From Malus domestica (Eukaryota > Streptophyta > Magnoliopsida > Rosales > Rosaceae): a stretch of 64,000 bases of DNA. The notes below the pieces were generated by a model. The model was not told the origin of the DNA, made no database searches, and worked only from the letters and a program-made list of their open reading frames with translations. The stretch spans positions 23,704,501 to 23,768,500 of the forward strand of contig NC_091666.1 of assembly GCF_042453785.1 (NCBI RefSeq), given 5' to 3'. The position numbers and the translations under genes are program-made. Below are positions 1-64,000 of this stretch, in pieces. Each line of letters opens with the position of its first letter. Within the stretch, counting starts at the first letter, position 1.

Positions 1-2199
1 ATGAGTAAAGCCCTTTTGCTCTCCAAACCTGAGGTTAGTGACACTCTCATTATCTATCCGTCGGTATCGGCTTCAGTAGTAAGTTCCGTTCTCATTCGAA
101 ATGATAGTAATGTCGAACGGCTTGTCTACTACGCTAGCAAAGCCTTACAAGATGTGGAGACACGATACTCCAACATTGAGAAATTGGCTCTAGCATTGGT
201 CATGTCTGCTCGAAATCTTCGCCCTTACTTCCAAACACACTCCATCATCGTGCTTACCAATCATCCTCTTCGACAAATACTTCAAAGTCCTGACACTTCC
301 GGGCAAATGATCAAATGGGCGATAGCATTGGGTGAGTTTGACATCTCCTACCAACCAAAGCCAGCTGAAAAGGGCCAAGCAGTGGCAGACTTCATCGCCG
401 ACTTCACATATCATGTTGACATTGTTTCTACGCCTAAAGAAGTGGTTTCATTACCCTTGGAAGCTCAGAAAATAGAAGCAACAGCCCTAGCATGGAGTCT
501 ATTTGTTGATGGCTCGTCCAACCAACAGGGTTGTGGAGCAGGACTAGTCCTTACGACCCTTGACAAAGTGGCGATGGAGTATGCTCTTCGTTTCAAATTT
601 AAGGCATCGAACAATGAGGCCGAATATTAAGCCCTCATAATAGGCTTACGTTTGGCCAAACACCTTGGGGTTAAACGAATTGATATCTTCAGTGACTCCC
701 AATTGGTGGTTAACCAGGTTACCAACAACTATGACGCTAAGGATAGCTCCATGGCAGCATATCTGGCACAAACACAATTGTTGCTCAAGCACTTCCACTA
801 CCAGATCACCTAAATTTCTCGAGCGGTAAACAGTCATGCAGATGCTTTGGCTCGCCTCGCCTCAGCGATGGAAAACAAGATTGGGAGAAAAATTCAGGTC
901 GAATTGTTGGCAGCACCAAGCACCATGTCTGCGGAAGTGTGCAACTTACAACAAGGAGATAGTTGGATTACCCCGATTTATAGATTCCTTACTCATGGCA
1001 CCCTTCCAAATGACAAAGTCCAAGCTAAGCAGATTCATTACAAGGCTACCCGTTACTTGATCATTAATGACCAACTCTACAAGCGGGGTTTTAACCTACT
1101 ATACCTAAGATGCCTTACGCCCGCAGAGGCGAAAACTGTCCTTCGGGAAATACATGAAGGAGTCTGCGGAGATCATGTTGGATCTCGATCCCTAGCACAT
1201 AAGGCTTTTCGTCAAGAATATTACTGGTCAACACTCCACCAAGGTGCCATCAGAATATCCCGCTCCTGTGATAAGTGTCAACGCTACGTAACTATTCCTC
1301 ACTCCCATCCCGAGCTGCTCACTCCTATGATCAGCCCTTGGCCCTTCGCCCAATGGGGACTTGATTTGATCGGCCCAATGTCTGCAGGGAAGGGCAAGGT
1401 TCGCTATGCAATCGTTGCAGTTGACTACTTCACAAAGTGGGCCGAAGTAGAACCATTGGCAACCAATACTAAGGCAAAAATAAAAGACTTCGTATGGAAG
1501 AACATCCTTTGCAAATTCGGCATTCCCAATGCGATAGTCACTGACAACGGGAGACAGTTCGACAACAATAAGTTCATGATGTTCTGCTCTAAGTTCAACA
1601 TCAACTTATGTTTTGCCTCCCCAGCTCATCCCCAGTCTAATGGACAAGTTGAAGCCATCAACAAAATAATCAAGCGAACTTTGAAAACCAGCTTAGACAA
1701 GGCTAAAGGTTGTTGGCCAGAATTTGTACCCCAAGTTCTTTGGTCATACCGCACTTCGTATCGAACATCAACAGGAGAAACCTCATTCTCACTTGCCTTT
1801 GGTACAAAGACAGTTGTCCCAATTGAGCTTGAGCAAGCAACGTTCCGAGTCCAGAACTACGTGCAAAGCGAAAATGACAAACAACTTACCCTCAACTTAG
1901 ATCTAGTCAAGGAACACAGAAACCAGGCTCACTTGAAAAATGTCGCCTACAAGCAGCGCATATTCAACTACTATGACTCAAGGGTCAAACCTCGTTCTTT
2001 CAAAGTGGGGGATTGGGTATTGAAGAAAAGATTACTCTGCGACAGAGTTCCGAGTGAAGGAACACTTAGTCCAAACTGGGATAGACCATTTGAAGTTGTT
2101 GGCATCAGTCGTCCTGGCTCCTACAAGCTTAGAAGCTCCGATGGCAAGACCCTTGGCCATCCATGGAAAGCTGATCACTTGAAGTACTATTACAAGTAA
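1..2199 (+). pseudogene. Ty3/gypsy pol: RT tail, RNase H domains, integrase (two nonsense codons)
   Basis: One frame runs from base 1 to the TAA at 2197-2199. It holds the RT-linked RNase H (about residues 1-135), a second RNase H starting at LFVDGSS (about 167-275), an H2C2 zinc-binding domain with a CDKC pair, and an integrase core with WGLDLIGPM, VTDNGRQF and GQVEAINK, that is the D, D and E of the catalytic triad. The frame is broken by TAA at 628-630, where family members usually have Glu in an NNEAEYEA-like motif, and TAA at 811-813, where Lys is expected before ISRAVNSHAD. There is no frameshift. Both stops need only one substitution, so this is a lightly decayed copy. The first ATG is internal to a longer polyprotein. 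Confidence 0.9.
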
Positions 2200-3143
2200 A
2201 CTCACATTGTACAAGTGTTAAGCTTCAGCCGTTCGGCATCCTATGTAACGAAGACTGTTTGACATGAATTCAATAAAGAGGTGATTTAGACAACTTGATT
2301 CTAATCCTCCTACATTCCTAGCAATGAAACACTCGGGTTCAAAGCTTCAACATGAATGCTTCCAACATGAAACAAATTCTAAGTATATGTCAAAAAGACT
2401 ATACAAATAAACGAACAGCTTCATAGTATATTCATTCAATCATACATTCCAACACATTTGTACATAAGCCAACTGTGCTTTGAAAGGGTTCAACATACTT
2501 TGTGTCATTCGACACTTGCTACAATATGCCTAGACACCTTGCCCTTATTCTCGCCAACCAGGTGATGAAATGTACAACCCGTACTCTAATATCATTTGGC
2601 AACTTGCCACTCATGCCACCAACCAGGTGAAGAAGGAACTCATCTTCATGCCACCAACTATTTTATGAAATGTACAACTCGTACTCTTCTTCATGCCACC
2701 AACTAGGTGATGAAATGTACAAACCGTACTCTAATATCATTTGGCAACTTGCCATTCATGCCACCAACCAGGTGAAGAATGAACTCATCCTTGTGCCACC
2801 AACCAGGTGATGAAATGTGATGAAAGGTGATGAAGGAACTCACCTTCGTACCACCAACCAAGTGATGAAAACAACTCACCATTCATTCCACCTACCAGAA
2901 GACGAGTGTTACAGCTTGTGCATGTGAACTCCTAGCATTCACAAATAATAAAAAACCCTGAACCTTGACAACTCAACTAGGGGAGCACTTATGCCCAACA
3001 AGAGTTATAGTCACCAACAAAGTCTTATTGCAAGCCAACAACAACTTCATTGCATGGCATACGAAGATTAAGCTATTCAACCCTCTTGCATTTGCTTCAA
3101 ACATTTCCCCTATGTAACAATGCAAACACTACAACTCGTAGAA
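2200..3143 (+). other. Noncoding 3' region of the Tat-like element with a diverged ~135-bp duplication
   Basis: No coding potential is seen. Between about 2555 and 2880 the motif ACCAACCAGGTGATGAAATG recurs, with a longer duplicated stretch whose copies begin near 2571 and 2706 (135 bp apart). A motif AGGGGAGCAC near 2980 resembles the purine tract seen before the LTR. Confidence 0.6.
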
Positions 3144-3713
3144 AGCTTCACACATTCTTGATCAAGACAGTGTGAAGCAAAACCAATTTATGGTGCCAAC
3201 AAGAGCTTCATCAAAGGAGTTCAACCATAATTCTCAAAAGCTTCACACACTCTTGATCAAGACAGTGTGAAGCAAAATTAATTTATGATGCCAACAAGAG
3301 CTTCATCAATGGAGGGCAACCACAATTCTCAAAAGCTTCACACACTTTTGATCAAGACAGTGTGAAGCAAAATCAATTTATGGTGCCAATAAGAGCTTCA
3401 TCAATGGAGGGCAACCACAATTCTCAAAAGCTTCACACACTTTTGATCAAGACAGTGTGAAGCAAAACTAATTTATGGTGCCAACAAGAGCTTCATCAAA
3501 GGAGGGCAACCACAATTCTCAAAAGCTTCACACACTATTGATCAAGACAGTGTAAAGCAAAACCAATTTATGGTGCCAACAAGAGCTTCATCAATAGAAG
3601 GCAACCACAATTCTCAAAAGCTTCACACACTCTTAATCAAGATAGTGCAAAGCAAAATCAATTCATGGTACCCAACAAAAGCTTTAACTCCAAAGCTTCA
3701 CCAACAAAAACTT
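3144..3713 (+). repeat. Tandem array, six ~95-bp units each with a near-palindrome
   Basis: Units start at 3144, 3239, 3334, 3429, 3524 and 3619, exactly 95 bp apart, each opening with AGCTTCACAC. The first 32 bases after AG form a near-perfect palindrome with arms CTTCACAC and GTGTGAAG around a TTGATCAA centre. The array lies between pol and the 3' LTR, where Tat-lineage elements are known to carry satellite-like 3' UTR repeats. Confidence 0.9.
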
Positions 3714-4316
3714 CATCAATAGAGGACAACTACAAATTCTCAAAAGCTTCACACTATCTTAATCAAGATAGTGTGAAGCAAAATCAATTCATGGTACGCA
3801 ACAAAAGCTTCAACTTCAAAGCTTCACCTACAAAGCTTCAACTCCAAAGCTTCACCTATAAAAGTTTGACCCACAAAAGCTTCACACTATCTTGATCGAG
3901 ATAGTGTGAAGCAAAATCAATTCATGGTGCCCAACAAAGCTTGACCTACAAAAACTTCACCCACAAAAGCTTGACACATAAAAGCTTGACCCACAAAAGC
4001 TTCACCGACAAAAGCTTGACCCACAAAAGCTTCACCTACAAAGGCTTGACCCACAAAAGCTTCACCTACCAGAAGTTTCACCCACAAAAGCTTCACCCAC
4101 AAAAGCTTAACCCACAAAAGTTTCACCTACAAAAGCTTGACCCACAAAAGCTTCACCTACAAAGCTTCAACACAAAAGTTTCACCTACAAAAGCTTCACA
4201 CTATATTGATCAAGATAGTGTGAAGCAAAATCAATTCATGGTGCCCAACAAAGCTTCAACCTCAAAGCTTCACCTACAAAGCTTCAACACAAAAGCTTCA
4301 CCTACAAAGCTTTAAA
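3714..4316 (+). repeat. Short-period array (~15 bp, AAAAGCTT core) with further palindrome copies
   Basis: From about 3840 to 4316 the sequence is built from roughly 15-bp units of the kind CACAAAAGCTTCACC / CACAAAAGCTTGACC. Three more copies of the palindrome from the preceding array occur at 3747-3778, 3880-3911 and about 4194-4225, the last two in a version where the arms match almost completely. Apparent ORFs on both strands here are periodic artefacts of the repeat. A TA/T-rich low-complexity tract follows to about 4390. Confidence 0.85.
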
Positions 4317-4833
4317 AATATATATATATATATATTTTTTTTTTATTTTTTTCAGAAATTCAAAAATTCAAAAATTCAAAAAAAAAAATTGCCTAGACCT
4401 CCTCTTATTTTGGGCCTAACAACTTTCATAACAAATATATATGAAGGAGTTTTGGGCTACCACTTAGAAAGGAAATGCCTCATTCGTCAACTTCCTCGAC
4501 CGGAGACTTGAGGGACTCCTACCATATGCTATTACACCTTGATACTCGGAAGTCTCACGACCACTCAGTGACTTGGATTTTTCAAGTCTCTAAACGAGAA
4601 GTTTTCCACACTCGGGAAATTAAGGGAGCACTACCTCAACCTACATGTTTCACTCACAAAGCTTCAACATACAAGTTTCAACAAAAGGAAAAATTCAAAG
4701 AACTTAGTGAAGAATGCCTTGGTGTATTTAACACAATACGTTGAAATGAAGCAAAGCTTGTTTATTGATATCTCAGATAAGTTACAAATATGTACATATA
4801 CATGAATCAAAATAAACAAACAAGAGGGAGCAT

Positions 4834-5508
4834 TCACAAAGGTTGCTTAGGAGAAGTCTCAGCAGTCGGCAGAGCCCCAGAAAGAGGAGGCACCAAAGGG
4901 TGATTATTCGGAGCCTCAATATTAAGCAGAACCCCAGAAAGAGGAGGCAGCGAAGGTTGATCATTTGGAGCTTCATTACGCGGTACATCCCCAAAAGACG
5001 AAGGCAATAAATGTCTTTGGAACAAACCCACAAACCTTTGATGATCAAGTAAAATCTAATCATCAGATTCCTGCAGCTAGTCGAGCTTCCTCTTCATATT
5101 TGTGGCATAGTCATGTGCGAGCCTGTGCAACTGTTTATTATCATGCTTGAGCCCTCTGATCTCCTGTTTGAGACTTATCACTTAAGCCGCCAATGATTCA
5201 ACTTGGCGGGTTCGAGCAAATAGGCGTTGGGCCATATTAGACACAGAACCTGCACATTGAACACTAAGAGTTAGAAAATCCTTAACAATCAACTCATCAG
5301 ACCGTTTGGAAAGTAGTCTATTATCTTTGGGAGTGAGAAGGTTCATGGCCACCACCGCAGCGATCATCTCATTCTTTATCACATAGTCCCAAACGGTAAG
5401 AGGACCAGTAGGAGATAAGAATGATGGGTGCCATATGTTGTCTTGAGAAGGCATGGCTGCCTCTTCACCAAAGTTCAAGTCAAAACGACGGTCGGATGGG
5501 CCATACAT
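4834..5508 (-). pseudogene. Antisense accessory ORF of the Tat-like element, broken copy
   Basis: Read on the minus strand, opposite to pol, this aligns over its whole length with the intact ORF at 55534-56208. It begins MYGPSDRRFDLN and ends SPKQPL. Compared with the intact copy it has a premature TAA after VESLAA (5182-5184) and further in-frame TAG codons in the predicted coiled-coil segment, but no frameshift, so it is decaying by substitution. The protein has no enzyme motif that I recognise. It is likely to be an accessory product of the retroelement and not a host gene. Confidence 0.7.
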
Positions 5509-5894
5509 TCTCAGAAATGATGAATGAGAAATGAAGTGCAATAAATCTCTGAAGTAAGGGGAAAATTCCTACAAGCAATAACTCTCTGAATGTACTTCTT
5601 GCACACAATTGCTGCCCTTATAAAAGAAATAGCAACAGGGCCGTTGGTTCAAAAATCGAAGAGGCACCACTCTCCGGATTTTGAAGAGGCATCACTTTCC
5701 ACACGCAACATCATCTCCTCGGGTACCACAGATAACTTTGCCAAAGATCTCTGACAAAGTTTAGACACATAAATTTTGAAGATCCAGCTACCCTACTATT
5801 ACCCACAAGGGTAAAGGAACAGCACCACTGCTTGATAACTAGAAAGTCTCAATGTGTGTCAACCTCCGTGCTCCGTGGCAAGGCATACTGGAAA

Positions 5895-6215
5895 AAATGT
5901 CTAACCTTTACTCACATTCGAGAAAACACTCCCAACAAGATTGCTTGCTCAAAAATCAAAGAGGCACCACTCTCCGAATCTCAATAGCCAGACTCCCAAC
6001 AAGATTACTTTCTCAAAAAATCGAAGAGGCACTGCTCTCTGAATCTCAAGAGCCAGACTCCCAACAGGATTGCTTTCTCAAAAATTGAAGAGGCACCATT
6101 CTCCGAATCTCGAGAGCCAGATCCCCGACATGATTGTTTGTTCGAAAACCGAAGAGGCATCGCTCTCTGAACTTCGAGAGCCATATTTCCTTGGATAAAG
6201 CTTGTCTGCAATCTT
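5895..6215 (+). repeat. ~64-bp tandem repeats in the Tat-like element 3' region
   Basis: GAGGCA-anchored units begin near 5961, 6026, 6090 and 6154, spaced 64-65 bp, each with an AAAATCGAAGAGGCA-like part, a TCTCCGAATCTC part and a GCCAGACTCCCAACA part. The same monomer, inverted and much expanded, is found at about 53400-55390. Confidence 0.8.
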
Positions 6216-7488
6216 CACACGCAACATTAGCTTTCCAGATATCACATACCACTTTTTCAAAGTGCTCTGACAAAGTTAAACCACGTGAAGCTTACAGCTC
6301 CCACTACATTGCTACGACCAAGAAGGGTAAATGAATAGCATTACTACTTATTGTTAGGGAGACTCTTATATATGTCGACATCCATCCTCCACGGATAGGT
6401 AGACCTGCAAAAATGCTCAACCCTTCCTCATATCTAAGAGGGCACTCCCAACGAAGCCTCTCGAAATACTCAGTTTTCTTCCCCCGCCAATAATACCTAT
6501 GTAAACCAGCCACACTAGAGCAAGAGTATCTCATATCATCAGGGTCAAAGCCAAGAGTATCCCATATCATGTTTTTTCCCTGTCTTTTCTTTTACCTTTG
6601 TTCTTACCTGCAAGACAAGGAGAAAGCGAGCAATCAGTCAGCACTTAGAATCAAGCTTCCAGTCAGGAACTGACTGCCTGGAACCCCTTGCCTGATTACT
6701 TACTTGGTATTGCGCTCGAGTACTCATCTTCAACATCTTATGCTTCCAGAAAAGATACCACATCTGCTTGAGGAACAGATATGGCAAGTGAGAAAGATAC
6801 AAAAAAACATGTGGAGACAAGCGCAACGGAACACGTGCTGATTCATCTATTACTTCGTCAACAGCAAAAGTATCCCATATCATCAAGGTCGAACGCACTC
6901 TTGATTTGATGGACTTGTTTTGACTCTCAAATTCTTGAGTTGGCCTTATACTCTAGAGGAAACCAGAAAACCCTCCAGCCCAGTTCAAAAATAAGCATGT
7001 GGAAAGTTACTTCTTCAAAAGCAAAAGTACCTCATATCATCTATTCTCCATTTGCTTCTCCTTATCCTTATTGCTGTTTACGACACAAGGAGAATGAGAA
7101 CAATCAACCGGAAGCCGAAGTCGAACCTCTGATCCAGGTTGCTTGCTTGGAAGTCTGATTGTTTACCTTGTTTGTTACCTCTTTCAGCAAATGTCCTAGC
7201 TCGGCGACTTGGGGGACTCCTACTATAGGGTTTTGTATCACACTTGACCAAGCCTGAAACTACAAGTAAGCTTCAAGTGAAATTGATACATTACCTTGTG
7301 CATCTTCATCGGTTAAAGATACCACCCCTGGATGGAGGAAAAATACTTCCAGAAAAGATGCCACAGCTACGTATGAGACAAATAAGGCAAGTGAAAATGA
7401 TACCACATTTCGGTACTTAGAAGTTTGGTGATTACTCAATGGATTGGATCTTGCAAGTCCCCAACCGAGGAGCTTCCCTCAATCGGGA
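6216..7488 (+). other. Noncoding 3' region of the Tat-like element before the LTR
   Basis: No gene is seen. Most of the stretch has an inverted homologue in 52240-53400, which marks it as element sequence. A purine-rich motif ACTTGGGGGACT near 7210 resembles the tract before the LTR and is an alternative LTR boundary. Confidence 0.6.
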
Positions 7489-7502
7489 ACTTAGGGGAGC
7501 AC
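7489..7502 (+). promoter_or_regulatory. Polypurine tract before 3' LTR
   Basis: The purine-rich run TTAGGGGAGCAC lies immediately before TGTTTGTACC. Its position fits the plus-strand primer of an LTR retrotransposon. Confidence 0.5.
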
Positions 7503-8017
7503 TGTTTGTACCATACTTGACCAATCTCGAAACTACTGAGCACCGGTCAATGTTATACCTTCAAGGACCCAGAAGAGTTTCCCTCCAACAAGAAGGCAAA
7601 TCACAGCACAACACGTGTTGACATCAGAAGCCAATCATAGCGCGACATGTGTCAACATCAGAAGCCAATCACAACACAACACGTGTCAATGTAAGAATGA
7701 AACTAGAAACTCTCTTCTATAAATAGAGATCATTCTCTCACAATATGGCCGAATGTCATTTGTACTAAATCATTCACTAGTACTCACTAAAGGAGAGCTT
7801 GAACCTATGTACTTGTGTAAACCCTTCACAATTAATAAGAACTCCTCTACTCCGTGGACGTAGCCAATCTAGGTAAACCACGTACATCTTGTGTTTGCTT
7901 CCCTGTCCCTATCCATTTACATACTTATCCACACTAGTGACCGGAGCAATCTAGCGAAGGTCACAAACTTAACACTTTCTGTTGTACCAAAGTCCTCACT
8001 GATTTTGTGCATCAACA
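7503..8017 (+). repeat. Probable 3' LTR of the Tat-like element
   Basis: The segment starts TGTTTGTACC and ends GTGCATCAACA, giving TGTT/AACA inverted ends and a length of 515 bp. It contains a TATAAATA box at 7718-7725, as expected for a U3 promoter. A homologous stretch lies inverted at about 52001-52245, lacking the last 50 bp and the U3 part. The start is inferred from the purine tract and TG; the 5' LTR is outside the window so the boundary is unproved. Confidence 0.55.
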
Positions 8018-9539
8018 AACCTAAACAAAGGTATGCCATCTTGTTTGTAGGAGTTAGCGACCTCATATTAACCATAAAATAACCATTTGTGATAAAAATC
8101 CCGTTAGTAAAAATAAACCAAGATAGATTATACAAAAACCAATTACAAAGCTATAATCCTCAATGCACGGAGTGGCATGACCAACTAGTTGGTTCTCCTA
8201 CTATATTTTTGGGGGTGGGAAAAGCAAGATTTTGGGCGTAGGGTGGATATTTGAGTCTTGTATCGACCCTGGATGGATAAGATTTTGGATGGAAATGGGG
8301 CCTACTTTGTTAGCAAACCCTTGTGAAAATGAGACATCGAGAAATTTTTAGTTGTGACGGAAATACGGATTGTACACTACGTGTTTTTATTTAAGTGGTG
8401 GAAAATGTTAATTTTTAAGTTATTAACATTTTAACACACATAACCCACCATTTATATAGAGACACGTGGTATACCATTTCGTGTGACGGTCACACTGAAA
8501 AATCTCTCGAACAACAGGGCTTGTGCATTAATTTTACTAACACGCGATTATCCAATGTGGCACAGCACACGGTAGAACGAAAATGTGCATAAGTGATTTT
8601 ATGACCATTGTCATCCATCGGTTGTTGCTCCTCTTGGGTTATTTTTATAATCTAATTTAATCAATTTTAACGGTAATAAAAATTTCAATGGTTCAAATTT
8701 AAATCCAACGATCAAAATATTATTATTAATTAATTCAAATCATATCCAACACCAAAACTTTATAAAATTCCAATCCATTTAAGTGTAATCCATAGAAAAA
8801 TCAATTTTTTTTATTGAAATTTGAATTTTTACATCAAAAGGTTCGTAAAAATAAAACAAGATAGATAATACAAAAACTAATTTCAAAATTATTAGGAAAC
8901 AAAAAAAAATTAAAGAAATACAAAAGTTAACGAATTAAAAGTTGAGGGTGAGAATTATAGGTCCTTTACCTTGGAAGAAAAAGCTAACCAACCTCATACA
9001 TATGAATGAATAGTTAAAAATACATGGCTAAATTTTGGGATCGGTTGGAGATAGTACAAGTTTTCCCATCCATGGTTGAGCAAATTTTGGTCTTATTTTG
9101 AGGACCTGTGAGGACCAATTACAGATTATATAAATTTAGATTCAAATGCTTAAAATATTTCACCACTTCAGTTCTCATAGAAGGAGAAGTTGTGAGCTAA
9201 GAAGAAGAAGGAAATGCTTTATGTAATAAGAAGTTAGATTGATAGGAACGTACTCGCGGGAAAGGAACTCTAGTCAAGATGAATTTGGTAGGTCAAAAGA
9301 GCGGGAACCAAAAGAAGAAAGGTGATCAATAGCCTATTGAAACTGGAGCAAGGAATGACCTATCTGAAAGTGACTAGCTCGCTTTGAAACTGGAATTCTA
9401 TAAGTAAGACCTACCTTCAAGAGTTCAGACTACCTCAAGTTCAGTTCAACTGGGCTAAAGGCACTCATTTCTTCTATAGACAACTTTATGGATTTTAAGT
9501 TAGTTTTGCTTTATTGAATTGTCAAATATTTTATGCCTT
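8018..9539. other. AT-rich intergenic sequence with a foldback element
   Basis: No gene is recognised. 8337-8510 is an inverted repeat: its left arm (CGAGAAATTTTTAGTTGTGA...) and right arm (...CACTGAAAAATCTCTCG) pair, and the inner arms with ACGTGT/ACACGT also pair, which suggests a MITE. The rest is low-complexity AT-rich sequence. Confidence 0.5.
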
Positions 9540-9670
9540 TGTGACACACCCCGATTTGGAATGTCTACTAGGACTCCGAATCGAGCTGTGCTGGCCGACA
9601 CTAAGAAGGTGACGAAGCCAACACAACTTGATTTGGAGTCCTAGTGGACATTCCGAATCGAGGTGTGTCA
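9540..9670. repeat. 131-bp near-palindrome, TGTGACACACC...GGTGTGTCA
   Basis: The first ~42 bases and the last ~42 bases are inverted copies around a ~45-bp centre. The segment ends TGTGTCA directly before ATTTGGTATCAGAGCC, which is where the 5' LTR of the neighbouring Cassandra element would end. It may be a small LTR-like terminus, or a foldback element that replaced the 5' LTR. Confidence 0.6.
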
Positions 9671-10041
9671 ATTTGGTATCAGAGCCAATCCTTGGCCGGA
9701 AATGTGCTGAGGAGGACATTGGGCCCCTAAGGGGGGTGGATTGTAACATCCCACATCGCCTAGGGGAGTGGATCCTACAAGCCTTATATGTATATTCTCA
9801 TCTCTACCTAACATGAGGCCTTTTGGGAGCTCACTGGCTTCGAGTTCCGTAGGAACTTCGAAGTTAAGCGAGAAATGGGCCAGAGCATTCCCAAGATGGG
9901 TGACCCATTGGGAAGTTATGTTCTCGTGTGAGTTTTCAGAAACAAAACCACGAGGGCGTGATCGGGGCCAAAAGCAAACAATATCGTGCTACGGTAAAGT
10001 CGAGCCCATGATGTGGTGAGGGCCTGGGCTGGGATGTGACA
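9671..10041 (+). mobile_element. Cassandra-type TRIM: primer site, short internal domain and one LTR
   Basis: TGGTATCAGAGCC at about 9674 is the classical binding site for initiator tRNA-Met. A short internal part follows, then the purine tract CTAAGGGGGGTGGAT, then an LTR at 9742-10041 (300 bp, TGTAACATCCCACATCG to GGGATGTGACA). The LTR contains a stretch similar to plant 5S rRNA. These are the defining traits of Cassandra, a non-coding terminal-repeat retrotransposon in miniature transcribed from 5S-type internal promoters. A matching 5' LTR is not present; a short palindrome stands in its place. Confidence 0.85.
9819..9935 (+). promoter_or_regulatory. 5S rRNA-like Pol III promoter inside the Cassandra LTR
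   Basis: CGAAGTTAAGCGAG (about 9858-9871) corresponds to the 5S A-box region and GATGGGTGACC...GGGAAGT (about 9895-9916) to the 5S C-box. The order and spacing match plant 5S rRNA, while the flanks diverge, so this is a retroelement promoter and not a functional 5S gene. Confidence 0.8.
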
Positions 10042-10791
10042 TTTTAAACCTAAACAATATAATTTTGTGGCTAATATGCATTTGGTCATCACAGGTCCTC
10101 AAAATGAGAATCTTAAGCCATTTCCAATGGAGAGGGTTTGCATGTCCAAAACCCAAAAAACTCATATTCAATTTATGACTAAGTTATAATTCTATAAAAT
10201 CCACAAGACCATTTTTTGACCAAAGGGGCATCAGAGTGCCCAAATGTAGCCCCCTTAGTTTTTTTTTTTTTTTGGCTCATATCCTCAATTGTAATAATTA
10301 ATTTAAATTAATGGTTAGAATTGAAAAGAAGTTTAATTAAATTAACCAATAAATAAATTATAAACTTGAAATTAATAAATGATTGAGGGAATTATGTTTA
10401 ACTCATTCAGTTGAAGATAATATATAAGTATGGTTTGACAATATTTATTTAAAAATAATTTTTACATGGCTATGATTTTGACAAAACTATATTTAGCCAT
10501 TTTCAGTTAAAGATGGCCTTAGAATATGTATTGATGGAAAGGGATCTTATTCGGATCCTTGAAATTTGATCCAACGGCTAAAAATACGGACATACTTTAA
10601 AAATTATAATAACTTTAGCCGTTAGATCAAATTTCAAATACCCGGATCCCTTTCCTGTATCGATGAACTGGGTTGACACATCCAATGCCAAGTCAGCATG
10701 GGCCTTTATTTAAATCACAGGCCCATTTATCTCTCTCAATGGATTCCCAAAATTCAAGACATCCAGCGGTAGCACACCTTTCCGGCCTCTC
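10042..10791. other. Intergenic sequence and upstream region of the UIEF-type gene, with a foldback element
   Basis: A poly-T tract lies near 10259. 10525-10664 is an inverted repeat (arms GGAAAGGGATC... and ...GGATCCCTTTCC, inner arms TTTGATCCAACGGCTAAA and its partner), probably a MITE close to the promoter of the next gene. Confidence 0.55.
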
Positions 10792-10798
10792 TATAAAT
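10792..10798 (+). promoter_or_regulatory. TATA box of the UIEF-type gene
   Basis: CTATAAATCC is followed by a CT-repeat leader (about 10812-10832) and by CCCTAACCCTAA at about 10846, a telo-box-like motif common in promoters of plant genes for RNA handling and translation. The first intron lies in the 5' UTR: donor at 10921 (CCG|GTAACC), acceptor at 11346, directly before the ATG. Confidence 0.6.
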
Positions 10799-11346
10799 CC
10801 CCCACCCCCCTCCTCTCTCTCTCTCTCTCTCTCAATCTCCCCAAAGCCCTAACCCTAATTCTGTGCAATATCTCCGCTCGATTCACTATTCGTAATCGAA
10901 TTTCTGCCCTCCAATAACCGGTAACCTTCCGTTTCCAAAGCCTCTGTAATGTTGTGTTGATTTGTGCAAGGTTTTGCAGCTTCCAGCTGAAGTTTTAGAT
11001 GCATTATCCCTTTGGTTTCTGAGAAAAATTGAAGGAAAGCAATTTGATTTTTCCATGCGTTAGTTTTGGTTGCGATTGAGGGCTTAAAATTTGAGTCTTT
11101 GGATTCGATTTAGGTATTTTTTGGGTTTTTTATTGAACGAATAATAAATTTGATATTTTATTTTGATTTCTGTTTCTGATTTTTGTAACTTTCTTAGTAC
11201 CCAATCAGTATTATTGTTGTATTTTCATCTTCGGTTATAAAATTAACTTTTTCATGATTGTTTGGGTTTATTATCGCATATAGTGTTTATTTTCATGCTT
11301 TTCTGTCGATTTAGATGTGTGAACTTATTTTTCGGTTTTTCTGCAG

Positions 11347-14300
11347 ATGGCGACGAAACCACTTACAACTGAAGCAATTGCTCTTACAGAGAAGAAGATG
11401 GACATGACATTGGGTATGCTTTCGCACTCCCGCTAGTCGATTTAAGATAATTGTGCATTTTTTTTCAACCCTTTCGTGTTAACCTGTGGTGATGTTTGAT
11501 GATGTAGAGGATATCATTAAAATGTCGAAAGTTGCTCCCAAGGGTAAGAACCAGCGGAGAGCTTCGGTAAGTTTCTTTCTCTTACTCTTTCCTATTTTTT
11601 TTTTTTTAACTTATTTCTTAAATATTCTTGTAGAACAAATTGTTGAGTAGTATCAAATTTCTCCGTGCAGAATAAATCTCAGAATTTTGCAAAGGTTGCT
11701 GCTCAAGATAAACCAACAAAGCTGCGGCGCTTTATGGACTCAAGATCTTCCATTAGACAGGTAAGGATGATATTTCAAAGTTGATTTCTCATAATTTTTT
11801 GGATTATGATGTGCAATGTCACTAATGTTTTTGTTTCTTCATTTGATTCTATTATGGTAACCAGGGGGTTCTAGCTCAGAGAAGGTCAAATTTTCAGAGA
11901 AACCAATTCCCCATAGCAGCTGAGGCTGCGCGAAAGGCAGCAGTTGCTCCTCCTCGCAATAGAGCTTTTAATCGTAACCGGGTGCCCAACTGGAAACCAA
12001 GGTATGCTTTTAATTACCTTCTAGCTTTTGAGTATGAAAATTCTTATTGGTTTTTAGTTCTTAAGTCTTGGTAGGTCCCCATAATTTGTACCTAATGTTA
12101 TTATTTGATTGTGAATATACCACAGGTAAATATTGGTGCTTCTATTATTAGTGATGACCTTCTGCCATTTGCCTCGGATAAAACATTTCAACTCCCATTA
12201 TTTTGGAACTCCTGCATATGTTTTGTTGATTCAGCAAGCAGTCATTTTGGGAGTGTGTCAACTTGTTGATTGTTTCTGTAGATGCCATCGACAATAGTAT
12301 ATCTGCATTATAAATTCTGTGCTTCTGATCTGCAAAGTTTGCCATATGTTGAGTGGTCCATCTCTTATGATAAAGGGATATTCTTACAACTGGAGAAGTG
12401 TGGGGTTAAGTTGAATGTTCAGTAATGGGATCACAAGACTTGGATAGCAATAAGGTTTGCAGGAGATGGAAAAAATTCAACTCAGTTTGTGTACTTGATG
12501 TGTGTAGTATGTAGTGCGGGCATTATGCAACATATTTTACGGGATGTACTGACTGCCGAGGACTACTAACCGTTGTGCATTCTAAGTTGCTCAATGCTTG
12601 CTAGGATTAACTTGTTTACATGTTATTCTATGTCAAGTCGGTGTTCTGTAGTTCCCTTTACGGGTCTGGAAGTTGACGCACATTCCTTGGTTTTGAATTG
12701 AAGTTATCACTTTGTCCAGTTTTTCAGTTCATGCTGAATGTGCTGGCTTTCCTGCAAGCTTGTGAGTCACTAGTCCTCGGGATGTGATAAGTCCTGCTAT
12801 CCAACCCATTTTCCATTAATCTCTTCAGTTCTTGGCCTTGCAAATAAGTATTAAAAGATGTTGATGATCCGGGAGGCAATTGTTGAGGGCTCAGTTTCAT
12901 TGTTGTGAGACGGGATTCAGGAGGCTTCTGATTGATGGAAACTTTCACTGTTTCTAGTTTATGCTGACTTATACTTCACTGCGCTCTTTGTTTCCCCTGG
13001 TTTCTTGACGTCTAAGTGGATTATTGAGTCTCATCTACTTTAACGTGCCATGGGCTGGAATTAAAATGGATAGTTGGGGAACCAAGCATCACTTCCAGAT
13101 TACAAATGAAAAACTAAGCAAAAGTTGTGTTTGAGGTTTTTTCTGTATAGAAGTTTTGTTGCTTTGGTTGAAGCTGTGTTGGTCCTGTAGCATGCTTTGT
13201 GGTATACAAGTAGTTCAAGAACCCATAACTTGTCTCGAGTAGGGCTTCCATTCACGACGTGTTTTCCTGCTTAAGCGGGGATGGGAAGTTCCTTGGGGAA
13301 GAAATTTTGTTCATTTGACTGAATGGACTGTTCATTTAAATGATTGGAAGACAGAACCTTCTGTTGTGATTTCACCTATTCTGCTTCATGTGAAGGTCTT
13401 TTCTTGAGTGTTTCTGTGGATAATATGTTTGCTTGGTGAGGCTCGAATTCAGATTATGGTTTGGTTAGAGAGACCTTCCGCAGATTAAGATGGAGTCACA
13501 CTGCTGAGAAAACATCATATTTTCCTACGACTGTTTTGTCGTCTAATGGTTTGTCTTGTTAATTGGATTTATTTAGAATTACAATGGTAAGGCACTTTAA
13601 CCTCTCATCCAGGCGAATGCATATCTACTAGTGATCCTCTTGCAATTACATGGTGTTTATATAGGCATAGTAATAGCGATCCTCTCTGTTGTCAAAGTTT
13701 GCTTGCTGAAGGCACATGGTATTTAATTCCTCAAGCATTGTTTTTCCATTTCTGGATGCAGGGCTGGTGCACCATTTGATCAAAGAAGGGTTGCAAATGT
13801 TGGCTTTGGTAACAAGGTATTATTATTCTTCATTTTGACCTCTGTTATTCTTTCCCATTTGACATGCCTGAGTATTAGTGGGTTTTGTAGTAAATGATTG
13901 GCTTTCCTTTGTCAAGTGTGTCTTTCCATCAATGCGGTTGGAGTCATGGCTTCGGGATTCTTTAGTGTATAAGTTCATAGTGTACAGTTCAGTTACTACT
14001 GTGGCTTTGGGATTCTTTGGTGTATAAACACACTATTCTGTTTATTTAGAACTGTGCTTTGGGATTCTTTGGTGTATCGTAGAGTCCCGTACATGTATGG
14101 CATTGGTTGATAGTTGATCATCTGCTAGAAATGGCTTTTAACTTGTATTATTAGTGCTGGTCTGCGTCAGAACTGCTACGTGAAACCATGTTTAATGTCC
14201 CGTCTTATGAAGTCTCTATTTTTTGTCAGCTACAACTGCCGCAGCAGCAGCAGCATCAGCACCCTCGGCAGCAAGAGAATGCACTTCCTAAGCAGAGGCC

Positions 14301-14442
14301 TCAAACACTCGATTTGCTGTTTGCAAACATGAAGGAGCAGAGGATGAGAGCGCAACCACGCCAGAACAATGGCGTACTACGCACCAATAGGGGTGGCCAG
14401 CAGAGGCCCCCTTGGGGAAGAGGCGGACGGTTTGGCAACTAA
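11347..14442 (+). CDS. UAP56-interacting mRNA export factor, UIEF1/UIEF2-like
   Basis: Six coding exons: 11347-11413, 11508-11566, 11671-11760, 11865-12001, 13762-13816, 14230-14442; 621 bp, 206 residues. Residues 18-30 (MDMTLEDIIKMSK) form a UAP56-binding motif as in the ALY/UIF-type adaptors that bring the DEAD-box helicase UAP56 to mRNA. The rest is basic and low in complexity: an RRSNFQRN-type segment, a Gln/His-rich tract (about 139-152) and a C-terminal RGG-like end (GGQQRPPWGRGGRFGN) that would bind RNA. The protein should act in the nucleus to recruit the export machinery. The ATG follows the acceptor of a 5' UTR intron and is the first in frame. Intron 4 is long (1760 bp). The Arabidopsis relatives are, from memory, At4g10970 and At4g23910. 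Family call is firm; the individual paralogue is not resolved. Confidence 0.85.
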
Positions 14443-15863
14443 TTCATCATACGCAAAAAATGCCCTGCTGGAAAGGGGTTCTATTCTTGGTGAAAGGAAG
14501 AAGGCAAAGTGCTAGAATTGATGTCTACGTCTGGATGCAAGTGTGTAGATGATATGCAGAATGTATCGTAGCTGACCGACTTTTGTCACCTTCATTTTTT
14601 CTGTTTTTACGCGACTTTGCAACACTCAGGGTTTTCATTTCGTTTCATTCGCAATCAAAATTGTGTGTATAGTAGTGGTCTCTTCTGTTGTGAACTAGCA
14701 ATCCGTGCTTTCAAATATATCATTGTTTCTTGATATCGTCAGGTATTTTTACGATATCTGGCCGGATCATTTAAAATTGTTCGATTTCTGATCAAGTCAA
14801 ATTCTTAATTGGTATATGATTTCATCATTCGCCATGCGTCCAGTTAAATAATATTGCTCTACAGTGCTTGATCTTCCGTCATCGTTCATCCATCCAATGT
14901 CCAAACGCGTATTTAGGGAGACGCTATTGAAAAACTAGATCTTTCTAAGCTTAATTATAACAAATGAAAACGCAACAACTCAACTCATTTGTTTACAATA
15001 TGATAAGACAATGTTGAAATCTTGTGTCAAGCTGTGTTGTCGCTTGGTACTGTTGAGTGGGAGAATAATTCAATCAACACATGACTTAAACTCAAAATTA
15101 TCATTAACTTTGGGACTATGTACCATCATTAAGTTTTTCTACTCAAACATTGTCACGTAACAAGAACAATCTCACACAAGTTTTTTCTGTATCACACAAG
15201 TTTTCTTGGTATAAGGAACTACGTATTGGTTTCTCAGCATTTGTGAGGAGACAACCACTAGCTTCAAAGCTTAAATCATCAGAGAATATGCTAACAATGT
15301 ATTTCAAGCTTACACATTTTGTCATGTATCATGTTATGCATTAAGATGCAAATGAATAGGGATGAAGACATAAGAAACTTTTAACCAATTAAGTTACAAA
15401 TTGCTTACTTGTGTAATTTTCTTTCAAATGTTGGACCTAGTCTTCCGATGGGTGAATATTGGATCCTTATGCTAGTGATCTTCACATCTCAACCGTTTAT
15501 CGTATATCGTGCGATTAGTTTTTATCATGTACTATTTATGTTTAATTTTAAATAATAAAAGTCAAATAATTTTTATTCACGATGAACGGCTGAGATGTGA
15601 GGATTCTTAGGATCCCACATAATGGATCCGGAGAGATCCATTTCGGAATATTTCCTCATGCTACGTTACTAAAACTTCCATACCTGTCGCTCGTCTTGTC
15701 CCAACTCCTAACTTGCAACAACCACCTCTCGTTCCTCATCTTTTATCACCACAAACCCCCATTGCCCATACACACACAGAGAGATTAGAGATAGATAGAG
15801 ACCTCCACCATTACAGACTATACCTCTGTTCTCCACGCTTAATGCTTCGAACCCATCTCACAT
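14443..15863. other. 3' UTR of the UIEF-type gene and intergenic sequence
   Basis: The 3' UTR probably ends near 14700-14760. 15449-15653 is an inverted repeat with GGATCC-containing ends and inner arms CACATCTCAACCGTTT / GAACGGCTGAGATGTG, probably a MITE. The last ~150 bases are the CT-rich leader of the next gene. Confidence 0.5.
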
Positions 15864-18800
15864 ATGACTCTAATAAACCTCAGCTCCCTCTCCCCATGGC
15901 TCTCCCGCCTCTCTCACCACCCTTCTCCGCCCCTTCCCATCTTTCCCACCACCACTTTTTTGTTCAGAAATATTCAATCCACTTCCATCAACTTCTCAAA
16001 GCTCCTCAGAGTAAAAGCCTCATTGGGGGAGACCCAAAACGGCAGTGGGTTGGCAGAGGACTCTGTTTCTGAGCTGTTGGACGCTGAGTTGCTTGGAAGA
16101 GTATCGGGTGCTAAAGATGCCCAGGAAGCACTCCAGCTGATCGCTGAAATGTCTGACAGAAATGGTGGTGTAGTGAGTGTATCTGATTGCTGTGCTATTA
16201 TATCGGCTGCCCTTAAGCGGAACAACCGCGACTTGGCTCTCTCTGTTTTCTATGAAATGCGTGCGAGTTTTGATCAAGGTATGGTTTTAGGCTCAATTGT
16301 TTTATATGATAACCCAGCATTTAAACTCAAAGATTTCAACTTTGGATGCAAAAAGGAAATGGGTTTGGCCATTAGTGTTCTTCTATGCAAAGTTTGCCTA
16401 GCTATTGCACACATATATGTACAATAGCACTCTAGCACTAACCGATTGGTAACTTAATACAGCACTAACCGCTTATTTTGGGTTAGCCCGACAGACAGTT
16501 TAATCTCATGATTCGAACCCTTCTTATTTTAGGGCCTCGTTCAAAAATCATCCTTGCAAAATTTCACTAAAACGTGTACCCATGTGATTGATTATTGCTA
16601 TGAACATTTCATTGATTATCAACACCGTGCCTGTGTATTTATCTGTTTGTAGTTAGATAACTGAACGGTTTTTTTATTTGAATGAGCTTTTTACGGATGA
16701 TCTTTGAATGATGAAGTAAACAATGATCGGTTCAGTTCATGGAAAACATAATGGATAGGGTCCAGATGAGTGGTTAACACCATATTAACTTACTAACTCG
16801 TTAGGCTATTGTATGTGTTTGTTATAATTTTTTTTATGAATTTAATTTATGAACATCTGGTGTTTTTAGTACTTTACTTGGTGGGGAATTTATCTTGGGG
16901 CATTGAATTTATTGCTCACTTGTTTTTGGGCAGGTGTTAATGAAGATGGCCCTCTTGTTGAGAGGTGGAAATGGTCCAGACCAGATGTGCGTGTTTACAC
17001 ATCATTGATTCTGGGTCTAGCTGCATTACTTAGGGTTTCTGATGCCATGAGGATGATCAACAATGTTTGCCGAGTTGGAGTATCTCCTGCTGAGGAGGTG
17101 AAAGCAATTATTGTTTTGCTTTTGTCTTTTTGTTAGAAAAAAGCAACACAACTACACAATAAATCTAACAGTATTTGAGAGAGATATTCGGAAAGATTTA
17201 GATGATGAATTCGGAGGAAGAACACACACAGAGCATAACTATTGAACTTCTATCATTGTATTTCATGCTAAGCATATGAGCTCGAAAAGACACTTAACTG
17301 ATGGAGATGAGAGAGAGAGAGACATAACCTCAATTCAATCTCAACCAACCATAACAACCTATCTTAAGATCAAGACACTGGTCAAATGATAAGCCCTATG
17401 AGACTTAATCAACACATCACATTTTTACACAATAGCTCAGCCTATGAGCTGAGACATAACACACATAACAACCTTGTAATGTTTTCTAATCAGCTCAACA
17501 ACTTACATACTAACACTCCCCTTTAAGTTGTGAACTGATTTCACTCCAAGAAGATCTCTCAAGTAAGTGAACTGCTCCCTTGTCAATGCTTTTGTAAAAA
17601 TATCTGCTATTTGCTCCTTAGTAGGACAGTGAATCAAGTCAATTACTCCTTGCTGCAATGCTTCCTTTATGAAGTGATATCTTCTGTTTATATGCTTGGT
17701 CTTCTGATGAAAGATAGGATTCTTAGTGATGGCTATGGCTGATGTATTGTCACAATTCATTGGTGTTGCAACTGTTTGCATTTCACCAAAATCCTCTAGA
17801 ACAAATCTCAACCAAGTAGCCTGTGCTGCTGCTTCAGAAGCACTGATATACTCTGCTTCGGCTGTGGATAGTGCAACACATTGTTGCTTGACTGAAGACC
17901 AAGAGAAAATCCCATTGCCAAAAGTAAAAGCATACCCGGATGTGCTTTTCATATCATCCTCTGAGCCACTCCAATCATTGTCACAGTATCCCATTAAGAG
18001 TGTTCCTTCACCTTTCTTGTATTCCAAACCAAAATCAAGAGTTCCTTGAACATATCTCAATACTCTCTTTGCTGTTCCATAGTGCTTGTTAGTGGGACAA
18101 TGCATAAACCGAGATAATAGACAAGCAGCGTACATTATATCAGGTCTAGTTGCTGTGAGATATAACAAACTACCTACAATCTGTCTATATTGAGCTTCAT
18201 CTGCAGCTCCACTTCCATCTTCTTTTCTTAGTTTATCACTTGGAACCAAAGGAGTACTCACAGATTTGCAATTCTGAAGTCCAAATTTCTTCAGTAGAGA
18301 TAAAGCAAGTTTCTCTAATGAATGAAAATACACTCCTCAGTTTGTATCACTCCTATACCAAGAAAATGGTGTAAAAGACCAAGATCTGTCATCTCATACT
18401 TATGCATCATCTCAGTTTTGAAAACATCCATTAACTCTTGACAATTTCCAGTATATATAATATCATCAACATAGATGGATACTATGATCAATTCTGTGTC
18501 TCCCTTGCACTTGGTGTACAGAGTTGCCTCACTGATGCTTTTCTTAAACCCACAAAGCATAAGGTATGAGTCTATTTCACCATACCAGGCCCTAGGTGCT
18601 TGTTTTAGACCATACAAAGCTTTATGCAGTCTGTAAACCTTTTCTTCCTCTTCTTGCACCACAAACCCATTTGGTTGTTCAATATATACCTCCTCTTCTA
18701 ATGCACCATTCAGAAAAGCTGATTTCACATCTAGTTGAAATAACTTCCATTTATTCTTTGCTGCTAGTGCAAGTAGAGTTGCAACAGGTGCAAAAGTCTC

Positions 18801-21800
18801 ATTAAAATCAATTCCAGGCTTTTGTGCATAGCCTTTTGCAACAAGTCTAGCCTTGTTCTTTTGAACTGTCCCATCCAAATTTAACTTTGTTTTATACACC
18901 CATTTTACCCCAATCACAGGCTTATTTGAAGGTCTTCTCACCAACTCCCATGTCTGATTTTTCTCAATCATATTCATTTCATCCTTCATTGCCTTTTTCC
19001 ATGCTTCATCCTGTGCAGCTTCATCAAAGGACTCAAGTTCAACGATACATAGGTGGCATCTCTCATAGATCTCACTCGGGTTCCTATACCTCAGTGGAGT
19101 ATTATCATACTGAGGTGAGACCAGTGAGCTTCTTGATTCACCAATGGCAGTGACTGGAGAACTTCCAGCTTGAATTTGAGACCCGTCAGATCCTCCTTGT
19201 TCATGAGATCCAGACATCTCATCATTTTATCAAAATCTGAAGATTCAACTGCAGATAAAGGAATACAAACTTCCTTGACTTTGTGTTTCTCCCAGTCCCA
19301 TCTACCATTCTCATCAAAAATTACATCTCTGGATAACAAGACCTTTTGAGTTAAAGGATTCAGTACCCTATACCCCTTTTCACAAGTACCATATCCAATG
19401 AAAACACCCATGACACTTGTTTCTTCTAATTTGTGCCTTAGATTCTCTAGAATAAGAGAATAACATACTGAACCAAACACTTTCAAGTGTTTAACCCCAG
19501 GTTTTCTTCCACTGAATTTCTCAAAAGGTGTAGTGTTCTTCACTGCCTTTGTAGGACTTCTGTTTGGCAGATACACAGATGTGTTTACTGCTTCACACCA
19601 GAGATTGTATGGAAGTTCTTTCTCATGAATCATGCATTTTGCCATCTCCACAATTGTCCTGTTTTTCCTTTCTGCTACTCCATTTTGCTGTGGAGAGTAT
19701 GCAATTGTGAGCTGTCTTTCTATCCCCAAATCTTCACAAAACTTTCCAAAATCATTTGAGTTGAACTCTCCTCCTCTATCTATTCTCAGTTTCTTTACAT
19801 GGTATCCACTTTGAAGCTCAACCATGGCTTTAAATTTCTTAAACACATAGAAGGCCTCTGATTTGTTTCTCAAGAAATATACCCAGCACATTCTTGAATA
19901 ATCATCTATGAAGGTAATAAAGTATCGATTTCCACTTAGACTTGATGTTTGCATGGGACCACACACATCTGAGTGTATTAATTCAAGTGGTTCCTTTGCT
20001 CTCCACATTGATTCTTTGGGAAATGGTTCCCTGTGATTCTTCCCCAGTGCACAACTTTGACACACAGTTTCACTGTCTTGGATTTCAGGCAGTCCCAAAA
20101 CCATCCCTTGACTCTGTAATAATTTGAGACTGCTGAAATTGAGGTGACCAAACCTCTTGTGCCATATCCTAACACACTCCTGCACATTTGTCCTCAATGC
20201 AAGCTCCTTGTTTGTGTTAAGAATTAAAGGAAAACATCTATTTCCTTTCTGCTTCACACTGACCACCAAGTTTTGTAAAGATCTATCAAACTTAGCAAAT
20301 TTTGTAAAGAAAGTAACCGTGCTCAGTCATCTGTCCCACACTTAGCAAATTTTCTGCAAGACCAGGTACAAGCATAACTTCCTTTATATATCTTCGACCC
20401 TTTATTGTTTCAATGATCAGTGTTCCCTTCCCTTCAACTTCAACCAAGACTCCAGTTCCAACTTGGACCTTGGCTTTCACTCCTCTGTCAATATCAACAA
20501 GTAAGTCTTCTCTGGATGTCATATGGCTACTACATCAACTATCTATGTACCATTCATCACTTATCTTCTTCACTTCTCCAGAATGATTTGCCTAAAACAG
20601 ATTTCCAGTTTCATCAACCTGATTAGCAAAGTTCACCTGTTGCACAATCTTGTTCGCATTACAGTACCTTGCAATATGCCCAATTTTGTTGCACTTGTGA
20701 CACTTGACCTTGTTTTTAACCCAACACTCTCCATAGTGAAGTCTATCACAGAATTTACACTTATCCCCAGTGTTGTTTGCCTCATTCTTCACAGTGAATC
20801 CAACCTTATTACTCCAATCACCCTTGTTACTCCATTGTTTCTCTTTTGGCTTAAAATTCTTGTGATATTTGTTACTGTTTGGCTGGCCATCGAACTTATT
20901 GGACTTCGGGGCAAATTTCAAACTAGCAAATGCTTTCTCCATACTACGCTCTCCATGTCTATCCAACCTTTGTTCATACCCCTTCAAGATAGCTATAACA
21001 TCTTGTGCATCTATGGTGTCTAAATCCTTAGTATTCTCTATCACAGCTGCAATACTATCATAGGACTTAGGTAAACTGATTATCAATTTCTGAACAATTC
21101 TTTGATTACTCAGATCTTCACCATAGCTCTTCATTTGATTAATCAGATCAAACAATTTAGCAATATACACAGAAAGAGATTCATTATCATTCATGCGAGT
21201 ATATTCAAAATCTCGCCTAAGACCTTGAAGTTTCACAGATCTTACTTGCTTATCACCATCAAACTCTTGTTTCAAGATGTCCCACATAGCCTTCGCACTT
21301 TCCTGAGTTGCAATCCTCGGGAAAATTTGATCTGAAACGGCACCTTGAATAATAGCCAGTGCTCTAGCATCCTTGACCACATTCTCTCGCAGTAGCTTCC
21401 TCTCTGCCTCTGTGAGTTCCTCCTCCTTTGCCGGAGCTCTGTTCCCACTCTCAACCATATTCCACTGTTCATACGAGCGAAAGATGGTCTTCATTTTGAT
21501 TTGCCAGAAATCAAAATTCTCGCCATTGAAGATTGGCGCTCGGAGTTCTCCTCCTCCAGATCCAGCCATGTTAGACACTCGAATCACTGCAATAAGCTTT
21601 TGCTGTGAATCCGAGCTCACCCACTTGTAGAAACGACACCCAGAAATTTAGATCCAACCTGGCTCTGAGGCCATGTTAGAAAAAAGCAACACAGCTACAC
21701 AATAAATCTAACAGTATTTGAGAGAGATTCGGAAAGATTTAGATGATGAATTCGGAGGAAGAACACACACAGAGCATAACTATTGAACTTCTATCATTGT

Positions 21801-24800
21801 ATTTCATGCTAAGCATATGAGCTCGAAAAGACACTTAACTGATGGAGATGAGAGAGAGAGAGAGACATAACCTCAATTCAATCTCAACCAACCATAACAA
21901 TCTATCTTAAGATCAAGACACTTGTCAAATGATAATCCCTATGAGACTTAATCAACACATCACATTTTTACACAATAGCTCAGCCTATGAGCTGAGACAT
22001 AACACACATAACAACCTTGTAATGTTTTCTAATCAGCTCAACAACTTACATACTAACACTTTCCACGTTTGGATTTGCTCCAAGCAATTAGAATTGCAAC
22101 TTTTTAAGGAAACCAGAATTGCTAGCTTTAACTACCTCTCACTGGCTTATGTTGGCTGTGTTGGTTTTAATGTGTTGAGCTTTATACTTTGGACTCCTAA
22201 AATTGTTAGTCAGAAAGCATTGTATGCACCTTTTAGTCTTGTTTTATATTATTCACTTTTTCTTGGCCTCGTGAAGACCATCACACTTGATTTGGTGTTT
22301 GCAGGTTCCATTTGGGAAGGTTGTTAGGTGTCCTAGCTGTATGATAGCTGTTGCTGTTGCACAACCACAACATGGTATTCAGGTATCCTTGACAAAAATC
22401 TTTGAACCCATCTTCTGACGATTAATCCTACTCCCTTAGTTGGGATTTTTTGTTCGAAAAGCAGCTGCTGCTCATGCCAGTTAATGTTCAGGTAGTGTCA
22501 TGTGCGAAGTGCTGCTACCAGTACGAACTTATTTCTGGCAACATAGCTAGCATTGAGTCAGAAGAAATCAGGTTGGAATTCTTATATGCTTTAAATTTAG
22601 CATTATCTATTGTCTATCTATGCTTGTGAACATGGCCAAAATCATTTGTACAGTAAGTAGTGTTATATATTGGGAATATACATCAAACTTATCACATTCT
22701 AATTTTATGTAAATCACACAGCTAATATGTGTGTGGTGTTGATCCTGGGATATTGAATTTTTCTAAGGATCTCCTCATGACGAACGCAGCATGGATGTTC
22801 CAGCTTGGAAAAGGGGACTAAGATTCCTGAACATAATGAAGCAAAGTATTCCTGCGGCTGTTCACTCCATTGTGGTATACTATACTCATTATGAATGTTC
22901 AATTTCCGATTTTAGATGCACGGCATTCCTGGACCATGTTGGATTATTGTTGATCATCATTTTCCCTCTCTTTTTTCAGGTACAAACCCCATCTGGTATG
23001 GCACGTACAAACAGGTTTGCTACTGAAACAGTTGATCTCCCAGCACAGGAAGGAGAAAGGGTAACAATTGCTCTAGCAGCTCCATCAAGTGTTTACAGAG
23101 AGGTTGGTCCCTTAAAATTTAGTCCTAAGGCACCAAATTTTTACCCTGGGGAGCCTATCTGCTTGACAAACCATGAAGATGGCCGGGAGTCAAAACTATT
23201 AAGAGCCCCCTTAAAGGATGGAGGATCGTTGCTAACTAACCCCTCTGTACTTTTTCCAATTGTTGCTGTTTTGGCCTCTGGAAATGCCGCCTCTGGAGTT
23301 ATAGACCCCACCTTCCCCCAATTCCTTCCAGTTGCTGCAGTAGCATCTCTTGCTGTTGGAGTTACTCTGAACACATTGGTTGTCCCCCAATTAAATCGTG
23401 TAAGCAGTAAGCTAGTTTTTTCTTCTATAATAACTGTAATAGGTGATTCCCAAATCACGTCCTCCCCTTTTCAAAAGGAAACGAAAAAAAATTTTGCTCC
23501 TTAGATTTCAGTTTCCTCACAACTAGTATCTGTTTCCTTCTTTGAGGATAACTTTTAAATTCTTAAGTTATTCTAGATGTTTTCGGGCGATGCAAGTAGT
23601 TTTGTTTGCTCAGTCTATATATTCTAGTCAAGAAAGTTTTGAACTGAGAAATGGATGTTGTTCTTATACTTGGTTGTTTTGTCAGCTTCCTCGGAGAATA
23701 GTGGATACAGTTGCCATCAAGCAGCAACTTTTATCGCAATATGACACACTCCAATCTCGTATAAAGGGCCTAAAAGAATCTGCTGAAAAAGAGGTAAGCT
23801 CCATGCTAGTTGTGGGTCTTTAGTAAAGTTTTCAAGTGAGTAGCTTTATGATCATAAAAAGGTAATCTAGTCTCCACAAATCTGAAGAAATATTTCAAAA
23901 TAGTTGCTAAGAGAGGTATTCATCAATGATAGAAATTGTCATTCAACGATTTTGCGGCACCAATCAATTTTTGCACCTTTCTTTTCATGCATAAGTTAAC
24001 AGAATGTATTGAAGATATAAGATAGATGATCACTTATTTCGTGTGCAGGTCTGGATGTTGGCTCGGATGTGCCAACTTGAGAACAAAATTGTTGCTGTAG
24101 GAGAGCCTTCTTATCGGTAAAACACTTCAACGTTATTGCTCTTCCTTTAAGCTATGCAGCGAATAGCAAGTTAGCTCGCCTGTGTGATAAATTTTTTTAT
24201 CTGATGTAGTTCGCTACTCTAATACAATGTTCTTTTGTTTTTGTTAATATCTAGCGCTCGAAGAAGTAAAGTCAAAAGGGTCCGAGAAGGCTTGGAAAGT
24301 TCTCTCAGGGGACGAATTGAACTTATTGACAGCTATGCAAGGGTATGATTCTTCTCTTTAGACACAACTTAACCACCCATCTCTCCCCAAAATATGTTAT
24401 CAACTAATATAGTCATGCCATCCACTTATCAGATTTCATCAATGATCGAAATTGAGGTAGAACTGGACTCCGATGTTCTTGCTGCTGAAGCAGCAAGCAA
24501 TGTGGTAAGCTCAAACTGATTACATAGTTGTTCCTCTCCCTGTATATGCCTTTAAACAAGCTAACGAGGGGGTGCTTGTTCACAGGAAAATATTGCTGAA
24601 CAGATACAGCAAACCATGGAGCTAGAAAACCTTGAAGAGGCATCCCCTTTCACTTCGAATTCCCTCTTTTTCGTAACCTAGAGAACAAATATCGCATTCC
24701 TCTGATCCATGTTGTTTGTGTATCGATTGCTTTTCTCTGCAGAGATGGAGAATACAAGTTGAAGCAAATGATGAGGCAGAAAGACTTCTTAGTTCCCAAC

Positions 24801-24823
24801 CGATGCCAACAGAACAGGTTTAG
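15864..24823 (+). CDS. PPR-like organelle protein with zinc ribbon and coiled coil (possibly NFD5-like)
   Basis: Twelve exons: 15864-16278, 16934-17097, 22305-22382, 22492-22571, 22790-22874, 22980-23399, 23686-23793, 24049-24116, 24255-24342, 24433-24504, 24586-24672, 24743-24823; 1746 bp, 581 residues. The N-terminus is Ser/Arg-rich without acids, like a transit peptide. Residues ~85-193 look like degenerate PPR helices ([18 protein letters not shown]). Two CxxC pairs follow (CPSC 202-205, CAKC 223-226) as in a zinc ribbon, then hydrophobic segments at ~365-375 and ~392-409, and a charged coiled coil from ~420. I recall such an order from plant NUCLEAR FUSION DEFECTIVE 5-like proteins but cannot confirm it. 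Intron 2 is 5207 bp because a copia element sits in it antisense; it would otherwise be ~275 bp. The donor after exon 11 is either GT at 24673 or a weaker GC at 24640; both keep frame. Confidence 0.75.
17131..17515 (-). repeat. 3' LTR of the copia element
   Basis: The sequence runs TGTTAG to CTAACA on the plus strand. It pairs with the copy at 21674-22058 with four substitutions, a 2-bp AT difference and a 2-bp GA-repeat difference. Confidence 0.95.
17516..17528 (-). promoter_or_regulatory. Polypurine tract of the copia element
   Basis: On the minus strand CTTAAAGGGGAG lies immediately before TGTTAGTATG, the start of the 3' LTR. Confidence 0.8.
17529..20591 (-). pseudogene. Copia pol: protease, integrase, RT, RNase H (three frameshifts, one nonsense)
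   Basis: Protease keeps EWYID-S then TGA (20535-20537) instead of the catalytic Gly of D-S-G. A 1-base shift in an A run near 20300 separates protease from integrase. Integrase (about 20269-19230) has an HKRFGH...CQSCALGK zinc domain and a core with [16 protein letters not shown] and [11 protein letters not shown] second shift near 19210 leads into RT (about 19205-18318) with [20 protein letters not shown] and the YVDDIIY active site. A third shift near 18318, where the reading IFIH meets a TAG, leads into RNase H with YCDNDWSG and ending near 17503, inside the 3' LTR boundary. The style is TNT1-94-like. No intact product is possible without correcting these breaks. Confidence 0.92.
20592..21569 (-). 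pseudogene. Copia gag with zinc knuckle, ending at an in-frame TAG
   Basis: The frame opens at [12 protein letters not shown] (ATG at 21569-21567) and contains the gag core with NFDFWQIKM and the UBN2-like region, then a CCHC zinc knuckle ([14 protein letters not shown]) near the end. It stops at TAG 20592-20594, after which the same frame continues into protease. A single gag-pol frame is usual in plant copia elements, so the TAG is more likely a mutation than a programmed stop, although readthrough cannot be excluded. Confidence 0.85.
21656..21673 (-). promoter_or_regulatory. Primer-binding site of the copia element
   Basis: Directly inside the 5' LTR the minus strand reads TGGCCTCAGAGCCAGG, close to the initiator tRNA-Met complement TGGTATCAGAGC with two changes. 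Confidence 0.65.
21674..22058 (-). repeat. 5' LTR of the copia element
   Basis: Same length and ends as the 3' LTR at 17131-17515. Since the element is on the minus strand, this higher-coordinate copy is the 5' LTR. Confidence 0.95.
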
Positions 24824-25363
24824 AATTTGTACTCCAAAAAAATGAAGCAAAATGATGAAGCAAACGGTAATATCATACCTCCGGGAAAGGAATCAATATT
24901 AAGCATGACTCCGGGAATAGAAGATGGTCAGTTCAGCATGTAGGTGCTGCTTGTTCATGTCCTCCTGGAGATCGTCTTTGTGACACTGAGTAAATGTCGG
25001 TGTTCGATTTACGAAGGAATTTAATGTTAAGGGAGGATTAATGCTAATGTTCATTACAAATTTCAAATTAATCACCACACTTGTAAGTGTTCAAAGAAAG
25101 AGCCCCCATTTGACATACATAAGAGTTTTCGTTTCTTCTTGTGAAGATTATGAATAAAGGTTCAGACATTCTTTCAATGTAATTGACGTGTCGAAATATT
25201 GATCGCTGTTATTAGTTTTCGTCAACTCTGAAAGCAATCATAAAATTCGATTCTTTGTAAATAATTTGTTAAGTCAACAAATTTACATACAATAAGAGTA
25301 GACCCTACGAAAATCATGTTTACAGTATCGAAAATCAGGTTCTACAACGCGAACTGCCCTTCT
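24824..25363. other. Shared 3' flank of two convergent genes
   Basis: The stretch holds the 3' UTR of the PPR-like gene on the plus strand and that of the pseudouridine synthase on the minus strand. No additional gene or repeat is seen. Confidence 0.6.
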
Positions 25364-27668
25364 TTAAACTAAGTAGGATGACATGAGATTCCAACTAATT
25401 TTCATGTGGGAAGGCATTGAGGCACAAAACCGGAGGAGATCTGGTTTCGAAACAACTGCAGGGTGCTGGTCGTCCAGTTTCTGATCCAATAACAGAAGGA
25501 ACTTGGCAATATTCGGAAGTACGAGCTCTCTACAGTGTAGATGTAACAGAGGAACTTTTGACAGAACACTTCCCTTCTGCACATCCAGGCCTGCTGGCCT
25601 CCGCAACTTGTATGGTAGCCCAGATGTTGGCTCAATATCAACTTGGGGTATTTGTTTCCATCTCTTGTGCACAAACCACCCGTACTTAAAGTCGCCCACA
25701 ATTGGCGTACCGAGGGCTTCAGCACAATGGACACGGAGCTGTACAAATGCAGAAGAAATGAAATCAGTGACACCCCAAAATTCAGTATCGGCCAATGTTT
25801 ACTATACTTTATACCTGATGCTTCCGACTAGTGAGTGGACGTAACTCAATCCATGAGCATCCATTTATTGTAGGGCCAAGTACCCGATATTGAGTTATAG
25901 CCTGTTGGGAAGTTTGGAAACCTGATTGATGAGCCAAGATGACCCTCTCTGTCTTCCCATCGTCAAGAACAACCTGCAAACACAATTTTTCTTTCAACAC
26001 ATTAGAAATTAGAAACTAGGAAACTGAATTTAGAGAGAGATAGAGAACCTTTGTAAGAGGAGCACAGATCAAGCCTTCCTTCTCCTTTGGAGAGCCAATG
26101 ACCAATGCCCAATAACTCTGATATTTTGCATCGCATGCATCGTTCCATGCCTAAAATTACCCAGAAACATATCAGCCTTAAGAATAAAATTTGTTACCAT
26201 AATTTAATATCCGATATTATATGTCACTGCTTCGTATAACACAGAGTGCATGGCAATATGGGGTATGTTACCTTGCATGGCGATTTTCCCTTATTGATGT
26301 CAGTGTATAACCATTGCAGAAGAGAAACACTCTCTCTTGTTCTCCCCATTAAGTGGAGGCCACTGCTCTCTGTGTCAAGCCGATGAACCTGATATGAATA
26401 TGCACACCAAAAACAAGATAATCAACAACCGCTAAATGTATTGGAGAATGAAATAAGTTCAAAGGAAAACAAGAATCCTAGACTGCTCATACAAACAGTT
26501 AAATAATACAACTAGCTGTTACGATATGAAGGAACAAATTTGCTTCTTAGTCTTCCTCGCAATTTTATTTGAAGGGAGTCACAAAATTAAAATCTTACCA
26601 ACTTAGGACCTTCTTTACAATCATAAGATAACGCTGCCGCTGCCAATGCATCCATGCCGTTATGTACAGGCAGATTACCCTAGCAAAATCATTGACCTTC
26701 AGAAATCAAATGGTGACACTAAGCTGGTAAAATAAAACAGTAGAACACTGAACACACGTCGAACGGAACTGTATATAGATGCCAACCTTGACTGGCAATT
26801 TCGGGGGCTTGTTCAGCACGATGATAGCAGAGTCCTGAAAATTCACGAAAAAAAACCAATAGTAAGAAGCAAAAACGCACTGAAAAAACAAAATGCCTGC
26901 ACTAAAAACATCAAACAAACACAGACTAAGTAGGAATTAAACTCAAAAACATGCCTTGTACTTGACAAGCCTCTGCAAGTATTTAATCTCATCAGCATTC
27001 GGGTTTAATGTTCCGCTTGGAATGCAGTCGAATCTCCTCGAAACCCTACTCTCGGCAACCGAAACCGGCACAAACACTCTTGCCCCAACATCCACTACAT
27101 CACTAGGCCTAATCTATTTGCAAATGAATTGAAACCCGCATCAAAATTCAAATCAAACACAAATCCAAAAGCTCAAGCTACTGAAAGATTGCAAATTTAC
27201 AAGCAAGCATCGTTACCTGTCTCATGGGTTTCACTCGCCCTTCCTTTTCAATCAAATTTGGGCATTCCATCTGAACCTATGAAATTCAAAAAATTAAATA
27301 ATTAGATCTTTTTGAAAATTAAATTTAAAAATATTACGCTCCAGTAGTTCACTCACAAGGCCTTTGTTGAAGTGGGACTGAATGGCAGAGTCACGAATCT
27401 CGTCGAAGTAATACTTAACCCAGCTGACGGCGGTGACGCGCGAAACGGCGCCGTCTTCGTGTGACCTCTTCCCCGGCAAAGGGTGGCCGGGAAAAGGCGG
27501 CAAAGACAGGAGTTGCCTCGGCTTCGGGCCTTCCTTCGGCGGGCCCAATTTAGCCACGTGGTTTGACACCCGGATGAGCGGCTCGCCGCCCGCGGGCGGC
27601 GGAGGGCATATTCGAGAATATTCCCTCGGGGATACATGGCGGTAGGGGACGCGGGTGCTCCTCCACAT
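25364..27668 (-). CDS. RNA pseudouridine synthase, RluA family, organellar (plant type 3/4)
   Basis: Nine exons, read on the minus strand: 27668-27357, 27276-27217, 27113-26955, 26834-26787, 26679-26599, 26388-26272, 26150-26049, 25973-25815, 25738-25364; 1413 bp, 470 residues. The enzyme isomerises uridine to pseudouridine in structured RNA. Motif VHRLDTESSG places the catalytic Asp at residue 225, and LRPLTSRKHQLRVHCAEALG is the conserved C-terminal motif of RluA enzymes. The N-terminus MWRSTRVPYRHVSPREYSR is Arg-rich, like a mitochondrial presequence; an ATG 17 codons upstream (27719) gives 487 residues. The length matches Arabidopsis mitochondrial synthases 3 and 4 (about 480). The intron after exon 3 has a GC donor (AAG|GCATGT). 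An S4 domain is not evident. Confidence 0.92.
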
Positions 27669-27993
27669 CGTTTTACATGTTGAAGAAATGAGCGAAGGAC
27701 GAGTGTCAGGCAACGACACAGGGACCGGAAGAAGAGAAGAGAATATTTATGGACCGAAACCTTTGGGCTTGATTGGGCCGGATTTGGGCCTTATTTGGGC
27801 CTTATTTGGGCCTATGAGCTTTGTAACTTTGGGCTACCGGACTCAATCATTTGGTTTACGACAGGGAATGATTTGTCGTATTTGAGGATTATGGGCTGTA
27901 AACAGGTGTGACATTTGGCTTAAGTGTGATTAATTATTGATGAGGAGCTGTAATGTGCATTAGCCAGCCACGTTTGTCGTAGTGCACAGTACA

Positions 27994-28035
<42 letters not shown>
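27994..28035. repeat. ATT microsatellite
   Basis: Fourteen uninterrupted ATT/TTA units. Confidence 0.95.
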
Positions 28036-28037
<2 letters not shown>

Positions 28038-29574
28038 TTGTTATCTAGTTTTATGTGATGAAGGTCACAAATGTGTGTGAATTGAAATGTCAGAGAAAGG
28101 TCTTTGTTACATTTGTGTTGTCGGTTAAACGCGTATGTTACAGTACCCTGAATTTTGCTGCCAAACAATCAACCTGAACAAGTGATTCACATTGACTCAG
28201 ATCTAGCGGCAGAATCAGGATTCGGATTCAAATTGTGGGGGTCAAAGTGTTGAATGTTTAAGCTTTTTAGAAGAAAAATATGTTTTTATATTGTTCTGCG
28301 GGTTCGTTGAATATTTGGTGGGTTTGTAGTCGTGAGACGAGTTATGTTGTACATAAGTTAACAGATTTTGACTTTTGTCGAAGCAATCTGTTGAGTGTGG
28401 TCAAGAGTAATTGTCGACGCAACATGATGAATACTACCAATATATGTTTAGCAAATATTATATCAAACAATTAGTTGGAAGGTTCCCAGAGATTGTTCGC
28501 AATCGTGTTTCTAGGCCTCCGAGTCATCTAATGACCACCTTGGTTCCTATGTGGACCCGCCCTCTGCTCAGATCCACAATCTTATTATGTTGGCAAATTA
28601 TTTGACAAGAGAATATTCTATGCAATCAAATAATATAACAAACGGTATTGACATTTCACAGGTAATCAATGCCAAACTATTTTGACAAATTGTGAAATTC
28701 AACACAAGAATCAAGATAATCAATGCCACTAATTCAACTATGTTGATTTGGAATGCTACATACTCACATAGTCTTATTTTAGGCGCATAGAAGAAAATAT
28801 ATGTGAAAAATTTTCACAAACTTTATACGTTAATAGTTTTTATACTTTCTAAATGTTTCAAGTGACTTATGCACACTTTTATTTTTTTCGTTTATGGTGG
28901 CGGATCCAAGATTCAAATTTTGGATGGCCCCAGTTTTAAAGGTCCGAAGTTTTTTAGATAGAAATTAGAGCTCAAAATGCACAAATTTTTTTTTTCTAGT
29001 TTATTCACTGAAGCATTGTCGAACACTTAATTAATGATATCGAGATAATTTGTCGTGTCGTTCACGCAACCTGTCGAGATATGTCTTGCAAGTATTACAT
29101 CAAACACTTGGTAAGTACAAAAGGACCCATACAAAAGATTCGGGCAGTCCTCAAAGACCTTCACAAGTATATTTTTTAAAACTCCAAGTGGTCCTCGAAC
29201 CACCTAGGTCCCAGTGCGCATTCGTCTCTGCTCGTTTTTGTATATTATGTTTATCTCAGTCATTTGATCATCCTTTGTTTTATTCGATCTAGCAGTTGAA
29301 AGTTACCGTAAGTAGCAGCAAAAGAGTGTAAAAAAAATCGTTCTTGAAACAAAGAAAATAAAAGAATGTTAGAGAATGTGGAGTTATTGTGTATGAGAAT
29401 GTGCCAATATGGTAATCACAATTCCACGTGGAGATTCGAATCCTTATTCTTCTTCCTTTTTGTCAATACTCCCACAATCCACATGGAGATTGATACAATG
29501 TGACGTCATTTATTCTTAAATATGTTTAGAACCTTTGAATTTTGATTAGTTTAAATCCTTCGAATTGCCACTTA

Positions 29575-29745
29575 GTACTACGGTATAGTGATATTCCTTT
29601 TCGTTTGTAAGTAAAAGGTCTTAGGTTCGATTTTCGTCAAAGACGATTTTGAATCACATTATTATTAACTCATTGTGAGACTAAGTTCACCATCTCCCCT
29701 TCGTGTAAATAATATTACTTGTTCAAAAAAAAAAACTTCGAATTT
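29575..29745 (+). mobile_element. tRNA-derived SINE-like element
   Basis: A-box-like TATAGTGATATTCC, B-box-like TTAGGTTCGATTTTCG and a terminal A run suggest a tRNA-derived SINE. A near-identical stretch TTTTGATTAGTTTA(A/G)ATCCTT stands on both sides and may be the target duplication. Diverged relatives occur at 30357-30485, 30938-31078 and 39596-39745. Confidence 0.55.
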
Positions 29746-31110
29746 TGATTAGTTTAGATCCTTGAAATGAAGTAAGTAGCTTCCATTCCACGAATACTTT
29801 ATAGTAAAATTAAAATATTTAATTATTTATCTCCTTCTCCTTTTACCCAATTTACGCCGCATTTTTTTTAGTACTATACTTGCTTCTTACTTCTTTTCTT
29901 AAATCTTTGACGTTAAAATAGTTATTAAATGGGCAATGGAAAGAATAATATTCAAATACGAAACCAGATGACTTGCTAAGCTAGGGTATAAATACGACCA
30001 TCTTTAAGTATGATTTGTTAATTTATCTTGGTGATATAATTTATCAATTAGAATTAGACATGTGTGGTTTACAAATATATTGATGAATTTTATGAATAAT
30101 TTTACGTCGTTTCAAGTGAAAAAGGATTAAAAATTCACAATCTGAAGTATATAATTTACATTCTAAGCAAATTGAACTACATACCTCTTGACGACCCTTT
30201 TACGTCAACTCAGTTTCGCTAACTTTTTGCCTTACTTGGTGAATAAATATACGTTGAGGAGCTTATTTATAATTGTATGTCGTTCCAGGTAAAAACTAAA
30301 AATTCACAATCTCAAATACATAATTTACATTTTAAATCGATTAGGTTTCAGCTATTTAATACCACGGTCTAGTGACATTCCTCTTAACTTATAAGTAAAG
30401 AGTTTTATATTTGATTCTCGTCAAATACAAATTTGAATAACATTAATGCTAACCCATTATAAGGTTAAGATAATATTTAAAAAAATAATAATCGATTGAG
30501 TTACAATCTTCTTAACAATCCTTTTAGGCGGCCTTAGTTACGTAGACTTTTTGGCTTACTTGGTGAATGGATAAAGTTCGTAGAATTTTATAACTTCTTC
30601 CATGTTGAGTGGGGTGGTGACAATGTCATGATCTATCTACCTGCTTCCTGAATATTCACGATTTTGACATTGTTGTTGCAGTTACGTGTCCTGCACTTCC
30701 ACAAAAAGCCATACACTTCCTTGTGACTCACAATTTCAAAGTTATCCAAAAAGCCACCCAATACTTCCAAAACTTGAAAAGATATATCCACCCCCACTTT
30801 TCCTTTTTTTTTCTTTTCCTTTTTTGGAATTCTTGGATACTGAAGTAATTTCATGATGTATTTAAGACTCGTTTAGAAATGTAATTAAAATAAATGAAAA
30901 AGTTTTTATTCTTTAGTTCTAAAATTATTTAAAGTGTTTTTCTTTTCACTGGTATGTAAGAGGTTTTAAGTTTGATTCTCGTCAAAAGCAAATTTGACCA
31001 CATTATTGTTATCTCATTGCGAGACAAAGCCCACTCCTCCTCCTTAATGTAGATAATATAGTTTGTTAGAAAAAGATAATAATAAGAAGCACTAGTTTTC
31101 AACGTATTTA

Positions 31111-31349
31111 GGGCTCGTTTGGAAGTGCAATTTATATAATTGAAAATACTTTCAAAGAAAATGTTTTTGTGTTCCAAAAACATTTGAAAGACTTCTTGCA
31201 ACAAACACCAATTATGTGTTTTTTTCCAGGATATACTTCAAGTTCTTTTCCAAGATTCATTTTAATTTTTACTAAGGATTGGTTCCAAAAATATTTTTAC
31301 CTAACACGTTTTTTTAGCTATTTTAAAAACGCTTCCAAACGAACTATTA
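31111..31349. repeat. Foldback element with GGGCTCGTTTGGAAGTG ends
   Basis: The left end GGGCTCGTTTGGAAGTG pairs with the right end CGCTTCCAAACGAAC. Related ends occur at 32028 (GGGCTCGTTTGAAAATG) and 32592 (TTTCCAAATGAGCCC), which indicates a local MITE family. Confidence 0.6.
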
Positions 31350-31711
31350 AACACTATCATTGTTGGGTGTGTTATTAGTTGTTAACATACTAAAAAGTGA
31401 TTTTTACCTTTTTAGAATGATTTTGGCATTATTATTGTACTCTTGGCTCTAAAAAGCGAATCAAAAAATTGAAACGGAATTAATTGAGATATCTTCAATA
31501 TCTAGAATATGTTCTTCAACTTTTAGCCATGAAAAATGAAAGAGAATAAATTCTTGATATCAATCACTTATGTAAACATCCAAGCATCATTTCATTTAAA
31601 TTTAGATAAAGCTAATAAAATTATATTCTTTTTATATATGGTGCAAAATCGACTGAGATAATATTCACAATGTGACATGTTGACATAGTGTTTTATGAGC
31701 TCATTTATATT

Positions 31712-31868
31712 AGGGAATTTTAACGAAAAGCTCCTGGTATTATTCATTTTAACGAAAAATCACATTTTTATGCTAAAAAGTCAATCATGGTACTGTTCAC
31801 TTCACCATTTATTTTATCCTTATCGTTAAAACTCAAAGTTTTTAAGCCATTTTCATTAGTTTTCCTTT
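31712..31868. repeat. ~157-bp MITE, also present inverted at 40256-40411
   Basis: The ends AGGGAATTTTAACGAAAA and TTTTCATTAGTTTTCCTT pair imperfectly. The interior shares CACATTTTTA and GACTTTTTAG motifs with the copy at 40256-40411, which is in the opposite orientation. Confidence 0.7.
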
Positions 31869-33457
31869 ATTATTATTAATATTAATATGTAAACTTAATA
31901 TGAAAATGATCAACCTTATGGCTGGTATGGAATGCATAACGCTTATGTTAGCTAGCACATCATGTGGTGTTACATCCACTTACAATAGTTTTGGAGTCAT
32001 TATATGGCAATGAATAATACAATGTTAAGGGCTCGTTTGAAAATGTTTTCATAATGGTTGAAAGTGTTCTTGAAATCAATTCATATTAAAATGACAAGTG
32101 AATCCTGAAAAACGCTTTATTGCTTCATGCAAGGAGCACATAATTGATACTTCTTGTAGAACACTTTAAGTGCTTTTGCAAACCAAAAAAATATTTTTAC
32201 TAAAAGCGGTTTCAATCATCTTAAAAAAAGTTATAGGTGAATAACATACGCACAATAATCCCAAAGCCTATATGTTGTAGGACAACAAAAACAGAAGCAT
32301 TTACCGTGTTTTTGGTAAGAGGTTTTTGAGAAAAAAAGTACGATATTCATTAAGATTGATATAGAATACGTACAAATAGTAGGATAGGGTACATACTTAA
32401 TGGCTGAAAACAGAAGCATCTACGATGTACCCGAAGCCTGCATCTTGAAAAGAATTTGGAGTGCTTCTTATAAGAAACACTAACACATAATTAGTGTTTC
32501 TTGCATAATGCACTTTAAGTACTTTTGAAACTCAAAAACACTTCTCGATAAATACTTTCAATCATTTTAAAAGAGTTTCCAAATGAGCCCGAAATAGTTA
32601 GTTGTTAGCAGGAGGAAAGAAGCCTCAATGGTTTCCCTTGGAAAAAAAAATGTTAAACTAACTAGTTCTTGGTGGTTAGACAAAAAGAAAAAACTAGTTC
32701 GTAGTGTAATGAAATTGTAAAAAGTTCCCAATAAGGATCATATTCACACTCCCTTTGTTGATAAAGAATATTCGAAAGGAAAAGAGTTTTTAAAATCGAT
32801 TCCATGAAAAAATAGGATGATGCTAAAGAGATTATTCACTTAAATCATATTATGTAGCGGGTTATGATTCGACTTCCTTTTTTAACCATTATAAATTAAA
32901 ACTAATCATCGACAGTAACATCATCTAATTTATAAAATATAGCTTAAAAAAATAATTCCATAATATTTTCCTAAAAAACGTGACTTTTCTCATCATTCAT
33001 TTCATTTTCCGTAGTGTCAAACATTAAACAGTTCTCCTTAAACAAGGTCAAATTATGTCAATTTCTTTCTTTGTCTCAAATATAGTAACGTTAAACGCCA
33101 TAATTAATTTCCCAATCTCACCCAATCAATGCCAGCGATTACCCAAGAGATCATGGGCCCAACCTTAAACTCAATCAATTAATCCCAGATTTTTTTTTAA
33201 TCCCAGATTTTAACCTAAAACAAAAGCAGTCACCAATCACCGCCCGCCGCCTCCTCCTCCGCCTCCGTAACTTTACACCCAAGTCCTCGCCATCACTCCG
33301 CTGGTGGACATGTGAGTCTTCGAACCTTCACAAAGCCCCACCCCACCCGAGATCGCTCCACGTGTCAGATCTGGTCCACCCCGAAACCGCCTTTTTAATT
33401 TCTTTACGTTTTTTAATCATTTAATTACTCCAAAATTTCAGTTACTCCCTCTCCCAC

Positions 33458-33488
<31 letters not shown>

Positions 33489-33749
33489 CTTTAAACTGCT
33501 TTTTTGCTGCTTCTTCTTCGTCCTCCTTCTGGAAAATTAATTAATCAATTAATTAATTAAATTAATTGTTTAATTAAAGTAACCGCTGGCGACTGGTACC
33601 ATTGGCGATTCCTATATATTGGTCTTCTTTTCATGCTTTTGCTGCGGCACCCAAAGATCTTCACGCTTTCCAGCATTCCCACCACTTCTTCTTCCTCCTC
33701 TGCCTCGTGTACTGCGCTGTCGTTTGACAGCCCTAATTCGCTTGCTTCC

Positions 33750-36876
<3,127 letters not shown>

Positions 36877-39595
36877 CAATTGAGAGCTGATAGTTTCATA
36901 TGCCTTATATGTTAGTTTAGTGTTTATCGACAGTGGAACTAGACTAGCCAAAAATCCGTATAGCTTTGGACAAGCAGACTCTAAGCAACTAAAAGGTGAT
37001 AGTTTCATATGCTTTATATTTAGGTTTAGTGGTCGTCATCTCTCACCCTCGATGTAAAGGTTTAGTGGCCTTGCAGAGATTAGGTTCTTTCTCTCATGAG
37101 CTTCGATCGTAGATCTTTAAGCTGTAGGTCACAGCGGTGTTACGATTCGGGCCAGTTAATGTTATGTTTTGGTTTTACAGTTTTACTTGATCATCACAGT
37201 TTTAGTAGTACAGTTCTAACCAATCGCTGTTACTTATGCTCCTGCATGTATTTTGAATAATAAAGTCATGAGATCGGACCGCTTTTTACCGTTATTTGCA
37301 ATACATGAATTCGGAATTTCCAGAAGAGACCGTGTTGTTTGATACATATATGCTTTTGCTTTGTCATCTCTCTGTTGTGTGCCTGGGTTCCTTCATCCTT
37401 GCGCGATATTCTACTAGATATTTAAACCATGAACAAACTATTCTATACTGCTTGGCTACCCTTGTTTTCTCAAGTTAAGTTGGAAAATGCTCGGACTTCG
37501 AATTCCGAGCATTTTCCAAGTCAAATTAGGTACACTATTAACTGCAGTGTATAAAAAATTTCGTGGCTCTAAAGCAATAGAAAACACAATAAAACAGACA
37601 CGAGAAACTTATCTGATCTTTAAACCCTTAGCCAAGCAGAAACAAGTGACTGCTGATTCCTTCCAATGCGGATCGGCCTGTTGCTTGATGGCATCACGGC
37701 GCACGCCCGGAAGCAACACCAACACAACTAACTGGTACATGTAGATTTACATGTACCAATGGGCTGCATTCGCGCTGCTTATGCGTGTGGCATCATGAAC
37801 TTATGTACGCGGTTTACTATTCTGTATTTGTAGTTTTGTATTATATTTGAGTGTATACATACATTAAATTAGAGAGGATAACAACTTTGGATTGTGCTAT
37901 TCACACACCCATTTTAGCTATTGATCTTCTAAAATTCATTTAATTCGATCGTTGAGAATTAAGAGGGGTGTAAAAAAATAAAAAATAAATATGTGGGTAG
38001 CACTTTCCAAAACCGTTTCAAAAGAATTTGGGAGTGTAGCTAGTGACCTTGGTGTGGTACGTCAAATGTGCGGTTCTGGACAGCCCATCAAGTAAAAGAG
38101 TGTTTGTATTATGTGCTTTACAAGACAAGATATTTGTCTGTTGAATAAGTCTTCGTCAGATAGATCTTCATCTAGCCATAATGAAGTTACAAGTCAAAGC
38201 GTCTTTTTTGGTAAACTTAATGCAGACTTATATGACACATATACATTGTCATAGTATTTTCCTTACCAATAAATTAAAGACATACAATTTTTTGTTCACA
38301 TGTCTTTGTTTTATTGATACGGGATATTACGCGTCGATGTACTCGTGCCATATTAATTGATATCGCTAACGTGGCAGGAATGGACCTTGTAAGGCCAACG
38401 GATCTTTTCCAACTGTAATATAGCCATTCGTTAACAATTCTTCCATGGTGATGTGGCAAGAGATGAGCCCACACTATAATATTAACGAGGTAAATTCAAA
38501 CTAAAATGCAGAGTGTACAACATACTCTTCGAAACTAGTAGAAATGGGGCGTGTAACCCATCATTTGGGAAGATGGCTACATATATAAGTGGGATACAAA
38601 TACGATTTCATATCAAGAAACATATACAAATAGTTATGAGTATTGTACTGAGATTTGTGTTTGGAATCGCATTGGACAACTTGATTTTAGTGTGACTGTA
38701 CTTCGTTCTATAAATTTGGAGATGTCTGAGAGTTCGAAATTTTATTTCCTATTTAGATTAGACAAATATATAGACTGAATTAACGAGTTAAATGAAACTC
38801 CGGACTGTATTAGCATATCATATACGATTTAAACATTACAGAGGAGGTATTAACAAGAGACATTTTCATGGGACTTGGCATTGTGCCGTTGGGTTGGAGT
38901 TTGAATATAGCATGCACTTGAAATTCCAAAAAATGGGTGACCTTCCTTCTTTATTGTCCAAAATAGAGCACAAATTCAAATTCACATAAGTTGAAAAGAT
39001 TTTTTTTCAAATTTACTCTCATTACATCAAATTTTTTTCTTAATTTATTGAATTTCATATGTTTTCTCAATGATTATTTGCTTTCCAAAGCGTGATAGTT
39101 TCTTATGCTTTATATTTAGGTTTAGTGGTCTTGCAGAGATTATGCGTTGTTTTATTAGTAGAAAGTAGTCAAGAAGAAATTATTGTGTGTGGACAACTGT
39201 ACCACGTCACCAATACTCGAATCTCATGTCATGGCCGTCGGCCCAGGCCCCTTGCAGTTTGTTTTGGTTAGTTCTTGATTCTTGTTGAACCTTAGTTCTT
39301 GATTCTTGTTGAACCTTTGGCCGACCGTCTTCCAAACAAATGGGTTCCTTCGTCTTGTGGCCATTGCATTGCATGTTGCGTCTCTCTTATAATTCAATGT
39401 CATTATTTGACTTTTTTTGTCTGGTAATTTGTTTTTTATTTGAGCAATATTCTATTGGAAAACTAAAGTACAAGGATGTGAATTCAAACAATTTTAGACT
39501 AGTCGGTTGAACCAAGGTATATAAAATTAAAAAAAAATATTGGCAGTCTATAATTGGACAATTTGCTTTTATCTTAGTTAAAATCGCGGTCACTC

Positions 39596-39745
39596 AGCAC
39601 TACGATTTGATGGTATTATTCCTTACTTGAAAGTAAAAAGTCTTAGGTTCGAATCTCGTGGATGACAAATTCGATACCAAATTAGACTGCTAATTGTGTA
39701 ACTTAAGCGAACTATCGCAACGTATTAATGGAAAATTCTTACATA
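39596..39745 (+). mobile_element. tRNA-derived SINE-like element
   Basis: The A-box-like TTTGATGGTATTATTCC and the B-box-like TTAGGTTCGAATCTCGT have the same spacing as in the element at 29575-29745. Confidence 0.5.
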
Positions 39746-40255
39746 TAAAGAATGTTCATTAAAAAATAACAAATGAAATTAGAGAAGGCAGAATGATTGT
39801 GTATGGAAAAGTGTGCCCACCGGTTCAACAATAGTAGGATATGATTCAAACTCCCAACACTGGTTTTGGCGCACTACAATTGAATTCTTTTTAGTGTTTG
39901 ATAACCTTATACAACAACTGGTAGGGATTTTGGTAGGGCAAGTAAATTTCGATATTCTTCTTTGTTAGTCAATCTTATGTTATCGTTTTAAGATCTCAAG
40001 ATTGTTCCGATAAAAACGACTTAAGTTTGCACACATTGATGAAAAAAATGTGTCTAACAAAATGAGAGTTGAAATTAAGACCTCTCACTTATAAATGAAA
40101 AAAATACTACTATGTTGTAGTACTAAATGATTGTTGACATTTTTAACATGAAATTAAAATGATGTGGATGACAAGGGGAACAAAAATCGTTAAATGAGTT
40201 GTAAGACGTCTAATGAATCTTGTAAATGTATTTTTTATTTAATTTATTTATTTTT

Positions 40256-40411
40256 AGGAAAACTAATGAAAAAAGCTTGAAAACTTTGAGTTTTAATAAA
40301 AATGACAAAATAAAGGGTAAAGTGAATAGTATCAGAATTGACTTTTTAGTGTAAAAATGTGATTTTTTGTTAAAGTGAATAATACCGAATTTTTTTTGTT
40401 AAAGTTCCCTT
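40256..40411. repeat. MITE, inverted copy of 31712-31868
   Basis: It starts AGGAAAACTAATGAAAAA and ends GTTAAAGTTCCCTT, the reverse complement of the other copy's ends, with the matching GACTTTTTAG and AAATGTGATTTTT interior. Confidence 0.7.
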
Positions 40412-41852
40412 TATTTTTATGTTAAACGATAGATTTGTTAGGTCAAATGTTAGATTAGAAAGCCAACAAGATTCGAACTCATGCTGTGGTGTAAAGGTAA
40501 CACTCATCTCCACCACTGTAGTAGAGGGCCACGCCTTGTAAAGGTTCATTACAACAATAAGCATGAACTTGTCACCGAGTTTTATTTGTGCTCTAACTTT
40601 TTGTTTATTTTTCTGTATTGTTTTTTAATGTTAATAACTTAGGATCCGTTTGGTATTCTATTTTAGTAGTAAGTAGGAAACTATGACTCTAAGAAGAGGT
40701 ATTTTCAAGTTGAATATTAAGATCCAAAAACTTTTTTGGTTGGGAAATAAAAGTTGTTTTCGAACTTTTAAATTTAAAAGGGAAAGAAAAAGACCAATCG
40801 AAGTTGACGGGCAGGACGCCAATGATCACACACCCTTCCCCTTTTCTATTGAGTAACAATTTCCTCTTCTCGTGACCTTCATTTTCATAAAATGGATTGA
40901 AATAGAGGATCAAGAGAGAAACGGAGAGGAAAGAGGGGAGATGATCGATTCGGATAGGGAGAGTAGAGTAGTAGGGTGATAGTTCGGTTCAAATATCGTA
41001 GATGTTAAGTTCGATACAAATTTATTCCCGTCACTCTTATGTCGTTGTATAAAAATATTATATATCCCAAACCGGCTTTTATTTTTCTTAGGTCTTCCAC
41101 CGTCATTTACGTAAGTTTGACTCTATATATAACACTTTAAGTTTAATTCTTATAACACCATTGCTATATTGGTATGAATTTGATAGAATTTAGTTCTATC
41201 TATTAATCATGCGACTGATCTATTTATTTATTTTTCTTATATTTATGATTGGTTTATTCATTTTTATTTCGGTAAAATAATTGATCATGTGTTTAATATA
41301 TTAAACTTAATAATTGAAATTGCTATCATAAAACTCAAAATTTTCTAACTCACTATATGAGTTTAATTTATTTTCTTTTTTTTGATGAAAATACGAGTTT
41401 AATTTCTATAAAATTAGAATCAAACTCATTTTTTCGACCTTATATAAAAAAACATAAATTCTCAAAAATAAATAAGAATAAGAAAATGTCCAACCCACAA
41501 ATAGTGGAGAGTGAAGAGTAACAAGGAAACGCGGATCTAGCGAGTCGAGCCGAGTCGAGTCGTGTCGAGTTCAGGTTCAATTCAACGCAACGCTGAGTCG
41601 TTTATTCCCATTCGAACCGCTCTCTCACCCGTCGCACTTTCATATCACTTTCCTTTTAAAACACAAACACATTTCGAAATTTCAAAGCTAACTCTCTCTC
41701 TCTCTCTCTCTCTCTCCCCCCTCGCCCGTCATCATCGTCACCACCGCAGATCTAGGTCTTTGAACGTCAAAGTTTCGAGCTCGCCTCAGATCCAGGCGAT
41801 CTGATTCTGACGCCGTAGTCGTCGCCGCCGCCACCAACTTCCGAAGCCAAGA

Positions 41853-44800
41853 ATGGAGAACCTGATCTCGTTGGTGAACAAAATCCAGAGAGCTTGTACT
41901 GCTCTAGGTGACTATGGCGAAGGTAGCGCATTACCGACTCTTTGGGACTCTCTTCCCGCCATCGCCGTCGTCGGTGGCCAGGTCAGCTCCCGATCCCACC
42001 TTCAATCTTACCTCTACGATTGATTCATGCATATGAATTCTGGTTGTGTTTTCAATCGCTCTGTAGCTTAGATCTTAATTGTGTATTTAGCAGTGCTGAT
42101 TATGGCGGTTTGGTTTAATTGCTTGAACACTGTTGCACAAATTGGTGCGGAGTTGTAAATTAGTTTGATTTTTCACAGATCTACAAAAATTTGGATCCAA
42201 AGTTTGAAACTTGAAACTAGCTTAATTTGGAGCAAAAATGAAAATGAGATAAGGCATGTCGAATACAATAGCAAATTGTAGAAGAAAAAGTAGAGGGAAT
42301 GGATTTATTTTCGTATATATAATGTGTCCTTATGATTTTGTTCTGTTCTGCAGAGTTCCGGGAAGTCTTCTGTCTTGGAGAGCATTGTTGGGAAGGATTT
42401 CTTACCGCGTGGTTCTGGTAAGTTTATCAAATCCCAAGCAATCTTAGTTGTTTGTGTGGTTTGGTTGTCTGTTGGTTGGTGATATTTGTTTAGTCGTTCA
42501 GTATGTTGACTTCAGTTTCTTAGATGTTCTTGTGGTGTTAGTTCTCGTGTATGTACTTGTTAACATGGACTATTGTTCTTGGATATTTTTGAATGGGAAA
42601 TAATTGCAGGAATTGTTACTCGGCGTCCACTTGTCTTGCAACTTCATAAGATTGACGAAGGAAGCAGAGAATATGCGGAGTTTCTCCATCTTCCAAGGAA
42701 GAGGTTCACCGATTTTGGTAAGTTTCTTTCTCTTCGTTCTAATTTGCCTGTTTGCATTTTTGTCGCAATGTGACAAATGCCACTAATTTTCTTGGTATCC
42801 AGATTTTGCTGTAAAGATTTTGCATCTTAGATGATTTTCCCCATATGAAAATTTCAAAGTTATATCACAAAGAAGAAGACTTATATTTTATTTATGTTAT
42901 TGTGTAAATTTACACACAGAGCTATCTGCATATTTATTTCATTTTAAATAATTAACATCTGTGCAGCTGCTGTGAGAAAGGAGATTTCAGACGAGACAGA
43001 TCGAGAAACCGGCCGCAGTAAACAAATCTCTAGCGTTCCAATTCATCTTAGCATATATTCTCCTAATGGTAAGATAAGCGATTGTTGACTTGTTTACTTC
43101 TTTTTATTTTAATTGGTGGCTTATAGTTACCTAAAACTTGGAGCATCATGGTTTAGGGAATGGGAATGAGAATGTGGTACTGCCATGTATCTTGGAACAA
43201 GGAACAATTGGGGTAGAGTTGGTAGACTCAAATTAAATATCATAGATTGTTTGATTAATAGTTTGAATGTGATAAGACAATCCTGGGTCAAATGTCTTTT
43301 TATAATACCAGCCTTTCTCCCCACTAAATATATCAGTTTGCTGAAGTCCTGTACGTATTAGTTTCACATTTCTTTTCAAAACAATAGACAACAGATAAAT
43401 TCGAATGATGTTTCTACTTGGTCCACTTAAAAAAATATTAAGGCCTTGGGCCTCAGCTAATGAAATATGAATATCAGGGAATGAGGTCCAGCATTTCCTT
43501 TCTTTAATATGTCCGCAGTATAACATTTTCATGTAATGTTGTTTTATGTATGCATATTTTGATGATCTCTTTTACCGCTGTATCAAATTTATATTGATTC
43601 TTGGCAGTTGTCAACTTGACACTTATTGACCTTCCCGGGCTTACAAAAGTCGCTGTTGGTAAGTATCTTGGATCTCAAAGATTTGGCAATTATTATGTAG
43701 GCACTTTATAAAAGATTTTCTAACAACCTTTCGTGGGAATGTAGAGGGTCAATCGGAAAATATTGTACAAGATATTGAAAACATGGTTCGCTCCTACATT
43801 GAGAAGGTAATATCCATTGGAATGTTTTCTTTTTCAAATTTTTACTATCCTGAACCATATTGTCTGATAAACATTTTATGCAGCCCAACTGTATAATTCT
43901 AGCTATTTCACCTGCCAATCAAGATCTTGCTACATCTGATGCAATTAGGATCTCTCGCGAAGTGGATCCAACAGGTAACCCTAATACTATTTTCTACATA
44001 TTGTAAATATTCTCTTGCTATATTCACATTCTTGTGCATCATGGTTTCTAAGAAAAGGTTCAGCTAATCAAGGAATCATTATATCAATATACTGAAATGT
44101 GATATCTTGTAGTCGTGGCCACAATGGACTACCATGTCTTGCAAAAGTATGTAGGAAACTATAGATGTGGAAGGATTCAGTATATTCCCTTTCTTTTTGC
44201 AGGGGAGAGGACACTTGGAGTCTTGACAAAGATTGATCTTATGGACAAGGGTACTGATGCAGTTGAAGTAAGTTGGCCTAGTATCTTGTTTTAAATGTGA
44301 GACTGGATAATTTGGTAAACAACCATTAACAAGTATAAAGTATTAAAGAATTCTTGGTTTATTGCTCAAAATATCTTTCTTTGACTTTTTTATAGTCCAG
44401 AAAAGTTTTATTTATAGCTACATATTTCAAGAATTGTTTAGGATAAAGAGATATCTTGGCTGATTCATATCAATCCATATGAAAAGTTTTATTTAGTCAT
44501 ACATTTTCTTGGTTTTGTTATGAAAGTTCAAATATATCACAAGTCCATAAAGTCCATATCTTCAACAAGTTCCTCCCATTTTGAGATTTTATTTTTTATT
44601 TTTTTATGGAGTGCTAGACTCAATTATGACATACATATAACAGTGTCCACTCCAGATCAAGCCTGCATATAAACATACATATTTAGTCTCTTTTTGAGTC
44701 ACAATGAGTAGCAAATCTCAAATTTTAGTGGTCACTTGGCAATACATACATTTTGGATAACCTTATTTAATAGATGGAAGCTGCATAATTTTGCATTTTT

Positions 44801-46864
44801 ATATCCTGACTCCTGATTTTCTGTTCCTTTTTGGGTTTCTTAGATATTGGAAGGAAAGTCATATCGGCTAAAGTTTCCTTGGGTTGGGGTTGTGAATCGC
44901 TCACAAGCAGATATTAACAAGAATGTTGACATGATTGCTGCCAGGCGTAGAGAACGTGAGTATTTTTCTACCACCCCAGAATACAAGCACCTTGCTCACA
45001 GAATGGGTTCTGAGCATCTAGCAAAAATGCTTTCTAAGGTATGAAATTGATACCCTACTTCAATCTGATTTTGGTATACTATAACAAGAAATCAAGTTAG
45101 TAGCTCTTTTATATTTACCTTGGGTTAATCGTGGTTGCCATCACTAAATTCTTGTGATGGTTACTGTCTCAGCATTTGGAAACTGTAATTAAGTCAAAAA
45201 TTCCGGGCATCCAGTCCCTTATTAGCAAGACTGTTGCTGAACTTGAAACTGAACTGAGTCGTCTTGGAAAGCCCATTTCTGCTGACGCTGGAGTAAGTTT
45301 GCTTTGTTTTTCATTGTATTCTTTTGAAATGTCTTGCTTTTAAAGTCAAGTGATTATGAAGATTGACCTCTATTTTTAACTTTTACAAGAGTTGCTACTG
45401 ATTGATTGCTTTGGCCTTGCAGGGTAAACTGTATACCATCATGGAGATTTGTCGCTTTTTTGATGGGATATATAAAGAACATCTTGATGGCGTGTATGTA
45501 TCTACCACACTAATCTTTTACAATACTGGTGCTTGGCTCAATATTTATTGTCTGTTATGATTTAATAGTCTTATACTAATATGTTCTTCTTATCCACAGG
45601 CGTCCAGGTGGTGATAAGATTTACAATGTTTTTGATAATCAGCTTCCTGCTGCTCTGAAAAGATTGCAATTTGACAAGCAGCTTTCAATGGAAAATATAC
45701 GAAAGCTCATTACTGAAGCTGATGGATATCAACCTCATCTTATAGCTCCTGAACAAGGTTATCGTCGTCTCATTGAATCCTCTGTAGTTAGCATAAGAGG
45801 TCCTGCTGAGGCAGCTGTTGATGCGGTATGATTATAGGTTTCCTTTCCTTCTGTGCAAAATGTTGGTAATTACTTTATCACGCTGCTTGTGCTAAGATGA
45901 GTTATTTTGAACTTTTTGTTATACCAGGTTCACATCATTTTGAAGGATCTGGTTCACAAGGCTATCAGTGAGACTCCAGTATGTTCACAACCATGTTCAA
46001 TTAGTTCTTCCATTGATTTTTCTGTCCTTTTGTTATCTTTTGGTGTTAGTCTCGTTTTACTGTCCATTTCCTCGTTTTTGTTTTTTGTTTTCATCTTGTA
46101 TTAACGCTGCCCTCATTGTCTTACAGGAGTTAAAGCAATATCCTGCTCTCAGAGTAGAGGTTACAAATGCAGCTACTGAGTCGCTCGAGAGAATGAGAGA
46201 ACAAAGCAAGAAGGCAACACTACAGCTAGTTGATATGGAATGCAGTTACCTGACTGTTGATTTCTTCCGTAAACTTCCCCAAGACATTGACAAGGGCGGA
46301 AACCCATCGCATTCACTTTTTGATAGATACAATGATTCATATCTCAGGCGGATTGGTGAGTCTCATGAATTAAAAATTAGGCTCACTTGTATTCTATGGA
46401 GGTTTACACATTGCTATTCTTTTATATTGGACCAATATCTGGACACCTTATTCTGTTGGTAAATTCTTTGCTCATAAAAAACAGGGTCTAATGTTCTGGC
46501 GTATGTCAATATGGTATGCGCAAGCTTGCGTAACTCCATCCCCAAGTCTGTGGTCTATTGCCAAGTTCGAGAGGCGAAACGAAGCTTACTTGACCATTTC
46601 TTCACTGACTTGGGAAAACTGGAGGTAAGTAAAGATATCCTCTATCCGTCTTTGCTAGTTGTCCTTTTGTTGAAATTTGACGGTCCTTGTAGAGAGAGAT
46701 GCTGACTCTGGATTAACTCTGAATTTTTTGAACAGACAAAGCGGCTGTCGTCGTTACTGAATGAGGATCCGGCAGTAATGGAGAGGCGTACTTCCCTTGC
46801 AAAGAGGCTGGAGCTATACAGGAGTGCTCAAGCAGAAATGGATTCAGTTGCTTGGGCGAAGTAG
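41853..46864 (+). CDS. DRP1A: Dynamin-related protein 1A (large GTPase)
   Basis: Sixteen exons: 41853-41981, 42354-42417, 42610-42717, 42967-43068, 43608-43658, 43745-43806, 43884-43974, 44203-44267, 44844-45038, 45173-45292, 45423-45493, 45600-45825, 45928-45978, 46127-46355, 46485-46624, 46736-46864; 1833 bp, 610 residues, the length of Arabidopsis DRP1A. GTPase motifs are GGQSSGKS (41-48), DLPG (142-145), TKID (211-214) and NRSQ (242-245). A dynamin middle domain follows, then a GTPase effector domain at the C-terminus ([18 protein letters not shown]). As in all DRP1 proteins there is no PH or proline-rich domain. The family assembles on membranes at the cell plate and at clathrin-coated pits. 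The start [20 protein letters not shown] matches DRP1A better than DRP1C or DRP1E as I remember them. The gene looks intact. Confidence 0.95.
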
Positions 46865-48708
46865 ATGTGTGTGCAGCACATCTGCTATACCTTTCGAACG
46901 TGGATTTTGTCGAGATGGCCACACGATTCATTCATTTACGATTTAGTTGTAATGGTGGGAAGGAAGGCGGGTTCGGAGGCATCTTGTTTATTTTTATTCA
47001 TGTACTAACGAGTTGGTGTGAGGTGATGCCATCTTTCACTTGATATCGCTATGCCTGTTTTTCAACTGCAACGTTTCTATAGTATATATATGATTTGCTT
47101 CTGATGTGCCGTTTTTGCAACTTGCTTCTGCTTCGAGCATGCCTGTGGTGCAAGTTGGGCCTTTTAACGAACGACACTCCGTTGTCCATTTAAATATGTG
47201 GGATTCGAACTTAGGTGCATAGAAAAATGGAAGTTTAAAACGAGCTCGGCAAGAAGAGCAGTCGGAATTTGAACCACTATTGGTAAATGTTTTAGGCCAA
47301 TTATCAATTTTCGCTATTTTTTTTTTTTCAAACGAAAGATTTTGTTAGATTAGTTGTTGATGGAGTTTAAACTTTAAACCTATGTTATGATGCAAGGGTA
47401 ATATTCTTCTACACCATTGAGATAGAGGGCAAACTTGCTATTAGCTGTCAATTTTCACTATTTTAAATAATGAAAATATTATCAACACCCTACGAAACAC
47501 AGGAAAACTTTCTACACTTTTCATTGTTGCAAATTTTTTTCTATGGTATGTATCTTTGAATTGTGCAAAAAATTGGCGGTCTTCTTTTCCAACGGTTAAC
47601 TCAAGAGATTCGATTCTCTTTTACGCTAGGTGAGACCGAGAGCTCAATTGCGGGTGAAGCCTCAGTTGTCGCTGGTGGTAGAGGAAAGGCTTTTAGTGGG
47701 CCAATGAACGGTGAATCTTATGGGATTAAAGATTGAGAAAGCTTTTTCGACATATGGAGATCTTATTGAGTTATGCAACAGTTAGATTTTGTATAAACTG
47801 GTATTACTTAACGGTTGGTCCCGCTTTCTACACTACTTATCTTCATTTCAAACATGACATGGGTCCATGACAAATGCGAAAAGTAAGCTTCGTTGGCCGC
47901 TGGGGAGAGGGGAGAGGGGAGGGGGAGCGAACGACATACCGTTGAGAATATAACTACCGTACCTTTGACCCAACGACGTACGAGGAGGAGAAAACAACAC
48001 GGAGACAAAACAGGTCAAGCCAAGCGGGTCGTTTCGACAAAGCGGACCAAGATTTCGAAAGCGGGTGGTTTTGACAGTTTGAACTTCCAAACCCGACCCA
48101 AAGGAAGCTTCGGATCTCATATTATTCCGATTCGCGATTCTGTATAAAGCACCAGCCGGCTCAGCCCTCATAGGAAATCTCGTTTATTTTCTTCAGGTAC
48201 ATTTTTTTAATCTCCTTCATTTTCCAATTGTTTATCTGCCCGGTTTAGCACATTTTAATTGTACGTTTGCCTCTCTGCTGATGCTGCTTCTTTGCTTTTT
48301 TTGTTTTGCATTTTCTGGGATTTATCTGTATCTGAGAAATTGTGACAGATTTTTGTATTTAAATCTTTTGATTTGATGGATTAGGCGATGACTTTCTTCT
48401 TTTTTTCTTGGTTTTTCGATAGTTTTCTTTGTTCCTAATCTGTATTAGTTTCAAAATTATGTAAGTTAATGGATGTGGTCAGATCTTAATCAAATTAGAC
48501 AAAAAGCATGAAGCACGAATTGGGTTCATACTGTTTGTGCATCTCAATTTCTCTGTAGTGTATTGTGTGCTTTCGATTTAGTCTTCAAGTTTTTGTATCA
48601 ATGAGTAGTGACTTTTTCCTTGTGGAATTGTGGAATGCAGAAGTGCAAATCCTGCCCGAAAGACTTTGGAGGATATCGAGGAAACGGGGAGAGTGGCGTA
48701 TGGCGTAA
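46865..48708. other. DRP1A 3' UTR, spacer, and 5' UTR with intron of the hydrolase gene
   Basis: The DRP1A 3' UTR probably ends near 47150. Weak SINE-like motifs occur at about 47335-47450 and 47575-47640 (AGAGATTCGATTCTC). A GC-rich leader with a first noncoding exon lies at about 48100-48196 (donor TTCAG|GTACA) and a long 5' UTR intron runs to about 48640. Confidence 0.5.
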
Positions 48709-50605
48709 ATGGCCTCGGAGAGGGAAAGTTTCGACCTTTCAGGACCATTGCACCTAACTTCCATTGACTGGTAAGGTCGTTGCACCTAAACCCTTAAACT
48801 CTAAACGACTGCACCTAGCGTATGGTGTAAATGAATCTGATATTCGTTTATATCTTTACGAAAATGGTATGGAGCATGTTTTTAATGGATTTGTATCTTA
48901 AGATGATAACATAGCTACATGAAGATGGATTGTGTAGAGCTAGTTCCTTGTTATTTGGAGTGAGATGTTTACTAGATTATGTAATCATCGATCATACTCT
49001 CATAATTTCGATTATCGCTGAAGGCGTTCTGTTTCCAACATTAGGGCAATCCGCTTCCAAATTGTCGACATGAATTAATTGCATCCTTGTTTGAGCCATC
49101 CGAACACCTCGACTTTTATCAAAGTGAAAAGCTAGTATAGATGAAGATGTGAATTTTCGTCCTTATGTTATGGTTATCTTAATGTCAATTACTGACTACA
49201 AGAAGTTCAATATACTGGCTTGTGTGTTCTTGGTTGAGATCGGTACTTAATGTCTTCTTTTATATCGCACGTAGTCTATCTGCACAATTTATGTAACTTG
49301 CGTTGGCACTCAGACACACGATTATGTCATATTATTCACATTTCCATGTAGTATGTAAGATCTGGAAGTTGCTTTCTATCTTACACAAGAAACCTCCAAT
49401 TGTACAAAGTTCGTGCATGAAACTTAAAATGATTGTGTACCAGTCTATATGTTATCAAGGTTGGTCATGATGAAAATTGCTTCTATCTAGAATTCCACTG
49501 CCTCCAGTACTTTCTCTTAGAAGCTACCTTTTCCTTCTCTTTGAATTTGAAAGATGGTATGGGATTTAAAATATGTGTTATCCTATGCAGGCAGAACACT
49601 CAGCATCAAAGATCTGTTGCTGCCTGTTTGGTTCAGGGTGTCTATGTTCTTGAACGGGACCACCAAGAGGAAAGAGAAGGGCCCCAAGCCCTCGCTCCTC
49701 CTTGGTGGGAGTTCTTCCATTTTAAGCTGCTCCGTAAGCTTGTGGATGATGTTGGTTTCTCTATCTTTGGTGCCTTATACGAGTTTAAACCTCCACCGTC
49801 TCTTTGTAACCGTCCATCGGAAGGAAGCCCTTGTTATGTAATTGCCTTCCGAGGCACCTTAACAAAGTATGACTCAGTCTCACGAGATCTTGAGTTGGAT
49901 GTTGAGGTGATCCGAAATGGACTTCACAGGACATCTCGCTTCGAGATTGCTATGCAAGCTGTCCGAAATATGGTTGCTACATCAGGTCCTTCAAATGTTT
50001 GGTTAGCTGGCCACTCCCTGGGGTCAGCCATGGCAATGCTTGCTGGAAAAACTATGGCTAGCTCTGGCAATTATCTTGAATCTTTTCTCTTCAATCCGCC
50101 ATTTGTGTCGGCCCCAATAGAGAGGATTCAGGATACGAGAGTGAAGCATGGGCTTCGGTTTGCAGGCAGTGTGATTACTGCTGGACTCGCTCTTGCTATG
50201 AAGGCTAAACAGCAGCAGCAGCAACAACAACAACAACAACAACAACATAGAAGTAAACCAGAAGACGAACCATTCACTACTATGGCTGCATGGCTCCCAG
50301 GTCTATTTGTTAATCCAGCTGATGACATATGCTCTGAATATATAGGGTATTTCGAACATAGGAAAAAGATGGAGGACATTGGAGCAGGAGCCATTGAGCG
50401 GTTAGCAACCCAGAACTCTCTGGGGGGTCTACTAATGCACGCAATGGGAAAGCAGGCAGCACCTGAGCCGCCATTGCACCTCATTCCTTCTGCAAAGCTG
50501 ACTGTTAATTTAACCCCTTCAAGGGATCTGAAAGAAGCCCATGGAATTCACCAGTGGTGGAGAGACGACCTGCAATTGCTTTCTGAGGTCCACAGATACA
50601 AATAG
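48709..50605 (+). CDS. Alpha/beta-hydrolase, class 3 lipase-like (At4g10955 type)
   Basis: Two exons: 48709-48770 and 49591-50605; 1077 bp, 358 residues. The start MASERESFDLSGPLHLTSID and the split Trp codon join cleanly to QNTQHQRSVAACLVQG. GHSLGSA around Ser163 is the nucleophile elbow of a lipase/esterase, preceded by YVIAFRGT, the strand of class 3 lipases. Databases call this family GDSL esterase/lipase At4g10955, but the motif is GxSxG, so that name is misleading. Twelve Gln (228-239, four CAG then eight CAA) interrupt the protein after MKAK. There is no signal peptide or membrane segment, so a cytosolic place is likely. The substrate is unknown. In Arabidopsis the family member neighbours UGE5. 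Confidence 0.88.
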
Positions 50606-51376
50606 CGTTTCGGTATTATGGTGAGCAGTAAAGCAGCAGCCTCCAAGCTTGTTTACATCAACCAATAGTTTGGAAAGAACACAGCAAAGAAATGAGGAAG
50701 AAGAGCAATTGGAGATTGAAGAGTTCTCTATACAAGGGGTATCCTACATTACTCAGATGTGAAGCGGTTTACTGAACTTTTCAACAATCGGAGTAAGTTG
50801 AAATGATACTGATCTCATATAAGTTGTTTATTCATTTACCTTAACCGCACCGTGACGGATATTGATGGTTACTAAAATGCCTTTGTTCTAGTGCATCATG
50901 GTAAACGTGAAAGTTTGCATTCGTGATTCGTTGTTCTAGAGTTAGTTAGCATACCACTTCTCGAAAGGATCCAATTCCTCCGAAATGAAGGGTACAATTC
51001 TTTATATTGTATGGACACATAAGTACTTTGTAATCGAAAGTGCAACTCCTATTGGGACCCTCCGTCGTGTCGATGGCTTCTCAGTTTTCCGGACACAAAC
51101 ACATCCCTTTTACCGGTTGGGACCCTCCGTCGTGGCGATGGCTTCTCTGTTAACCGGACACAAAGTGACATGTGAGTGACAAGGCAGATAATTACGTACA
51201 AACTTTCCTTTTTACTGTTTTTTACCGCGACAGTGTGCAACAAACAAGGAAATAGTGAAAAAAGCAATCTCGAATCTCAATGCCATGACCAATTGGGCAT
51301 CGTTGGAGTCCTGTCTACTGTTTGGCTCTCCATTGAACTCTGCCAATTTGTTGTTTGGTTTTCCAACAATGCTTGG
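50606..51376. other. 3' UTR of the hydrolase and spacer
   Basis: A 65-bp direct repeat lies at about 51054-51165: TGGGACCCTCCGTCGTG...GATGGCTTCTC...CCGGACACAAA occurs twice. No gene is seen. Confidence 0.55.
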
Positions 51377-51393
51377 TTACTAAAAAATGAATA
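51377..51393. repeat. Left copy of 17-bp target-site duplication
   Basis: TTACTAAAAAATGAATA is identical to 57284-57300. It is followed by CAACAACAAC, the complement of the RTE tail. Confidence 0.9.
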
Positions 51394-52004
51394 CAACAAC
51401 AACAACAAAGCCTTTTCCCACTAAGTGGGGTCGGCTATATGAATCCTAGAACGCCATTGCGCTCGGTTTTGTGTCATGTCATCCGTTAGATCCAAGTACT
51501 CTAAGTCTTTTCTTAGAGTCTCTTCCAAAGTTTTCCTAGGTCTTCCTCTACCCCTTCGGCCCTGAACCTCTGTCCCGTAGTCACATCTTCGAACCGGAGT
51601 GTCAGTCGGCCTTCTTTGCACATGTCCAAATCACCGGGGCCGATTTTCTCTCATCTTTCCTACAATTTCGGCTACTCCTACTTTACCTCGGATATCCTCA
51701 TTCCCAATCTTATCCTTTCTCGTGTGCCCACACATCCCACGAAGCATCCTCATCTCCGCTACACCCATTTTGTGTACGTGTTGATGCTTCACCGCCCAAC
51801 ATTCTGTGCCATACAACATCGCTGGCCTTATTGCCATCCTATAAAATTTTCCCTTGAGCTTCAGTGGCCTACGACGGTCACACAACACGCCGGATGCGCT
51901 CTTACACTTCATCCATCCAGCTCGTATTCTATGGTTGAGATTTCCATCTAATTCTCCGTTCTCTTGCAAGATAGATCCTAGGTAGCGAAAACGGTCGCTT
52001 TTTG
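51394..52004 (-). pseudogene. RTE-clade LINE 3' fragment, piece 1
   Basis: Minus-strand translation shows [18 protein letters not shown], then [15 protein letters not shown] and GTECWAVK, and after a TGA the MQRRP...GRGRPRKTLEETL tail, all typical of the RTE reverse-transcriptase C-terminus in plants. It ends GGGAAAAGGCTTTGTTGTTG, a TTG-repeat tail, next to the target duplication. The TGA stands where Trp is expected before FGH. Its upstream end is joined in frame to LTR-element sequence. Confidence 0.85.
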
Positions 52005-53399
52005 TGATCTTCGCTAGATTGCTCCGGTCATTAGTGTGGATAAGTATATAAATGGATAGAGATAGGAAAGCAAACACAAGATGTACGTGGTTCACCCAGA
52101 TTGGCTACGTCCACGAAATAGAAAAGTTCTCATTAATTGTGAAGGGTTTACACAAGTACATAGGTTCAAGCTCTCCTTTAGTGAGTACAAGTGAATGATT
52201 TAGTACAAATGACATTAGGAAATATTGTGGGAGAATGATCTCGTAATCACGAAACTTCTAAGTATCGGAGTGTGGTGTCGTCTTGACTTGCCTTATCTGT
52301 CTCATAGGTAGATGTGGCATCTTCTCTGGAAGTACTTTTCCTCCATCCAGGGGTGGTATCTTTAACTGGTGGAGATGCACAAGGTAATGTATCAATTTCA
52401 CTTGAAGCTTACTTGTAGTTTCAGGCTTGGTCAAGCGCGATACAAACCATGTAGTAGGAGTCCCCCAAGTCGCCGAGCTAGGGGGTCTGCTGAAAGAGGT
52501 GACAGACAAGGTAAGCAATCAGAGCTCCGACTGATTGTTCACCTTCTCCCCATCTTGCAACAGCATGAAGGATAAAGAGAAGAAAAATGAGAAGAGATGA
52601 TATGAGATACTTTTGCTTTTGAAGAAGTAACTTTCCACAGGCTTATTCTTGAACTGAGCTGGAGGGTTTTCTGGTTTCCTCCAGAGTATAAGGCCGACTG
52701 AAGAATTTGAGGGTCAAAACAAGTCCATCAAATCTAGAGTATGTTCCACCCTGCTGATATGGGATACTTTTGCTTTTGATAGAGTAATGGATGTATCGGC
52801 ACGTGTGCTGTTACGCTTGTCTCCACATGCTTCCTTGTATCCTTCGCACTTGCCCTATCTGTTCCTCAAGCAGATGCGGAATCTTCCTTGGAAACATAAG
52901 ATGTTGAAGATGAGTACTCGAGAGCAATGCCAGGTAAGTAATCAGGTAAGGGGTTCCAGGCAGTCAGTTCCTGGCTAGAAGCTTGATTCCAAGTGCTGAC
53001 TGATTGCTCTCTTTCTCCTTGTCTTGCAGGTAAAAACAAGGCCAAAGGAAAAGACAGGGAAAAAGCATGATATGGGATACTCTTGCTTTTAACCCTAATG
53101 ATATGAGATATTCTTGCTCTAGTATAGCTTGTTTGCAGAGGTATTATCGGGGGGAAAGAAAGCTGAATATTTCGAAAGGCTTCGTTGGGAGTGCCCTCTC
53201 AGATATGATGAAGGGTTGAGCATTTTTGCAGGTCTGCCTGTCCGTTGGGGATGAAGGTTGACATATATAGGCGTCTCCCTAACAACAAGTAGTAATGCTA
53301 TTCCTTTACCCTGCTTGGTCATAGCACGGTAGTGGGAGCTGTCAGTTTCACATGTTTTAACTCTGTCAGAGCACTTTGAAAAAGTGGTCTGTGGTAACT

Positions 53400-55390
53400 G
53401 GCTCTCGAGATTCGGAGAACGATGCCTCTTCGATTTTTGAGAAAGCAATCATGCTGGGGGTCTGGCTCTCGAGATTCGGAGAGCAGTGTCTCTTCGATTT
53501 TTGAGGAAGTAATCATGTTGGGAGTCTGGCTCTCGAGATTCGGAGGGCGGTGCCTCTTCGATTTTGGAGCAAGCAATCTTGTTGGGAGTGTTGTCTCGAA
53601 TTTGAGTAAAGGTTGGGCATGTTTGCTAGTCGACCTTGCCACGAAGCACAAAGGTTGACACACAAGGACTTTCCAATTATCCAGCAATGGTACTGTTCCT
53701 TTACCCTCTCTTCGATTTTGAGAAAGTAGTCATGTTGGGAGTCTGGCTCTCGAGATTCGGAGGACGGTGCCTCTTCGATTTTGGAGCAAGCAATCTTGTT
53801 GGGAGTGTTTTCTCGAATGTGAGTAAAGGTTGGGCATGTTTGCTAGTCTACCTTGCCACGAAGCACAGAGGTTGACACACAGGGACTTTCCAATTATCCA
53901 GCAGTGGTACTGTTCCTTTACCCTTGTGGGTAATAATATGGTAGCTAGACCTTCAAAATTTATGTGTCTAAACTTTGTTAGTGCTGTTTCTTTGCTATTC
54001 TTTTACCTTTCTTGGTCAGAGCGATGTAGTGGGAGCTGCAAGCTTCACGTGCTCAACTTTGGCAGAGAACTTTGACAAAGTTATCTGTGGTACCCATGAG
54101 CTATTGTTGCGTGTGGGAAGTAGGTAATTGAACAGTAAGATTCATGTGCTTTCTACTTCACCAGAAATCTTCGACAGAATGCCCATAATTTCTGCAAAGC
54201 TGAGTGTGCGTGTGACAGGTGCTGACAAGGCTAGAAAAGTAGGTGCCTCTTCGATTTCTGAGATCGGCCCTCGTGGTCTCTGAGCAGCCCAGCTTTTGAG
54301 AAAGCGAGCGCCTCTTCGATTGATTCGGAGAACGATGCCTCATCGATTTTTGAGAAAACAATCATGCTGGGGGTTTGGCTCTCGAAGATTCGGGGAGCAG
54401 TGTCTCTTCGATTTTTGAGAAAGTAATCATGTTGGGAGTCTGGCTCTCGAGATTCGGAAGGCGGTGCCTCTTCGATTTTGGAGCAAGCAATCTTGTTGGG
54501 GGTGTTTTCTCGAATGTGAGTAAAGGTTGGGCATGTTTGCTAGTCTACCTTACCACGAAGCACAGAGGTTGACACACAGGGACTTTCCAATTATCCAGCA
54601 ATGGTACTGTTCCTTTACCCTCTCTTCGATTTTTAATAAAGTAGTCATGTTGGGAGTCTGGCTCTCGAGATTCGGAGGACGGTGCCTCTTCGATTTTGGA
54701 GCAAGCAATCTTATTGGGAGTGTTTTCTCGAATGTGAGTAAAGATTGGGCATGTTTGCTAGTCTACCTTGCCACGAAGCACAGAGGTTGACACACAGGGA
54801 CTTTCCAATTATCCAGCAGTGGTACTGTTCCTTTACCCTTGTGGGTAATAATATGGTAGCTAGACCTTCAAAATTTATGGGTCTAAACTTTGTTAGTGCT
54901 GTTTCTTTGCTATTCTTTTACCCTTCTTGGTCAGAGCGATGTAGTGGGAGCTGCAAGCTTCACGTGCTCAACTTTGGCAGAGAACTTTGGCAAAGTTATC
55001 TGTGGTACCCATGAGCTATTGTTGCGTGTGGGAAGTGGGTGATTGAACAGTAAGATTCATGTGTTTTCTACTTCCCCAGAAGTTTTTGACAGAATGCCCA
55101 TAATTTCCGCAAAGCTGAGTGTGCGTGTGACAGGTGCTGACAAGGCTGGAAAAATAGGTGCCTCTTCGATTTCTGAGATCGGCCCTCGTGGTCTCTGGGG
55201 AGCCCAGCTTTTGAGAAAGCGAGCGCCTCTTCGATTTCTGAGATCGGCCTTCGTGGTCTTTGAGCAGCCCAACTTTTGAGAAAGCAAAAGCCTCTTCGAT
55301 TTCTGAGATCAACCCTCGTGATCTCTAAGCAGCTCAGCTTTTGAGAAAGCAAACGCCTCTTCGATTTCTGAGCAGGCGCCTCTTCGATTT
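53400..55390 (-). repeat. Expanded ~64-bp monomer array with a ~915-bp higher-order duplication
   Basis: The monomer (GCCTCTTCGATTTTTGAG... with GTCTGGCTCTCGAGATTCGG) recurs many times. A large block is repeated 915 bp apart, for example 53830-54075 against 54745-54990, and an inner part is repeated 218 bp apart (54527 against 54745). Long open frames here come from this periodicity. Near the right end a shorter unit (GCCTCTTCGATTTCTGAGATC) takes over. Confidence 0.85.
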
Positions 55391-55533
55391 CTGAAGCTCC
55401 GTCGAGTGCAGATTTTTATAGGGGCTGGCATTAAGTTCTAAAGCACACTTGAATCTCCACCAGTAGAAGCTTCATTCTTGCACTTCTAAGATCTTGATTT
55501 GTCCGACCTCTTCTCTCTTCAACACCTTTGAAA

Positions 55534-56208
55534 ATGTCTGGCCCCTCCGACCGTCGTTTTGACTTGAACCTTGTTGAAGAGGCAGCCCCGCCTTCTCCAG
55601 ACAACATATGGCGCCCATCCTTCGTCTCCCCTACTGGTCCTCTTACCGTTGGGGATTCCGTGATGAAGAATGATATGACCGCTGCGGTGGTGGCCAGGAA
55701 CCTTCTCACTCCCAAAGATAACAGACTACTTTCCAAACGGTCTGATGAGTTAGCTGTTAAGGATTCGCTGGCTCTCAGTGTTCAGTGTGCAGGTTCTGTG
55801 TCTAATATGGCCCAACGCCTATTTGCTCGAACTCGCCAAGTTGAATCATTGGCGGCTGAAGTGATGAGTCTCAAACAGGAGATTAGAGGGCTCAAGCATG
55901 AGAATAAACAGTTGCACCGGCTCGCACATGACTATGCTACAAACATGAAGAGGAAGCTTGACCAGATGAAGGAAACTGATGGTCAGGTTTTACTTGATCA
56001 TCAGAGATTTGTGGGTTTGTTCCAAAGGCATTTATTGCCTTCGTCTTCTGGGGCTGTACCGCGTAATGAAGCTCCAAATGATCAACCTCTGATGCCTCCT
56101 CCTTCTAGGGTTCTGTCCAGTACTGAGGCTCCAAATGATCCCCCTCCGGTGCCTTCTCTTTCTGGGGCTCTACCGACTGCTGAGACTTCTCCTAAGCAAC
56201 CTTTGTGA
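55534..56208 (+). CDS. Accessory ORF of a Tat-like retroelement, antisense to its pol, intact copy
   Basis: 224 residues from MSGPSDRRFDLN to SPKQPL; an ATG two codons upstream (55528) is also possible. The N-terminal half is neutral and Ser/Pro-containing. Residues about 105-155, with SLKQEIRGLKHENKQLHRL, look like a coiled coil. The C-terminal part has three diverged Pro-rich repeats of the NEAPNDQP kind. No catalytic motif is seen. The ORF lies between pol and the 3' LTR on the opposite strand, as extra ORFs do in several plant Tat elements. It is probably a retroelement protein of unknown role and could be misannotated as a host gene. Confidence 0.65.
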   Translation: MSGPSDRRFDLNLVEEAAPPSPDNIWRPSFVSPTGPLTVGDSVMKNDMTAAVVARNLLTPKDNRLLSKRSDELAVKDSLALSVQCAGSVSNMAQRLFARTRQVESLAAEVMSLKQEIRGLKHENKQLHRLAHDYATNMKRKLDQMKETDGQVLLDHQRFVGLFQRHLLPSSSGAVPRNEAPNDQPLMPPPSRVLSSTEAPNDPPPVPSLSGALPTAETSPKQPL

Positions 56209-56469
56209 AGGCTCCCTCTTGTGTGTTTATTTTGACTCATGTATATGTACATATTTGTAGCTTATCGGGGATATCAATAAATAAGCTTTCCTTCATTTCA
56301 ACGTATTGTGTTAAATACACCAAAGCCTTCTTCGCTAAGTTCTTTGAATTTTCTTTTGTTGAAGCTTGTATGTTGAAGCTTTCTGAGTGGAGCATGTAGG
56401 TTGGGGTAGTGTTCCCTTAATTTCCCGAGTGAGGAAAACTTCTCGGTTGGAGACTTGGAAAATCCAAGT

Positions 56470-57283
56470 CACTGAGTGGGATCGGCTATATGAATCTTAG
56501 AACGCCATTGTGCTCGATCCTGTGTCATGTCCTTCGTTAGATCCAAGTACTCTAAGTCTTTTTTTAGAGTCTCTTCCAAAGTTTTCCTAGGTCTTCCTCT
56601 ACCCCTTCGGCCCTGAACCTCTGTCCCATAGTCGCATCTTCTAATCGGAGCGTCAGTAGGCCTTCTTTGCACATGTCCAAACTACCGTAACCGATTTTCT
56701 CTCATCTTTCCTTCAATTTCGGCTACTCCTACTTTACCCCGGATATCCTCATTCCTAATCTTATCCTTTCTCGTGTGCCCACACATCCAACGAAGCATCC
56801 TCATCTCCGCTACACCCATTTTGTGTACGTGTTGATGTTTCACCGCCCAACATTCTGTGCCATACAGCATCGCCGGCCTTATTGCCGTCCTATAAAATTT
56901 TCCCTTGAGCTTCAGTGGCATACGGCGGTCACACAACACGCCGGATGCACTCTTCCACTTCATCCATCCAGCTTGTATTCTATGGTTGAGATCTCCATCT
57001 AATTCTCCGTTCTTTTGCAAGATAGATCCTAGGTAACGAAAACGGTCGCTCTTTGGCATTTCTTGATCTCCGATCCTCACCCCTAACTCGTTTTGGCCTC
57101 CATTTGCACTGAACTTGCACTCCATATATTCTGTCTTTGATCGGCTTAGGCGAAGACCTTTAGATTCCAACACTTCTCTCCAAAGGTTAAGCTTTGCATT
57201 TACCCCTTCCTGAGTTTCATCTATCAACACTATATCGTCTGCGAAAAGCATACACCAAGGAATATCATCTTGAATATGTCCTA
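56470..57283 (-). pseudogene. RTE-clade LINE fragment, piece 2, 5'-truncated
   Basis: Minus-strand translation begins near [16 protein letters not shown], with the FADD catalytic box of reverse transcriptase, and runs through the same C-terminus as piece 1 to IHIADPTQ. It has TAG where Trp is expected before FGH; piece 1 has TGA there. The two pieces differ at eight or more residues over the shared part, so they come from different source copies. The 3' tail is missing because the sequence passes into the LTR fragment at 56470-56479. Confidence 0.88.
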
Positions 57284-57300
57284 TTACTAAAAAATGAATA
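57284..57300. repeat. Right copy of 17-bp target-site duplication
   Basis: TTACTAAAAAATGAATA is identical to 51377-51393. Confidence 0.9.
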
Positions 57301-57334
57301 TGAACTCTTATTTAAAACTCTTAGTATTTTAATC

Positions 57335-57655
57335 ATATAGTTTTATATTTATGATCAGAACTGTTTATACTATGAATCACACTGTAAAAATCATATCTGC
57401 AAAAAATAAATTAAAATTAAGGTCGTTTAGTCATCAAACTATTTAAAAACAAATAAACGATATTGGTAAAAGCATTAGATTGTAGCAAATACATAGATAG
57501 TTCGTAATGCTTTTATCAATATCGTTTATTTGTTTTTAAATAGTTTGATGATTAAACGACCTTAATTTTAATTAGTTTTTTGCAAAGGTGATCTTTACAG
57601 GGTAATTTATAATATTAACGGTTCTGATTATAAACACGAAGTTCTATAAATTGAC
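57335..57655. repeat. Long foldback element (~320 bp)
   Basis: Arms of about 150 bp pair nearly end to end: TTAAAATTAAGGTCGTTTAG with its complement near 57548-57575, and outward ATCAGAACTG... with ...CGGTTCTGATTATA. The loop is short, around 57480-57500. No coding capacity. Probably a MITE. Confidence 0.8.
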
Positions 57656-58982
57656 AACAAACAATTTTGAGAAATTTTGAATAGGAGTTTCTACTCATAT
57701 TTTGAGTAGCCAAATCTTGTTTTTCTCTCTCTTTAGTTACATCAGTGATGAATTCACACTTCGCACCCTACTACATAATTATAAAAGACAAGTGTTTATT
57801 GAATTACCATTTCCGCGTAATACAATACATTGTGACAGTATTTTAAATTAATTAAATGTTATTATGTAACAAAATTATTAGGCACAAATGAGATTCTTTA
57901 CTTGGTGATTGGGAGTCGGGACCCATAACCCAATATCTCTGCCTTAAACCCTCCAAATAATTAATTAATTGGGCAGATTTTTTTTATTTACCATGGTCTA
58001 AAAATCTGATCAGCTAAACATTTCCAATGGGGAATATCGTAGTATCAAACCTTACTTAAACACTAATTAATCCATCTCTCAATTCTCAAGTCTCCACATT
58101 CATTAAACCCAATGATAAAATGTCAAAAGCAAAAAGTTGAAACCTTTAGCTTTTTCGGTCCTCATTCGAGATTAGTCACGCCCTTCAGATATCGAATACT
58201 TCAGACTTCGGCAAAAATATCAAAATAAAATAAATAAATAAAGCTATGAACCACACCTTCCACTGTTCCCTCCTTCCCTTTTATTCAACTTAATTAAAAC
58301 CGTTATTGTACCGTTGCAGTTCAGTAATCATTGTTATATAAAAGAGAGGGTGCTGCTGATTCTTTCAGCAGCCAAGTTCTATCCTTTGAGCTTATCCTCC
58401 GAACTTGGCTTCTTTGCCCTTCCACTTCACATTTATCCCCATCCCTTTCTATTTGTGTGATCACGGTTAAACCACATCAACATTTTATATTCTTATTATT
58501 TTTTATCTTATTATTTTTATAAAAAAATTAATATAAAATGTTGACGTAATTTAATCGTGTTTGCATAAAATAGGAGAAGATGAAAGTATATGGAAAAAGG
58601 AAGGACAGAGAACCCGATCCTTATCCTCCCATCACTGCCAAACCCCAATCATCTCCACCTACTACTAGTAGCCTAGTACGCTTTCTGCTACCCAAAGGCT
58701 TCAACTTTATGAATTAAACCACCTAGCCTAATTAATTAATTAAGGATTAAAGAACCCTAAATTCTTCCCCAAATAAAAAACCAACCAACCAACCTAGATG
58801 CATCAGACTTCCACTTAAATTATTTGTCAAAAAATTACTTTTTTTTTTTTCATTTCCCTTGATGAAACGTGTTAACAAATTGGACACCCAAAGTTACCAA
58901 TTTTGCCAAAATCTACAAAAAGCTACTCTCTCTAATTTCACACTCACCAAATGTTAAAAAATAATAATAATAAAATTAACAG
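57656..58982. other. AT-rich spacer and 3' flank of the LEA_2 gene
   Basis: No gene or clear repeat is recognised apart from low-complexity AT-rich runs and an ATA/AAT run near 58960. Confidence 0.5.
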
Positions 58983-59624
58983 CTAACAGTGAAAACCCAA
59001 TACAGATCCATCACTCACAGCAATGGAAACTTCACACTCAGATTTTGCCTCCACATGGTGGGTGAAAAAGTGCATGACGCGAACCCGACCCGCCATCTCC
59101 AACCGCGACTCAATCTGCATTGTGGGCCCGCTGGGTCCGGCGCCGGTGCCGCTCAACCCGCTGAACCCATCTCCGAAAGTGGGCCCCATTGGGTTCTGGA
59201 CCATCCCGGAAGCCCGATTGGGATCGGAGACCGGGAACGACTGCACGGCGAAGTTGGCGGCCATGAACTGGGTCTGACGCGCTTCGATCTTGCCGGCGGG
59301 TATGAACATGAACCCGACTTGGCTGCCGGAGTAGAAGAGCTGGAGGGTGCTGTCGTAGTGGTTGAAGGGTGCCCGGTTGGGATTGCGGATGGAGACGTAT
59401 TGGGCGAAGGTGAAGCTGACGGTGGAGTTTTGGGTGGAGAAGGAAGGGAGCTGGACGGCGGAGACGGAGATTTTGGGGTCTTTGGGTTTGAAGACGGTGA
59501 AGTAGACGATGAGGATGACGATGACGACGAAGATTAGGAAGATGGTGGCAACGATGCAGGAGGCGAGGTTCGTGCGGCCGGACGGCGGCGGTTTGGGCCG
59601 CTGAGGCCGCTGAGGCTTGCTCAT
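58983..59624 (-). CDS. LEA_2 / NDR1-HIN1-like membrane protein
   Basis: A single exon of 213 codons starting at ATG 59624. The N-terminus is Pro/Lys/Arg-rich (PQRPQRPKPPP) and cytosolic, followed by one membrane span at about 23-46 (VATIFLIFVVIVILIVYFTVF), then an extracytosolic LEA_2 beta-sandwich with ISVSAVQLPSF and the SIRNPNRAPFNHYDSTLQLFYSG motif of the family. Between the sandwich halves is a Gly/Pro-rich insert (about 140-170). Some family members act in pathogen response or cell-wall/membrane contact; no specific role can be given here. The leader carries a GA repeat (about 59690-59708). Lack of introns fits the family. Confidence 0.85.
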   Translation of the reverse strand: MSKPQRPQRPKPPPSGRTNLASCIVATIFLIFVVIVILIVYFTVFKPKDPKISVSAVQLPSFSTQNSTVSFTFAQYVSIRNPNRAPFNHYDSTLQLFYSGSQVGFMFIPAGKIEARQTQFMAANFAVQSFPVSDPNRASGMVQNPMGPTFGDGFSGLSGTGAGPSGPTMQIESRLEMAGRVRVMHFFTHHVEAKSECEVSIAVSDGSVLGFHC

Positions 59625-62600
59625 GGTTGATTAATTGAGCTTAATTGTGGAATTAAGAGAAGCGGTGGAATAGTGGGATCGTTGTGTGAAAGAGAGAGAG
59701 AGAGAGAGGATTTAGGGGAGATTTTGGAGGTGGGATTGGGAGTAAATATTGTCGTCTTCACAGTCGGGACAAAAGTGTGAAATTGTGTGTGTGAGAGAGA
59801 GACACTTTGTCTTTCTCTTTTATTTATTTTTATTTATTTATTTATTTTTATATAATTAATTAATTATTTAAATTTGGAGTGTAATATATATTTTTTTAAA
59901 TTTAAATTCACCTCATCGGAACAAATTAACCTGATCGTTAATTTAAATTCACAATTTTGTCGCGAAAATACTTTACGTTGTTAGAGTGTTGGATTTGAGA
60001 AACATTTCTTTGAACTTGAATTCTCTATGTTGTTTGGTTCCATTTTTATATTTGATAAATTTAATATGAATAGTGAATGTAACACTCCACACATTGTAAC
60101 AAAAAATATTATGAATCTCCTTTCACTTTTGTTTAGTTCACATCTCCAATAGCATTTAGCTTAGAGAGAATTTTTGGTAGGAGTGTCATATTGTCGAGCA
60201 TGTAAGACAAGTTAACAAGACGTTGTTATGTCAACATGAATAGAGTTAAGATAACCAAAAATCCAAAGAAATTGGAGCCACAACAATTTTTGAGTTAGTT
60301 TCATGTTAAATTAGCCAAAGCGAAGTAAAACAAGCATGGGTTAGTGATCATTTACTACAATAGTGGAAAAGTGTTGCGTCTTTGCATGACGGGATGGATT
60401 CAAACTCCGTCAATACTAATCTAACAAAATATATTGTGACAATAAAAAAACAAAAAAGTAAAAACAAGCGGGGACAAAGGAAAGAGGGAGACATTTAATA
60501 TTTTCTTTTTTGGGGGTGGTGAAAAGTGGGCTTTTGCTATCTGTATGGCTGTCGGTTTTGATTCCTTATAAACTATAATAATTTTTTATCGTTAAATAAA
60601 ATTTCTAAAATTTGAATTATTTGATTTGATAACCTTAGTAAAGAGATTCGAAAAAAATCTCTTCTCTGGGGCATAGACTTTGGTCCATAACTTGAAGGTT
60701 TCAAGGACTAAAGGGAAGGGTGGGCCCAACAAAGAAAAATTAGGAAAGTGGGCGTCTGACAAGTTTGTACAAGCAATGTCCAATTTTACAGCATGCGGAT
60801 AGGTTTAACTTTACATTTTTTTTTCTTACAAGTTGGGATGTTATATCCATGTAAGTTTAACTATCGCGGTATAATCTAGCAGTTGAGGATAAATTCTGGA
60901 CTTGTACTTTAAACGGCACGTCCTAGTTTCAATTTTGAATAAATCATACGATGATAATTGAGAAAAGGCTAAAATAACTTTGTTAGTTTTTTCGGTCTCA
61001 AAAAAGATGGACTACAAAAAACTTATATCTTATAGCTTTGTTACACTTTGAATCCTAGTTATATTTTTTGCCAAAACGGAAGGTGTTATTAATGCAGAAG
61101 AGTAATAGCCTCTGAAGCGCAACGGTCAAGAGCATTTGTTCCTCCATCTGAAGTTTTGAATCTCTTCAAATGGTTAAGAGTGTTTATTCTTACATCAACA
61201 TTATTGTTTTCTAATTCACTCAAATATGTCTGTATTAAGAATAAACAATTCTTATTTTAGTAGTGAATGGAAAACACAAATTTATGTGGGTTTATTTGAG
61301 TAATGTTAGACAGACTAATTTTTTGGACCAAATTTATAAATAATGTGATGTGTCACTAATGAAAAAATAAAGATTTTAATCAATATTTAAGTAATAATTC
61401 AATCATTAATAATCACGTTATACAGTTTACAAAATTCAATCTAAATAGCGGTTTCCCTAACATTAGCCTAAAAGTATTGACCAAAAAAAAAAAAAAAAAC
61501 ATTAGCCTAAAAGTTGCGGACAAAAGGGGTGGAAGGGTTTAGAATCTTAATTTGACGTTGATAATCTCTTGCAATGGGGCCCACCTAAACCCTATTTTTG
61601 GAGATTATGTTCCCTCAAGTTGGTATGCTAATCTTTCACTAATTAAAAGATTGAAAATGCTGAGGAATTGAGTTCATATCAATCATATTCAGCAAGTAGA
61701 AGTTACATCAAATTCGATGCTGCAGCTTCTATTTGACATAATATTCTTGTTGTAATTTACTTGTGGGGTAAAAAAAGGAAATGGATTCTCTCCTAAGCAT
61801 CTGCTCAGGATCCTACTGACCCACATACAAGGACCGTTGGATGATAATCTAACGGCTACAAACAAGGAGGTCCCTTTAAAGTTATAATAATTGTAACCGT
61901 TGAATTTTCATCCAACATCCCTTATGTGTGGGTCAGTAGGATCCTGACCATCTGCAAATGCTCAGGAGAGAATCCATTTCCGTAAAAAAAATAGATGAAG
62001 GAATTCAAAATCACTTTATTCAAAAGCACTTTTCCCACACTTTTTTTCTGGGGCTCATATAGTGCCAAAGGAGATGGTTTCAATTTTCCTAACAGCGGAA
62101 ACTCACATGGGTTTTGGCAGAGAACCAACCAGTAACCATCATTCTCCAGTTAATCATTGAAGGGCAGAATTGAAGCACAGAATTGAAGCAATATTGAGTT
62201 AAGAGTTTGGAGAAAAACTTGTGCAGCGAAACTGGACCACGGCTTTCTCACTTAATGGAAACCCCTTGTATTGTGAGCGTTACACCCGACCCCACTAATC
62301 CCACCGGGAGTCAAGCAGTCCTATCGAAATTTCTCTCATTAGTTTGAGCCCATGGAGGATGGTAATCATAGGTGAGAAGATACCATGTCTTCTGGCTTAA
62401 TTTCTTAAGAGGAACAATACCAGAATAGTAACTAATGGAATTTAGAAGAAAAGTTACCGACTTCCTAATTTCTGAACAAACTGGAGTCTCTTGTTTAAAA
62501 ACCTGCATCAAACAATCTAAATCGCCCATCGACAAGAAATTAGCAACTATCAACATGTCAACGAAGAGGGGTATATATGAATGTACACAGCTAAACCTGC

Positions 62601-63091
62601 TGTACCTGAGAATCCTCCGTCGAGGTATCCATCAAACCGAAGCAGAATTTACCACAATACAGTTCAAGGAATTTCAGAGTGCTTTCAACCTCTGCTGTTT
62701 TCATGTATAAAACACAAGAGTTACAACATCTAAAACACAAAAGTGCTTCCAGTTCAGAACTTACCCTATTTGCGAGAAACGCTTCAACTCTCGGTTTGGT
62801 GATAAAGATGTGTATATACACCACATTTCAAAATCCTGTATCATCAAGTGATGTAGTACAATCCTGTGTAATCCATAAATAGGAATAGATCTTATTCATG
62901 ACCATCTTAAATAACAGTTGACATAAGTCTTTGTATTATCTCCGTCAGTTGACAGAAATGAAAGCGAAACTTTCAGGCTTATTATACGAAACTACATAAG
63001 CCATCCACATTTCATACAACCTTCCAGTCCATCCAAAAATGGACTGGTCATTCATTCATTACATACATATATGTACCTATAATATTGAAAT
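59625..63091. other. Promoter side of the LEA_2 gene, spacer and 3' UTR of the PI4K gene
   Basis: No gene is recognised. Weak SINE-like motifs occur near 60840-60965 and 61120-61230. 61777-61981 is a foldback element with ends GGAAATGGATTCTCTCCT and its complement and inner arms GGATCCTACTGACCCACAT. The 3' UTR of the PI4K gene probably lies at about 62880-63091. Confidence 0.5.
61777..61981. repeat. 205-bp foldback element
   Basis: The two ends and the inner arms pair over roughly 65 bp on each side, including GGATCCTACTGACCCACA and its complement. The size and shape fit a MITE. Confidence 0.8.
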
Positions 63092-64000
63092 TTACTTTGT
63101 AAGCTTGTCGAGCTGGGAATCCATGATCTCGGAGATGACTTCAAGAAATGCAGCTTCACTCATGCCCGGGAGCAAGGAATCCTGAGCTTCACGCACTATC
63201 CCCTCAATCACTGACTCTTTGTTTATGTTTTCTCTGCACATGAGGCTCCCAATGGCAAAAGGGGTGAGACCTCTCTTTACCCCTTTCTTCAGAAGCATGG
63301 TGGAGATACGGAGCGTGCGGGCACACTCAATTGGAATGTCCCACCCGTAAAATTTCAAAAGTGCAATATCTTGTTCAGCATCCAAAGAATTTATGTACTC
63401 AATGGTGTCAGGAGAATAAGCCTGGCGAGCTTGTGGCCAATAAAGCCAATCGAAAGTGCAATCTTCAAACTGCAGAGACAGCGAAGAACAAAGTTTATTA
63501 ATAATTAAACCAATTATATATGTGAAAATCTAGTGAAAGAAAAAAAAACATGTGTATGGAAATCATTCTAGCGGGTAAAGAAAAAACATCGAATCACAAC
63601 AAAGTTCACATTAACACATACTACTACAACTAATTAGATATGAGATTGCAGGAACCAAAAAACCACCCTAATTTAAGTTGAAAAACTCAATTACGCATTA
63701 GACAATCTTTCCCAACCTAAACACTAGCTATTGTTAGTCGAAATTTCAACATGTCTGTCTAACATGAACCCTACTTTTGGCACACCTAGATTGCATTGCA
63801 TCCACATGGAGATTGAGTGAACCTCACTGCCCATCTACGAAATTCCACTGTTAAAGTTTCATGATTTGCACAAAATTATGTAAGGAAAGAGATGGCGAAA
63901 ACAAAGATGCAAGCATTTAAAAATATCACTAAGATGGGAAAGCAAGAAAGCAAAGAACAGACACTTACATTCTCTGGAAGGCAGTACCCATGGTCAATAG
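63092..64000 (-). CDS. Phosphatidylinositol 4-kinase gamma, C-terminus (partial)
   Basis: Two exons are visible on the minus strand: 64000-63969, which runs off the window, and 63469-63092, joined by a GT-AG intron in phase 0 (GAGAAT|GTAAGT, CTGCAG|TTTGAA). The first reads IDHGYCLPEN, the end of the kinase domain in type II PI 4-kinases; the second begins FEDCTFDWLYWPQARQAYS and contains CARTLRISTMLLKKG and GSLMCRE, the plant gamma-class C-terminal region, ending QLDKLTK. Plant members of this class often have N-terminal ubiquitin-like domains, which would lie outside the window. Lipid kinase activity is doubtful in some members, so function beyond the family is open. Confidence 0.88.

Follow-up and report, generated by a model that had tools for sequence, protein, structure and literature searches.

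The 5,890-bp RTE/LTR-element/RTE unit described here is, with a probability of about 0.9, a 5′-truncated copy of a chimeric RTE-type LINE that is present in high copy number and carries its own enzyme frame. The locus lies in a 64,000-nt window of the Malus domestica genome (GCF_042453785.1, NC_091666.1), the whole stretch of DNA analysed, and all coordinates are window positions. A 17-bp target-site duplication brackets the unit, and microhomology marks each inner join. Read in RNA sense, a complete element consists of a 5′ end, an endonuclease and reverse transcriptase (RT) frame running to junction B, ~3.4–4.5 kb of a Ty3-type LTR element, a 0.6-kb second RTE 3′ end and a (TTG)n tail.

Table 1 Features of the composite and its target site (window coordinates).
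Feature	Position	Strand	Basis or remark
Putative target MITE, left end (resumes at 57301)	51365–51393		Flank pairing
Left copy of 17-bp target-site duplication	51377–51393		Exact repeat, twice in window
Left piece: RTE 3′ end of ~0.6 kb, (TTG)n tail at 51394; 3′ end of the element	51394–52004	−	586 bp at 93.5% to right piece
Junction A, overlap of 4 bp (TTTG)	52001–52004		Alignment; 2,496 genome matches
LTR part of predicted Ty3-type element	52001–52242	−	92.6% to window 7967–7726
Junction C, internal break skipping ref 7436–7725	52242–52243		Alignment break; 2,803 genome matches
3′ internal region of same predicted Ty3-type element, without gag-pol	52243–56479	−	Main matches 83–90% to window 7435–4561
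915-bp tandem duplication (53409–54321, 54322–55236), long-subfamily marker	53409–55236		Units 96.3% identical
224-codon open frame (counted from ATG), in antisense to LTR element	55534–56208	+	No Pfam match
Junction B, overlap of 10 bp with one mismatch, at stop codon of RTE frame	56470–56479		Alignment; 2,384 genome matches
Right piece: 3′ end of RTE enzyme frame, 5′-truncated in this copy	56470–57283	−	ADPTQ-stop at junction B
Right copy of 17-bp target-site duplication	57284–57300		Initial 3 bases also match RTE sequence
Putative target MITE, remainder	57301–57721		Multi-copy, 75–80% identity to other full-length copies; inverted repeat

The preliminary description placed one copy of the duplication on each side of the unit, and the 17-mer TTACTAAAAAATGAATA indeed occurs exactly twice in the window, with no occurrence on the opposite strand. 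When 3,000 pairs of 40-bp stretches were drawn at random with a spacing of 5,890 bp, the longest common word measured 3–10 bases in 2,995 pairs, 12 bases in four and 17 bases in one; this single 17-base case is probably the very locus under study, left in the draw. The (TTG)n tail was also correctly placed at the outer left end, and the microhomologies reported for the two inner joins are present at the lengths given in Table 1. The two RTE pieces, described as 5′-truncated, do share one orientation (93.5% over a 586-bp alignment), but the right piece also lacks the final ~24 nt and the TTG tail, which is more than simple 5′ truncation. Its frame gives an RVT_1 match under the gathering cut-off in a Pfam profile search. 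The left piece is non-coding within the composite.

Sequence 52001–56479 matches an LTR element at window 7967–4561 on the opposite strand. This homologous element (window 1–8018) encodes RT_RNaseH, then Integrase_H2C2 and rve, in + sense, so the captured piece lies in the RTE sense, as previously proposed. The source, with RNase H preceding integrase, is a Ty3-type element, putatively Tat-like. Junction C is a further break, at which ~290 bp of the LTR element are absent, giving the composite three breaks or more. Splicing was rejected as its origin, its ends showing neither GT–AG borders nor clear microhomology. Origin from a transcription start is unlikely, given the usual spacing between a TATA box and the start: the break falls only ~10 bp past the start of a TATA-like box. 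Four loci (L034, L035, L038 and L041) match across both 915-bp units of the tandem duplication; the fetched interval of L034 is C1:8277774–8287773.

The insertion target is, by its sequence, the terminal inverted repeat of a putative MITE. The joined flanks (51365–51393 plus 57301–57317) pair with 57675–57721 in a 47-bp inverted repeat of 76.6% identity that spans the join, supporting an empty site with a single 17-mer. A probable homoeologous interval on contig C14 measures 1,583 bp, versus 6,833 bp here, and is without the insert; it is too diverged for an exact-site comparison. Both observations agree with the earlier view that the single duplication marks one insertion event by LINE machinery. 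In the search for an empty site, proposed alongside that view, the MITE-edge pattern (≤3 mismatches) matched this locus only, and no other MITE copy contained the uninterrupted 17-mer.

The inner joins are not private to this locus. Junction A has 1,273 + 1,223 genome matches and junction B 1,252 + 1,132 (≤3 mismatches), with 0 matches to the reversed-pattern control of either. Apart from this copy, the seven top matches to the left RTE end (L002–L008) run unbroken across junction A at 99.2–99.6% identity. The same TTG tail is reached by 20/20 junction-A loci, and of 20 junction-B loci, 15 continue beyond the truncation point of this copy into further RTE sequence. Every one of 15 fetched 10-kb loci (L029–L043, all from contig C1, with selection favouring long copies) holds all three parts, the 3′ tail being reached in 14. 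Since the joins recur ~2,400 times and all 15 fetched copies are tripartite, the template of this copy was a single RNA in which the chimera was already present. This overturns the original proposal, that the RTE enzyme switched among three RNAs while making this insertion: the single duplication, the shared sense of all pieces and the microhomology at both joins would suit it, but four of the 15 loci match the whole unit unbroken at 98.4–98.6% and the junction search, suggested beforehand by the preliminary description itself, refutes a one-off event, leaving it practically no chance. A double template jump is possible for the founder only. The junction counts likewise rule out that this copy was built up in place by nested insertion or subsequent repair.

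A common 5′ end is present in nine of the fetched copies and absent from six. The nine full-length copies measure 7.3–8.4 kb and insert as one unit, eight of them (L033 included) having their own 14–19 bp target duplication. No target duplication was seen for full-length L041, and none above 9 bp was found in the five truncated fetched copies with both ends available, so that a clean single insertion is unsupported for these six. Across the genome, the tail has 3,779 matches versus 1,296 for the 5′ end. Counts are uneven in the 3′-to-5′ direction (junction A 2,496 versus 2,803 for junction C, which lies further 5′; junction B 2,384 versus 2,499 for the next RTE site, 0.6 kb 5′ of it), and the search patterns differ in sensitivity. 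By arithmetic from match counts and segment lengths, the family occupies very roughly 18 Mb, or ~3% of the 651-Mb assembly.

The enzyme frame spans 1,057 codons (RVT_1, E ~1e-35; Exo_endo_phos, E ~1e-9) and terminates inside the right (‘second’) RTE piece, at junction B. It is uninterrupted in three of the nine full-length copies (L031, L033 and L041) and broken in six, by frameshifts (L043, L029 and L037), one stop each (L034 and L039) or a 2-base gap (L038). Purifying selection acted on the frame as the family divided into two subfamilies: dN/dS is 0.22–0.35 for nine long-versus-short subfamily pairs drawn from six full-length copies, with L034, L039 and L038 kept and L043, L029 and L037 left out for their frameshifts. 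Comparing the duplicated 585-bp block between the two subfamilies gives a pN/pS of 0.20 for the coding copy and 0.91 for the non-coding copy (50 pairs each; the left block of L040 and the right block of L042 were too short and were left out). This difference indicates selection on the enzyme gene of the chimera itself during its spread.

We regard the element as a probable RTE-clade LINE, a name that rests on the preliminary description, the TTG tail and general features of the clade. RTE LINEs have an endonuclease and RT frame, target duplications, 5′ truncation and a very short 3′ UTR. The composite shows such a frame, a (TTG)n end, duplications of variable length (14–19 bp; 17 bp here) and frequent 5′ truncation. 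Its stop codon and tail, however, are separated by LTR-element sequence (3.4–4.5 kb) and RTE sequence (0.6 kb), and we therefore file it as a variant. Plain RTEs were sought on contig C1, where composites account for 47 of 49 uninterrupted RTE matches (≤1 mismatch); the other two are unclassified, and a plain tail accompanies none of the 49. Among the first 100 exact C1 tails listed, none has any of these 49 matches at plain spacing; 27 are unclassified and may be truncated copies, mutated composites or plain RTEs. No plain RTE was found at 43 tail occurrences in the fetched loci, a biased sample picked by composite matches and with some overlap.

In such an element, transcription would start at the RTE 5′ end and pass through the LTR-element piece, and the element's own protein would prime on the target via the RTE 3′ end of its own RNA; the captured piece would then travel within a very long 3′ UTR. 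For the founder, we give a little under even odds to a far-reaching reading in which an autonomous LINE permanently swapped its short 3′ end for 4–5 kb, comprising the LTR piece and another copy of the LINE's own 3′ end drawn from a different RTE RNA, through two or three template jumps in the founder reverse transcription, with the chimera later becoming the principal or sole active RTE in this genome. Reverse transcription may have started on one RTE RNA, moved to an LTR-element RNA and then switched, at the short match at the stop codon, to another RTE RNA distinct from the first. Were this correct, the duplicated, released 3′ end would be a built-in neutral control next to the selected copy in each long element.

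Read-through (3′ transduction) offers another origin for the founder, with an RTE upstream of an LTR fragment that already held a truncated RTE being transcribed to the second tail and the RNA inserted as a unit. Junction A is shaped like an ordinary 5′-truncated RTE insertion into an LTR, leaving only junction B unusual; this join has a 10-bp match and could be a DNA deletion. An ordinary upstream RTE should nevertheless have kept its TTG tail and final ~24 nt, both absent at junction B. Among exact matches on C1, moreover, junction A or C stands at composite spacing in 0/20 uninterrupted LTR-element B-sites, and an uninterrupted LTR A-site accompanies 0/73 junction-B matches. We consider read-through doubtful but a serious contender. 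Microhomology at both joins would also fit repair synthesis, in which LTR-element DNA filled a break in a single RTE insertion and part of the RTE was duplicated. That origin is unlikely: the left and right pieces within one copy differ by a pS of 0.14 with a pN/pS of 0.32 (14 copies), against a pS of 0.04–0.05 between subfamilies, suggesting two RTE lineages that had already diverged under coding constraint. The 17 differences fixed between all left and all right copies also speak against repair, falling at codon positions 8/1/8 with nine synonymous, though these are small numbers with no outgroup.

Two further readings concern what kind of element the family is. SVA and LAVA elements are high-copy, partly LTR-derived and non-autonomous, and are moved by LINE machinery; a composite of this sort would depend on a plain RTE acting in trans. 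Recognition of the RTE tail would be enough for any protein to move it, and the frame is broken in six of the nine full-length copies. SVA and LAVA share high copy number and partial LTR derivation with our family but have no enzyme gene, whereas the composite carries a frame that is uninterrupted in three full-length copies and under selection; as nearly all uninterrupted C1 RTE matches also sit inside composites and none has a plain tail, we judge mobilisation in trans improbable. Least probable of the two is an LTR retrotransposon such as HODOR that contains RTE insertions. LTR-element sequence makes up about half of the full length, and a 9.2–9.7 kb high-copy LTR-type repeat is published for apple (PMC8558331, PMC6901071). 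By contrast, RTE sequence forms the ends of the composite, which carries a (TTG)n tail, LTRs at both ends are absent, and the 14–19 bp duplications and 5′-incomplete copies point the same way, so that little credence is left for this reading. HODOR itself (KX869746.1, 9,716 nt) is presented as a long, high-copy LTR-type repeat of apple and pear (PMC8558331, PMC6901071); compared by description only, it differs from the composite, which has LINE ends and a length of 7.3–8.4 kb.

Several published systems share parts of this architecture. Plant RTE-clade LINEs are described with the same (TTG)n 3′ end (PMC3747384), to which the composite adds its LTR-element sequence and its second RTE 3′ end, which is non-coding. 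In Magnaporthe and mouse, tripartite LINE chimeras, reported to join three transcripts in one insertion with a 14–16 bp duplication, are explained by double template switching (PMC2104539). As portrayed there, they are single loci, and the Magnaporthe sites are without microhomology, whereas the composite has microhomology at its joins and forms a family of thousands of matches with an enzyme frame. LINE-1 chimeras, in which LINE RNA recombines with other RNAs, have been proposed to shape LINE evolution (PMC13174262); the foreign piece in that account is on the 5′ side, whereas here the 3′ region is replaced. SVA and LAVA are treated as composite retrotransposons (PMC4432496, PMC7353768). Among the titles and abstract openings listed in a literature search, none describes an RTE/LTR-element/RTE family.

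From these accounts, and otherwise from general knowledge, LINE template jumping yields mostly single dead loci or enzyme-less parasites (PMC2104539, PMC13174262). A multi-part chimera that kept its enzyme frame and has thousands of matches indicates that the product of a jump or of read-through can be a working element and no dead end. The composite gives a measure of the foreign sequence that an RTE-type LINE can carry in its 3′ region, and in it the two roles of the RTE 3′ sequence are set apart, coding in the right piece and tail in the left. It may also help to re-sort high-copy repeats of apple-like genomes that are currently labelled LTR elements. The 224-codon open frame within the captured piece is an inheritance from the LTR element.

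The composite (RTE/Ty3-type LTR-element/RTE) lies in a contig-C6 interval (C6:23704501–23768500; assembly of 651 Mb in 19 contigs) and is bordered by a 17-mer, one copy per side, as the preliminary description had it. Random stretch pairs at the same spacing have at most 12 bases in common, with one exception that is probably the composite locus itself. The preliminary description also placed the two RTE pieces, the LTR-element fragment and the overlap at each junction correctly. When the flanks are joined without the insert, they rebuild one arm of a multi-copy MITE's terminal inverted repeat, with pairing across the join. An interval on contig C14 bounded by the same flanking sequences, probably the homoeologous locus, is ~5.2 kb shorter. 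A single clean insertion into a target site holding one 17-mer is well supported.

The proposal that the template jumps took place at this locus did not survive the check suggested in the preliminary description, a pattern search of the same genome for further copies of the junctions. At ≤3 mismatches, junction A (left RTE piece to LTR element) recurs 2,496 times and junction B (LTR element to right RTE piece) 2,384 times; the reversed control of each gave 0. The seven best other matches of the left RTE end run through junction A at 99.2–99.6%, and the same TTG tail is reached in 20 of 20 junction-A loci. Among 20 junction-B loci, 15 reach window position 57286, the meeting point of copy and target (its last three bases are compatible with both), and continue into further RTE sequence; the other five end earlier, at differing points. 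Because those 15 loci extend into RTE sequence that it lacks, the window copy is a truncated daughter of a composite family. Genome-wide, the tail has 3,779 matches and the 5′ end 1,296, as expected for a LINE; counts between them are uneven (junction C, a break within the LTR-element piece, 2,803; RTE site beyond B, 2,499) because the search patterns differ in sensitivity.

Fifteen of these junction-B loci, all on contig C1, were fetched as 10-kb sequences, and all contain the three parts, L040 without the last 0.3 kb of the left piece and without the tail. Nine of the 15 share one common 5′ end, a share overstated by the sample, 14 of whose loci extend beyond the window copy's truncation point. 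A duplication of 14–19 bp surrounds eight of these nine; in L033 it sits 0.5 kb further out than the common 5′ end, possibly reflecting an upstream transcription start, and in L041 none was found. Six copies lack the 5′ end; the five of these that were compared (all but L040) show no duplication longer than 9 bp. In L031, L033 and L041 the RTE frame is uninterrupted across 1,057 codons, holds endonuclease and reverse transcriptase domains, and terminates in ADPTQ-stop at junction B; the LTR-element piece and a second RTE 3′ end follow. An internal duplication of 915 bp distinguishes the long from the short subfamily. Members of the family are probably also targets for new insertions of the family, since the composite of L035 sits between opposite-orientation pieces of another composite.

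Features of the window and of two fetched loci
Feature	Position	Remarks
Ty3-type LTR element	1–8018	RNase H, integrase, antisense region; truncated by window edge; reference for captured piece
95-bp tandem array of this element	3142–3684	
3′ LTR of this element	approximately 7502–8018	by eye
Direct repeats, 389 bp, 97.9% identical	17131–22060	around long minus-strand frames; looks like a Ty1-copia element; no Pfam match for the single frame tested
Lipase class 3-like frame	49433–50605	end ~0.8 kb upstream of composite insertion
Foldback MITE, multi-copy	51365–51393 and 57301–57721	insertion target; composite within left terminal inverted repeat
Composite	51394–57283	
Extra 5′ sequence	L033:9285–9773	~0.5 kb, full-length copy; within its 16-bp duplication
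Pieces of another composite	L035:1–932 and 7116–9849	either side of L035's composite

The LTR element also occurs alone, with uninterrupted matches over the A site (4,090) and the B site (1,891); 49 of 55 exact junction-C matches on C1 lie within composites. Uninterrupted RTE sequence spans the junction-A position in 49 C1 matches (≤1 mismatch), none with a plain RTE tail: 37 have an exact junction B at the correct distance, 10 another composite mark, and two are unclassified. Nor does any of the first 100 exact tails on C1 have one of the 49 at plain spacing.

Within one copy, the left (L) and right (R) RTE pieces differ with pS 0.14 and pN/pS 0.32 (14 copies); 17 fixed differences separate the L copies as a whole from the R copies. 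L and R probably derive from two diverged RTE sources, because this pS is about threefold the inter-subfamily value (0.04–0.05) and the ratio is below the roughly 0.55 expected for L drifting from an identical start. Template jumps are the leading but uncertain explanation of the founder (probability about 0.5): synthesis would have started on one RTE RNA and, ~0.6 kb later, switched to an LTR-element RNA, which was copied with a single break inside it; a last switch would have led to the stop codon of another RTE RNA. There the RTE 3′ end could form a small hairpin (z −1.3, not significant). A precedent, described in PMC2104539, is a three-part chimera of Magnaporthe that is flanked by a 14-bp duplication. 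Read-through, with A an older RTE insertion in an LTR and B the only unusual join, is a somewhat weaker contender; the exact-match lists for C1 contain no half-composite. An origin of the founder in DNA repair seems unlikely.

For the enzyme frame, dN/dS is 0.22–0.35 in nine long–short pairs from six copies (0.22–0.52 over all fifteen pairs), the pairs here and below being non-independent and from one contig except for the window copy. Three long and three short copies show 33 fixed differences (codon positions 11/6/16; 17 synonymous, 16 not). A 585-bp block present twice per element serves as internal control: pN/pS is 0.20 in the coding R copy vs 0.91 in the non-coding L copy (50 long–short pairs each). 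Together with the low dN/dS, this indicates that selection acted on the chimera's own enzyme frame once the chimera had formed. Four of 15 R copies contain in-frame stops; each of the 15 L copies has at least one, counting the old RTE frame end, and 11 have two or more. Identity to the window copy is 95.9–99.5% for R, 94.4–98.4% for L and 91.8–99.2% for LTR-element segments.

HODOR is reported from apple and pear as a high-copy LTR element of 9.2–9.7 kb (PMC6901071, PMC8558331); the composite family differs from that description, its fetched copies being shorter with LINE ends, though HODOR may contain it. RTE-BovB content, as tabulated in PMC3974708, is 11.0 Mb in apple vs 2.2 Mb in European pear and 4.4 Mb in Chinese pear, an excess that would agree with a burst on the line leading to apple, provided that the present genome is an apple.
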